A model generated the notes under the pieces. The model made no database searches. It had not been told where the DNA came from and saw only the letters and a program-made list of their open reading frames with translations. From Posidonia oceanica (Eukaryota; Streptophyta; Magnoliopsida; Alismatales; Posidoniaceae): a DNA stretch of 64,000 nucleotides. Where the stretch lies: contig JAZBRS010000023.1 of assembly GCA_037176725.1 (NCBI GenBank), forward strand, positions 31,491,001-31,555,000. Direction: 5' to 3'. Below, piece after piece: positions 1 through 64,000 of this stretch (its first letter is position 1; each line of letters begins with the position of its first letter). The position numbers and the translations under genes were made by a program.

Positions 1-1276
1 GCATTTAAATCATAATAGCAAGGAAATAAATTAATCAAAGACAGCAGAGGTGTTGGACGCTACCACAGTGCACGTCCAACGTTAGACACACCAGGTTGTG
101 CGTCTAACAAGTCGAGAAACTTCTCGGCAAGAATCGATACTCAAATCGATCCAAAACAGAAAACTAACTAGCTAGGAAGCATAAGCATGCAACAATGATC
201 ATAAACATGTATTTGAAATCAAAAAAAGTGTGTGGATCACTCGACCCACCTCCTCCCTCTTGCTGCCGGCGTTCATGGCTTTTCAGGTCATCTGGGTGAT
301 CCAAGAGCCATGAAGCTTGGCTATGAGGCTCTGGTATGATGAGGAAGGAGATGGGGAACGCATGAGAGAGAAGAATCTACCTGTACGTGGCCCAGAGGAG
401 CTATGTGTGTGGCCGATCAAAGCTGACGATGGAGGCAGACAGCGGTTCGGATGGACGGCTTGGAAGCGGAGGGAATGCTTGGGAAGGTTCCTCTCACACG
501 GGGGGAGCTCTCTGGATTGCTCTGGGAGGTTGGGAGGCTCTGGTTGTTTCTCAATTCTCTCTAGAATGCGTAGGCGGTGGTGGAGGAGATGGGTTGGGTT
601 GGTTTTGATCGGTCAAGGCCGCACAGGGGGTCTTGGTGGCAGGGCAAGGTGGAGAGGAGATCGTGGGATCGTGGAGGCATGGGTGCGAGGTCGTGGGAGG
701 TCTCAGAGGTGGTGAAAGTCAAGGTGAAGGTGTTAGGCTGGCATGGGTGGCCGTTTGCGTGGGAGGAGAACTGTAGGGGTGGTTGAGGCTTGGCTAGGCG
801 GTTCTGGGGCAAGGCACCGGTTCATGGGCCGAGCTAGGTGGCTGGGCGGTCCGTGGGAAGCAGTGGTGTTGGCAGAGGACGGCCTTGGGCGCGGCGAAGG
901 GCAGCCAAAGGGGCTGCTGTAGTTGATGCGTTGGACGCTAACCAGAGCAGCGTCCAATGTAGGACGCTGACAATTGTAGCGTCCAACGTTGGACGCTGGC
1001 ACGACCAGCGTCTAACGTCCCAGAGAGGTTTTAGGGCTATTTTGGGATTTTTGGCTTAGGTTGAGGCTTAGGTTAAGGCATAGGATTGACTTAGCTATGG
1101 TTTAGGTGGGTTTTAGGTTTGGATGAGGTTTTGGGCTAGGTTTGGGATAGGTTTGGGATTAGGTCAAGGATTAGGTCAAGGATTAGGGTTTGGAGGTGAG
1201 GGTCCACTGTGCCACATTCCGAGCAAGCATCCAGAAAGGTCCATCAGCGAACGATTGTCAAAATGGGGTGTTTACA
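1..1276 (-). mobile_element. LTR of family A, 5' portion in minus orientation (continues off the left edge)
   Basis: Read on the minus strand this LTR begins TGTAAACACCCCATTTTGAC at 1276, the same opening as the LTRs at 23135 and 29194 (TGTAGACACCCCATTTTGAC) and 21954. Next comes a stretch rich in CCTAA/CCCAAA words (about 1050-1200), then a GC-rich block (about 300-900), the same order as in other family A LTRs. It holds hairpin units at 52-108 (two) and 930-1016 (three of 29 nt). Open frames at 317-1059 occur on both strands and look like composition effects of the GC-rich block, not genes. The other end lies outside the window, so solo LTR or full element cannot be decided. Confidence 0.75.
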
Positions 1277-1924
1277 CTAACCACCTTAAAAGGAACAAGG
1301 CACCACACAGCGAAAACCATCAAGCATCAGTAGTAAAACCTACCTCTACCCTCGCGCAACCATAGTGCTCCAGCTAGACCAGTACGCACAGCTGATGTGC
1401 ACAACTCTAGGCAACACGATTCATTTGGCCTCACACACAACAGAGTCTCCTACCCTGTGCACCAGCACTGAGTCTTGCCTAGAAAACAACTGGCACCACA
1501 CCCACGGGCAACATGGTGCTCGATCCATGCAAAACTAGTGGATAGCACCCAGAGCCATGCTCCATGGAGTTGAAGAGCTCGAGCGAACCACTCCACACAA
1601 GTGAACACAGCTTTGCGCTCCAACTGCTCCCTCAAAGCAGCTCCCAACAGACGGCAATCTCAAAAAAATCAACCACTGGAAACCTTCTAATAAGAAGTCG
1701 ACGTCTACTTCCACAAGCAAGCAGACCGTCACTTCCAGGTTCCACATGGCTCTCCATGAATTATCCTTGCCGTCACAAGAGTTGGAGCCGAAGGCACTCC
1801 TCAACGTCGCAAGCAAGAAGATCAAGAAAATCAATAAAAACAAGGTGCAGGAATGCATGATATGCAAATTCTATGGAGTCACCTGACCAGACATCCCTAG
1901 GCTAGTGCTCCTAGTGAACCTAGT
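1277..1924 (-). mobile_element. Element D, leader/internal fragment downstream of its primer site
   Basis: On the minus strand this follows directly from the primer site at 1925-1936 and reads like the untranslated leader of a Ty3/gypsy element. It is cut off at 1276/1277 by the family A LTR. The last bases next to that LTR (TTTTAAGGTGGTTAG on the minus strand) resemble the D polypurine tract at 5238-5262, so a deletion joining leader to 3' end is possible. Short frames at 1535-1867 have no recognisable product. Confidence 0.5.
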
Positions 1925-1936
1925 GCTCTGATACCA
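1925..1936 (-). promoter_or_regulatory. Primer binding site of element D (initiator tRNA-Met type)
   Basis: The minus strand reads TGGTATCAGAGC two bases downstream of the LTR end. This is the classic plant primer site complementary to the 3' end of initiator tRNA-Met. It fixes D as minus-oriented and separates it from the Tat/Ogre-like elements in the rest of the window. Confidence 0.85.
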
Positions 1937-1938
1937 AC

Positions 1939-4900
1939 TGTAACGACCCACCCAGTCGCTACCTCTCAACCTAACCAGATTCTTTTTTCATTTTTATCCT
2001 TTATTAGCATTTATGAACTATAAAGCTAAATTCTCACAATGCAATAAGAAACAATAAATAAACTAACTTACTTACCCAGAAACCCTGATGTATGGTAGCA
2101 TAACTCCTCCTATGTGTACCAGCAAGCGAACAACACCTATCCTGCACTTGCAAAAACACGCAAACCAAAGCACACGTGAGTGACCAAACAAAACGGTCAC
2201 CCAGCATACACCCCACCTAAACCACTCAGCCAACAATGCTGAGGGAGCTGGCGTAATCATGCCACAACAAACAAACACGGGCATCTCAACTGGATGCCAC
2301 CACAGCACAACAGGGTAGCACAATATTGCCTGGCCAACAACAAAAATCAATAAAATGTGCCTTTGAAATCATTTATCTCTTTTCCTTTCAAAATCATATG
2401 CATGCTCTTTCAAAATCTTAAAAGCATACTTGAAATGGCCAATCTAGCCAAATCAAGCCCAAAACACAAAACCAAGTCGCAGCCTCGTCCTAAGCCCTCA
2501 TTGGACGGACTAGACGGCCAACAGGGCATGAATGCCTCAATCGCATTCAAAACGTACAGCACAACGAACACAAAGCCAACCAAACACAGGGTCTCAATGG
2601 CCAAACAACAACGCCTCAAAAAGGAGGAAAACTCTAAGCCCAATATGGCCAACACTCAGTAAAAGCCTCCAAGCCACAAAAACAGGCAAAGCTCGGGGCC
2701 CAAGATGGCCAAACGAACCAAGCACGGCCCAAACGGGCATCAAAGAAAACCAACAAGTCGTGTTGCCTTGTGCCCCAGCAACTGACCTGGCTTCAAGCAG
2801 TAGCCGGGGGCTCACCCCTGCAACTCACTGCACTACCACGGACACCCACCCTGTGGGAGAGCGTGCCCGTCACGGCATCTCACACCAGAGAAGCAATAAA
2901 AAGCAATCCTCAACTGCGAAAGCTGTCCACACTCGGGACAAACCACAGGGCACGCCTAATACGGCGCCTGCAAACTCAGTGCTCTGAACTAGAAGAGGCT
3001 CCTCACCCTGAGGCTCAGCCAGCGCCCACAAGTCTCGGTCCCCGTAACAACTAAGGTATCACATCCTGCTACATAGGAGTATCATACCTCCCAAGTCTGT
3101 TGCCATGATACCACTAGGTACGGCCGTCACCTCGATCCCACAGACCTCAACCCCGGTGATGTGTCCGACGCACCGCAGAGTGTAGTCACATTCCCAAGGA
3201 ATGCAGTCACACCCACGGGTCCACACTACACTCACCTCGAAGTCTTGGCCTGCAACAAGTACTCGGACCTTACCTTGGCAATAGCTCATGACCCTAAGGG
3301 TGTCAGTCGTCCCTACAAGGCTGGCCAATGCCTCAGTCTCGGTCCACAACCAAAGGCATAGTAAAATCCTTTCCAAAACCTTTTCAAAACTAATGTATTT
3401 TCTTTCAAAACTCCTTTCGAAGACCGTTTCAAAATCCTTAAAAGACAACTCAAAAACACCACAAAACACAGTGCAGAACACAACACGAAAACCATGAACA
3501 GAAACCATAGCTTAAAACACAACCAAAACACAGCCTCGACAGCTCCTCTATCATGCCCAAGAACCACACTACAAAACGCAACACAACAGAGAAACAAAGG
3601 CACATTCTAGGCAAAACGTTTACCCAGGAGACACCACCCAGAAGCACAACACCGATCTCGAAGTCCCAATGTACTTACGAGACTGAGTACCCACACAAAC
3701 TACACTCAGAACTCTACGTCCTGGTGCTAAGGTCTAATCCTATGGTTATCATGTTCCCTAATGTCCATCTAGACCAAATAGGGAAAACCTTAGCATTACT
3801 TGATCGTTTAGTCTTTTAATTCCAGCCCTAGAACATGTGGGATCTTGCTAATTCATTTTAGGCAATTCTTACTTATCTCTAATGATTTGCCTAATTATCA
3901 TTATGCCCTATCTACCTACAATGTCCAATTAGCACTACTCTCATTAGAATTATCAAAAACAAGTCCCTAAGGGCTTAAAGTAACTAAATCCCAAAAGTCA
4001 AGAACTAAAAAGCAGTTCCCATAAAGCTTAGGGACTAAACGGCAATATCCACTGAACTTAGGGACTAAAAAGTAATTAGTATAAAACTAGGGACTTACAT
4101 GCAATTTAAATGTAAAGCTAGGGACTAAAAAGTAACTCAGGCGTTGGACGTTGGGAAACCCTGCGTCCAACATTGGATGTAGAGAACCCTACGTCCAACA
4201 CCTTGGAGTCCCAAATCCCTCTTATCTACAAATATGCATGCCCAAAAATTAATCCATGGTTAACTACTAAATTAAACATCATGCAATCTACAACGCAACT
4301 ACCAATCCAACCACTAATCAAAACATGCCCCTTGATCAGAAAAACATGGGAAACAGCAGCAAGGGCGTTAGACGCAGCTCAGCTAGCGTCTAACATTGGA
4401 CGCACCAAGGTGTGCGTCCAACGCCCTGAATCAGGAGGTTTAGCTAGAACCTCCCTCACAGGCATGCAATCACCACACAAACCACAACCATACAAGCATA
4501 CATGCATATAAACATATTCAAGGTATTAATGAACTAAACTACCTCATTAAACATGCAAATAAAATCTCTAAAGAGGCGTGTACCTTGCACCCAAGAGGTG
4601 AGCCAACACAACGAGCTCCAACGTGATCCAAGGCTCCCTGCAAGCTCCCAGCCACTCCCCAAACCTCCTCCGGCCATCTACCAAGCCCACAACAGCCCTA
4701 GCATAGAAAATCGCCTAAAATCAGTGGGTGAAACCAAGAAAGAAAAGAAGGAAAGAGGAGAAAGGGGTACCAAGGCCTCTATACACCTCTCTCTCTCTCT
4801 CTCTCTCTCAAGCTCCCAGGCACCCAAAGATCGCCAGAGAACACCCCCCATGCTGCTGGAGAAGAAAGGGAGGAAGTAGGGAAGAAAATACCTCCAAGGA

Positions 4901-5237
4901 GCCATTGACTTACTCCTTAAATAAGCAGCTGGTGCACTCAGAGCGTTAGATGCTATCTGTCCATGCGTCTTACATAAGACGCACCACATTCTATGTCTTA
5001 CACTCAAAAATCTAGGAGCACCGACATACAGGTGTTGGACGCAGGGTTCCTTGCGTCTAACATAAGACACAAGCCCACTAGTGTCTAACAACCTGAGGCT
5101 AGAAAATCCACATTCCAAGTGTTGGATGCGGGATTTCTTGCGTCTAGCATAAGACGCAACATTTCCAGCATCTAATACCCTCAGATTCTAGATTAAATAT
5201 CTGGCCTAAAATGCCACCTAAAAATCTGGGTCTTACA
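1939..5237 (-). mobile_element. Element D, complete LTR (3.3 kb, minus orientation)
   Basis: On the minus strand the LTR runs from TGTAAGACCC (5237) to GGGTCGTTACA (1939), with TG...CA ends. The primer site lies directly beyond its 3' end and a purine-rich tract directly before its 5' end. Internal sequence on both sides means it is either shared by two tandem D copies or rearranged. Five pairs of 28-29 nt hairpin units lie at 4143-4199, 4368-4423, 4945-5001, 5034-5089 and 5121-5176. A CT microsatellite sits at about 4790-4812. The ORFs inside (for example 2532-3054) are not recognisable and are treated as chance. Confidence 0.8.
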
Positions 5238-5646
5238 TCCTAACCACCTTAAAAGAATTTCGCCCCTGAAATTTACGAGGCAAGAAGCCAAGGGGTACCA
5301 ACTCGGATGTCTCATTCACGATCATAGACAACCAGCACACAGATGCCTCCCAAAACTTAGCATCAGTAGGGGAAATCTACACTCCACAAGGCCATCTTGC
5401 CCTACTAAAACCCTGAGCGATGCCAAAGACTCAGCTCTCCTTGAGTCGAAACTCCACTAATCCCTGGAAAAAGGTCCCTTAAGGACACAAAATCTCTAGC
5501 CACAAGCTCACCTCCGTGTCTCCAGAGTCACAAAGCATCCAGAGCCACTCTAGCAGACACGCAAAACCCAGGGACGACCAGGTGCAACTGGATCTAACCA
5601 GCATTCGCTGTGCTTCTCTGATGCCCCACTCGGTCAACAACAATTC
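5238..5646 (-). mobile_element. Element D, 3' internal remnant with polypurine tract
   Basis: The minus strand immediately before the LTR reads TTCTTTTAAGGTGGTTAGGA, preceded by GGGGCGAAA. This resembles the end of pol plus polypurine tract seen in many plant Ty3/gypsy elements (a 'GAAATTCTTTTAAGG' type ending). The remainder to about 5646 has no open frame I can assign and ends abruptly. Confidence 0.55.
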
Positions 5647-5673
5647 TGTGGATGTGGATTTGGGATATCTGCA
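5647..5673 (-). repeat. Possible 27-bp remnant of a B-type LTR (both termini only)
   Basis: The minus strand reads TGCAGATATCCC followed directly by AAATCCACATCCACA. The first part matches the start of the B-type LTR (TGTAGATATCCC, see 54835) with one change. The second matches the end of that LTR (56407-56421). It would be an LTR that lost all but its ends. No target duplication is visible, so chance is not excluded. Confidence 0.35.
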
Positions 5674-6476
5674 CTCTCATTAGAATTATCAAAAACAAGT
5701 CCCTAAGGGCTTAAAGTAACTAAATCCCAAAAGTCAGGGACTAAAAAGCAGTTCCCATAAAGTTCAGGGACTAAATGGCAATATCCACTAAACTCAGGGA
5801 CCAAAAAGTAATTAATATAAAAATAAGGACTTGCATGCAATTTAAATGTAAAGCTAGGGACTAAAAAGTAACTCAGGCGTTGGACACTGGGAAACCCTGC
5901 GTCCAACGTTGGACGTAGAGAACCCTACGTCCAACACCCTAGAGTCCCAAATCCCTCTTATCTACTAATATGCATGCCCAAAAATTAATCCATAATTAAC
6001 TAATAAATTAAACATCATGCAATCTATAGTATGCAACTACCAATCCAACCACTAATCCAAAACCTGCCCATTGATCAGGAAAAACATGGAAAACAGCAGT
6101 AGGGGCGTTAGACGCAACTTAGCTTGCGTCTAATGTTGGACGCACCAGGGTGTGCATCCAACGCCCTGAATCATGAGGTTCAGCTAGAACCTCCCTCACA
6201 TGTATGCAATCACCATACAAACCACAACCATACAAGCATACATGCATATAAACATATTCAAGGCATTAATGAACTAAACTACCTCATTAAATATGCAAAT
6301 AAAATCTCTAAAGGGGCGTGTACCTTGCACCTAAGAGGCGAGTCAACACAACGAACTCCACCGCGATCCAAGGCCCCCCGTGCGAGCTACCAACCACGCC
6401 CTAAATCTCTTCTGGCCATCTACCAAGCCCACAGCAGCCCTAGCACTGAGAATCCCCCAAAATCAGTAGGTGGAAC
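5674..6476 (-). mobile_element. Second, partial copy of the element D LTR
   Basis: About 800 bp aligns by eye with 3938-4734, starting at CTCTCATTAGAATTATC in both and ending at TCAG(T)GGGTG(A)AAC. It contains the equivalent hairpin pairs near 5879-5935 and 6105-6160. It starts abruptly after the internal D remnant and is cut at 6476 by the start of the next LTR. Frames within it (6124-6555) are not genes. Confidence 0.75.
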
Positions 6477-8483
6477 TGTAGCGTTCCCGCTTGAAATCGG
6501 CACATCCATGCGCACTGCCAGAGCTCGCGCGCATCGACCGATGAGAGGCCGCTGATAGTTGGTGGATCCGAGGAAGGAAACTCGACTCGAAAACATCGAA
6601 AAAGGGCAGAAAAACAAAGATAAAGCAAATTCGGAGTCGCCAGCTAGTCTATTAAATCGGAAGATGAGAAAAACCGAGAAAAAGCATGAAAACATGCAAA
6701 TGGGTGCAATGATGTGCAAAAATAAATGACTCGTGCCTAGGATAAGGGCATAATGGTCATTGAAGGCCAAGAGAAAGGGTAAGGACTCTTGTTACGCACG
6801 AGGAAGGTGTTAGGTACCCCCAATATGCTCGGAATCGTACTTTCTAGGCTTCTCGCTCACATATGCAGGAATGTCGGCAATGCTTGCCTTTACTGTATGC
6901 CTGAGGGGCGAGGGATGCAATGCCACGCTATGAATGCTTAATTACATGCTCAAATGTATGCTCAAGATGCCATGATGTGTGATGGAAATTAAACGTGCAG
7001 TTTTTGTGCTCAGCAGCGTTGCCAGTGTTCTGATCCGGACGTGCCCTGATTAATAAGAACTCCAGACAGTAAGCATCACTGCCTTAGATGCAATGCAGGC
7101 AAGAAATCAAAACGACGAATAAAACCATGCAATGCGAATAGTGACATGCGACATGCATTTGTAAAACTTGCAGAGCTTAGTAAAAACATGCCAGAAAGAC
7201 TAATCGAAGTTAAAACACTGCAAAGAGACGATAAACAGGTTATGGAAACTAAACAAGAACTAAACAAGTGGAATAAACAATGTGTAAAGCGGCAACAGGG
7301 GTGGCTCTGGCTACTGTCTGAACTACAGCCTTGGTCACCACCCTGAACGGCGGCAGTGCATGTCGCCGATGATATTGGCAAGGCACATGCCACCACTCAG
7401 AGCAGTAACAACTGCAGTTGCCAGTGTGAGCGGCATCTGAGCATGTCGCCGATACAACTGGCAACATAGGCATGAACAGTGCTCTTCAAATAGCGACTTT
7501 CATTGCCAAAAACAAGCTAGATAATCGATGTAAAATGGCAAAGTAAATGCATGGAAATAAAGATGGCATATTCAGGATCAAGACCATGCGATTAAACTGT
7601 AAAATGGACGCATAGGTTGCGAGATACGGTGGCTCCAAGTTTGGCTGGAGGACTGCCAAGAGTTGGAGGTGAGTCGCCGGTGAGACAGGCAACATCACTA
7701 CAGCTCAAGTACTCCAAACTGCCAACCTTGGGACCAAATCTAGAACCCATGGCTATGCAAAATGAACATCTAACTATATGAACATGAAGAGTAAACAACC
7801 AGGATTACAAGCATATAAAATCAAGCAAAACGGAGCTCTGGGTCGGACGGAGCAACAGCCTAAAGTCCGACCGGTGGCAGTTGGAGGTGTAGGTTAGTCG
7901 CCGCTCTCGCTGGCGGCTAACCTGGCAGTCTTTCTGGCACCAGAGACGAAGGCTAAGAACGGCAATGAAGGCTCGATAAAATGCAATTAAATAACTGGGA
8001 AGCAAGCATGGCATACCACGAAGCTGAGGGGAAGGTTTCTCACTTGCGGGAGCACGTGGAGCGGCTCCCCGACATAGCTCGCCGGTGCGCGCTTGCGCGG
8101 AGGTCGCGGCTGTGCAAGGGACGACGGCGGCTGTCCGGGGAGGGTGTATGCAAAGTTTGGCGGCGTTTGGTGCCGCGGTGTGGCCTCTGGCTGTTTACGG
8201 CCGGTGGTGGCCAAGGAGGACGGCGACGGTTCGATTGGCTGTTGCAGGCTATTTGTGGTGGCTTGGAGCTGTGGGAAGCGTCACACGGGATGATAGAAGT
8301 GTATGGGGCTTGCTGGGGGGTGTGTTGGTTGCTGTTGGGTGGCTGACGGAAGGACGGCCGGTGATGAGTTCAAATGGGCGGTGGGAAATGCTGCGAGGTT
8401 TGGTGGCAATCCGGGAGGCTATGGAGAGGTGTGGATGGCTCGGGCAAAAGCTATGGGATTGGGGAGTGTTCCTGGATCGCTGC
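6477..8483 (-). mobile_element. Element E, 3' part of its split LTR (family A-like)
   Basis: On the minus strand this part ends ...CGCTACA at 6477. It shares with the family A LTR end (26250-26382) an ordered set of blocks: a GGTGGCGACTCCG-like block, CGAGTCGAGTTTC followed by CTTCCCTCGGATC-like text, and GCGAGCTCTGG near the end. Around 6780-6830 lies the conserved block for 'gtgcctaacacctt'. The LTR is interrupted at 8483/8484 by element B and resumes at 49681, where it opens TATAGACACCCCATTTTGACA on the minus strand. Short hairpins of the GTCGCC type occur near 7359, 7443, 7672 and 7895. The ORFs at 7981-8649 overlap on both strands in GC-rich DNA and are rejected as genes. Confidence 0.7.
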
Positions 8484-9111
8484 TGTAGTGTGGAATTTGG
8501 GGGGTGTTTTAAGAAGATGTCGGCGCCTCCACGTACGTCATCAACTTTGTTGTGATCGCCACTCGCCTTTGGGTAGACAGGACACCTGGGGGGAGATTAT
8601 GAAGATGCGGGTCCTCGGACCACTAGATCGACGGCTGGATGTCGTCTAGCGGCTCCCTCGTGTTATGTAAGCTCTTTCCTTCCCTTCAAAACAAAATGAC
8701 ATAGATCTAGATTAGTTCAAGTGTAGTAGTCAGTAACAGAAATAAACGAAACAACATGACTAAAAAAAACAAATACTAACCGGGGGTTGTTCCCCGCATA
8801 CATATGCTATGGGTCCTATGCTAAGGAAAGTAAAAATGCGATGAAAAATTAGATTGGAGGAAGATACTCCCTTTCACCCTCATGTTGAATGCAATAAAGT
8901 TGAAAGGAGGCACGATCGGAGCTCTGGCTTAGCTGGTGATATTGGAATGTAGATGGGAATTGGGTTTCCTTCTTCTGAAAGGTGGGAGATAGGGCTTCTG
9001 GGTGAAGGCTCTAGCTCTGGAAGGTGGAGACTTACCACTGATAGGGTGATTCCTCTCCTGGAAATTCCTCTCTCAAAAATTCCGACCCTCAAACCACTGG
9101 CCTAGGGGTTC

Positions 9112-9119
9112 TATTTATA
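9112..9119 (-). promoter_or_regulatory. TATA box of the B 3' LTR
   Basis: The minus strand reads TATAAATA in the context CTATAAATAG. The same box occurs at the equivalent place in the 5' LTR (48780-48787) and the solo LTR (55796-55803). The hairpin array lies upstream of it in all three. Confidence 0.7.
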
Positions 9120-9181
9120 GACTCTAGGGGGTAAGGACGGTTGGAGTTCAGAAAATTCTAAAAAAAGTGGCAGTAAGGGTT

Positions 9182-9650
9182 AGTCGCCTATTGAGTTGGC
9201 GACTAAGGCTAGCAACCGCCCAGTCAAAATGTGGGAAGACTCGGGAATGAGGCCACGACTATTAGTCGCCAATTTAGCTGGCGCCTATTGGTCGTGGGGG
9301 TTGTGGGAAATAACCGTGGAAAAGCGGTTCAAAGGAGCCACGATCTTTAGTTGCCGGTTGAGTTGGCGCCTAATGGTCGAGGGTCGTGGGAGGTAACCGC
9401 TCAGTCGCCGGATGAGTTGGCGCCTGAGGGTTGACGGGGGATCCTGGGAAACAACGGCTGCAATCCACAATCGCCCAGTCGCCGAGTTAGTTAGCGTCTA
9501 AGTGGGTTGCCTCCACAGATGGCAGTTGAATTGGCCGCCTCTGCTGTTGGCAACTGACTTAGTCGCCTTTGTAGCTGGCAACTGCCCGAGTCGCCTCTCC
9601 AGCTGCCAACTAGCTGAGTCGCCTCCCCAGCTGGCAACTAGTAAGCTTAG
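9182..9650. repeat. Array of GTCGCC...GGCGAC hairpins in B LTR U3
   Basis: At least seven short inverted repeats of about 23 nt follow each other. The first is AGTCGCC (9182-9188), 9 bases, GGCGACT (9198-9204). Later units start near 9263, 9350, 9403, 9477, 9515 and 9560-9650, with variants such as GTTGCC/GGCAAC and GTCGCC/GGCGCC. The array lies about 60-540 bp upstream of the TATA box in the direction of transcription. Confidence 0.8.
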
Positions 9651-9995
9651 GTCATTTCTAGCCCTCCTTCAGAGTTTTGGCCAGAGAAGACAAGATAGAA
9701 GGCCGGGAAACTACAGATAGTCTATGAAATCAAGAAGGCATCTCTATTAACTCAAATCTGCCACGAATTTGAGTAGAAGTAAAGGATACCCAGGGTACTC
9801 GAACTTGCCACGAGCCTGAGTGAGTTAGCTCTGCCATAGCCAACAACCTGAGTGTAGGTAGGATCAAGTGATGCTTTGAAGAAATCAAGGAACATCTGGA
9901 AGATGTGTTACCAAAACTTAGGCACGAGATTTGGGGTGCCTCAAGGTTTCTATCCTTAAGAGAACTCTCAGAAATGTGAAAATAGGATATCTACA

Positions 9996-10010
9996 GATAC
10001 CCTTCCTTGG
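9996..10010 (-). promoter_or_regulatory. Polypurine tract of element B
   Basis: The minus strand reads CCAAGGAAGGGTATC directly before the 3' LTR start. A purine run in this place primes plus-strand DNA synthesis in LTR elements. Element E has a near-identical tract (AGGAAGGGACATC, minus strand, 50296-50308). Confidence 0.75.
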
Positions 10011-10985
10011 AGTTGATGTTGGAATAAGATCGATTCCAAGGTAAGAACGATGTCTTATTGAGCATTTCCTGAAAAGGGGAGCTCCATCTCAAACAATTTG
10101 CCACTGAAGTAGCCAAAGGAAAGATAAAAAGAGGGTTTAAATTGCCATTAAATTGGAGACTTAGGCATGGAGGGGTCAAGTCGGTTTCGGAACTTGTGTC
10201 GCAGTCGAAGTCAAGACTAGGTCAACCATGTAGAGGTGTTCCAACGGGGCAAGAACTAAGGAGGAAATCGCGGGATGTTATTCCAGCACGATCGAAGGGA
10301 GAGTGTGACATCTTGTTTGAGACTTCACTCAGATTGGAATTGATAAGAGGATAGGTATGAACTGGGTTGGCACTAGGAGAATCATATGCCTAAAGGGTTT
10401 CTAACACTCTTGAAGAACGATGCTCCGTCCGTGCTCCACTTCCAATGATATGAGAAAATGCATGGATGCATGATTCAAACATACGATGATAATGCAAGGT
10501 CAACACGCAATGCAATGAATGGTCCATATGCTAGGTTAGGCCGGCGGGGTACGGTTGGTCCCAAACCATATGGACATATGCAAAATGAATGAATGCAATT
10601 TGTTGTGGTCAAGTGTTTTCCGTCCTCAAGTGTGACCAGCACTCTCTGGAAGGGACCGTCGTCCCACAGCTCGATTTGGCAAGTAAAGAGGTTCCGTGCG
10701 AAGAGAACCGGGTGAGGGAGTGAACCCTTCATTTGCCAATCCGATATGTTGTCAGGTGTTCGCAGTGGTTGCGGCGGACGGTGTGTGAACTCAAGGCAAG
10801 AGTTCACTCCTCGGCTTCGCAGTAGTAGATGGTCTGTTCTGATGGGTTAGTCGCCTCTTGACTGGGCGGCTAAGCTAGTCGCTGGTTGTTAGGGCGACAC
10901 GCGATCTTCTGGCTTATTTAGTTCAGAAATCGTTTTAAACCCTGATTCTTTTGATAAGGGGAGATAAAAGACGGCTGTCCTTGCT
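10011..10985. other. Non-coding stretch between B 3' LTR and PMD gene 1, with hairpins
   Basis: No coding region is recognised. Two GTCGCC-type hairpins lie at 10847-10873 (TTAGTCGCC / GGGCGGCTAA) and 10878-10898 (GTCGC / GCGAC), about 100 bp upstream of the first probable PMD exon. The frame at 10475-10807 (minus, 110 aa) is open but has no domain I know. Confidence 0.5.
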
Positions 10986-11009
10986 TTTCAGGAAGCATTC
11001 TGCACAAGT

Positions 11010-12196
11010 AAATCCCTTATCTTGATCATGAAACTTCCTTCCTTCTCTTCTTCGACCTTCCAAGTGAAGAGGTGGTTGATATCCCCAACCACTTGATGAA
11101 AGCTATCCGGGATGACCAGGTATGTTCTCCCTTTTGTCTTTGCATGCTTTCCTTGTGGTTTTGCCTCTGAATGTTGCTTGTTTAGGCCATAGTGAACCTC
11201 ACGGGATGCCCGAACTTCCACAATTCTTTCCGGTATACTCTGTCGTGGGTGGCTGGCTTGATCAATCGAGCAGAGGATAACAAGCATCTCTTCGGGTGCA
11301 GTGGTTTCAACAAGCTACTCGATTTGATTCGCGCGCCTGTGCCTTGGCCATTGTTGCATGCCTTGATGGCTTTCTGGAATGGCTCTTCCAACACTTTCAA
11401 CCTTCCTTGTGGGGAGACTTTGATCACATGTGAGGAGGAGTCCTCTTTACTTGGGTTGGCAATGGAATCTACTAAAGCGGCAGATGATCGCTTCGCCATT
11501 TCTGTTGAGACAATAGGCTCCAAGAAGATAGGCGGGTATTTAGCAATGGATCAGGAGGCTTGCAAGGCTTTGATGCACTCAGGGAGACTCTTTCTTCGAG
11601 GCTTGTGGGAGGTTCTTAGCACCAGGCAACTTGCTAAGACTGAGTTGAGGAAGTGCTTGTTTGTAGTAGTCGGTGGCCTTGCCTTGTTTGCAGACGTGAA
11701 TTTCACAATGGATCTTCACTATGTGGATCTCCTAATGTTGGTGGCTGTTCGTCCAGACTTGTGCTTGGCTCCTGCTGTATTGGCTTACACCATGGAGGGG
11801 CTCACCGGTGCCTCTTGTTCAAGGAAGTTCTTTGGTTCTCCACTGCTGCTACACAGGTGGTTCATGTCCCATTGTTGCTGTGATACAGATTTTGCCGGCC
11901 TGAGCTTCCATGACTGCGTTCTCTGCCTTGGACGCTTGTCACTGCAGGATTTTGACTTTGTTCCAAAGCTGCCTGGAGCTCATAAGGCGCGGGTGATGAG
12001 CACAGTTCATAGTGACCTTGAGCTTGTCCTGGTGGGTGCCACATCGTTAGTGCTGTATCCCATCCATCGTTGTCCACGTCTGCTGAATCAGGAGCTAGTT
12101 GTCCAGGCCGATGCAGTTCTAACCCCTCCGATCCGCGTTCGCAAGGAAGACGGTGATCGAGATGAGAGGATGGTCCTAGAGTACATAGCACGCTAG
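11010..12196 (+). CDS. PMD gene 1: plant mobile domain protein, antisense to element B
   Basis: Exon 11186-12196 is open for about 337 codons and ends in TAG. It follows a likely GT-AG intron (11120-11185: CAG|GTATGTTC ... TGTTTAG|GCC). The upstream exon (about 11010-11119) continues in frame with a PSEEVVDIPNHL-like stretch. Its true start is not seen. The core shows the PMD pattern: PWPLLHALMAFW, then TFNLPCGETLIT and an LLGL motif, at about residues 45-95 of the large exon. PMD proteins (MAIN/MAIL1 family in plants) are also carried by transposons; their biochemical role is unsettled. It lies between the integrase and 3' LTR of B on the opposite strand, a position known for extra antisense ORFs in Tat-lineage elements. 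No stop or frameshift is visible, in contrast to gag-pol around it. Whether it is expressed cannot be judged. Confidence 0.7.
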
Positions 12197-12946
12197 GTTC
12201 ACATCGGTAGACGAGTGTCTCTGAGTGTGCCTCAACTTTCTGCAACTGCTTAGGAGTCCCAGTAGTCGAAGTACGTGAAGTGGTATGCACGGTGCTGCCC
12301 CACTCCTTAGAAATATGCTGATGACAGGCGGGAATTCCTGAAGATGCTTGGGCTCAACCGCTCGAGCATGGCAATGCATGGCTGATTATGTTTTAAATTT
12401 TAATTTTAAGTTGAGTTGAACCATGTCTTAGTTTTTAAGTTTGAGTTTGGGTTGAATTATGTTTTAGCTTTTGAGTTTAAGCTTGGGTTAAATTACACTT
12501 TAGCTTCTAAGTTGTGTTTTGTTGTTCGTTAATGCATAAGTTTGTATTTAGAGGGAAATTAATGGACGAAACCCTCTGCCCTCATTAGTCGCCGCGAATA
12601 GTGGTGTCCAATCCAGTCGCCTCCTTTTAGGGCGTCTAGGGTCGCACCTTTCTAGAATGTTCAAACTAAAGTGGGAAGGTCGACGCGCGAAGAAGCTGAA
12701 GGGTCAGTCGCCTCTTTCGGAGGCGTCTGAGCGAGTCATCACTTTTCTTGGTGACCAGGGTGCGAGTCCAGTAACAAAACTGGACTGTTGCCCCTGCCCT
12801 TTTCTTCAGACCTTCAAAAAAAACCTTCACCCCTCTTCCTCTTCTCTTCCTTTCTACTCCGTCCGGCGATTCTCCCTTCGTCCAGCGACCTTCTCCGGTG
12901 CGGCGGTGTGGTGGTCTCCGGCGACACGTCTCCTTCCTCCTCCTTG
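12197..12946 (+). other. Intergenic spacer and presumed promoter/5'UTR of PMD gene 2
   Basis: A T-rich stretch (12370-12560) follows PMD gene 1. Then come two GTCGCC-type hairpins: AGTCGCC...GGCGTCT at 12615-12637, and one whose arms pair nine of ten bases (CAGTCGCCTC / GAGGCGTCTG, 12705-12729). A perfect 8-bp inverted repeat AGTCCAGT / ACTGGACT lies near 12765-12786. A CT-rich leader (12800-12890) precedes the start codon at 12947, as is usual for plant 5'UTRs. The frames at 12657-12947 are taken as leader, not coding. Confidence 0.55.
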
Positions 12947-15900
12947 ATGGCGAGTGACGGCGGCAGCGAAGGGGGCAGTGCAGGCGGCCGTGTGAGCGGT
13001 GACACAGGCGGCAGTGACGATGACGCGCACCGACGGAAGAGGTACTTCCCTCCTCCTCCTCCTTCCTTCTTCCTCCTCTTCCTCAACGTTGGGGTATCAA
13101 TGGGTTGCGGAGGAGTGGATGACCAGAGGGGACAGTGGAGATTAGAATAATTTCAGTTTTTGTGGAGCATGAATTCGTAGTTATTGAATTTTTAGTTGAA
13201 TCCAGTTTATAAGGAAATTTTTAAGTTTAATTTCTATTTTTAGGTTTAATTTAGTCTTAATTTCAGTTTATTATGGAAATTTTGATGTTTAAATGTATAT
13301 GGGAATTTAGGTTTTAAATGCATATGGAAATTTTTAACTTTAATTTAGGTTTATTGTAGAAATTTTAATTTCAGTTTTAGTTTAGTTTAATGCATTCAGT
13401 TTTTAGTTTAATTAATTCAATTTTTAGTTTAACAATTCTGTTTTTAGTTTAACAATTAAAATTTATGTTTTTAGTTTAGTTTAATTAAAACTTTTGTTTT
13501 TAGTTTAATTAATTCAGCCTTTTAGTTTAAGTCGTAAATCTAGATTTTATGTAAATGGGAATGGACATTCAGATTTTAATTGTGGAAATTGTAATTTTAA
13601 TTTCAGTTATTTAGTTTGGTTTTAACTTCAATTATTTAAAGTTTAATGAATTTAGTTTCTTTAGTTTAATTACAATTTTTCTAATTCGGTTTTAAGTTTA
13701 TGGGAAATCAAAATTTTTGAGTTTTGATTGTGGAAATTTAGACTTAAATTTAGTTTGGTTTAAGTTCATGGAAAGTTGCTTTAAATTCAGTTATTGGATT
13801 CAGTTATCTAAAGTTATGTTTTAAATTTCTGATGTGAATGTGAAATGTGAATGGAATTCTTTTTTTGTTTTTTTTGATGTAAATGTGAATGGGAAATGGA
13901 AATTTTTCTTTGTTTTTGATGTGAAATGTGAAATGTGAATGAAATTTTTGATGTGAATGTGAAATGTAAATGAAAATTTTGATGTGAATGTGAAATGTGA
14001 ATGAAAATCCATTTTTATGGAGATTTGAATGTTTATTTAGTCCATTTTTATGTATGTTGTTGATTTGCAGGAAAATGAAAATTTTTAGTTGAAATTATAG
14101 GGTAGGTTATGGCAAATTTTCCCTAGAAATTTAAGAGATTTAGATTAATTTTTGAAAATTTTAAATGTGGAGGAATTGACTTTGGGATTTAAACATGTGA
14201 AAGGATTCCATTGTTAAGCTTTAATTGAATTGTTAATTCAGAACAAAGGACTTAACGGTTTTTTGTTACTTAAATGGATAAGTGAAAGGTTTAAGTTGGA
14301 TTAGAGTTGGATCTTTAATTTTTAGAGGTTGAATTTTAAAGTTAGGATATTAAAGTTGAATTTAAAGTTGAACTTTTAAGTTGAGCATAACATTGAATTT
14401 TTAGTTGAATTTTTAAGAGATAGATGTGAAGAGTTTTTAATTTTAAGGATTAATTTAAAGGGATTAACTTTAAGAGATTAACTTTAAAGGGATTAACTTT
14501 AACGATTGAAATCTCTTTTTTTTTTTTTTGCTTTAAAGATTTTAAGGGTTGAATTTTTAAGGATTGATTAAGGATTGATTTAAGGATTAATTTAAGGATT
14601 GGTTTAAGGTTTAATTTTGAAAATTAATTTTAAGGGTTAATTTTAAAGATGGACTTATGTCTTAAATGGTTTACATGCCTCGTTAATTAATTAAAGAGCT
14701 AACTTTCAATGGTTGATTGCATCTTAATTAATCAAGGTAACTTTTAATGGTTGATTGCGTCTTATTAATTAAGCATTAAGGAGTTAGATTAATTAACGAG
14801 AGAGGCAATTTTCTAAAGAGTTGGACAACAAAAGAGGGAGGTGATTAATGCAATTGTTCACCTTAATTAGGCAGGGAGGTAGATGATTAAAATTTTAATA
14901 AGTTTTAATTGGTTAGTTAAAGTGATGTTTTGAGTTTTTTTAATCGGTTAATGTTTAGGCGGATTACTTAATGTTTTGAGTTTATTAATGACTTTAACTG
15001 ACTATGCTCTACTCGTGGCACTATTTCAGGGCTTCTGGCGACGAGGCTGAGACGGGGAAGGACGAGGCCGGTCCTTCTACTGCGGAGGCGAGCTCCTCTC
15101 GTCCTCCCAAGCTTCAGGCGAGGCATCCACATGCGCCGTCTCCTGTCCAGCCTGAGGTTGGTGGCGGCGACGGGGGTGACCCTGATTCAGGTGCGGTCCC
15201 TTCACCTCCTAGGAGAGCTCGTACAGCAGTAGAGCTCGCAGAGCTAGGCCAAGTGAGGTTATTTCATGTGTTTTTGGCTTTTATTAAGTTACTTTGCTTA
15301 CTTTCTATTAAGTTATTAATGTTTTTATTGTTTTCTTTTATGTCAGATGCCATTGCCGAGCCGGGCGCGCTCTAGCTGCGAGGACTTGCATGAGACGTAC
15401 ATCAACCTCCCAGAGTTCCAACGGGCGAGACTTGCGAGGATGGGCTTCGACCATTTTTTGGAGATCATGCCCTTTGAGATCCACCTTGGACTCTTGGTCT
15501 CTTTTGCTGAGAGGTTCAACAGCAGTTCTGGCAGCTTCATCCTTCGTGTGGATGAGATGATGATCACCCTAGAGGACGTAGTTTGGCTGGTGGGCCTGAG
15601 GGTTGACAGAGAGCTCGTGGTGGCGGTTTTGCAGCACTGCTACGGTGATGAGCTGGAGGCCTGTTATGGTGTGTGACCTCCCCCTTCTTGTCGCTACCAC
15701 ATGCGTGTCAACGTCAAGTGGCTGAAGGACCGTCTGGACGCTCTTCTTCTTGTTGACGAGGTGACTCTGGACATTGCAGACCAGCAGCTCTGGGTCTTAT
15801 TGTCTATTATATTTCATAGACTCTTCTTCGGCACGTCTTCACAGATGCTTCATGCCAGTTTTACCCCTCTCCTTCTGGATGTGGAGAGGATTGGTAGATA

Positions 15901-16243
15901 TTCCTGGGGTTCAGCCGTGTTGGTCTATTTGATCTCTCGGCTGGAGTCTTTTGCTGCGGGCCAGACCCGCTCTCTCTCGGGTTGTTTGCCCCTTTTTCAG
16001 GTTTGTGCTTTATTTATTTGCCTGCCTTCTGTTTGTTTAACTGTTGCTGATTTCAAACTGTTTCTTTGTGTGACAGACCTAGATTTTTGAGCACTTCATG
16101 TACCTTCGACCCGGAGTCCCAGGAGATGGTCCTGTCGAGTTTCCCCGGGCTCGACGGTGGAGTGATATGCAGTTGGCTCTGGAGCGGCTTCACCCTGTGA
16201 GACATCTGGGTCGCTTCCTGTTAGAGATCCTCCCAGTGGAGTG
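12947..16243 (+). pseudogene. PMD gene 2: spliced plant mobile domain gene, nonsense-mutated and truncated by an LTR
   Basis: Four exons join in phase: 12947-13041, 15030-15252, 15347-16000 and 16077 to about 16243. All introns have GT-AG ends (AG|GTAC...TTTCAG; AA|GTGAGG...GTCAG; CAG|GTTTGT...GACAG). Exons 1-2 encode a Gly/Ser/acidic, then Pro-rich low-complexity N-terminus. Exon 3 holds the PMD core (HLGLLVSFAERF, then MMITLEDVVWLVGLRVD). Exon 4 has a YLRPGVPGDGP...ARRWSDMQ segment typical of this family. Two in-frame stops break it: TGA at 15674-15676 (consistent with CGA to TGA) and TAG at 16080-16082 (where a Trp is usual in PMD proteins). The gene is cut off inside exon 4 by the LTR ending at 21954. 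It lies antisense to B. Inference: a degraded passenger gene of the retroelement. Confidence 0.7.
13042..15029 (+). other. Long T-rich first intron of PMD gene 2
   Basis: About 2 kb of strongly T-rich sequence (TTTTAGTTTAATT-like words, GATGTGAATGTGAAATG repeats at 13830-14010) lies between a donor AG|GTAC at 13041/13042 and an acceptor TTTCAG at 15029. It contains no coding signal. A long 5' intron of this composition is normal for plant genes. Confidence 0.6.
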
Positions 16244-16439
16244 GGTCAGCAGCGCTGTCTGTGTTCCGAACCAATCGAAACCTGGCTCGTGAGAACTCCA
16301 GGCAGTAAGCATCACTACCCTATATGCAAATGCAAGCAGAAAAGCAAAACGGCGGTAAAACCAAGTAATGCAGGCGACATGCAAGAGAAAACGACGTAAA
16401 ACACGCAAAACAACGCGAGAAACGAGAGCGGCACACGAA

Positions 16440-17020
16440 ACGGTGTAAGAAGACAAGAACGGCATGCAAAACGGTGCCAAAGACGAAGCGGCATGCAAAA
16501 CGATGCGAGAAAACAAAGCGGCACGCGAAGCGGTGCGAGAAACCAAGAACGGCATGCAAAATGGTGCGAGAAAACAAGAACGGCACGCAAAACGATGCAA
16601 GAAACAAGAACAGGCATGCAAAACGGTGCCAAAGACGAAGCGGACACGCAAAACGGTGCCAAAAGCAAAGCGGACACGCGAAACAGTGCCGAAAGCGAAG
16701 CAGGCACGCAAAAGGGTGCCAAAAGCCGAAGCGGGCATGCAAAACGGTGCCAAAAGAAAGCAGGCACGCAAAACAGTGCCAAAAGAAAGCGGGCATGTAA
16801 AACGGTGCCGAAAGGGAAGCAGGCACGCAAAAGGGTGCCAAAAGCCGAAGCGGGCACGCAAAAGGGTGCCAAAAGCCGAAGCAGGCATGCAAAAGGGTGC
16901 TAAAAGAAAGCAGGCATGCAAAACGGTGCCAAAAGAAAGCGGGCACACAAAACGGTGCCAAAAAGAAGCGGGCACACAAAACGGTGCTAAAAAGAAGCGG
17001 GCACGCAAAACGGTGCCATA
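16440..17020. repeat. Minisatellite of about 20 units in the truncated LTR
   Basis: Units of roughly 27-30 bp carry the core GCAAAACGGTGCCAAAAG followed by CGAAGCGGGCA-like text. The related plus-oriented LTRs have a short degenerate version (GCATCGTTTTCCGCA words, 25600-25760 and 31660-31800) at the same relative place. The locus has therefore expanded in this copy. Because period and frame vary, several frames stay open across it on both strands. Confidence 0.8.
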
Positions 17021-18059
17021 GCAGGCGAAATAAAACATCGACGAAGCCATGCAGATGCGAATGCAAAGAGAAAGGACAGGAGAAGCAAAAGGGAAGCAAA
17101 CAATGCATGTATGAGAACAGACACTGTTTAAGGACCGCGCAAAGTAGGTGTGAAGACCTACAAAGGGGAAAAGAAGCAAGTGGAGGGATTACCACTGTTT
17201 CGTGACTGTTTCCCACCAAAATGTCCCACGATGTATCTCGCACGCTGCCAAAAGCTCGCGATGCGATCGGATCGTGGAAAAGGGGGGAAGAAAGTCGCAA
17301 TTAGTAGTGAATCCAAGGGAAACACAACACAAAGCGCTGGGAGTACGCGAAAAGAGGAAGCGGTGTTGATAGATAAGAAGAGGGAGTCCTACTCTACATG
17401 CTCGAGGAAATAGAAGGCAAAAACAATGCATGCAATGCAAATGGTGTGCCAATGAATGCTGTGCAAGGGTTCAGGAGGACTTACCTTGGAAATCTGAAGC
17501 CTGATCTGAGATCTGCTGGGTCCATGCTGAAGAGTGCTCCACCGGGGTCGTCCAGGTAGCTTGGTTGAGAAGATCTAACGGCCGGATCTGAAGATATCCC
17601 AGCTTCAAGGCAGAGGGGCCAGAATAGGGGAGAAGAATGGATCTAGGTGTACAAGAGGTCCTAGGGGTGTGCACAATAGGTCCTCCCATGTAAATGGGAG
17701 CTAAATGTGCCTAAGTGTGTGCAAGGAATGCCAAATGCAAGAATGCATGAGTGCAATGCATGCAGAATGCGAGAAAAGACTTAGGGATGATTTTTCAGAA
17801 AACTTGGGAACTTATATGCAATTTTTGAAAAAGTGGGGGATTAAATGTAAAGATTTTGAAAAGTTAGGGGCTTTTATGCAAGGTTTTGAAAACTGGAGGG
17901 TCTGAGTGCAATTTTGCAAAATACAGTGTTCAAAATGCAATTTTACAAGGTAAACATGCATCAAGACAAGTTTTGAAATCATATGGGAGATTGACATGCA
18001 ATTTTGGAATAAACAGGGTCTGAAGTGCAATTTTGTAAGCAAAACAGTGGTCTTAAAGG

Positions 18060-18340
18060 CCTGGGAATGCAAAGAGAGGTCCTGTATGCAATTTTTTAAA
18101 ACATGTAGGGTCTAAAATGCAATTTTATAAGCAAAATATGCATTTAAATGATTTTTATAAGCATGTAGAGGACCTATGTGCAATTTTTAAAACATGTAGG
18201 GTCAAAAATGCAATTTTATAAGCAAAATATGCATTTAAATGATTTTTATAAGCATGTAGAGGACCTATGTGCAATTTTTAAAACATGTAGGGTCAAAAAT
18301 GCAATTTTATAAGCAAAATATGCATTTAAATGTATGCTGT
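18060..18340. repeat. 91-bp tandem repeat, about three copies
   Basis: The word GCATTTAAATG recurs at 18140, 18231 and 18322, a period of 91 bp. The copies are almost identical. The surrounding 17800-18720 is made of looser repeats of 'tgcaattttNNaaa...agggNctaaaa'. Confidence 0.8.
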
Positions 18341-18789
18341 GCATTGATGAAGGACCTATATGCAAAAATCAGAAAGTATGGGGGAAATGATGCAATGCAG
18401 CAAGAAAAATTGAAAAATAAAAGCCTAAGTTAATAGAACAGAGGATTAAAGTGTAAATAAGGAAAACAGCAGGGACTAAAAATGCAATTTATCAAGGTAA
18501 AATACAAGCATTAAATCAAATTATTGATGGCAGGACTATCATGCAATAATAGAAAACTGGAGGGCCAGAACTAAAATAAATACTGAAGGAAATCACAGTA
18601 GAGGGACTAACATGTAATTAATCAATTTTTTAGATTTTTCATGCAAGTTCATATGATTTAAATGCGAAATTAAATGAGTTTTAAACAGAGGCAGGACCAG
18701 AATGCAATAAATCAAAAGCAGGGACCGAAAATGCAATTTAATGGCAAAATAGCATGGTAACAGGAAAATAAAGGAACAGTAACATCAGT

Positions 18790-20200
18790 AGCGGCCATGG
18801 CACTGTAGCACAGAGCTATCAGTGGCCATGACCGGTGGATGGGGGCTGCTGGCGAGGCGCAGGAGGGTCGGTGATGCTCTCCGGAGCTTGGCGGAGGTCG
18901 CTGCAGCGTCGGTGAGCCGTGACAGTGCCTGGAGCAGGCTGGAGAAAACGCCGGAGCGTTGCAGACCTGCTCGGAGGCAGCCCGAGCGATCGACGCGACG
19001 TCGGCGAGATCTGAGGGCAGGGGCATGCTCCTGGAGGTTGTGCGGAGCTGGGACAACTATCGGGGCAGCTTTCTACAGACCGGAGCGGCGGAACGGCATC
19101 TGGGCTTGCCGGAGAAGAAAGCAGAGTGGCGGCGACGACTTGGAGCAGGAGGAACCAGAACCCTAGTCTAGGGGGCTAGGAAGCAAGAGCGGAGAAAAAC
19201 TAAGCTAATGGAGAAGAGAAATACCTGTTGCGCTGTCCGGTGTGTCCCCCCGACGTGGGTGGGTTCTACAGATGCCGGCGGTGGTCGTCCGGCTGCTTGA
19301 GGCGTCGTCGGTAGCTCGCGATCGTTCGGAATCACTCCGTGGAGTCCTTCGGAGCTTGCTGAATGGCTGGAGCGAAGCTCTGCGGACCGGAGCGAGGATT
19401 CGAAGTTTTGGGTGTTGCAGGAACAGCCGGAGGTGGGGGTGGTGATGTGTTGCTCCCTGGGTTGAATGGAAGCTGCCGGTGGGCTTCTGGGTGCTCAGTG
19501 ATGGTGTAGGAGGGCTTAGATTGGTCTGAGTGGTGCTGGGTTGGAAGATTGCAGGTGTAGGGATTTTTGGATCAGAAAGAGGCTAAGTGTTTGTGGTGGT
19601 AGGTTTGGTCTGTGGTGAGGATGAAGGCCAATGCTCGGGTGGTTTAGGGAGGTGGTGTCTTGGCGATTTGCTGGGAGAAGTTTGGGGGGAATTGTGGGTC
19701 TGTGGTGCTCGGAATTTTGGAGTGGAGGTGGTGTTGCATTCTGTTGTGGTTTCAGGTGGATGGAGTGAAATACTGGGACGGTTCGGGGCGTGGAAGGGAG
19801 GCCTGAAATGGTGGAGTTCTGGGTGGATTTGGGGGAGGAAATGGAAGTGATTTGTTGGGTGTTGGAGGCTGATTTCAGGTGGAAAGGAAGGAGCAGGAAG
19901 GTTGCTGAATTTCAGTGGGGAAGAAAGAGAAGAATAGGTGCTGGATACTCTGGTTTCTCTCGCTCTCTCTGGACGATCAAAGGCGAAAGAAGGAGGAGTG
20001 GAGCTGAGGCTTTAACGGGAGCTGAAGATGACTGAGCGCGCAGTGGGTTTGAATTTCCACCGGCGGGAGCTGCTGTTGATGGGAGAGGAGCGGCCGGCAA
20101 GAGGATGGGCAGTAAATGCCCCCAGAGAAGTCGCTGAGATGCTAAGAGAGGGGAAGTGAACTGGAGCTGATGGCGATCGGGAGGGAGAAGAGAAATTGAA
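18790..20200. other. GC-rich block of the truncated LTR, no gene
   Basis: Overlapping frames of 60-118 codons occur on both strands, but none shows a conserved domain. The equivalent blocks in other family A LTRs (300-900, 23460-24035, 29530-30115) are GC-rich too. They end in splice-donor-like sequences (for example CAAATG|GTAAGTTC near 24031 plus strand; ACAG|GTATTTC near 19225 minus strand). I read them as non-coding leader exon sequence of the retrotransposon transcript. Confidence 0.4.
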
Positions 20201-21954
20201 TTTGAAGAGGTGGAGGGAGTGCTGTAGATCGCGGGAAGAAGAAGAAGTTGAAGAAGGAAAAGGAAGAAGAAGGGTGGAAGGGGAGAAGGAAACTGCGGGC
20301 CGGGCCGCAGGAAAAAAAAGAAAGAAAAAAAAGAAAGAAGGAAGGAAGGAGGGGGAACGGGCCTGCAACTGGGCCAGACTAGAAGAGAGAAATAAAAAAG
20401 AAAGAAAGGAAGGATGGAAAAGACGGGAAGAAGAAGAGAAAGAAGAAAGAAATAAAATAGATAAAAATAAAATAAAAATAGAAAAAGTTATTAGAATGAT
20501 TGTGTTTTAGGTTAGGACTTTGATTAAGTTTTTTAATGATTGTTTTTGATTAGTTAATTAGGTTTAAAGAGATTTAGTTTTGATTAGGGTTTTCTTTGTT
20601 TTTGATTTGTTTTTGATTTTGATTAAATGTTTGTTAAATCTTTTAAGTTGTTCTTTTAATTATGTTTTTCTTGTTGAGTACTTGGGGTGTTAATTAGGAT
20701 TTTTTAAAGTTTGTTTTTAGATTAATTAGTGGTGAGTTTTAGATTTTAGTCTTGATCCTTTTTCCTTAAGTCTTCTTTGATTTGCTTTTTCTTAATTTTG
20801 TTTGTTAAATTATTTTAGCATTTTTTTCTTAGGTTAGGTTTTCTTGTTAAGTTTTTAATTGGGTGTTCTTAAATTTTGATTGTTTGTTTTATTATTTTTT
20901 AATTAAGTTTTCAATTTTTCTTTTGGGAGTTGTTAAGTTAGGTTTTTCCTCCTTAATTGTTAGCCCTTGCATTTCTTAAGTGTTTTCTTTCTTTTAGGAT
21001 TTGTTTTCTTGGTTGTTTTTAATAGGATTTTACTTTTACCTGTTTTGATTACATTTTGGTTTTTTGCTTGATTTTACAGCATTTTCTTTTTGTTTGTTTT
21101 GCATTTTTAAGTTGCACTCCTGATTTTCCATTTTAGCTAGATTTAGTTAGGTTTTTTGATTTTTAATGGTTTGTTTAAGTTTTTAATTACTTCTTTTAGG
21201 GTTTTGATTTGCTTTCCCTTTGTTTTAGAGTTTTAGAGGTTTTTAAGGATTTTTAGGGATTTAGTAAGAGAAAGGAGAAGAAAAAGAAAAGGAAGAGGAA
21301 AAGGGAGAAATGGAGGAATAAAGGGGAAAAGGAAGAGTTGAAAGAAAGTAATTTTTTGAAAATCAAAGGAAATGCTAAAAATAAGATAAAAATAGGAATA
21401 AGATTGAGAAGAGATAGGAGCACAAGGGGGCCCACAGCCAGGCAAGAAAAAGGGAGAGAAGGGGGTGAAAAGAAGGAGGATAATCAGGAGAGAGAGAGAG
21501 GAGAGAGAAAAGAATAATCTAGGAGAGAGAAAAGGATAATTTGGGTAAATGGAGGGTTTAGAGGTTTTGGAAAGAGGTGAAAATTGAGGAGTGTGTGGCC
21601 TATGGTCTCTAGTGTTGGACCTAGGGTTTTGGTTTAGTTTTGAGAAAGTTTTGGAAGGATTTTGAGGTGTAGAAAAAGGGTAGTTTCACTTAGGTTTTCC
21701 AGGGTTTTTGGGAGTGGTTTTGGTTTGAAAATTTCTAAGTGTTTGGGTAGATTTGCTAAGTTGGGAATAGTGAGTTTTCTCATGGTTTTTGGGTAAGTTT
21801 TGGGCTTGGGAAATGGGTGTAGTTCTAGGTTTGGATTTAGGTGTTGGTTTGAAGGGTAGGATGGAAAGGATTGTGTAGGTTTGACCTAGGTTTGGATCCA
21901 GGAGCCACCAGAAGATTCCAATTGATTCAAGCCTGTCAAAATGGGGTGTCAACA

Positions 21955-22970
21955 GGGTGGAGAGAATTAATTTCTGGCCTTAGCTAAAGAGATGGAAATT
22001 AGAGCCCAGTAGATGCTGATTGTGAGTCATCCGTGGATGCTCTAAAGATCATTATGTGAGTAATGTCTTTGTTGAGAGAGTGCACCCAAGCCGTGAGACA
22101 TGCTTGAGTAGGACGCTAACTCTGAATCCTGGTGAGTTGATGGTTATATCATCGGCCAAATTAATTCCAGTTTTCCTACTTACTAAGTTCTCACTTGCAG
22201 GTAGGTTGGATGTCTTGGTTTTTTTTTTTCTGGGTTTTGTAATTTTTTTGGTGTTTTGAGTTATGTGATTTTTTTTTGGATCTTTAATTTTTCTAATGGG
22301 GAAAGATGAGTACCTACTTTAAGCATTAACCTCGGGGTCTGTTTCAACCAAATGAGTGGGCTCTACATTCGTGGACGTGTCCCTTGGGCCATGCCTGTAC
22401 CCTTTTAAAGACTTTGGTCCACACACCAGTCCTTACTTGGGTTGCTACTCCCTGGGCCTTTTCAGTCCTTGACCACCTGGGGTTGCTTACTCCTTGTCTG
22501 TTAGTGGGAATAGGATAGGGGAGGCTTCGGGATACAGTGAACTCTCAATTTTGGCTTAGGCCTTGACTCCCGCTTGCCTTTCTTTGGTCCTTAATGCGTC
22601 TTTCTAGGGTTTATACTTTTAGATGCATAGATAGCCTTTGCCATGCTCTTTTCCACTCTTTGGACAGCTCTTTGCTGACCTCTTTTAGTTGGACAGTTTC
22701 TTTTATTGTCTCCTTTCGTTTGTTCCTTACTTGGACAGCTTCTTTGCTGCTTTCTTTCCTCTCTGTTTGGGCGGTTTTTGCCACCGTCTTTTCTTGACGC
22801 TTTCTTGGTTACTTGACAATCAGTTTGTACTCTAAGCCTCTGCTCCGAGCCTACTTTTAGCTTACCTCCCCGTGCAGTGTGTATGTGGAGACAGGACACG
22901 GTATGGGTCCCCCCAGGTGTTCCTCTTCCTATTAGCTTTGGGAATCTCTCCCCTTTCTGGCTTGGTGTTA
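21955..22970. other. Element B sequence between PMD gene 2 and integrase
   Basis: No clear product on either strand. On the plus strand a short open stretch (about 22047-22130) followed by a GT...AG-like pair (22131 to 22200) could be a late exon of PMD gene 2, cut from it by the LTR; this is weak. The rest (22310-22970) is C/T-rich with repeated 'ttggacagctt' words and looks untranslated. Confidence 0.35.
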
Positions 22971-22989
22971 GGCCTTAGGTCTTTTCAAT

Positions 22990-23134
22990 GATATAGGCAT
23001 GCTGATCAAGGGTAGTACCTTTTCAGGTGTATTGCGTTCCAAGGGTCAGGAAGATCTGTTCCGTTCTGGGACAATGGATAGGCATTCCTTGGTTATGCAG
23101 CAACCACTATGTAGGGCCCTTCCCAGTTTGGTTT
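22990..23134 (-). pseudogene. Element B integrase, C-terminal GPY/F end
   Basis: The minus strand from 23129 encodes NWEGPYIV, the GPY/F module of Ty3/gypsy integrases, and further down an LPDPWNAIHLKRYYP-like tail before a stop. It is separated from the main integrase frame by the solo LTR at 23135-26382. Reading frame is kept across the insertion once one GGTTT copy is counted. A stop right after YIVVAA shows further decay. Confidence 0.75.
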
Positions 23135-26100
23135 TGTAGACACCCCATTTTGACAGCCTGGAAGTTGGTTGTTTTCTTTCATAGGCTCGTGTGGACTCTG
23201 GAATGGCATTCTTTTTTTCCTAACCCATTTTTCTAGCCCAAAACCAAGCCCAAAACCTTGCCTAAACTTTAAAAGCCTTACCCCAAGCCTCTTTGCAACT
23301 TTTAAAACCTTCCTAGGCCCAAGCCCAAGCCCATTTGCAGCCTTTGCCAACTGAGTGTGTTGGACGCTGGAATAGGCAGCATCCAACGTTGGACGCGCCC
23401 TATGGCAGTGTCCAACATTGGACGCCCTCAGCTCCAGCGTCCAACGATTCGATTACAGCAGCGGCTGCTCCGCGCCCTTCGGCTCACCGCCCGTCCACTC
23501 CACCGCCTCCCCGCATTTACTACTCGTCCCCTCTTCCACTCCACGCCATCCACTACCTTCGAAGACCAAGTTACTACCCATCTTCTCCTCATCAGCACCA
23601 AAACCGCTCTCTAAGCCCTCACTGCCAGCAGCTGACTTCCGCCGCCCGTACCTGCCACCGCCCTAACCTCGCTGGCCCTCTTACAACACCCATGCCCTCT
23701 CCTGACATCCCTTATGGGTTCCCTACACTCACCAGCACCTGCCACCACTTGCAATTGCCAGAATTTGGCCTGCAACCTTGACTGCCAGCACTTGAACCCA
23801 TGCAAGCTGAACAAAACCGCAAGTTCTAGCCATTTTAGCGGTCACCACATGGAGCCAAGAAGAAATTCGCCACCTCTGAGAGCAAGAGCGAACTCCCTTC
23901 TCCGTCCTTGACCTATTGCCAACCTCTCCGGTGCCTCCAGCATCTCGTGCGACCTCGCCGGAGTAGCTCCGATCAACGCATCAGCAACGCCGACAAGCGA
24001 GGTGGAACCGCCGTTCCAGGCTGTCAAATGGTAAGTTCTCTAGCCCCCATAGGTCATGCATGTCTGATAGTATGTTCCCATGCATTTTCACTTTTTTTTG
24101 AATCCTTTTGGCCACAATTTGTAGCCAGAAGGGAGTTCAGTGTGTTGGATGTGGCATTGGCCGGCGTCCAACACCTTGTCTGGCCTTGCTCTTGTTTTGT
24201 TGCTCTTCATGCTTTGTTATTGTTGGTTCTTTTGCGAATCCATGCTGCATGCTTCCTTAAAGGTCTTCTGATGCTATGTCAAGCCTATTTGCTTGTTCCA
24301 TGCTTGCTTGAATCATCTTTGCATGCTTTAATGTCATTCTATCATCTGCCTGCATTGGACGCCTGGGTGAGCCGCGTCCAACGTTGGACGCTGGTTCACC
24401 TAGCGTCCAACACCCCTGTTAGCTATAACTTGCTGCCATGCTTACGTTATGCCTATTTTTGATGCTATTTCGTGATCCATGCTTGCTTAGAGATGCATGG
24501 CCCCTATGGCAACCATGCTTAGGTTTGCTAGGATCTTTTTAAGTTGCTTGCACCTTTTTGCAAAGTTTAATCCTCTATTTCCATGCTTGCCCTCTTTCTA
24601 TTTTGCTTTTCTTGGATTAAATGTTTGCTATGGATGTTTATTTTGATCTGGTATGCCTTAGTATGTTTGCATGCATATAGGTGGGGTTAGAGCTGAGCTC
24701 CCCCTTTAGTACAGGTGGGTCTGCATGCTGTGGTCGTTGGACGCTGCTGGCTCCAGCGTCTAACGGCCCAGCTCCTCACTTTGTTGTTTAAAGCTTGCAT
24801 GATGTTCTGATATGTTTCCTTGCATGTCTCCTGTGTTTCCATGCATGTTTAGCTTCCTTTGCAACTATTCTTCATCCTTCATTAGATCCTTTGCTATTTT
24901 ATGCAAGTTTTTTGCGTGTTGTGCCTCCTAGGGCGTTGTACGTTGCTGGTGCAGGTGTCCAACATTGGACGTTGGCCTAGCTTGCGTCCAACGTTCTGGT
25001 TCTGCCTCTGGCCTGGCACAAGCTACAGGTAAAGTTTTTTGGTTTCTTATGCTTCCCTTGCTTGCATGTTTGCCCCATGCTCATCCCCAGTAGCCCAAAT
25101 GCATGTCCCCATTTTTATTTTGCCTTGTGTATGCTTTTTTTCTCTTGTTGTCTTCTGGCCTGTGTTAGACGCCTGTCTCTCTGGCGTCTAACGTTGGACG
25201 CCATGCTTAGCGGCGTCCAACAACCTGCTTGCTTTGATCCTTGATCCTGGCTCACCTCCTGCTCTGATTCCTCATCTAATCTTCTGTTAGGTTAGTCCTG
25301 CATGTCATGTACCCATTTAGTTGCATTCATGCATCTGTATTGCATCCATATAGCTAGAATGCACTGATTTCTAAATGTTGCATGTTGTCTGCCTCCAGCA
25401 GTTGTTGGACGCCAGCAATGGCAGTGTCCAACGTTGGACGCTGCTGTTGCCAGCGTCCAATGCTTGCAGTTGGCTTGACTCAGTTTTAAAATGCCGATTT
25501 TGCTCCGCTCGTCGTTTTCCGTGTTTTATTGCTTCTAATGCTTGCTGCAACCCCTATGCATGCTGCCTAACCCTTGTTTGGATCTTACGCCTTGCTTTCG
25601 CCTTGTTTTCTGCATCTTGCACTGCTTTCCCCCCATTTGCCTCGTTTTCCGCATATTGCATCGTTTTCCGCATGTTTGCCTCGTTTCCCGTGCCCTGCAT
25701 TGTTTTCCGCATTTCGCATCATTTTCGGCACCTAGTTTCCTTTATCGCTTGCATGTCGTTTGCATTGCTTGGTTTTCCTGGCAGTTTTGCTTTATTGCCT
25801 GCATCTGCATTTAGGGCTATGATGCTTACTGCTTAGGAGTTCTCACGACCCAGGGTCCGCCTAGTTCGGAACACTAGCAGCGTTGCTGAGCACATAGATA
25901 GCACGTTTATTTCCCATGCATAGCAGGTAGGCATTCATGGCATTTAAGCATTAGGCTAGCATTTCCCTGCATTAGCGTGAGATTGCCTACGAAAGATCGA
26001 CTCTCGGACGTATCGGGGGTGCCTAACACCTTCCCCATGCGTAACAGGAGTCCTTGCCCTTTCTCTTGGCTCGCATCGACCTTTCCTTTATCCTAGGCAT

Positions 26101-26382
26101 GAGTCATAGCATAGCATAGCATTGCATTGCATCCCTTTGCCCCCTCCTTGCATCCAGTTTTACATGTCTTTTCATGTGTTACCCTTGGTTTTTCCTGTCT
26201 TCCAATTCAATAGATTTGGTGGCGACTCCGATTTTGTCTTATCATCTTTTCTTTTCCTTTTTGCCAGCGTTTCCGAGTCAAGTTTCTTCCCTCGGATCTT
26301 GCCGTATATAGTGAGCCTATTTTGATCGGTGCATGTGAGCTTTGGTATCGTGCATGGACGATCAGAATTCAGGATTACTACA
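23135..26382 (+). mobile_element. Solo LTR of family A inside element B integrase
   Basis: The ends are TGTAGACACC (23135) and GGATTACTACA (26382). The target duplication GGTTT is perfect (23130-23134 and 26383-26387). The sequence matches 29194-32439 over its length by eye, with moderate divergence. No internal region is present, so it is a solo LTR from LTR-LTR recombination. Seven hairpin clusters of 28-29 nt units lie at 23359-23445 (three units), about 24144, 24354-24411, about 24738, about 24935-24992, about 25165-25220 and about 25404-25460. Confidence 0.9.
23359..23445. repeat. Three tandem 29-nt hairpin units
   Basis: Units 23359-23387, 23388-23416 and 23417-23445 are each exactly 29 nt and directly adjacent. 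Each is a 9-nt arm GTTGGACGC (or one change), 11 nt, and a 9-nt arm GCGTCCAAC (or one or two changes). Unit borders form the 18-bp palindrome GCGTCCAACGTTGGACGC or a near copy. Confidence 0.9.
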
Positions 26383-27430
26383 GGTTTCAACTTTCCCTTT
26401 GGGTGGGGCTTATTGTAGGGCAACACTTCTTTAAGCACTAGATCACTAATTTTAAATTTGCGTTCAATTACTTTCTTTTGGTAAGCCTTGGTTAACCTTT
26501 GTTGGTAGACACGCGTATGCTCGGCGGCTGCCAGCCATTTCTCATCAAGGAGTTCCAAATGAAGGAGTAAAGCTTGCTTCTTTTCTTTGGCAGACATTCT
26601 CCTATCAATCTTAATTCTTATTGAGGGGATCAGGATCTCGTATGGGACCACTGCTTCCATACCAAAGGCTAAAGCATAGGGGGTTTGACCCGTTGCCGTC
26701 CTTATGGTGGTGCGGTATGCCCATAACGCATTAACAAGCTTATTTGACCAATCCGATCCCTTAGCGTCTTCTACCATCTTTTTAATGATTTTGATTAAGG
26801 TTTTATTAGTAGCTTCTGCTTGACCGTTCCCTTGTGGGTAATATGGGGAAGAGTGGTGTAGAGTGATACCGAATTTTTGGCATAACCGCTTGAACTCTTC
26901 TGAGATGAAGATCGGTCCGTTGTCTGCTACTAAGGCTTTAGGCACCCCGAACCTTGCGATGATATTTCGTTGTACGAATCGGCACAGGGTCGTGGCTTTG
27001 ATGTTCGCGAACGTCTCTGCTTCTGCCCATTTGGTGAAGTATTCCGTCGCCGTTAGGATGAAAGTGATGCCCTTTCCCTGATGGATGGGTCCCACCACAT
27101 CGAAGGCCCACATGGAGAAAGGCCATGGTGTTGATAAAGCGTGAAGCACTGAAGCTGGAGCATGAATCTTGTTGGCATGCAGCTGGCAGCTCTTGCACTG
27201 CTTGACTTTACTTGCGCAGTCAACTTCCATGGTAGGCCAGTAATATCCCCTTCTGATGATCATCTTAGCCATGAACTGGGAGTTGATGTGGCCCCTGCAG
27301 ACTCCCTCATGTGTTTCCTTGAGAATCTCGGCTGACTCAGATGCATCCACACATCGGAGTTCAATCCCTAGGGGTGTTCTCCGGAAGAGTGTGTTTGCTC
27401 TGATGTAGTACTTCGTAGCCATCCTCCTTA
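26383..27430 (-). pseudogene. Element B integrase, main part
   Basis: An open minus-strand frame covers the integrase: an N-terminal HHCC zinc region (HEGVCRGH ... CKSCQLH), then the catalytic core with D of FDVVGPI, D of VADNGPIF and E of GNGQAEATNK, then a basic C-terminal region ending at the LTR junction just before the GPY/F motif. All three catalytic residues are present. The enzyme would insert the cDNA copy into the host chromosome. The frame is broken only by the solo LTR, which adds foreign codons down to 26172. It is the best preserved pol domain of B and is in frame with the archaeal-type RNase H before it. Confidence 0.9.
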
Positions 27431-27602
27431 GTGCTTCTCTGTCCTTGGGAGTTGCATAGGTCGGGAAGGTGCGATCTTGTACATAATTTTGTATGTCATA
27501 ATACCACGGGTTGCCATCGCCATTTACTTCTGTAGCTCCTTGATAACAAACCTCTGTGCATATTAAGCTTTCCTGGTTTAGTTCCTCTCTGAGTTTTTGA
27601 AC

Positions 27603-28064
27603 TCATTCAGTGGCAGACTCCACTATTGGTGCGCTGATTCTTTGCACCGTGATGGATTGCTTGTCTGTCTCTGAGCTGAAGGGGAGTGAGGATGCTAATG
27701 AGGCCAATGAATCAGCCAGGATGTTGTTGCTTCTAAGTGTGTGCACATACATAACCCTGTCAAACTTCTTCAGTAAGGCTTTAGCTAGGTTGCGGTATTC
27801 CTGCAACTTTGGCGAGAGGGTCTTGTATTTGTTGAGGACTTGCCGTATGACAAGCTGTGAGTCCCCAACTACTTTTAGTCTTCTTGCCCCTAGATCAAGA
27901 GCCATTCGAAGCCCTAGAATGAGTGCCTCGTATTCTGCAATGTTATTACTTGCTGAGAAGAGTAGTTGGGCTACAGCGGGGAGAACAATACCCTTTGGAG
28001 TGAGGAGTGTTGCCCCTATCCCAGTGCCTGGTGAATTAAGCGTCCATCGAAATGGAGGGTCCAT
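27603..28064 (-). pseudogene. Element B second RNase H (archaeal type, aRNH)
   Basis: The minus frame shows the archaeal-type RNase H pattern: SASNNIAEYEALILGLRMAL, then VVGDSQLVIRQV, and a late NNILADSLASLAS. A second RNase H of this kind between the usual RNase H and integrase is the mark of Tat-lineage Ty3/gypsy elements (Ogre, Retand and relatives). The first catalytic Asp (HFDG) is encoded just upstream in another frame, so a one-base deletion near 28045 breaks the domain. The stop at 27603 follows the domain. Confidence 0.8.
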
Positions 28065-28207
28065 TCTTTGATGAGTGGCATGACACTACTGATTGCCAGT
28101 ATTTCCTCGTCTAGGAAATCTGTTGATATTGGCTGATACTCTGACACAGGTAGCCCGGTGAGTTGATCCGCGATAGCTTGCCCCTTGATCGCCTTCTGAG
28201 TGATGAA

Positions 28208-28546
28208 CTATAGGTCGAACTCAGTAAGGAGCATTTGCCATCGTGCTAGCCTTCCGGACAATGCTGGTTTCTTGAACAAGTACTTGATAGGGTCCATCTT
28301 GGTTAAGTAGCAGACTTTGTGTGCCAGAAAGTAGTGCCTGAGCTTCTGTGAGGCCCATACTAAGGCTAGGCAATGTCTCTCGATCTGGGAGTACTTCCTC
28401 TCGTATTCAATGAACGTTCTGCTGAGGTAATAAATCGCTTTCTCCTTCCTTCTAGTCTCATCATGTTGTGCAAGGACGACACCTACCGAGTTATCAGTAA
28501 CGGCCAAGTAGAGTAGCAATGGCCTCTCGGGGACTAGAGCAGTCAA
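28208..28546 (-). pseudogene. Element B first RNase H (Ty3/gypsy type)
   Basis: The minus frame encodes LYLAVTDNSVGVVLAQ, AIYYLSRTF, YSQIERHCLALVWA and LSGRLARWQMLLTEFDL, the typical gypsy RNase H run following RT. It degrades the RNA strand of the RNA-DNA hybrid during reverse transcription. It is in frame with the RT part to its right, separated by TAG at 28592-28594 (likely from CAG), and ends in a second TAG at 28208-28210 after EFDL. Confidence 0.85.
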
Positions 28547-28591
28547 TACTGGAGGGTTGAGGAGGTAGAGTTTTAGCTCATCAAAGGCCTT

Positions 28592-29193
28592 CTAACAGGT
28601 GTGATCCCACTTGAATTCCGTGCCGCCTTTTAAAAGCTCATAGAATGGTCTACACTTTTCTGCATGCTGAGAGATGAATCTGCGGATAAACTGTAGCCTC
28701 CCTATGAGTCCTCTGAGCTCCTTGACATTCTTTGGAGGTGGCATGGCTGTTATAGCTTTAGCTTTGGTGGGATCGACTTCTATGCCCCTTTTGCTCACTA
28801 TGAAGCCAAGTAGCTTTTCGGCAGTAACCCCGAAGACACACTTCTTGGGGTTCATTCTGAGATTGTACTGGTCTGCTCTCCGGAGTACTCTTTCTAGTGC
28901 TTCAAAGTGTCCCTCTCTTGATTTTGACTTTACTAACAAATCATCCACATAGCACTCCATGCAATCATGTATCATGTCGTGAAAGATTGCCATCATAGCC
29001 CTCTGATAGGTGGCTCCAGCGTTCTTTAATCCGAACGGCATGACTACATAGCAGTAGGTTCCCCATGGAGTGGTAAATGAGGTTTTCTCCTGATCTTCTT
29101 CTGCAAGTTTAATCTGGTTGTAACCAGAGAAACCGTCCTTGAATGAGAGCATCTCATGGCCTGCAGTGTTGTCTATGAGGATGTCGATATGTG
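28592..29193 (-). pseudogene. Element B reverse transcriptase, C-terminal part
   Basis: This holds the fingers/palm motifs of Ty3/gypsy RT: MLSFKDGFSGYNQI, FTTPWGTYCYVVMPFGL, the catalytic YVDD (YVDDLLVKS) and NPKKCVFGV. The 12 kb element A is inserted just upstream. Reading frame and sequence continue exactly at 41203 when one ATGTG target copy is counted, so the RT was intact at that point when the insertion happened. The RT N-terminal part is at 41203-41600. Confidence 0.9.
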
Positions 29194-32100
29194 TGTAGAC
29201 ACCCCATTCTGATAGCCTGGAGATTGGTTGTTTCTTTCACAGGCTCGTGTGGACTCTGGAATGGCCCTTGTTTTCCTAACCCTTTTTTTCCAACCCAAAC
29301 CCAAGCCCAAAACCTTGCCCAAACCCTAGAAGCCTTTACCAAGCCTCTTTTGCACATTTTCAAACCTTCCTAAGCCCAAGCCCAAGTCCATTTGTAGCTT
29401 TTGCCAACTGAGCGTGTTCTACGCTGGAACAGGCAACGTCCAACGTTGGACGCTTGCTGTGCCAGCGTCCAACGTTGGACGCGCCCTGTGCTGGCGTCCA
29501 ATGTTGGACGCCTCCTGCTCCAGTGCCCAATGGCACGGCTACAGCAGCAGCTGTTCCGCCCCTTCCAGCTCACCAGCCGTCCAATCCCCCGCCTCCCCGC
29601 ACTTACTACCTGTCCTCTCTCGCCCTCCAGCTCATCGACTACCTTCCAAGGATGAGTAACTACCTAAGAGACCAATCATTTCAAATTCAACCGAAAACCC
29701 GCTCTCTCCGCCCTTACAACCTTCGGCTGCCCGTGTCAGCCACCGCCGTGGCTTCGCCGGCCATCTGACATGCCTCTGCCAAAGCCCTGACATTCCTCGA
29801 GCCTCCCACACACCCATAAGCCTCTGACATCGCCTGCAACCGCCTGCAAATCCTCTGCCAAAGCCGCAGCTCGCACACAAACCCATGCACCAGATGCACA
29901 AAACTGCCCCCTTCCCTCCATTCCAACATTCACCACACCAAGCCAAAGGAGAATTTGCCACTTCCAAGAGCAAGAGCGATATCCCCTCTCCGTCCTCGAC
30001 CAGTTGCCAACCTCTCTGGTGCCTCCAGCTGCCTGTGCGTGCTCGCCGAAGTAGCTGCTGCCAGCACCTCCGCAACTCCGGCAAGTAGGGTGGAGCCGCC
30101 GTTCCAGGCCACCAAACGGTAAGCACTCCATCCCCTTAGGTCTTGCATGCTTAGTAGTACGTCCCCATGCAGTTTTACGCTTTTTTGAATTCTTTTGGTC
30201 GTGATTCACGGCCAAGAAGGAGTTCAGTGTGTTGGACGCACCAGCTGGTGCGTCCAACGTTGGACGCGGCATAGGCCGGCGTCCAACGCTCTGTCTTGCC
30301 TTGCTCCTGTTTTGATGCCTTCCATGCTTTATCATTGCTTGTTTTTATGTAAACCCATGCTATATGCTTCCTTAAATGTTCTCTGATGCCATGCCATGCT
30401 TATTAGCTTGTTCCATGCTTGTTTGAATCCTCTTTGCATGCTCTGATGACCATCTGTCTCCTGCCTGCGTTGGACGCCAGGGTGAGCCGCGTCCAACGTT
30501 GGACGCTGGTTCACCCCGTGTCCAACACTCCTGTTAGCCATAGCTTGTTGCCATGCCTATATCATGCATATTTTTGATGCTATTTTGTGATCCATGCTTG
30601 CTTAGAGATGCCTGGCCCCTATGGCAACCATGCTTAGGTTTGCTAGGATTTCTTTAAGTTGCTCATTCCCTTTTGCAAGTTTTAAGCCTATATTCTTATG
30701 CATGCTCCCTTTTTATCTTGTCCTCTTGGATTTAATGCTTGCCATGTTTGCTGTGGATGTCTATTTTGTCCTGGTTTGCCTTAGCATAACTGCATGCATG
30801 TAGGTGGGGTCAGAGCTGAGCTCCCCCTTTAGAACAGGTAGGTCTGCATGCTCTGGTCGTTGGACACCAGAGCCTTCAGCGTCCAACGTTGGACGCTGCT
30901 GGCTCTAGTGTCCAACGTCCTGGCTCTTCATCTTACTGTTTAAAGCTAGTTTAATGCTCTGATCTTGCTTGTTTGCCTATCTACTGTGTTCCCATGCATG
31001 CTTAGCCTCTTTAGCAACTGTTCTTTAACTTCTGTGGATTATTTTGCTATTTTATGCATGTTTTTTTGTGTGCTGTGCCTCCCAGGGCATTGTACGCTGT
31101 TGGTGTTGGCGTCCAACATTAGACGCCGGCCTAGCTTGCGTCCAACGACCTGGTTGTGTCTCTGACCTGGCACAGGCTGCAGGTAAGGTTCTTTCTGGTT
31201 CCTTTGTGACCCCATGCTTGTATGCTTGCCCTATGCTTTTATCCAGTAGCCCCAATGCATGCTCCCATTTTTATTTTGCCATTGTATGCCTCTTTCTCTC
31301 CCCTGCCTTCTGTTCTGTGTTAGACACCTGCCTCTCTGGCGTCTAACGTTGGACGACAAGTCTACAGTGCGTCCAACAACCTACTTGCTTTAATCTTGGA
31401 TTCTGGCTTGCACCTTACTCTGATCCCTCTTCTAATCTTCTGTTAGGTTAGATCTGCATGTTAGGCACCCATGTAGTTGCATTTTTGCATCTGCATTGCA
31501 TCCATGTAGCTAGAATGCACTGTTTTCCAAAACTTGCATGCTGTCTGCCTCCAGTAGGTGTTGGACGCCAGCAATGCTAGCATCCAACGTTGGACGCTGG
31601 TGTTGCCAACGTCCAATGCTTGCAAATGGCTGACAACCATTTTAAAATGCCGATTTCGCTTCGCTTGCCGTTTTCTGCATTTTTTCGCTTCTTTGGCTTG
31701 CTGCAACCCCTATGCATGTTGCCCAACCCTTTGTTTTAGCTTTGCACCCCGTTTTGCACTGTTTTCCGCATTTCGCATGGTTTTCCGCACCTGTCTTGCT
31801 TTATCGCTTGCATGTCGCTTGCATTGCTTGGTTTCCTTGTCGTTTTGTTTTATCGCCTGCATCTGCATATAGGTTAGTGATGCTTACTGCTTAGGAGTTC
31901 TCACGAACCAGGGTCCGCCCAGTTCGGAACACTAGCAGCGTGGCTGAGCACATAAATAGCACGTTTATTTCCCTTGCATAGTAGGTAGGCATTTATGGCA
32001 TTTAGGCATTAGGCTAGCAATTCCCTGCATTAACGTGAGATTGCCTAAGAAAGACCGACTCTCGGACGTATCAGGGGTGCCTAACACCTTCCCCGTGCGT

Positions 32101-32439
32101 AACAGGAGTCCTTGCCCTTTCTCTTGCCTCGCATCGACCTTCTCCTTTATCCTAGGCTCGAGTCATAGCATAGCTTAGCTTAGCATTGCATCCCTTTGCC
32201 CCTCCTTGCATCCGGTTTCGCATGTCTTTCCATGCTTAACCCCATGTTTTCCCTGTCTTCTAATTTAATAGACCCGGTGGTGACTCCAAATTGTCTTATC
32301 ATTTCTTTTCTTTTCTTTTGCCAGTGTTTCCAAGTCGAGTTTCTTCCCTCGGGTCCAACCGCATATAGTGAGCCTATTTTGATCGGTGCACGCAAGCTTT
32401 GGTAACATGCATGGACGATCAGAATTCAGGATTACTACA
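29194..32439 (+). mobile_element. Element A 5' LTR
   Basis: This is 3246 bp with TG...CA ends. Hairpin clusters: four adjacent 29-nt units at 29416-29531, and pairs at 30231-30287, about 30472-30527, about 30860-30916, about 31093-31147, about 31319-31373 and about 31560-31616. A GC-rich block (29530-30115) ends in a donor-like ACG|GTAAGCAC. The ORFs inside are not genes. Confidence 0.9.
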
Positions 32440-32440
32440 A

Positions 32441-32460
32441 TGGCGACTTCGCTGGGGATA
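32441..32460 (+). promoter_or_regulatory. Primer binding site of element A (tRNA-Arg type)
   Basis: TGGCGACTTCGCTGGGGATA lies one base after the LTR end. It fits, with about two mismatches, the complement of the 3' end of plant tRNA-Arg(ACG) as I recall it, the primer reported for Ogre-like elements. Confidence 0.7.
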
Positions 32461-33591
32461 AGTACTCCAGCTTTCGCCTTGGCATTCTCGCCGCTTGCTT
32501 CTGTGTTTTGCTTGCCGTTTGCTTTTGCCTGCTTTACTTGCTTACCTCCTTGCTTGTTTATTTACCTGCTTGTTGCCATGATTGCTTGCACTGCCTCATT
32601 TGCCTGCATCACATGTCTAAATACTTTCTTGGCACACCATGCATGCCTTTTGAATAATGAATGCTTCCTTTTACACCAATGCAATGCCACTGCACCTGCA
32701 CATGCTATGTATACCTGGTTTTTGCTATGATAAGTGTTTTCTTTCACTATCATGTTCACACACACATACACATGCCATGCCCATGCCTTTTGCAATGATG
32801 TGTGTTGCTTGCTTGGCATGATTTGGTGATTTTCTTCCCCTTTTGCATTAAGCCTAAGGACAATTAGAGACTGATTGCTTCCCCCATGGCTAATTAAAAG
32901 CAGCAAGTAAAAAGAACTTCTAGGAGCAACTAGAGACTGCAAACACACCTGCACCTCCTTGAGTTAATAAAATACGCAAGATAAAACACGAAGCATTTGC
33001 ATAAAGCATCATATAGGGCATGCATTCTTCTCATCTGAGTCCACCTACAGTCTGAGAAGGATAGTCCCGGTCACTTGCCCCCAGCACTTTGGCGTGGTGT
33101 AAGTAGATCGGTTTGTCCCCCTTGTCAGGGGGCCGCGTCGATGTTAGTAGAGGGTACCACCCATGCTTCTGGCAGGGTCAAGGCCACCTACGCACCACTA
33201 CATCACCACCTGAGCTTTGGGCTAGTTTTAAGACGTGGGACCTGCTTTTTTCTAGCCTGAGTCGGCAACCCGTGCACCCCTGAGCGTCCAAAGTAGACTG
33301 CCTACTAGGACACCCTAGATTGGTGAGGGAGAGCATGCTAGAAAGCATACATTTGCATTCATATCATACATTAACACATTTGCTTTTACTTTCGAGTTCT
33401 AATCCCTTGTTATTTGTTTGCCTTTCGCGCAAAGGACTGTCAGCGAGTTCCTGAGCTGGAGCTTGAGTGCCTTCTTTTGCTGACGCCCCTGTTGCGACCC
33501 TTGCTTCCGATCATCCCCTGTTCCGAGCTATTTTGCCTTTGCGATAATAGCTCCTCCTAGGATTCGCCCTCTTGCCCCTGCTCGTAGCCAT
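32461..33591 (+). other. Element A untranslated leader
   Basis: About 1.1 kb between primer site and gag has no recognisable coding content. Small frames at 32386-32730 and 33075-33260 are not supported. A C/T-rich section leads to the gag start at 33592. Confidence 0.5.
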
Positions 33592-35932
33592 GTGATCACC
33601 TGTTCTTGGTCAGTGATGGCCCAGTTTGTTGGTGACTCCCAGGTCCCTATTGCCCTAGAGGCGGCGCCTCTTTCGGTCCCTTCGGCTCCTGCATTGACTC
33701 CTTCTATGCCAGCGTCTCCTTCTCTGGTACAGCTACCTCCCTCTTATTCTGTGGGGCAGTGGCAGGCTCCGTCGGACCCGGTTGTCGAGACTGTCTTGGT
33801 AACCGCCGCCCGTGCTCTGAAGACACCACTGACTCCTCCCCAGGGTAATGTCACTTTTGACACTCACCCTGCTGCGGCAAATTACACCTTAGGACCTCCG
33901 TCTCTTGGACAATCTGTGTCCCAGCCGCTTGATTCTGGTCCTCCGCGAGTCCTGCAACTTAGCATACCTACTGACGGGTCCCTTGAGATGCAGTTCCAGT
34001 AGCTGATGGAGACTGCCTAGAGACTATAGGGCATGGCTCTATCTCTTCGCCCTTCATTTATTCCTGCTACTCCTGAGGCTCCGCTGCGACCTGCTCTTAC
34101 GTCGCAGGCATTCCCCTCTGCTCTCCTGCCCAGACCACCGCCTCAGCTACTCATTGCTCAGGCGATGGGGGCCTAGCTTCCGCCTCCTGCATATGCACAA
34201 CACCCTACACAGCATCCTCCTCTGGCACCTGGTGGTCAGTCCTTGGGACTAATCGGAGCGCAGCACCCCTCTGGCCTATAGCCCGGCACCGTGCCGGTGC
34301 AGCAGCTGACGCTCCAGCACTCTGCATCACCTACTGCTCAGCATGCTAGTTATTCATACCCCCTGCATCAGCAATACCCCACCCCAGCACACATACCTGT
34401 ACACACAACACACCTGCACGAATACGCCGCCCATCCCGTCGCTCCACCAGGCGATGTGATGGTTGACCCAGAGGAGCACCTAGGTGCATCTTATGCGGCG
34501 TATGTGGCCCCTGCCCCTGCTGTATCACCTCCTTTGGTTGCAGCTCCAGACTCTAACGACGACAGGTTCGCTGTTCTGGAGAAAGCACTTCGACAAGTGC
34601 AGGGTACAGACCACCAGTCTTACCAGTTCCGGGACCTCTGTTACTTCCTAAAGGCGGTACTCCCCCCGAAGTTCCGCATCTCGGTATTTGAAAAATGGAG
34701 ATCTCGCTCAGCTCCAGGCTGACGAGAGGTTGCTAATCCGCTTGTTCCAGAAAAGTCTAAGTGGCCCTGCGCTCAAGTGGTTCACCTCACTTGATATGGC
34801 CAGCACTAAGACGTGGAACGACCTCAGTCAGGTGTTCCTGGGACAATATTCCTTCAACTTGGACCTGGTCCCTAAGCACGCGGACCTGGTCGCATTAAAG
34901 CAGAACCCCGACGAGCCGTTCGGGGAGTATGTCGGCCGCTGGCGTGCACTCGCTTCGCAGGTTCAAGACGGACCCTCTGATGAGGAGTCCCTCGAGATTG
35001 TGATCGGGGGTGCGCAGCCTGTTGTTGGGGCTCTGCTCAGCATTCAACCTGTCACAACCTTCTCTGCACTAATTCAGGCTGGCACCCGCGTGGAGTGTTC
35101 GCTACGGAGTGGCAACTTCCCGGCACTCTCTGTGTTTGCCAAGCAGGCCACCGCCAGCAGCAACAGCAACAACACCAGCAGCAACATCAACGGCAACAGC
35201 AGTGGTACCACCAGCAGCCAGCCCAAGAAAAAGGACTCGCTAAAGCCTGCTGTTGCCTACGTCAACCCCACGCCCGTGCCTGTTCAGCTGGCGGTTCGGC
35301 CTCCCCCGCATCAAGTAGTTTATGCACCAGCACCTAGGGCAGCTCCCACACCACAAATCACCACCACCACCCAACCGGTGTATCCTGTTGCACCAGCCCG
35401 GCAATCTCAGCCCTAGGGGCAGAGGCGACCACGGCGTCAATTCACTCCACTGGTGGAGCCGTTAAGCGCCGTCCTCCCCAAGGTTGTGACATTTCTGAGG
35501 TTTCCCGAGGCTCACCCTTTGCCAAATCTACTTCCGCATTGGCATAAGGCGCACCTTTTCTGCGACTTTCATCAAGCCCCCGGGCACTCGACGAACAGTT
35601 GCCTCACTCTGCAGGATGCCATCCAGAACTTGATCGAATCGGGAACAATTTCGATCCACACGCACGAGGCACCTTCTTCTGTTCCACCATCAGCATTAGC
35701 CCCTGCATCAGCATTAGCACCCCCTCATCCCAGCATTGTCCACCAGCCCCTCCCAGAGCATCCCAATCCGGAAGGCACGGGGACCTGGGGAATCTATTCT
35801 CTCTTCCACTCTGGGCCTGCTACGTCTGTGGTAGACCCCTCCGAGCTCATTCATGATGTCTTGGAGCCCTTCCCTCTAGCTCTGTATCGTGTGGCCATTG
35901 CCGGCTCTGAGTCGGGAGTCCATATGAACTGA
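33592..35932 (+). pseudogene. Element A gag
   Basis: The frame from ATG 33592 is Pro/Ala/Gln-rich at first. It is broken by several TAG codons (for example 34000-34002, soon after, and near 34174), consistent with CAG to TAG. After a small frame-shifting deletion near 34690 the gag core follows (34688-35416): LFQKSLSGPALKWFTSLDMA, the Retrotrans_gag signature, and a Ser/Asn-rich tail. From 35453 comes a zinc-finger-like CDFHQAPGHSTNSC. Compared with element E gag, about 16 codons after FRI.EF.K are lost. Gag would form the virus-like particle. The stops show the copy is dead. Confidence 0.85.
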
Positions 35933-36555
35933 TCACGTGCCAGGCCGGGGCGCTCCGCCACTCGCCCTACCATGCATCCTTAGGCCCCTGCCCCTGTACA
36001 CCTTCAAGCCAGACCTCAGGCCCAGACCCCAGCCTCCTATTTAGGTAGGCCCCCAGTCAGCCTATTAGCCTGGTCTCAGCCAGGGCCTCCAGCAACCTAC
36101 CAGCACCAGCATCCTTCTCCCTATTACCCAGCCAGCCCTCCGGTAGCCCCTCTTGTGCTCGCAGCACGGGCGCCTACGGTTATTAACTTAACCTGGGACC
36201 CCCATCGAGTGCCCTATGACTATGCCATGGAAACGTGCGCAGAAGTTACGTGATCGGGGAGGGTATACCAGTCCGCAGCACCGGTGGTAAGGCCCAGCCG
36301 TCCAGCACCCACTGCACCTCCACCAGCAAGCCAGCCGGCAGCACCTCTACCTGTTAGCCAGCCCACAGCACCCCCAGCATCAAGCCAACCCCCTGCACTA
36401 GCCCGGTAGAGCCAACTCCTAGAGCACCCCCACCTACTGCCAGAAAGCCACACCACAAAACAGATATCACTTCCCAGCTTAGGAGGGTTAAGGCTGATAT
36501 TTCCATTTGGGACCTTATACACTCCTCTTCCGAACACTGTGAGGTTTTTCTCTGA
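35933..36555 (+). other. Gag-protease spacer of element A
   Basis: A Pro/Ala/Gln-rich region is readable in pieces with stops and frame changes. No domain is recognised. The minus-strand frames at 36220-36726 are shadows. Confidence 0.4.
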
Positions 36556-37404
36556 GTGTTCCAAGTTGCCCCTGTGTCCCAAGCCATAGAACCCACGGCC
36601 CTGGAGAGCATGGTTGGCGTCATCGCGGAGCCGCAGATCATCTCTTTCACGAGCGATGAGCTGCCTCCGGCGGGGATTAATCATAACCAACCCTTGTTTG
36701 TCACGGTGCAATACAAAAACTTCCACATTCCCCTATTGCTGGTTGATAACAGGTCAGGCCTTAATGTCTGTCCGTTGCGCACTGCAAACAGGCTCGGATT
36801 CAAAGCCGAGGATATCACTCCGGCGATAAAGGGAATGACAGCTTTTGATAATACGCACCATGACGCTCTAGGGATTCTGATTATTCCTTTGATCATCGGC
36901 CCGGTCACCTTCGATGTGGAATTCTACATTGTTGACTTGGAGCCTAACTTTAACTTCTTGCTTGGGCGCCCTTGGCTGCACAAGCATCAGGTCATCCCCT
37001 CGACCCTCCACCGCATGATCAAGTTTTGCCACGGCGACGATGTTATCGTTGTAATGGCAGAAAACTTTGAGAAAGAGCAGATCGAGGCGGTTGCACCCAT
37101 CTCTTCGCATACTATCCCTTTTGACCCTGAACTTTCAGCTGCTTTGTATTGAGTTAATCGGTGTGAGCTGGTTAGCTTTGTACCTGATCTTGAACGTGTC
37201 AACTCCTTGACTGTTCTCAACAACCCCTTTCGGATGGTCGAAAACGTCTGTCACAGATGGGGCTATGTCAAGGGAGCGCCGCTCGGGCGATATGGCCAGG
37301 GAATCGCTGAGCCAATCAGAGCAGCAGAGCAAAGAGAGTCTGAAGGCCTTGGATACGATTTACAGTCCAGCAAAGACAGATGCATGCTGCCCAAGGATCA
37401 GTGA
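36556..37404 (+). pseudogene. Element A aspartic protease and G-patch-like segment
   Basis: The open frame 36556-37152 has the retropepsin pattern: LPLLLVDNRSGLNVCPL near residue 60-76, a flap-like segment, and NFLLGRPWLHKHQVIPS near residue 145. Ogre-type proteases carry D-N-G at the active site. Here the Gly is Arg (DNR), probably a G-to-A change, so activity is unlikely. In the same frame, after a stop, 37207-37404 has a degenerate G-patch-like string (RWGYVKGAPLGRYGQGI). The protease would cleave the polyprotein. Confidence 0.75.
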
Positions 37405-39515
37405 ATGGCTATCCCACAGGACCTCAGTAACTTCACCAGTGCAGGTATCCTGGATTCAAACAGCAGTGAAGCCTCAACGCAGCAGGCGTCATGTCCAAGC
37501 TCTCAGCTGCTAGAGGAAGAATGGGTCTGCATCGAAGATTACTACTCAGATGAGGAGTCTGGCATAGTTGAGGCAGCTCCAACCAGCAGCAAAGATCAAC
37601 TTAGCATGACTGCGACCCGGTCAGTTTGCTTGCCACTCACTGATGAAGCAACAGAATTGGCAAACCCTAGGGCGGGGCTGACAATTTCCCCTCTTCCTAC
37701 AGCATCACCAAAGTTACCGACAGTTGCAGCCACAGCACCAAAATCAGAAGCACACCCGTCGGCGTTATCCAGCAGTCAGCTTGTGGCCGCAACTGCACCA
37801 GCATGGAAATCACCTTCTCAAGCGGCACAGTCAGTTGGATCAGGCGGCAGCGTGACTTAGCCTGCATCATTGACAGTGCCACAAGCAAGCCAGGCGGCTT
37901 TGTCAGGCATACCGCTGTCAGCCTCAGCAGATCTTGCTATGTAGAAGATTCTCGCCGCTGCTACCGGGAGACCACCACTGTCACCCACGGGCACCGGCGC
38001 TTCATCCCCAAGCATGGCGGCCCGGCCATTGGCCCCTCAGAAGGACAGTTGTGCCTCCCCGCTAGCAACAGCAGTGATCTTGGTAGCATACCCAACAGCA
38101 GCAAAGCAGATGCCCCAAGTAGCAGAAAACCCAGTAGTCGAGCCAGGGCCGGCCGCAAGCCCGACAGTCGCTTATTACGTTGACTCACCCTCGGATGAGG
38201 AGGCAGGAGTGGCTGCAGATGCTCAGATTGATTTCTCTATGGGAGACTTAGAGTAGTTATTCCAGGAGCAGCTTGCGTCACTAGCGCAGGACGTGGCAGA
38301 GCATGAGACTACACAGAAGAAGGGGAAGGCCGTGGCCACAGATCCCTCTATCATGGTCGTAGAGGAAGATCTAGCGAGGCACTCGTCAGACCAGATGAAC
38401 TGATCACCCTGCAGCCAGGGGGTGAGTCTCGATGGTTTGTGCAGTGCATGCCACACTTAGACAATGCAGCAGGCAGCAGTACCCTGATTAGCCACTGGCC
38501 TGATATATCCTTGGTGGACACACCAGAGCATGCAAAAGAAGCAACTGCACAGCAGATACCAATAGCATTAGCACCACAGGCAGCACCAGTAGCACAGCAA
38601 GTAGTAGTGGTACCCCATGCAGAGCTCCATGCAGAGCACCATGCAGAGCTCCATGCAGAGCACCATGCAGAGCACCATGCAGAGTCCCATGCAGAGCACC
38701 ATGTTGAGTCCCATGCAGAGCACCATGCAGAGTCCCATGCAGAGCACCATGCAGAGCCCCATGTAGAGCACCATGTAGAGTCCCATGCAAAGCACCATGC
38801 AGAGTCCCATGCAGAGTCCCATGCAGAGCACCATGCAGAGTCCCATGTAGAGCAACATGCAGTAGAAGTAGAGCAACATGCAGCAGAGCAACATGCAGTA
38901 GAGCAACATGCAGTAGAAGTAGAGCAACATGCAGTAGAGCAACATGCAATAGATGTAGAGCGACATGCAGTAGTAGTAGAGCAACATGCACCTGTGGTAG
39001 TAGAGCAACATCCACCAGCGGCAGTACAACATGCATCGGCAGCGGCACAACATGCACAGGCAATAGTGCAGCAGGCACCAGCAGCAAGCAGTAGCATATG
39101 CAGCCCCCACACAGCAGGCAGTAGCACAGTTAGCCCCAGTACAGTCAGCAGCAGCAGAATTAACAGAATCAGCAGAGTCAAAGCAGGCAGAGCCAGCTGA
39201 GGAGCTTGCCAGGACAGAGGTCACGCGCTGAGGGTATAAAAACACTTGGGTATGCGTGACCATCCTGAAGCGTCACCTGGGCCAAGCAGCGGAACACTTG
39301 TACTCCTTCGATATCTCAGACCCCACCTTTGAAAAGGAGATCCTCTCAGAGCTAATTGCATATGGAGAGGAGGATGATGTAGGCGAAGATGAGAATGATG
39401 AACCATCGCCCGAGTTCCGGCCCCACGACGACGATCCAGAAGGCCCCAACCTCCATGTCGAAGAAGAGACAGAGGTTGTCAGCATTGGCACAGCAGAAGA
39501 AGTCAGAGAGGTCCA
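37405..39515 (+). pseudogene. Element A linker up to the lost RT, with His/Glu repeats
   Basis: The linker is low-complexity, acidic and Ser/Ala-rich (37405-38256), then has a frame (38439-39200) containing 12-bp repeats. From 39256 a segment TILKRHLGQAAEHLYSFD and a final acidic stretch ending VSIGTAEEVREV occur. This last part lines up with the segment just before RT in element B (VNLGTEDDTRPV). Immediately after, at about 39516, the sequence becomes LTR, so RT, RNase H and integrase are deleted. Confidence 0.65.
38613..39060. repeat. 12-bp repeats coding for a His/Glu/Ala-rich tract
   Basis: About 35 units of CATGCAGAGCAC / CATGCAGAGTCC type grade into CATGCAGTAGAAGTAGAGCAA. In the gag-pro direction they encode HAEHHAESHAEH and later EQHAVEVEQHA. 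Because the unit is a multiple of three, other frames stay open too (long minus-strand Cys/Thr- or Leu/His-rich frames), which are shadows. Confidence 0.85.
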
Positions 39516-41202
39516 CTTGTTTTCTGTAAACCCATGCTATATGCTTCCTTAAATGTTCTCTGATGCCATGCCATGCTTATTAGCTTGTTCCATGCTTGTT
39601 TGAATCATCTTTGCATGCTCTGATGACCATCTGTCTCCTGCCTGCATTGGACGCCAAGGTGAGCCACGTCCAACGTTGGACGCTGGTTCACCCTGTGTCC
39701 AACACTCCTGTTAGCCATAGCTTGTTGCCATGCCTATATCATGCATATTTTTGATGCTATTTTGTGATCCATGCTTGCTTAGAGATGCCTGACCCCTATG
39801 GCAATCATGCTTAGGTTTGCTAGGATTTCTTTAAGTTGCTCATTCCCTTTTGCAAGTTTTAAGCCTATATTCTTATGCATGCTCCCTTTTTATCTTGTCC
39901 TCTTGGATTTAATGCTTGCCATGTTTGCTGTGGATGTCTATTTTGTCCTGGTTTGCCTTAGCATAACTGCATGCATGTAGGTGGGGTCAGAGCTAAGCTC
40001 CCCCTTTAGAATAGGTAGGTCTGCATGCTCTGGTCGTTGGACACCAGAGCCTTCAGCGTCCAACGTTGGACGCTGCTGGCTCTAGCGTCCAACATCCTGG
40101 CTCTTCATCTTGCTGTTTAAAGCTAGTTTAATGCTCTGATCTTGCTTGTTTGCCTATCTACTGTGTTCCCATGCATGCTTAGCCTCTTTAGCAACTGTTC
40201 TTTAACTTCTGTGGATTATTTTGCTATTTTATGCATGTTTTTTTGTGTGCTGTGCCTCCCAGGGCATTGTACGCTGCTGGTGTTGGCGTCCAACATTAGA
40301 CGCCGGCCTAGCTTGCGTCCAACGACCTGGTTGTGTCTCTGACCTGGCACAGGCTGCAGGTAAGGTTCTTTCTGGTTCCTTTGTGACCCCATGCTTGTAT
40401 GCTTGCCCTATGCTTTTATCCAGTAGCCCCAATGCATGCTCCCATTTTTATTTTGCCATTGTATGCCTCTTTCTTTCCCCTGCCTTCTGTTGTTTTAGCT
40501 TTGCACCTTGCTTTGCACTGTTTTCCACGTTTCGCATCGTTTTCCGCACCTGTCTTGCTTTATCGCTTGCATGTCACTTGCATTGCTTGGTTTCCCCGCC
40601 GTTTTGTTTTATCGGCTGCATTTGCATATAGGGCAATGATGCTTACTGCTTAGGAGTTCTCACGAACCAGGGTCCGCCCAGTTCGGAACACTAGCAGTGT
40701 GGCTGAGCACATAGATAGCACGTTTATTTCTTTTGCATAGCAGGTAGCCATTTATGGCATTTAGGCATTAGGCTAGCAATTCCCTGCATTAGCACGAGAT
40801 TGCCTAAGAAAGACCAACTCTCGGACGTATCGGGGGTGCCTAACACCTTCCCTGTGCGTAACAGGAGTCCTTGCCCTTTCTCTTGGCTCGCATCGACCTT
40901 CTCCTTTATCCTAGGCTCGAGTCATAACATAGCATAGTATAGCATAGCTTAGCTTAGCATTGCATCCCTTTGCCCCTCCTTGCATCCGATTTCGCATGTC
41001 TTTTCATGCTTAACCCCATGTTTTCCCTATCTTCCAATTTAATAGACCCGGTGGCGACTCCGAATTGTCTTATCATTTCTTTTCTTTTCTTTTGCCAGCG
41101 TTTTCGAGTTGAGTTTCTTCCCTCGGATCCAGTCGCATATTTTGATCGGTGCACGCAAGCTTTGGTATCGTGCATGGATGATCAGAATTCAGGATTACTA
41201 CA
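39516..41202 (+). mobile_element. Element A 3' LTR, 5'-truncated and internally deleted
   Basis: Matches the 5' LTR from about 30338 onward; the first 1.14 kb is missing and the junction shares CTTGTTTT with the linker. A second deletion of about 410 bp (equivalent of about 31315-31735) joins TTCTGTT to GTTTTAGC near 40488. Hairpin pairs remain at about 39649-39705, 40037-40093 and 40268-40324. Confidence 0.9.
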
Positions 41203-41600
41203 ATGTGGAAGAGGGAAATCGTCTTTTGGGCATGCTTCATTGAGGTTCCTGTAGTCAATGCACACGCGCACTTTGCCATCTTTCTTCATTATTGGAACTA
41301 TGTTGGCAATCCACTCTGGATACACCACAACTCTGATGAACTTTGCCTTGTGTAGCTTGTCTATCTCTTCTTTGACTTTTAGAGCAAGGTCTGGACGTAG
41401 ACGCCAAAGCTTCTGCTTCGCTGTCTTAGCGCTTGGCTTGAAAGGGAGCCTGTGCTCCACCAGTAGTGAATCAAGCCCGGGCATTTCTCTGTAGGAGAAG
41501 GCCAGTACCTTCAAATATTTTTTGAGTAGTTTTTCCATTCTGGTTCGTTCACTTGAGTTGAGGGCAAAGTTTATCCGAACTGGTCTTGTATCATCTTCAG
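41203..41600 (-). pseudogene. Element B reverse transcriptase, N-terminal part
   Basis: The minus frame encodes the start of a Ty3/gypsy RT: HRLPFKPSAKTAKQKLWR, then WIANIVPIMKKDGKVRVCID and YRNLNEACPKDDFPLPH, where element A is inserted. It is in the same frame as gag, both protease-like domains and the G-patch further right. The gag-pol of B was thus one continuous frame up to the RNase H region. Confidence 0.9.
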
Positions 41601-42720
41601 TGCCTAGATTGACTTCTTCTGTTTCTTCAGCGGCAGCCTTGGTCTGCTCATCGTATTTTTTTATCATTTCTTCGAAGATGGCGGGGTCTACTAATTCTTC
41701 ATCTGGGTCCTCTTCTATATCCACCAGCTCAAAGACTTCATAGTTTCCAGTGTTTTTGCTAGTAATGTTTGACATTTCTTCGACCAGGAAGATGGCATGC
41801 GACGTGGCTAGCTCTCGTGGTAATGCCGTGGTACAGTGACATACGCTGACAGTTTGGTTGATCGGCTCCTTCCTATTCTGGCTTGCACACTTAGTAGAGT
41901 GATTAGATACTTTTTGTGAGGACACGGTGGCAGTTAGGCCGTCCATGCCTTGCCCTCGTCTACCTTCTCCACTACTAACTAAACTAGGAAGTAAATTGCC
42001 GGAAAGTAAATCATGCGAAAACAAAATGCAGGAATTAAATGCGGGAAAGAAATTATTTACAAGAGTAGGGGGTTCGCCCCTAGGTTTGTCTCCACGGTGG
42101 AGGCGGTTCACCATCGGGCATTCAGTGTGTGGCCTCGGCCCCTTCTTGCTCAGAGGGGCAAGGCCGTAGGTTGTTGAAGAGACAGGTGAGCTCGCAGATG
42201 GGGTCAGAGTCTTCTGCTTCGGTGCCTTCAGTGGAGGTTCGGAGGAGTTGCTTGCTTGGACGTCCAGAGGCAAGGGAGTTCAGTCTGTGGCCCCGACCCC
42301 TTCTTGCTTAGAGGGGCAATGCCGTAGGTTGTTGAAGAGACAGGTGAGCTCGTAGACGGGGTCAGAGTCCTCTGATTCAGTGCCCTCAGTGGAGGTTCCA
42401 GAGGAGTCGCTTGCTTGAATGTCTGGAGGTAAGGGAGCTTCTGGGGATGCGGGTAGAGTAGTAGGGACCTCTTTGGTGCAAGAGGTTGATGCTTCTTCCT
42501 CGGGCTTCGTCAGAGCATTGAGGATGACTGGAACTTCTTCTGGACAGGGTGAAGGAGTTGGTGCCGTCTTGGGATCTGTAAGAGTGCCGAGGATGACGAG
42601 CTTAGAGGCTTCTTCAAGGCGGTGAGAAGAAGTTGCAGCTGTTGTTGTTGTTGGGAGGTTGGGAACTGTGTCTGACACTTGCTTGTCGTGCACTTGTAGC
42701 CCGACTGATATGAAGAGGTT
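41601..42720 (-). pseudogene. Element B linker between G-patch and RT
   Basis: This is an acidic, low-complexity linker in the same frame. It includes a 158-bp tandem duplication (42122-42279 and 42280-42437). An A/T-rich 82-bp stretch (minus strand 42060 to 41979) begins CTT|GTAAAT and ends TTTAG and could be a small intron. An intron between protease and RT is known in Ogre elements, but here the frame also stays open through it, so this is only a suggestion. Confidence 0.5.
42122..42437. repeat. 158-bp tandem duplication in element B pol linker
   Basis: TTCAGTGTGTGGCCTCGGCC at 42121 recurs as TTCAGTCTGTGGCCCCGACC at 42279. The following 140 bp are nearly identical (GTTGTTGAAGAGACAGGTGA in both). 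The period is not a multiple of three, so one copy should be read in a changed frame. Confidence 0.8.
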
Positions 42721-42921
42721 GGCAAGTGACCACAATAGAGGTTTGCTTGGATCTGGATGCCCAAGGTACCCTAGCCCGGTACGATTGTGCTCCCCAGGTG
42801 TTTCGAGCGCGTCCCTCATTCCTTGCTCCCGGTGGCCAAGTCCTTTCCCCGGGGTGTACCCTATCTTGAGGAGAATCTCCCAAGGCCTTTTCATGTGGTT
42901 GGGGTAATCGTATTGATTCAT
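42721..42921 (-). pseudogene. Element B G-patch domain
   Basis: The minus frame from ATG 42921 has WEILLKIGYTPGKGLGHREQ and then GLGYLGH, the Gly pattern of a G-patch. G-patch domains bind nucleic acid or helicases and follow the protease in some retroviruses and plant Ty3/gypsy elements. It lies in frame between the second protease-like domain and the RT linker. Confidence 0.75.
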
Positions 42922-42930
42922 ATCAATACT

Positions 42931-43560
42931 CTAGGGAGAAAAGATTTTCTTGACATTGTTTATGGCCTTGGCAGTAGAGTCCCTGATCAATGGTGCTGGC
43001 GTGGTAGTTGGGATTGTCACTAGGTGGGCTTTCGCCTCTACTGGCTCGTCTCCCAATACTTTGATGATCTTCCCTTGGTAAGGGAACTTCATGCATTGGT
43101 GGCGCGGGGAGGTGACTGTCTTGATCTCTTCGATCCATTGGCGCCCTAGGATGAGTCGATACAAGATTGGGGCATCGACTATTATCAGTTATGTTTCTAT
43201 TTAGAGAGGGCCAATGGTAACTTTGACGGTGATCTTCCCCAAGGCTGCTTTCTTGTTATTGTCGTACCCTGATACAGTTAAGGCTGCCAAACATAATTGA
43301 GATTCTGTTAGCCTAATTAACTGTAGGGTTTCTAGGGAGCATACATTTAGAGTTGCCCCTGTATTCACAAGTACACCAGAAAGGTTATAATTGTTTATTA
43401 CAATAGTAACACTTAATGGCACGGTCCTTCTCTCAGGCGGAGCTAGTTCAGAACCAGTAAAGATGACCGTAGGCTCTATGAACATGGCAGCGGCAACGGC
43501 TGCCAGAGTTTCAGCAGTTATGTCCTCCGGTACTTGGGCCTTCTTCAATACCTCCATCAA
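42931..43560 (-). pseudogene. Element B second aspartic-protease-like domain
   Basis: The minus frame has NNYNLSGVLVNTGATLNVCS, then KITVKVTIGPL. After a stop at 43201-43203 it continues YRLILGRQWIEEI and FPYQGKIIKVLGDE, the matching C-terminal half. It resembles the domain at 44038-44440 in order and motifs, but the active-site Asp is Asn (NTG). The 'ATLNVCS' part is closer to the Ogre-type DNGSxLNV signature of element A. It is in the same frame as the first domain, about 300 codons downstream. Whether it once cleaved or is a non-catalytic scaffold is unknown. Confidence 0.7.
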
Positions 43561-44037
43561 GATATCTCGGTGCTTCTCTGAGGCCCTGATCAGCTCGTAG
43601 ATAGAGATCTTCGCTTGTGTCTTCCTGAGCTACTCCAGGATGTCGAAGGTGCCTTCTATTCTCTAAGGTATGTGGAACTCTTGGTGAGGCGGAGAAACGG
43701 CTCGTTCTACATCAGGCGGAGGCGGTGCGACTTGGTTGGAGATCCGCCCTGTTCTTGTGATGGGGGCTTGCTGAGCTTGGTTGTATTCTCCCTTGGCATA
43801 GCTGGACTTAAGCAGAGACAGAGGTCTTCTGAGCAGAGACTGCCCCTGATTTATGGGTAGCTGAGATGAGCTTAACAGTGTAGGTCTTTGGACCTAGGTA
43901 CACCCTTGAGTGGCTTGAACATCTGTGAACTGCTAGAATCCTTGGATGCTTGGGGCTTCATCGTCCCAGTCATCGATCTAGCCGTCTGTGCCACTTGGTG
44001 ATGGATCTCCCATGTGAAATCCTGTCAGATAGGGTCC

Positions 44038-44796
44038 CTAGATCATTTCCAGGGTTGTTTCATGGTCTGCCTTGATGGTGATCATCTCCCCTTGGAATTT
44101 GAACTTTAATAGTTGGTGTGTCGGGGATGCGACTGCACATATTTCTGCCAACCAAGTTCTTCCCACGATTAACGGTTCTGCCAGTTCACACTCCACCACC
44201 ATGACCTTAGTAATGCTGGTGAGGGGGCCGATGGTAATTGCTAGTTGAACCATCCCTATCACCTCTGTTTGACTGTTATCAAAGCCCTTGCAGAAGATCT
44301 TCTCCTTGGTGATCTCTTCTTCTTCGACGTCCAGGTAGTTGTGTGTGTTCAAAGAGCATGCACTGCGACTAGCCCTTGTGTCTACAAGTATACCAGGGAG
44401 GAGGTAACCGTTGACCTCTACAGTGATCACTAAGGGCCAGAGCTGTTTCTCTAGAGTGGGTAGTTCCGAGTCCTTGAAGACTATATTCTTCCGCTCATAT
44501 TCTTTGATGATCTTTCGGGCTAGTTCAAAGGGATCTGTCCCGCCATTCTGCTCTTGGGGTTGACCTTCTCCTGGGAGGAAATTGAAGCATCTGAGGAGCT
44601 CCAGGTCATTTGCCTCGCTTTCTTTGTCTTGTACTGCCTCTATTGGGAATTCCCATTCTACAGATCCCTGTTCAGAGCATATCTCGACCTCATTGCTTTC
44701 CGCAATGGAGGAAGCTAGCTCCAGCTCTAATTCAAGTAGGCAAATGGACACGATCTTGGCCTCTGGTGGACTGCCTTCTGCCTCCAGGTGCGCCAC
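44038..44796 (-). pseudogene. Element B first aspartic protease domain
   Basis: An acidic N-terminal segment is followed by NIVFKDSELPTLEKQLWPLV, LLPGILVDTRASRSACS and EPLIVGRTWLAEICAVASP. This is a retropepsin fold whose active site reads DTR where DTG is expected. Element F has the same domain with DTG intact (63678-63689). Gly to Arg at this place should abolish catalysis. A stop at 44038-44040 follows. Confidence 0.8.
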
Positions 44797-44817
44797 TGGG
44801 TGATTGGGCAGAGGGTT

Positions 44818-46734
44818 CTAGTATATCTGCAACTTGTGTTGTCCCGTCCTGGCCTCTTTCAACCTGTCTTTGAGGGCTAACCACATTATTTCTCCATTGT
44901 CATTTAGATCATATATTCTGTCTTTCAACACATAACATTCCTCAAGTGTATGCCCGTTTTTCTGGTGGTATGCACAGTGCTTGGACATGTTTGTGTTGGG
45001 AGCGTTTGGCTTTGGCACTGGGAGTTGCAAGTCCCCACTTTCGACCAGCATTCTGAAGAAGTCTGGGATTGTCTCTGGAAGTGGTGGGTAGCTCTGTCTT
45101 CTTGGTCCTCTAAGTGCCTGTGGTGGACGAACATTGTGGTAGTCCCTCTGCCCTTGCGGTGGTGCTTTGTATTGATTATTGCTCTGCCCCTATTAGGCAT
45201 TTATTAGGGAGTTAGAGTGCTGGGGTTGGAACTGTTGGAATGGCTGCCTCTGCTGTTCTACTTGTTGATATTGAGGCTGCTGGAAGTGTTGCCCTTTCCA
45301 TCCCCTTTGATTCTACGTGGTTAGCTGTGCCATACTGCCAGTGACACCTTCTATTGTATGCCTCGCAGTCTTCTTCCGGTTCTTTGCTTCGAGCTCTAGG
45401 AATGGCAGCTCTTCTCTGTTTCACATCACTTTGGCGGCCTGTTCATATAACTGCGGATAGGTGTGGAAGTCACCTACCAACAGTCCGGCCCTGAGTGCTC
45501 CTGTGGTATTTCTTGCAATTATCTCCACGGCTTGGCCTTCAGGTATGTAGCACTCTGACCGAGTGGCCATGTCCCTCCATCGGCTAGCGAAGGTGACGAA
45601 GTCCTTGTTTAGCCTCATCCTCTCAGTTGTGAGGTCGCCTGCAGTGGGTTTGTGTGGCACCCGTTGACTATACTGGTTTAGAAATTTTTCATCAATTATC
45701 GTAAAATCCTGGAGATCATAGGAAGTCAGGGTGTCAAACCACTTTAAGGCTTCTCCCTCAAGTGTCTTGAAGAAGAGGTATGTGGTGAGCCCGGCATCGT
45801 AACGGTACGGCAGAGTATCCATAGTGAAGGCAGCTATGTGATTCCTGGGATCCTCTGTTCCGTTATACCTCATCTTTGGCATTTTAAACCCTGGAGAAAG
45901 GGCAAAATGAGGGAACTTGGAGATGTCATAGCCGATGGGTGTCTTTGAAGTGACTCTAGCCTTTGTTAATGCTTCGGCGATCATCCTTTTGAGATCGGTC
46001 CCTGGTGCGGCGTATTGCCCCTAGCTCGGGTGCTGGTGTGTCTGTGGGAATGGTGGCAATGATGGGTTATGTTGTGGAGGAAGGAGGGACGACTGGGGTC
46101 GTGTAGGGTAGTATGATATGTTAATAGGAGGTTGTTGTGGATGGAAGAATGATGATGGAAGTGGAGTGGGGTAGTATTGCGTATTAGCGGGAGGTTGTGG
46201 TATGTATGGGGTTGTATATGTCGGAGTTGGATGGATATAAGGGTAGGTGGGCGCCGTGTGGTTCGGTGGATAGGAACCTTGGTTAGGGAAGGCAGGGTTT
46301 GGTATGGCATGCGTATAGACTGGTGTATGGAATAGGTGGTTGTGGTGTTCTTGGAGGGTGGAGGTTTGCAAGCTTATGTGCGTGAAGTGTTGTTGAGCCA
46401 GGGATTGCCGGACCTCGTAGGCCTCCTCCTCGGTTGGGTAGGAAGTAGTCACGTTTGGAGGCACGACGTTGGAAGTTGCCTCGGGATGTGTGAACTCGGG
46501 TGGGACGTTCCTTGTTTGGGACTGATCTGTCTCCCTTCCTTCTTCATTTGTATCAGTGTGGTAATCGAAGGGGATGGAGACGTGTGGGAATCTTCACCGG
46601 CCGGCAGCTCGTAGGAAGCCGGGGGTTCCTGGCCCTTCCGTCTGTGAGATTGAACCTCTGAAGAAGGATCCATCTAGGCCTAGGCATTGCTGTGCCATGG
46701 AGGTAGAGGTAGAAGACGTGCTCATGTGCTCCAT
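44818..46734 (-). pseudogene. Element B gag
   Basis: The likely start is ATG at 46734-46732 (MEHMST), right after a purine-rich leader. The order is a Pro/His/Tyr-rich N-terminal part (46464-46021), then the gag core (45984-45421: LTTYLFFKTLEGEALKWFDT, FVTFASRWRDMA), a Gln-rich spacer, and a zinc-finger-like CAYHQKNGHTLEEC (about 44976-44935). The whole lies in one frame with protease and RT. It is broken only by nonsense codons (ends at 46594, 46021, 45421, 44818 among others). Product: capsid/nucleocapsid precursor. Confidence 0.85.
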
Positions 46735-46862
46735 TTTTTTCTTTTTTTCCTTCTTTTTTTTTCTTCCCTTTTCTTTTCTTTCTTTCTTTCTCTTTTTCTT
46801 TTCTTCTTTTTTTCTTTCTTTCATTCTTTTTTTGTTTTGTAGTTTGTTTTTTTTTTTTTTTG
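46735..46862 (-). promoter_or_regulatory. Purine-rich (A/G) leader tract directly before B gag
   Basis: On the minus strand about 125 bases are almost only A and G and abut the gag start codon. Element F has a comparable tract shortly before its gag (61110-61266). A-rich leaders in plant RNA viruses can promote internal ribosome entry or poly(A)-binding protein recruitment. A role here is inference. Confidence 0.5.
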
Positions 46863-48125
46863 AGACTATTACAAACTGTTACAAGAAATCGAAGAAAAAG
46901 AAATTACAGACTCGATACGCTAATTAATATAGACTCAACTAAAATGGAAGCAAAATTAAAATGGTAAACAGCTCCTGCTTTGTTGTTCCTGCAACCTATC
47001 AACAGAGATACCTAGGTTCCTGCAAGCAAGGCACACCGAAGCGTCCTACCCTGTAGTCGCCTGTAGCTCAGGCGACCTAGCAGGTCGCCGGCTGACAGGG
47101 CGACTGAGCGAGGCGCCTTCCGAACAGGCGGCATAAGCTTCTGTTCTTCTGGCTACCAAGTTCTGTTCTGGACAGACCGCGCAACGAACAGGAAAAGAAA
47201 CGATACAGGTTTCAAGCAGATCGCTGTTTTTATTGTTTAAGTGATTTAGTTAATGGATCGATTAAACCTGCATGTGTTTATGTTGAATGGGATTCTTGCT
47301 CAAAGGTACCGCTCTCTGACCTTCTCTAGAGTCCACCAAGAGGGGCCTAGATGGGGGGCTTGTCTCTCTAAAGAGGGACCCTCCACCTAGGATTCTGTCC
47401 TTAGGCTCGGCACTTAATCAAACCACAAAATAATAAATAAACACAAAATATTAAAGCATAAAGTATCTACCAAGTCATAATATTGACTCAAGGAGGAAGA
47501 AGAGTCAATAATAAAACCTAGGACACCATCAGATCTTGATCCAACTATTACAATCAACACTGAGTATGAGAGAGTGACTTGCACTGGCCTGGGTTCGCTC
47601 AGGTTGATTGTTCTAGCTAGAGGAAGACTACCTCAAGGAACTTTGACTTTAATATAAAGCAATTAGTTTCCACCTTAAGAGTGGACACAAACAGATCTAA
47701 AAAACCGTTAAAAAGCTAAGAAAGTGGACAAGAATAGTTGTTTTTTATTTTTTTGCAACTGCAGATCCAAAAAAACAATACAAATTACACAAAAAACTAA
47801 TGATCTGCAGTAAAAACAAACTGGAATGAGTCGCCTGTTTGAATGGCGCCTCTGTCAGTCGCCTCCAGGAGGTGCTACTAGGACAGATGCTCCTCGGACA
47901 GGTGGCTCATAGCCACAGTCTTCTGACATCAGTAAAACAGTCCCAGCTGTTGGAGCTTTGGGTTTTACTGATGTCCGAAATAGAAAAAACGAGAATAAAG
48001 GTTTGGGGTGCCATGAAAACCTAAACGCACGGTTCCCTAACCGAAAACTACACTTTGATCTATGAAAATAAAAGGGGAAAGGAGGGATCAAACTTGCTTA
48101 CATAGCACGGGGGTTGGCTAAAGCC
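46863..48125 (-). other. Element B untranslated leader, possibly an intron
   Basis: No coding region is recognised. A donor-like CTAT|GTAAGCAAG lies at 48101 on the minus strand, 27 nt past the primer site. An acceptor-like TTTCTTGTAACAG ends at 46876, just before the purine tract. Short GTCGCC-type hairpins lie at about 47056-47137 and 47829-47875. ORFs at 47839-48091 are not supported. Confidence 0.45.
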
Positions 48126-48127
48126 AC

Positions 48128-48145
48128 GTCCCACTGTGATCGCTA
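48128..48145 (-). promoter_or_regulatory. Primer binding site of element B
   Basis: The minus strand reads TAGCGATCACAGTGGGAC five bases after the LTR end. It is nearly the same as the element F site TGGCGATCACGGTGGGAT (59796-59813), with TGG changed to TAG. The tRNA is uncertain; it is related in form to the tRNA-Arg type site of element A. Confidence 0.65.
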
Positions 48146-48150
48146 ATTTC

Positions 48151-49680
48151 TATAGTGTGGAATTTAGGGGGTGTTTTACGAAGATGTCGGCGCCTCCACA
48201 TACGTCATCAACTTTGTTGTGATCGCCACTCGCCTTTGGGTAGACAAGACACCTGGGGACAGATTATGAAGATGCGGGTCCTCAGACCACTAGATCGATG
48301 GCTAGATGTCGTCTAGTGGCTCCCTCGTGTTACGTAAGCTCTTTCCTTCCCGTCAAAACAAAATGACATAGATCTAGATTAGTTCAAGTGTAGTAGTCAG
48401 TAACAGAAATAAACGAAACAACATGACTAAAAAAAACAAATACTAACCGGGGGTTGTTCTCCGCATGCATATGCTATGGGTCCTATGCTAAGGCAAGTAA
48501 AAATGCGATGAAAAATTAGATTGGAGGAAGATACTCCCTTTCACCCTTATGCTGAATGCAATGAAGTTGAAAGGAGGCACGGTCAGAGCTCCGACTTAGC
48601 TGGTGATACTGGAATGAAGATGGGAATTGGGTTTCCTTCTTCTGAAAGGTGGGAGATAGGGCTTCTGGGTTGAAGGCTCTAGCTCTGGAAGGTGGAGACT
48701 TACCACTAACAGGGTGATTCCTCTCCTGGAAATCCCTCTCTCAAAAATTCCAACCCTCAAACCACTAGCCTAGGGGGTCTATTTATAGACTGTAGAGGGT
48801 GAGGACGGTTGGAGTTTAGGAAATTCTAGAAAAAGTGGCAGTTAGGGTTAGTCACCTGTTGAGTTGGCGACTAAGGCTAGCAACCGCCTAGTCAAAATGT
48901 GGGAAGACCTGGGAACAAGGCCACGACTATTAGTCGCCGATTGAGTTGGCGCCTAACGGTCGAGGGGGTCGTGGGAAATAACCATGGAAAAGCAGTTCAA
49001 AGGAGCCACGATCTTTAGTTGCCGGTTGAGCTGGCGCCTAATGATCGAGGATCGTGAGAGGTAACTGCTGCAGTTCCACAACCGCTCAGTCACCGGATGA
49101 GTTGGCGCCTGAGGGTTGAGGGGGGATCGTGGGAAACAACCGCTACAGTCCACGATCGCCCAGTCGCCGAGTTAGTTAGCGTCTAAGTGGGTTGCCTCCA
49201 CAGATGGCAGTTAAATTGGCCGCCTCTGCTGTTGGCAACTGACTTAGTCGCCTTTGTAGCTGGCAACTGCCCGAGTCGCCTCTCCAACTGGCAACTAGCT
49301 GAGTCGCCTCTCCAGCTGGCAACTAGTAAGCTTAGGTCATTTCTAGCCCTCCTTTCGAGTTTTGGCCAGAGAAAACAAGATAGAAAGCCGGGAAACTACA
49401 GATAGTCTATGAAATCAAGAAGGCATCTCTGTTAACTCAAATCTGCCACGAATCTGAGTAGAAGTAAAGGATACCCAGGGTACTTGGACTTGCCACGAGC
49501 CTAAGTGAGTCAGCTCTGCCACAGCCAACAACCTGAGTCTAGGTAGGATCAAGTGATGCTTTGAAGAAATCAAGGAACATCTGGAAGACGTGTTACCAAA
49601 ACTTAGGCACGAGATTTGGGATGCCTCAAGGTTTCTATCCTTAAGAGAATTCTCAGAAATTTGAAAATAGGATATCTACA
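48151..49680 (-). mobile_element. Element B 5' LTR
   Basis: Runs on the minus strand from TGTAGATATCC (49680) to ...CCACACTATA (48151), the terminal CA changed to TA. It matches 8484-9995 along its length, with the same TATA box (48780-48787) and the same hairpin array upstream of it (about 48845-49325). The flank ACTGC begins at 49681. Confidence 0.85.
48780..48787 (-). promoter_or_regulatory. TATA box of the B 5' LTR
   Basis: TATAAATA on the minus strand, same context as in the 3' LTR. Transcription of B would start about 30 bp to the left of it. Confidence 0.7.
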
Positions 49681-50295
49681 ACTGCCACTCTCTTTGGTTC
49701 GCTCAGCAAAAAAAGGAAGATGGGTGGAATGTGGCCGACCTTTTGTTGGGTTCTCCTCCACCGGGTATTGGCTCTGGCAAAGCTAACCAAGTGGTAGGAG
49801 GTGGCAGGAGGTGACAGAGGTCGGCAACGATCGACAACGGCCATGCAGGAAAATTCAAGTAGTGGCCTAAGTTGCAGAAAGTCGCCGCTCCTAGTGGCGC
49901 CAAACCCAGTTGCCGTTTAGAGTGGCAACGGGTCTTGTTGCCGCTTAGAGTGGCAATGGGTCTAGTCGCTGCTGAGAGTGGCGACAGAGCATGCAACCTA
50001 GTGGATTGGGCCTGTGCAGTGAAACCCAGGCCCACTGCCTTGTCCTTGAACCACCAATGGGTTTTTGGCTTTGTGAGGGCTTGTGGTGTTAGGTTTTGGA
50101 TAATTGGAAAGTTTGGGTTGGTTTTGGGTTGGTTTTGAGAGTTTAATTCAGGATTTGGGTTGGTTTAGGGTTTAAGATAGGGTTTGGGTTGGTTTTGGGT
50201 TTAAGTCAGGGTTTGGGTTGGTTTTGGTCCACCGCTTCTGAGCTCGTTCCTCTAAGTGAAATCCACCGACTGGGTGTCAAAATGGGGTGTCTATA
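49681..50295 (-). mobile_element. Element E, 5' part of its split 3' LTR
   Basis: The minus strand opens TATAGACACCCCATTTTGAC at 50295, the family A opening with one change. It continues through 'aacccaaacc' words to the point where element B is inserted, the rest being at 6477-8483. GTCGCC-type hairpins occur at 49882-49993. On its internal side a purine tract (minus strand AGGAAGGGACATC) shows it is the 3' LTR of a minus-oriented element lying to the right. Confidence 0.7.
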
Positions 50296-53200
50296 GATGT
50301 CCCTTCCTGAGCGAGGTCAAGCGTAGCGAGACCGTGGCTCAAGGTAGACAAGACACTCTTTTTGACACCGGTAGGAGGCTAATGTTACTGTTGGTGTGAG
50401 CCACTTATTCGGTGGATACACCGAAGATCGTGACTCGTTGCCTCAATGTGGATGCAAATGCGAACACTAGGATACGGTGCCAATGCAAAGGCTAGTGTGC
50501 GATGATATTGCTGATGTGATGCTTACGCTAATGCTCATTGCGCTGTACCCCACTGGGGGGAATGCGGGCGATGCATGCACGTGATGATGTGGCAGAAAAT
50601 GCAATGCAAAAGGTCACTGGGCAATGCAAAGGAATGTCGGATGACAAAGTACGCTGAGCGGTGTACAACTCTAGCGTAGGGGTGCCATTTGCCAAGGTTT
50701 GCTTGAGGTGAAGGCGATGCAGATACTGAAAATAAGATGCTGGGGATGTGCATGCGATGGCGGGCATGTAATGCCAAGGAGGCGATCCTGGTCGTGCATG
50801 TCGCAGGTGTCATCTTAAGTGGGCTGGCTATAAAAGCCGCGGAATGCTAAAGATACCACTGTAAGCAATGCGTGAGCCAGGGGTTCGATTCCTGAGCACG
50901 CAATGTCCGGGAAAGCAGAATGCGGGAGTTGGTGTGATGACTACAGGGAGTAGCAGTGCAATGAGAATGCAATGTAATACGATGTTATGTACTAAAATAC
51001 AGTGTATATACAGTGTGATGCCGGGCACGCGAAACTGAGAAAACGATCCTAGTCACGCACTACCGTGGGTGCCATCCAAAGTAGGCAAGCTGCGCAGAGT
51101 TGCGAATGCTGAGGATGCTACCTTAAGCAATACGCGAACCAGGGGTTCGAATCCTAGGTGTGCGATGTCCATGTGATGATGAGATGCAATACTAGTACTG
51201 ACTCTACTGGGGACACATGGAAGGTACATGATGACATGCAATGAGATGCTATGATATGCAACAGAATGCTATTACGCTACATGACGAAGGAGTGATAAGT
51301 TAACGGACCTATCGCCGGATAGTTTAGGGATTATCAGCCCTGTGAGGAGTTGACAGACTCATCACCGGATAGTCAGGGATTATTGGCCCGATGAGGAGTT
51401 AACGGACTCATCACCGGATAGTTAGGGCTATCAGCCCAATGAGGAGTTAACAGACTCATCACCGGATAGTTAGGGCTATCAGCCCAATGAGGAGTTAACG
51501 TACTCATCACTGGATAGTTAGGGCTATCAGCCCGATGAGGAGTTAACGGACTCATCACTGGATAGTTTGGGCTATCAGCCCGAATGAGGGTGGGATGATA
51601 CCAACGGGGTGCAAAAATGCACCTGTTATCGAGGGCGATGACAGGCCAGCGAGTCTATCAGGCAAGAGAGGTGATGACAAGTCGGATGACTTGTAACCAT
51701 GAATGCAAAGCAAATACCATACTCGAAGGTGTGGCAGAGGTCCGTAGACGCTCCTGTAACAGTTAGGGATGTTAGCCCGAATGCAGATGGAAATGTGATA
51801 CCATGGAGCAGCAAAAAATGATGCCCCTGGTATCGATGAAAAATATCAGGAGACAGTCGAAGCGCCCTTGGCATCGAAATGCTAAGTGGAGACATAACTA
51901 ACGTGTTTGCCAACCGAGTAGTTAGGGATACCAGCTTGGTGATGAGTTGACGGACTCATTGCCGGATAGTTAGGGGTATCAGCCCGATGAGGAGTTAACG
52001 GACTCATCACTAGATAGTTACGGCTATCAGCCCGATGAGGAGTTAACGGAATCATCACCGGATAGTTAGGGCTATCAGCCCGATGAGGAGTTAACAGACT
52101 CATCACCTTATAGTTAGGGCTATCAACCCGATGAGGAGTTAACAGACTCATCACCGGATAGTTAGGGCTATTAGCCCAAATGAGGTTGGAAAGTGGTGGG
52201 AATACCGAACTGGAAGGTGCGGCAGAGGTCTGTAGACCATCCCGCGACAGTTGGGGATGTTAGCCCAATGAGGGTGGGATGATACTAAAGGGGTGCAAAA
52301 ATGCACCTGGTATCGAGGGCGGTGATAGGCCAGTGAGTCTGTCAGGCAAGAGAGGTGATAACAAGTCGGATGACTTGTAACCATGAATGCAAAGGGAATA
52401 CCATACCCAAAGGTGTGGCAGAGGTCTGTAGATGGTCCCGTAACAGTTAGGGATGTCAGCCCGGATGCAGATGGAAATGTGATACCATGGGGCAGCAAAA
52501 AAGATGCCCCTGGTATCGGTGAAAGATACCAGCGGACAACCGAAGCGCCCTTGGCATCAAAATGCAAAGTGGAGACAAAACTAATGTGTTTGCCAACCGA
52601 GTAGTTAGGGGTACCAGCCCGGTGAGGAGTTAACGGACTAATCACCGGATAGTTAGGGGTATCAGCCCATGGGTGACATTTTAATGGGTGTCAACCAGGC
52701 AGTTAGGGCTGCTAGCCCGATGAAGGGAGGATGGATGTAAGGGCTCACCGTGCGGGATGTGCAATGCCAGTGGGGAATGCAATGGGTAAATGCAAGAGAA
52801 AATACAGGGGCCCATCGTGGTGGGTGTGCAATGGTCTCAGAGTGGGCATGCGATGTAGCGTCATGGGGTGACAAATGATGGACATACCGATCATCAAGGA
52901 CCTCCCAACGCAGTGGGCGGCAAAATTTTGAAAAGCGCGGAGTCTCTAAGCGAGAGTCAGGCAAAAAGTACTTGTCTTTGACTTCGGTTTTTGAAAACAG
53001 GGAGAAGGAAAAATAGATTATTACAACGCTTATGTTTTTGGTAGCTTTGGATTCAAAGCAGCTATTTGGTGAGAGGATGCTTCTGCACTTTCTAACTTAG
53101 GGGATTCTCGATCCTCAAGCTACACCATGTCGAGTTGTGGTCAGTGGCTCTCTTTGACCTCCTGGTATCAGGGAATAAAGGTGCGCCAAGTGGGATCTCG

Positions 53201-54613
53201 TTGATGGGCGAGAGTCCCTGCACCTCAGTCACATACTTAGGGGTGCACCCTGGGCCTTTTGCAGCCGCGATGTCCATCAGAACATGCAATTGCGCAAACG
53301 CCCTAATTGGTTCGGGCATTCTTTAACCTCCTAGTATCAGGGTATAGAGGTGCGCCAGGTGGGATATCGCTGATGGGACAGAGTCCCTACACCTCAGTTA
53401 CGATGTTCTCATTCTTAGCTCGGGATGAGGCCTCAGCTTTGCAAAACATAGCCTTTAGCTGCATGTGGGTAGCAGAAGCGTTGGATGTACTTTATAGCCT
53501 CCGTCTTAATTCCTCGGGGACTAGCTATCGCAATTGACGCTCTCGGGTTGATTTTTCTTTTCCCCTCTTGAGTGACTGGAGTTGCATCTAGCCTAGCAAG
53601 GAGGTAGAATTGTTGTTTGCACAAGGCATTGGAGCGTGCTGCTTCGCTCGGAGGGTGGGGCCAAGTCCTCCTGATAATGTTTCCCATGCAGTTGGCGATG
53701 TGGTGCTTGGAGTTGAAAGTTGAGGGGGCTTCGATGCTTGTCCGAGTCACTCCTCTCATGGGCGTCTTCTTTCTTCAACTTCTTTCTTCATTTTTTCTTT
53801 TATGCCTAGCATGCATATCTTGTTATCATTTTTTTTCTCACATGATCTCAATTCTTTTGGATATGCATGTCTTCGCCCTCTTGGGGTAGCGGTCCCTAGT
53901 GAGGAGTTAAGAGTTCGACTGGTCGGCAAACACCTTCAGCTTCTACTGTGTGTATTCGTAGCCTCTGGCTATGCTCTACTCTGCTTTGGTCCTCTCCATG
54001 TCTGGTGGACTCTCTTGATTGGATTGACCTCACTTTTGGAGATTTGAGCTCAACGAGATGCTCTGTTCTGCTCTAAGTCTCACTCTGTAGCCACATACAA
54101 TGAGATGGCACTGCTCGAGTGAGTTCTATCTGAGATTGTCGATGCTTGATATCCTCTTGGCGCTGCTTGTTTGTCTAAAGCCGGGTTTTTGATTATACAA
54201 ATGTTTGTGGGTTTTGTATATTTTAGAAAAGGAAAAGACAAACATATTGTTCATGAGTTTTGTATTTTTTATGATTTTTCGGGTTTAGGAAAACATAAAA
54301 AAGGGAAAACCAGCAGAAAGGGAAAACATGTTTTTGTTGTTGTTGATTTTTTCGATTTTTTTTCCGGTGTTTTCCAAGATGCAGGAAATGATATGTACAT
54401 GCAGGAAGTGATATGAAGTGATATGTACATGTAGGAAGTGATATGAAGTGATATGTATGTGTAGGAAGTGATATGCATGTTTTTGGGTTTTGATGGATTT
54501 TATATTTTTATGGGTTTTCCGATAGGCAAGAAAACGCAAAACAAAATGGAAATAAAATAAAGCAAGACAGGAAAGAAAAGGCTAAGGTAAGAGGGACTCA
54601 CCTATCAGCAACC
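50296..54613 (-). mobile_element. Element E internal region without recognisable pol
   Basis: Between the polypurine tract and the gag end I find no RT, RNase H or integrase motif on either strand. The region holds tandem repeats (51290-52680), a two-copy repeat at 53145-53225 and 53315-53400 (CTCCTGGTATCAGGG-like starts), and T-rich sequence with a 'gaagtgatatgNatgt' repeat (54375-54480). A donor-like ATAG|GTGAGTCC on the minus strand near 54604 follows the gag remnant. A gag-only, non-autonomous element or a pol-deleted one would both fit. Confidence 0.5.
51290..52680. repeat. 48-bp repeats with an internal GGGCTATCAGCCC hairpin, plus a larger duplication
   Basis: The unit GATAGTTAGGGCTATCAGCC followed by CGATGAGGAGTTAACGGACT and CATCACCG is 48 bp. 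It is repeated about five times at 51310-51580, five times at 51920-52180 and again at 52600-52660. The blocks between (51585-51900 and 52260-52580) are themselves copies of each other. On the minus strand the unit reads as 16 codons (SPLTPHRADSPNYPVM), so frames stay open; they are not taken as genes. Confidence 0.85.
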
Positions 54614-54834
54614 TCAGGATGGAGGTGCTAGGTCCATTTCTACGTTGCTGGCGCTGTTGACGGGGTCTGCTGTCGACACCGCCGATGCGTCTCCGAGCGT
54701 CCCTCGGGTGAGCAAGGAAAGGTGGGAAAAGGAGATTGCGCCGATGGTATCGAAAGGATCCACTGGGGCGGAGCTAGACTCAGAGAAGGCTGGAGTGAGG
54801 GAGAAGACCCCCGAGGTTTCGACATCTTCGGTGC
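54614..54834 (-). pseudogene. Element E gag, C-terminal remnant left of the solo LTR
   Basis: The minus frame TEDVETSGVFSLTPAF continues from the gag fragment at 56422 when the solo LTR and one GGTGC copy are removed. It is acidic and Ser-rich with no further domain. It ends near a possible splice donor at about 54604. Confidence 0.55.
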
Positions 54835-56421
54835 TGTAGATATCCCATTTTCGCATTTCTGAGAGTTCTTAGAGGATAGGAACCAACTAGGCGCCCCATA
54901 TCACACAACTAAGGCTTAATAACACATTTTCCAGATTTTCCATGATTTGTTTAAAGCATCGCTTGATTTTACTTGACTCAAGGTTATTAGCTGTGGCATA
55001 GCTAACGCACTCAGACTCGTGGCAAGTCTGAGTACCTCGAGTATCCTTTATTCCTACTCAGATCAGTGGCAGATTTGAGTTAAAGAAGATGTTTTTATGA
55101 TTTCATGAGATCTCTGAAGTTTTTCGGGCTTTTATCATGTTTCTTTGGATTAACTTAAAAGACAGGGTTAAAAATGCAAAAGACCTAGCTAGTTGCCTCC
55201 CAGAGCGGCAACACACCCAAGCGCCACTCAGATAGGCGACTGGAATGTGAAGGCGCCTCTGAGACAAGTGACTAGCATCATACCTCTCTCTAGCTTAATA
55301 TCAATATCCTGGGCGTTAATATAATATACGGGAATTTAATAAGCTATTATAACATTTTTTCGTAAATTATTGATATTTATATGATTTTCTAGCATTTAAT
55401 ATATGGTATAACACATATATCATATAAAATAAATAATCAAAGAACAATCTAGAAAATCCTAGGTGGCTTCAAATAAATATCTTGATTTTTAACACGTTTT
55501 AATGTGCTAATCCAATCCCTCAAAATCAGAAACCAATCCCTTAAAATACTAAAAATCAGAAACAAATATTTTAGTTGCCTGGAATAGTGCAGCAGTTAGG
55601 CGCCACTATGCGGCAACTAGCTGACGTGGACTTCGTTTGACCTGCTCTTACAGAATTTCCCCGGCATTTCCACGATCTTTTCAGGAGATAGTTGTGCTAG
55701 TCGCCTGCCTAGACGGCTACTAGCCATAAATATCAGTTCCCTTCTAGAAGCTTCTAGAACCTTCCTAGGTCTAAGCTACCCATGTCCCACGAACCTATAA
55801 ATAAGCTTCGTGAGTCAGTGCTCGGGAGGTGGTGAATTTTAGGGTTTGAAAGGGATTTTTAGGGTTTAAGGAGGCCAAATAGAGAGAGAGCTACATCTTC
55901 AAGAGAGAAACCCTAGCCTCCATTATCGATCCCAGAGATCACCACATCCCAACCTAGATCCTCGAGATCTTGAGCCTAGCCGAAGCTTCGACCGTGCCTC
56001 CGTTTCCTCATTCCACTGCATACAGCACGAGGGTGAAGGGAGTATCTTCTTCCAATCTACTATTTCATTTCATATTGCATTCCCTAAATTAGGACCCATA
56101 GCATAAGCATGCGGGGAACAACCCCCGGTTAGTATTAGATTTATTTATTTCTATTATTCTCTATTTTTCTTTTGTTATCATTTACTACACACGAACTTAC
56201 CTAGATCTATCTTTATTTGTTTTGAAGGAAAGGAATACGCTCACGTAACACAAGGAAGCCATTGGACGACATCCTGCCGCCGATCCAGTGAGTCGAGTAC
56301 CCACATCATCTACATCTCCCTAGGCGCCTTGTCTGCCCATTGACGAGTGGCGATCACAATAAGTTGATAACGTTGCGGAAGCGTCATCATTTTCATATAC
56401 ACCCCCAAATCCACATCCACA
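54835..56421 (+). mobile_element. Solo LTR of B type inside element E gag
   Basis: The ends are TGTAGATATCCC and AAATCCACATCCACA, flanked by a perfect GGTGC duplication (54830-54834 and 56422-56426). It is the same family as the B LTRs but opposite in direction and more diverged. GTCGCC/GTTGCC hairpins lie at about 55188-55270, 55573-55620 and 55699-55727, upstream of the TATA box. Confidence 0.9.
55796..55803 (+). promoter_or_regulatory. TATA box of the solo B-type LTR
   Basis: TATAAATA in the context CCTATAAATAAG, at the place corresponding to the TATA boxes of the two B LTRs. Confidence 0.7.
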
Positions 56422-58283
56422 GGTGCTTGCAGGCCTGAAGGAGGAAGGGCCGAATATACTAAGGTGTGCTTGTGCAGGTGTAGGTGCATGTGTAGGTGCA
56501 TGTGCAGATGCAGGTGTGGATGTTGCCTCTCGCGCAATGATGCTGATGGTTTTTCGATCAATCAGGTGCTGAATGGCATCCTGCAAAGTGAGGCAAGCAT
56601 CCGTCGAGTTCCCCGTGGTTCGATGGAAACTGCAGAAATGATTCGTATAGTGCCACCGCAGAGGGGGATTCGGTGACAGACGAACAGCTGGGAGCCTCAG
56701 AAGTGACTCCACCTAGGGGAAGATGACACTCAGTGGTTCGCCCAGAGGCGTGTAATCAAACTCGGCGCGACGAGGTCATCTTTACACTGGTTGGAGTTCT
56801 TGCTGAGCTGGTGTGACGTGATGCACTGCCTCGACGGTGGCAGTGTGAGTAGTTGGTGTGGAGGTAGGTGCATGATCTAACGGGGTAGAGTCTGGCTGAC
56901 GCACTGCATTGGCAAGCTCTGCGAGAGAATCGACGTATGTGACGGCGTTCTGCTTGGAGTAGCCGGTGGCGGAATTGTTGTTGTTGTTGTGATTGCTGCT
57001 ACCGAAGGTATTGGTCCACCTAGCCAATGCAAAAAGTACGGGGAAATGCCCACTTTGCAGAGAGCTTTCCACATGGACGTCAGCTCTATCCAGCGATGCA
57101 AAGCTAGTGATATGTTGAATGCTTAGCAGAGTCTCAGTCACTGGCAGTGCGCCTTTGAGTATTAACTTGATAGATTCCTCATCGGAGGGTCTATCTCTGA
57201 CCTGGGCAGCTATGAAACGCTAGTGACCGACATACTCCCCGAATGGCTCTTGAAACCTCTACCGGATGGCGACAAGATCCTCTCGCTTGGGGATCAAGTC
57301 GAGGTTGAATAAATACTACTCCAAGAAAGCCTGGGAAAGATCCTTACAAGTCTGAACCGCGGCCATGTCAAGGGAAGTGAACCACTTGAGCGCAGGGCCG
57401 GTCAGACTCTTCTGGAACAGGCAGATCAGGAGCCTTTCGTCAGCCTGAAGCTGAGCAAGGTTTCTACAGTATGCCCTCAGATGTGAGATAGGGCAGTCCC
57501 TACCATTATACTTTTTGAACTCCGGGATGCGGAATTTCGAAGGGAGTGTGGCCTCTGGGAAGTAGCAAAGGTCCCAGAATTGGTAGGACTGGCGGTCCGT
57601 GCCTTGCACTGGATGAAATGCTCTTTCTAGATCACTGATCTTGGAGTGGAGGGTGCCAGAAGTCGCTACTGTCGAGACTGGTGCAGCTAAGGCAGGTGCC
57701 ACATATGCTGTATAGGTTGCACGAAAGCGCTCCTCTAGATCCACCATCACGCCACCTGGTGTCGAGGCGTGAGGGCCAGCATACCCGAGCGATTGTGAAT
57801 AGTGTTGTGGGATGCATGTAGGGGTCTGAACCTGATGCATGGGGGATGAATAGATACTATGCTGTGCAGTGTACGGTGTAGACTGGGGGAGTAGCAGCTG
57901 TGGCACTGGCACGGTCCCAGTGATGGGCCTGAAGGGTGCTGTGCTCACTCCAATCGAGGAGACTGGCCAACAAGTGATGGAGTAGCATGCAGTGAATGGT
58001 GATGTGTAGATGCAGGAGGTAGATAAAGTGCCCGCATCGCCGGAGCTGTGAGGAGCCAGGGCGATGGCAAGGGCGGAAGTGCGGTGTGGTGAGCCTGCAG
58101 AACTACTGCAGGCTGCACCAGAACCTCAGGGGTTGGGCAAAAAGGTTGGGCCACAGTCAGGTCGAGAGCAAAAGCCATGCCTCGCAACCTCTCGACCTTA
58201 GCCATGAGGTGTCGTGCTCGCGAGGCGAGGGACTCGTCGACCAACAAGCCAGGATGCAAAAGATCGGTTGCCAAAGGGGGCAC
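56422..58283 (-). pseudogene. Element E gag, main part
   Basis: Minus frames 58283-57316 carry a Pro/Ala/His-rich N-terminus, then FHPVQGTDRQSYQFWDLCYF and LLICLFQKSLTGPALKWFTS, the gag core. Frames 57141-56782 and 56712 onward add a Ser/Asn-rich part and a zinc-finger-like CSFHRTTGNSTDAC. It is clearly homologous to element A gag (34291-35932), order and motifs included, and keeps the codons missing there. Stops and frame breaks near 57316 and 56782 show decay. Its left end is split by the solo LTR and its upstream side is cut by element F at 58406. Confidence 0.85.
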
Positions 58284-58406
58284 GGAAATAGAAAGGGCAA
58301 AACAGGGAGATCCTACACAAGGGGTAGCCGTAGAAGGCTGGATTACCGAGATGGGAAGGCCTTGGGATGGAACAGAAGGCGACGCTCCTAGAGCCTGAGT
58401 GGTGGT

Positions 58407-59792
58407 TGTAGATACCCCATTTTGGCACTTCCTTCATGTTAGGAGAGTCCCTTGCATTAGATCGCTTTTAGAGGCCCTCCATCCATTTCTGAATCTCGTT
58501 TGAGCTAAATGTCCCTCTCAAGTTCAAAATGCTATACCTTTTAAGCCCCAAATGTTGGCAACCTGAGTGTTCTTCACGTCTTGACCAAATTTGAAAGGCA
58601 AACTGATTAAGGGTGTTGTCCGCTGAATTGCTCGCGTACAATGTTGGCCGCTGGCTTTGCAGCGTCCAACGTGGCAACCCAGTCAGCCAAAGCTTTCCAT
58701 ATTTGGCCTAATCCAAAAATTGTGTTTTTGCCATCTTTAGAACCTGTTGACTGGTCAAAGCCATCAAAGCTGAGTTTAATCGCACTTAAGGACTCATTAA
58801 TTGGAGAATCTTCTCTGATCCTAGCAGTTATGCCTTGGAGGTCGTTATACGCGAGTTCTCCCGCTTATAACGTTATACGCTGGTTTTCCAGCGTATAGCA
58901 CTTCTGAAACAGGAAACTCTGATGACTTGGCATTTGTGTCCTTTTTTGTTCCTCCCTTGCTTCTATAAAAGCATGGGTACCCCCATAGTGTTCAAGGTTG
59001 GATTTTTGAGAGAGGAAAAGAGCTAAGAAGCTTTTGGAACTCACATACTCTTGAGATTAAAAATCTTAGAGAAGTGAGGTCCTCAAGAACTGAGAGTGAA
59101 AAGAGAGGTTTTGAAAGAGAAGAGTCTTAGAAATAGCTGGAGGATTTTTTTGTCGTTGTTGGCTTCATGCTAACACGGTTTGCACCTTGTGCATAGACAA
59201 AGGAAACTCTGTTTCACACATTTCTTTCTTTATTTCTGTTATTACTTGTTTAATTCCATAGCATAGTCAAGCATTTCTTTATTTCAAGATCATACATTGT
59301 TAACTAAGCATACATCTCTTTTATTTGCAATCAGGAGGATCAAACCCCTCGGGTACGTATCTCACTACGCTTTCTTTACTTTCATTTCTACTAACTCTAG
59401 ATAGATTACTACACATATTGATTCATTTCTATATTGTCTTGTTTGTTTTGTTTTGCTAACATTTGTCAAACAAGGAGGAAGAAGGAAGAAAGAACTTACC
59501 AAGCACGGGCACCCTTGGACAATGCTGGCGTTGTCCCAAGGTAGTTGAACCCGCAACCACATTACATCTCCCCAAAGGTGTCTCGAGGGCCGGTGAAAGC
59601 GAACTGAGAGTGGCGATCACACCGATTCCATCACACGTGGAGTGACGGAGTCGGATACAAAGAAGGGGGACCTTGAGGAAGAGAAGATAGAGCGAGCAAA
59701 AGAGGGAGTCAAAAAGAAGCCTTCTTCTTCTTCCCACAAAACCTCCCTTCATCAATCATCTTCTTTGCCTCACCAAAAATCCCATATCCACA
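58407..59792 (+). mobile_element. Element F 5' LTR
   Basis: Opens TGTAGATACCCCATTTTGGC and ends CCCATATCCACA, 1.39 kb, with the primer site three bases on. A TATA box is at 58964-58970. A pair of 28-nt hairpin units (58844-58899, arms GTTATACGC / GCGTATA) lies about 65 bp upstream of it, and a degenerate one is at about 58640-58668. The frame at 59463-59645 is not supported. The LTR interrupts element E. Confidence 0.8.
58964..58970 (+). promoter_or_regulatory. TATA box of the element F LTR
   Basis: TATAAAA in GCTTCTATAAAAGCATGGG. The transcript would start near 58995. Confidence 0.65.
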
Positions 59793-59795
59793 GTC

Positions 59796-59813
59796 TGGCG
59801 ATCACGGTGGGAT
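59796..59813 (+). promoter_or_regulatory. Primer binding site of element F
   Basis: TGGCGATCACGGTGGGAT begins three bases after the LTR end and matches the B site at 48128-48145 in 15 of 18 positions. The matching tRNA is not certain from memory. Confidence 0.65.
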
Positions 59814-61386
59814 GCTAAAAGTGCCCCTGTGCAAGGTAAGTAATCCTTTCTTTCTTCTTCCTCCTTCGCTAACAAACATTCTTAGTTTAATTTTAGTTTC
59901 TATTTTTTTCGTATGATTTAGAAAAGCGACGAAATTCCTCGTAGTATTTTGAGGCGTCGTGACTTTCTTTTGGCTTGTTTTCTTCGTATCATTAACTGAA
60001 ATCACCTCCCCCTTCTCTCTGGATTCTCGGGCGTGGGGGTGATCTGTAAAAATAACTATTTTTCTGAAAAAAATACTATCAGTACGTTATACGCGTGATC
60101 TGGCGCGTCTAACATTGGACGTTGCAATATCCGCGTCCAATGACTACTGAACAGGAACCCTTCTGTTTTACAATTTCTTTTAGTTTTCTTTGTTATAACT
60201 GGCCCAAAGAACTGAGGTGTGAGGTGATTGGCTCTGCCGTAGGGATCGGAACTTCAGTTTCTGTGGGTGGTTTGCAAAAAAAATAACAAAAAAAGAAAAA
60301 AATCACATCTTTCTTTTTATGACTTGCATGGCCCTCATTGGGAACTAAATTGCTTGTGTCATTTCTTGGGTTATATAAGTAACCATCTAGGTCCCAAGCA
60401 CCTCTGTTGCTTGGGACTTAGAAAAGGTACTTGTATTGTCATTATCTTTTGCTAGGGGCCCTCCTTCTTCCTTGACCTTTTAGTGAAAGATAATTAGAAC
60501 CTCAAGCCTTGACTTGTATTCCTCCCTCCCCCTTTCGGTGGTTTGTTTATTTCTCTTATGCATACATATGTGAGTGACCTGATCAATCCCGAGTACGCTG
60601 GGCTCTACCTCTACGGGTTAGGGACCTAAGTGTATTCAGGCTCCCCCTAGCATCCTCAGGAGTTGAGGTAGGGGGTAGTACCAATCATATTCACCTATTT
60701 TGTGAGGAGCCTTAGAAAACCCAAAAAAAAAAAAAAAGAAGGAAAAGCCGTACCTAAGCCTTAAGGAACCCAGAGAGCTACAGTAGGTTTAAAACACTAA
60801 TTTCGAAGTGAAAACCAAAATTAAAATCTTAAATCGTTGTTTGAAAAGTGTTTCTGTGCAGTTCTCTAAAACAGGGCGTTAGCCGCTGCGATTCCTGCGT
60901 ATAACGTTGTACGCAGCAGATCAGGCGTCTAATGCATTCTCTGTGTCGCTGTTATATTTCAGCTCCTTGTGTGATTTGTTTGACAAGGGAAGACTTTGAA
61001 AAACCTAAAACATCAGTAAGGGGAAACTCTGTTTATTTTTACTCTTTTTTTTAGAAATCTGTATTAAAACTCTTGTAATTTCCCTTTCCTCGCACTTGTA
61101 ATCCTTCATAAGAAAAAACGAAAAAAAAGGAAAAGAAGAAAAGCAAAAAAAAAGGAAAAGCAGAAAAAAGAAAAAAAAAAGAGGAAAATCATCATCAAAA
61201 AAAAAAAGAAAAAAAGAAGAAAAAGAAAAAAAGAGAAAAGCAAAAATCCAAAAAAAAAAGAAGACAGGAAGAGTTGGAGGGGTATAACTGGGGACGTTGA
61301 ACGCCTGACATCTCGCGTTCAACATTATACGCCTTATACTGAGGCGTATTACGCCCTGAAACCAATTCTCATCAAAAGCTACAACA
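59814..61386 (+). other. Element F leader with hairpin pairs, possible intron and purine tract
   Basis: A consensus-like donor CAAG|GTAAGTAAT is at 59836. A TTTTTTTTAG acceptor ends at 61054. The 1219 nt between are close in length to the 1226 nt candidate in B. Hairpin pairs lie at 60086-60141 and 60878-60933 inside it, and at 61296-61352 just before gag. An A/G-rich tract spans 61110-61266. The frame at 60267-60455 is not supported. Confidence 0.5.
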
Positions 61387-63234
61387 ATGATGAATCAAAT
61401 CCATGAAGCTGATCAGCCAGAAAGAGAGAGGTTAGACTTTGCAAGTATCTCGAGAGAGGAGCCTACAATCTACCACCCAATCACCGGAGAAGTCTTAGAT
61501 CCGGATTCAATTCAGTACAAATCCATGTATCAGTTCTTAAACGAAGAGACATCAGCCCAAACGAGGCCATGTCTAAACAACCTCCAGTAGCCACCCCACC
61601 TCGGTGAAGGACAATGAAGGCCAGATGTGGACCATCCCCCTGAAGATCTATACCAGGGACTAAATGGCAACCCACCGTCGGACACAAACCACCCAGTACA
61701 GGGTACAGCGCTCAACGGAGTATATAACTCAAGGGCCAACCCCTTGATTCAGGAACAAAATTACATGCCACATGGCGAGTACAAGGAAGGAGTCTATCTG
61801 AGACATCCCCGACCACCTCCAGCAGACAATCAGTCTCGGCTGGATCATCATTATCACCAGGCATCTCCCCTACGATACGAGCAAGTCGCGTCTCAGCATT
61901 TCAGCAACAGCTACCTCCATCAGCAGTAGAATCATCTGTCCTTCAATTCACATGTCTCGACCCCATCAGTCAGGATAACAAATTTGGATGAGATGAGAAA
62001 AATGCTTAGTGCATTAGGGGTGCATACCCAGGCTCCGGTAAACTTTGACATGAGCCGGTTCCCCCCATTTAGATTACCTCCAGGTTTCAAGTATCCGAAG
62101 ACTCCCAAGTTCAATGGAACCACCAACCTACTCAGTCACTTAGTGCGGTTCCAAATGGAGTCGGCCCCCTATTTCCATGATTTGGGGCTTGTGGTACACC
62201 TGTTCTTCTACTCACTGGAAGGAGAGCCAATGAATTGGTTTCTCACTCTCTCCAAGGAAGACCTCAGCAGCTTTGATAAAATCAGAGAGAGCTTCCTTAC
62301 AAAGTACCAGCACAAGATAGATCCAAAGCCAACCTTCCACGACCTAAGCAAGGAGGTCATGAAGCAAGGCGAAAGCTGGGTTACATTTGCCAACAAATAG
62401 CAGGAAATGGCAGCCAGATCAGGGCTGACCATTCCAGAGAGACAAGTGGTCCAAACCCTCATTGCAAACACAACTGGACCAATGAGGAAGGGGCTAGTGA
62501 ATGCCTATTGCCTCAATGTTACGGCCTTATATGAAGTGGCGGCCTCCGTTAAAGAAAACTTGCATGAATTCATGGAGGAGCCAAAGAAAAGCCGGAAGGC
62601 ACAGGTGGTAGAGGGAGTGATCGGAGTCATCAACAAGATGAGCCCCGCCCCCAGGCCATTCGATCAAAGGACTATACTGGCTTCGCAGTAGCCAACATGG
62701 AACCACCCTCCTCCTCAGCAGCAAGCCTGGAACCACCCTCAGCAGCAAGCCTGGAGCCACCCTCCTCCTCAGCAGCCAACATGGAACCACCCTCCTCCTC
62801 AACAGCAAGCGTAGAGTCGCCCTCCTCAGTAGCAGTAGGCATGGAATAATCCTCCTCCTCAACAACAGATCCGCCCGATGTGGAATGCTCTCTGGCCGCA
62901 ATGGAATAGGGGTAATCAAAATAGCCAAACCAACAACCGAAATCCCCCTAACAACATTGGGAATGAGAGCGGTTACCATAATGTTCCCCCTCCAGTGCCA
63001 CGCAAGAAGGGAAAAAGAGACCATTACCTTCCTCTACCAGTCACGCTGGCCGACATGTTCATAGAATTGGAAGAAGCAAAAGTGCTCGAATTCCCACCAA
63101 CTAGGCCTGAATTGCCAAATTGTGATCGGAACAAATACTGCCCATTCCATAGAATGCACGGTCACAACATCAATGACTGCTGGACTTTCCGAGACATAGT
63201 CTATGACATGGTGGAGGCAGATGTGCATGAATGA
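61387..63234 (+). pseudogene. Element F gag
   Basis: A single frame from ATG 61387 (MMNQIHEADQ) runs to the protease without a frameshift but with nine stops: TAG at 61588, 61927, 62398, 62689, 62812, 62830 and 62836; TGA at 61615 and 63232. Most fit CAG to TAG. The gag core is at 61984-62691 (FDMSRFPPFRLPPGFKYPK, LVVHLFFYSLEGEPMNWFLT). A WNHPPPQQQA-like repeat follows at 62695-62870. Then comes a zinc-finger-like CPFHRMHGHNINDC (about 63139-63180). It is related to B gag (EGEALKWF region and zinc finger spacing). Confidence 0.85.
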
Positions 63235-64000
63235 GATGTCCTAGTCAAAAGAGCCAAACAAAGAAAGCAAACAGGGACATCCCAACAGGTCTACAGCGAC
63301 CCTCTCCCCAAGCATCAAGTCATGGCATTCCAGGACGAGCAGTTGCCTAATCCATCAGAGGACTGGGACAACCATGTTGAGCTAAAAGAAGACTGGGATA
63401 ATCAAGCTGAACAATGGGAGACAATCTTGGATGATGACTGGGACAGTGAGGCGGACGAAGGATTAACAGTAAAGGAGCTCCTTAGCCAGTTCAACCTCAC
63501 CGTAGTAGTGGAGGAGCCACAAGAAGACACAGAGGAAGAAAGTCGGGTTCAAAAAGCCAATCAGCAATTTGAACGGGAAAACATAGTCTTCAAGGATTCA
63601 GAGCTTCCACCCCTACATAAGCAAGAGCTGCCATTGGTCATCACAGTGGGAATTAATGATAATGTGCTGCAAGGAGTACTGGTTGACACTGGAGCAAGCC
63701 GAAGCCTCAGTTCTCTCTCCACACTTTGGAGCTTGGGGCTAAATGAGGGCGAGCTGGATAGAACTCCCTTTATGTGCACGAGGTTTGATCAGAAAGAAAA
63801 GTTGGCATTAGGGACAATACCCATGGAAATCACAGTCGGTCCTTTGACCAGTATCACTTCGGTGATCATCATGAAGGAGGAAGTCTTGGAGCCACTCATC
63901 CTAGGGAGGTCTTGGCTAGCAGAGGTCGGGGCTGTAGCATCTTCAGTTCACCAATTGCTAAAATTCAAATACGAAGGAGCAGTTATCAGCAAGAGCCAAC
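63235..64000 (+). pseudogene. Element F protease region (continues past the window)
   Basis: In the same frame as gag: an acidic stretch with WDN/DWD words, then NIVFKDSELPPLHKQELPLV, LQGVLVDTGASRSLSSL with an intact DTG active site (63678-63689), and EPLILGRSWLAEVGAVASS. It aligns with the first protease of element B, which has DTR instead. No stop occurs from 63235 to the window end. RT should follow outside the window. Confidence 0.8.

What the first reader, a model, noticed from the sequence alone, without database searches (positions are those of the whole stretch)
23359..29531. Tandem hairpin units of exactly 28-29 nt form a recurrent module in family A LTRs
Units with 9-nt arms GTTGGACGC / GCGTCCAAC and 10-11 nt between them abut without spacer in runs of two, three (23359-23445) or four (29416-29531). 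Length is 29 nt in nearly every family A unit I measured, though the middle varies freely. Each border makes the 18-bp palindrome GCGTCCAACGTTGGACGC. In some pairs the two middles also pair with each other (24354-24411: GGGTGAGCC and GGTTCACC), so the whole 58 bp is an imperfect palindrome. There are seven clusters in each full LTR. I know of no described LTR feature like this; constraint on length and dyad with freedom in the middle suggests a protein-binding array or a structured RNA.
Basis: seen in the sequence. Interest (0 to 1): 0.88.

Follow-up and report, generated by a model that had tools for sequence, protein, structure and literature searches.

The report
Paired-dyad operator arrays in retrotransposon LTRs
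A plant genome holds well over a hundred thousand copies of a 28-29-letter mirror-image DNA module, found in the stretches read mainly in retrotransposon control regions, and its fixed length and fixed end letters suggest paired docking sites for an unidentified DNA-binding protein rather than a folded RNA.

Summary
In the window's own genome (2.96 Gb) the frame GTTNNNCGC-N-GCGNNNAAC occurs 65,123 times at 28 nt and 123,619 times at 29 nt, but 307 times at 27 nt; reversed controls are 5, 117 and 71. Several LTR families carry it; three LTRs of a sister-type start show none. Two half-sites face each other across 10-11 bp, and units abut, mostly in pairs. Each half-site keeps its own base rules even where the arms do not pair: all three central pairs match in only 32 of 98 listed 28-mers (shuffled 13.8), and the base just outside clusters is fixed on each side without pairing. 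This favours a dsDNA operator for a dimeric protein over a structured RNA, which is not excluded. Best explanation: LTR-resident arrays of inverted binding sites with caliper-like spacing, serving activation or anti-silencing; the protein is unidentified. Nearest functional analogue: VANC motif arrays of VANDAL transposons. The literature searches made listed no description of such an LTR feature.

The parts
23135..26382 (+). solo LTR of family A (A1), starts TGTAGACACCCCATTTTG, inserted in another element
   Evidence: self-comparison; LTR-start scan; sequence
23359..23445 (.). A1 cluster 1, three 29-nt units
24144..24172 (.). A1 cluster 2, one unit
24354..24411 (.). A1 cluster 3, two units with mirror-related middles
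24736..24764 (.). A1 cluster 4, one unit
24935..24992 (.). A1 cluster 5, two units
25164..25221 (.). A1 cluster 6, two units; first has compensated GTTAGACGC/GCGTCTAAC
25404..25461 (.). A1 cluster 7, two units
29194..32442 (+). family A LTR (A2), upstream LTR of a damaged Ty3/gypsy element
29416..29531 (.). A2 cluster 1, four units (first and last diverged)
30231..30287 (.). A2 cluster 2, 28 + 29 nt; A1 has one unit here
30469..30526 (.). A2 cluster 3, two units
30859..30916 (.). A2 cluster 4, two units; A1 has one
31089..31146 (.). A2 cluster 5, two units
31319..31377 (.). A2 cluster 6, 29 + 30 nt (a length exception)
31560..31617 (.). A2 cluster 7, two units
39646..40323 (.). three two-unit clusters in the partial family A LTR copy at 39516-41205
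52..1016 (.). two clusters (2 and 3 units) in an LTR on the minus strand starting at 1276 (TGTAAACACCCC)
4143..6162 (.). 28-29-nt units, paired and single, in a 1.7-kb repeated region (3937-6476) with no match of 150 nt or more to the family A LTRs
58615..61352 (.). mostly 28-nt units with other central triplets (GTTATACGC, GTTGAACGC, GTTGTCCGC, GTTAGCCGC) in an LTR starting TGTAGATACCCC at 58407 (family D)
7893..9207 (.). family B-type 29-nt units at 7893-7921 (GTTAGTCGC...GCGGCTAAC) and 9179-9207 (GTTAGTCGC...GCGACTAAG)

Best explanation
Each 28-29-nt unit is a double-stranded DNA operator: two copies of a degenerate half-site (about Y-GTT-R-D-M-CGC) facing each other across 10 or 11 bp, bound by a dimeric protein that, like a caliper, accepts a separation varying by only one base pair. 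Units are placed head to tail without spacer, mostly in pairs, to make a cooperative array, and several such clusters lie along each LTR. Shown: sequence, spacing, copy number, facing pairs as the rule, presence in several LTR families. Inferred: that a protein binds, that it is dimeric, and that binding activates the LTR or protects it from silencing. The protein may be a host factor or, as with the VANC proteins of VANDAL transposons, one the elements encode themselves. Extra units probably arise by unit-step duplication, in part by fold-back copying during reverse transcription, which would explain why neighbouring middles are often reverse complements (inferred).
For: Length: 65,123 at 28 nt and 123,619 at 29 nt against 307 at 27 nt, with reversed controls 5, 117, 71. 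Facing pairs: of 191 exact half-sites GTT[AG][AGT][AC]CGC in the window and L001-L021, 180 have a partner at 10/11 nt (87 of these also a junction partner), 2 have only a junction partner, 9 have neither. Half-site base rules: in 98 distinct 28-mers (100 listed of 65,123) chosen without regard to the central triplet, position 4 is G/A in 193 of 196, position 5 never C in 196, position 6 A/C in 189 of 196; in 56 distinct 29-mers (63 listed of 123,619) position 4 is G/A in 112 of 112, position 5 is C once, position 6 is A/C in 101 of 112, ten of the 11 exceptions being the AGG/AGT type of family B. One base outside the clusters is T/C on the left in 69 of 73 and A/G on the right in 70 of 73, yet the two sides match no more than chance (32 against 33.5): two separately read half-sites, not paired bases. 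Of 114 central mismatches in the 28-mers, 71 are of kinds that cannot wobble on either strand (recount). With left arm GTTATACGC fixed, 19 of 81 listed places have the matching right arm; right triplets GCC, GCT, TCC, TCT recur 11-12 times each; of five such non-matching types folded (four of family D, one of B), three show no fold above shuffles (z -0.3 to -0.8).
Against: No protein has been shown to bind. All three central pairs are complementary more often than chance (32 of 98 against 13.8), A-family units and clusters fold with z -4.5 to -8.6, two of the five non-matching types still fold (z -2.9, -3.5), and neighbouring middles are mirror-related above chance (5.04 against 4.02): all also expected of a selected hairpin or of fold-back copying. 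Most copies are decaying, so post-insertion mutations say little about selection. Base rules rest on the first listed places, all on contig C1. Of 20 LTR starts scanned 8 are not enriched in dyads, three of them without any dyad (L018, L021, window -21954, all starting TGTTGACACCCC), although L007, which shares that start, has nine.
Confidence: 0.6

Rival explanations
1. Structured RNA: the units are stem-loops in the LTR transcript, used for packaging, dimerisation, splicing or silencing control; the dyad is kept because it must pair as RNA.
For: Two A-family single units fold with z -4.5 and -6.8, and two A clusters with z -8.1 and -8.6 against mononucleotide shuffles; two of five units with non-matching arms also fold (z -2.9, -3.5). 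Full complementarity of central triplets exceeds chance, 32 of 98 against 13.8. Compensated arms occur, e.g. GTTAGACGC/GCGTCTAAC at 25164. In the 7 oriented family D units G.U is 4 and A.C 0 (p 0.12).
Against: In 144 LTR-oriented units G.T and A.C mismatches are equal, 69 and 71 (65 and 63 in 133 units without the region whose strand I set by eye), whereas RNA should tolerate G.U more. Recurrent units such as GTTATACGC...GCGGCCAAC do not fold. Bases are fixed beyond pairing needs: R, D, M and outer Y. No Rfam family matches the window.
Confidence: 0.19
2. No function: arrays arise and persist by fold-back template switching and slippage during reverse transcription, which copies units, mirrors middles and repairs arms.
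For: Mirror-related neighbouring middles, exact abutment in 69 of 69 steps, and 25 counted gaps of about unit length or a multiple over 34 pairs of aligned LTR pieces, not independent of each other.
Against: Copying does not explain why units keep 28-29 nt when their middles have diverged, why half-site letters stay within R, D, M in families with different triplets, or why only 307 exact 27-mers exist genome-wide.
Confidence: 0.12
3. The units are themselves a mobile or recombining hairpin element that inserts into LTRs.
For: The same half-sites occur in repeat regions without detectable similarity to the family A LTRs.
Against: I noticed no clean empty site or target duplication, though I ran no dedicated search; units sit at corresponding positions in A copies and change in number in place. 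Of 191 half-sites 180 lie in facing pairs, and middles share little sequence.
Confidence: 0.04

Closest known systems
VANC-binding motif arrays of Arabidopsis VANDAL transposons (PMC5735166; passages read; PMC10398659 abstract and outline)
   Same: Short 8-9-nt motifs multiplied as tandem repeats in noncoding parts of a plant transposon, differing between related families; the paper reports binding and loss of methylation. The VANC6 motifs AGTTGTCC/AGTTGTAC match half-site positions GTT-R-D-M-C.
   Different: VANDALs are DNA transposons. The passages read describe no obligatory inverted pair with fixed spacing (the terms palindrom and inverted have no occurrence in that main text). The leading A of the VANC6 motif conflicts with the pyrimidine before our half-site; the VANC21 motif YAGTATTAY does not match. 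No binding protein is known here.
Inverted ARF sites IR7/IR8 and the caliper model (PMC10690724; passages read)
   Same: Two facing half-sites whose separation is limited (IR7/8 for AtARF1) because a dimer bridges them.
   Different: ARF half-site is TGTCNN with 7-8 bp between, 5-9 for AtARF5; ours is Y-GTT-R-D-M-CGC with 10-11 bp. The passages read do not speak of abutting arrays in LTRs.
Tandem repeats and antisense ORFs of Retand Ty3/gypsy elements (PMC11963269; passages read)
   Same: Plant Ty3/gypsy elements with repeat arrays, and antisense ORFs judged probably able to bind DNA.
   Different: Those arrays lie between pol and the 3' LTR and are described as tandem repeats; ours lie in LTRs and are inverted dyads with variable middles.
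Heat-shock elements in the ONSEN LTR (recalled; only a search listing seen)
   Same: As recalled, inverted short motifs in an LTR read by a multimeric host factor.
   Different: A different motif and, as recalled, far fewer copies; not compared here.

Membership tests
VANC-type anti-silencing target arrays | motif identical to a known VANC motif | tested here: not met
   GTTGTMC core shared with VANC6 in 26 of 196 half-sites (GTA 20, GTC 6), but the leading A conflicts with Y before the half-site (T/C in 105 of 120 cluster-end half-sites, A in 5)
VANC-type anti-silencing target arrays | short motif multiplied in noncoding parts of a transposon and differing between families | tested here: met
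VANC-type anti-silencing target arrays | DUF1985/VANC-like protein encoded by the same elements | not tested
   the family search of the genome did not complete; PMD-like pieces seen instead
VANC-type anti-silencing target arrays | protein binding and loss of methylation | not testable with these tools
   needs ChIP, EMSA and bisulfite data
ARF IR7/8 response elements | TGTCNN half-sites 7-8 bp apart | tested here: not met
   half-site GTTNNNCGC at 10-11 bp
RNA stem-loop element | pairing preserved by compensatory change, G.U tolerated over A.C | tested here: inconclusive
   excess full pairing 32 of 98 against 13.8, but A.C equals G.T in LTR-oriented units and recurrent poorly pairing units exist, three of five not folding
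Known Rfam RNA family | match at gathering score | tested here: not met
   0 matches in the window
Plant Ty3/gypsy LTR retrotransposon (host element) | gag, RT and integrase domains near LTRs | tested here: met
   Pfam Retrotrans_gag between the A2 LTR and the partial A copy; RVT_1, rve and Integrase_H2C2 on the minus strand between A1 and A2; five of the eight ORFs given to that call matched no family

The most novel reading that the evidence does not exclude
A large group of plant LTR retrotransposons runs a self-encoded, sequence-specific anti-silencing or activation system: an element-encoded protein (for example the antisense PMD-type ORFs) dimerises on 28-29-bp inverted operators arrayed in the LTRs, and family-specific drift of the central triplet restricts each protein to its own family, as proposed for VANC but in retrotransposons and with caliper-spaced dyads.
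Probability: 0.18. Interest if true: 0.88.

Novelty: new variant of a known kind. Interest (0 to 1): 0.72.

Why it matters
About 190,000 exact copies of one rigid two-part motif in a single genome is an unusually large set of candidate regulatory sites. If bound, these sites make up much of a retrotransposon family's control system and could be tested at once where ATAC, methylation and DAP data exist. They would let one ask whether LTR retrotransposons, like VANDAL DNA transposons, evolve private binding codes to escape silencing. The length and base rules give a precise probe for finding the protein.

Tried and rejected
Border palindrome as the essential module: rejected, since only 2 of 191 half-sites have a junction partner without an interior one. 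Strict arm covariation, which I first noted from reading the arms (note): weakened when unconstrained lists showed largely independent half-sites. Equal A.C and G.T counts in the genome-wide list (A.C 21 plus C.A 1, G.T 21): dropped as evidence on strand, because that list is not oriented by LTR, so equality is expected anyway; only the oriented set bears on it. For that reason I lowered the main reading from 0.62 to 0.60 and raised RNA from 0.17 to 0.19. Lower indel rate inside units than outside (0.062 against 0.196 gaps per mismatch): not used, because units were detected by their length. Intervening 170-324-nt segments as copies of one another: mostly weak, z 0.6 to 3.0 in 13 of 15 comparisons, 4.5 and 5.2 in two. 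Outer flank pairing at cluster level: none at position 1 (32 against 33.5); of eight positions tested only position 7 is above chance at p 0.02 (30 against 21.6), and base preferences are one-sided. Viral collection: 3 contigs hold the 18-mer, none with units by an exact test at 27-30 nt (that script stopped with a file error after printing all three). Prokaryote genome contigs: 0. Printed motif search: 171 papers hold a 9-mer, 40 listed, none about LTRs by title; in searches I saw titles and abstract starts of the 30, 15 and 10 listed papers, none describing such arrays. Library limit: open-licence PMC full text only. Host species: the one gag hit with a species name was Rhynchospora; named integrase hits include Victoria, Nymphaea, Colocasia, Cryptomeria, Prunus, Vitis and Camellia among others, none close; I could not name the species. 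R2R3-MYB dimers (PMC11995187, passages) and MAIN/MAIL1 (PMC7156037, passages) were looked at; no motif match was established. CENP-B box, MYB core and E2F resemblance: considered from memory, not tested, not used.
Full report
WHAT WAS CHECKED. The window lies at G000:C22:31491001-31555000 in a 2.96-Gb, 80-contig genome. Its coding traces are plant Ty3/gypsy: gag between the A2 LTR and the partial A copy, RT and integrase on the minus strand between A1 and A2; five of the eight ORFs scanned matched nothing in Pfam at 0.001. The only gag relative with a species name is from Rhynchospora; named integrase relatives include Victoria, Nymphaea, Colocasia, Cryptomeria, Prunus, Vitis and Camellia. The species was not identified. 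The two family A LTRs are 23135-26382 (solo) and 29194-32442, with a partial copy at 39516-41205.

Anchoring only on GTT...CGC and GCG...AAC, with at most one mismatch per arm and no use of pairing, the window plus 21 loci give 106 units of 29 nt and 39 of 28 nt, against 0-6 at every other length from 20 to 45. Genome-wide the exact frame occurs 123,619 times at 29 nt (reversed control 117), 65,123 at 28 nt (control 5) and 307 at 27 nt (control 71). The 30-nt count was requested seven times and not answered. With left arm GTTATACGC, 80 of 81 listed places are 28 nt and one is 27. The 18-bp border occurs 47,725 times.

WHERE IT IS. Six of 17 arbitrarily placed 10-kb stretches contain clusters. 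I did not check that all genome-wide places lie in LTRs. Of 20 LTR starts scanned in window and loci, 12 have more dyads than any of 20 block shuffles and 8 do not; three near-full A LTRs have 15-21 dyads against a shuffled maximum of 6. Three LTRs with the sister start TGTTGACACCCC (L018, L021 and window -21954; L018 and L021 only partly held) have no dyad, although L007, which shares that start, has nine including units. Families in the window differ in their central triplets: mostly GGA in A; ATA, GAA, GTC and AGC in the LTR from 58407; AGT in the family B regions.

THE MODULE. Of 191 exact half-sites GTT[AG][AGT][AC]CGC, 180 face a partner across 10 or 11 nt; 87 of those also abut a neighbour; 2 have only a neighbour; 9 have neither. 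The facing pair is therefore the basic module. Clusters hold 1, 2, 3 or 4 units in 17, 53, 5 and 2 cases, and all 69 steps inside clusters have zero spacer. Over 34 pairs of aligned LTR pieces (2 of 36 pairs skipped) 25 gaps of about 28-29 nt or a multiple were counted, not independent of each other. For example, 24144 has one unit where 30231 has two.

DNA OR RNA. In 98 distinct 28-mers (100 listed of 65,123) without constraint on the central triplet, position 4 is G/A in 193 of 196 half-sites, position 5 is never C, and position 6 is A/C in 189 of 196. The three central pairs are all complementary in 32 (13.8 by shuffling); 71 of the 114 central mismatches cannot wobble on either strand. In 56 distinct 29-mers position 4 is G/A in 112 of 112, position 5 C once, position 6 A/C in 101 of 112, the exceptions being mostly family B. 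In 144 LTR-oriented local units A.C is 71 and G.T 69 (7 of 151 units had no assigned strand and were left out); without the region 3800-6500, whose strand I set by eye, 63 and 65 in 133 units; in the 7 family D units alone 0 and 4 (p 0.12). One base outside the clusters is a pyrimidine on the left in 69 of 73 and a purine on the right in 70 of 73, but the two sides are independent (32 matches, 33.5 expected). These rules describe a half-site Y-GTT-R-D-M-CGC read on each side separately. Of five types with non-matching arms that I folded, three do not fold (z -0.3, -0.7, -0.8) and two do (z -2.9, -3.5); A units and clusters fold strongly (z -4.5 to -8.6). RNA is thus disfavoured but not excluded.

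ORIGIN. Middles of abutting units (69 distinct pairs) resemble each other's reverse complement more than chance (5.04 against 4.02, 0 of 2000 shuffles) and, less, each other directly (4.68 against 4.12, p 0.0005). Fold-back copying plus slippage would give both; this is inference.

FUNCTION. Strict facing half-sites with one base of play are what a bridging dimer requires; the ARF caliper model is a plant precedent (PMC10690724, passages). Motif arrays that differ between related transposon families are known for VANC, an element-encoded anti-silencing protein (PMC5735166, passages). Antisense ORFs thought probably able to bind DNA are reported in Retand elements (PMC11963269, passages), and gypsy-encoded PMD proteins are known (PMC5418596, passages). 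In the window, PMD-like pieces lie at 11186-12196 and 15320-16090 on the plus strand, below Pfam's cut-off (31.2, 34.3 and 32.8 bits against 34.9), opposite in strand to the pol ORFs of the minus-strand element. Whether any of them binds the units is unknown, and the region also holds an array-free LTR, so ownership is unclear.

LIMITS. Genome-wide base rules come from the first listed places on contig C1. Local loci are related copies, so p-values from shuffles overstate independence. No expression, methylation or binding data were available. On re-checking I withdrew the unoriented A.C/G.T equality as an argument and shifted the odds slightly towards RNA (0.62 to 0.60 for the operator, 0.17 to 0.19 for RNA).

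Noticed in passing
window family A, C (4143-6162) and D clusters: Gaps between successive clusters pile up at 160-199 nt (24 of 56 gaps under 1500 nt), with 171-173 nt in three LTR types; nucleosome-sized, not explained.
   Followed up: partly
window 9536-9639, 49221-49324, 49908-49982: Family B regions carry a second dyad type, GTYGCC-N9-GGCRAC plus 7 nt, also repeating every 28 nt.
   Followed up: no
window 16402-17018: Tandem array with a 29-30-nt period, 18.6 copies by TRF (row 16461-17018), whose unit contains the dyad GGCACGCAAAACGGTGCC, near an LTR without GTT/CGC units.
   Followed up: no
window 51298-52237: 48-nt tandem arrays with internal dyads (GGGCTATCAGCCC; CTCATC...GATGAG).
   Followed up: no
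window 11186-12196 and 15320-16090, plus strand: Plant mobile domain (PMD)-like pieces, antisense to the minus-strand element's pol ORFs; Pfam scores just below the cut-off.
   Followed up: partly
window 24029 and 30120: Splice-donor-like GTAAGT/GTAAGC at the same place in both A LTRs (by eye); clusters 2-7 lie downstream, so they may be intronic in the transcript.
   Followed up: no
window 39232-41205: The A2 element breaks off after the gag and protease-like regions and runs into an LTR piece, so RT and integrase seem to be missing (by reading).
   Followed up: no
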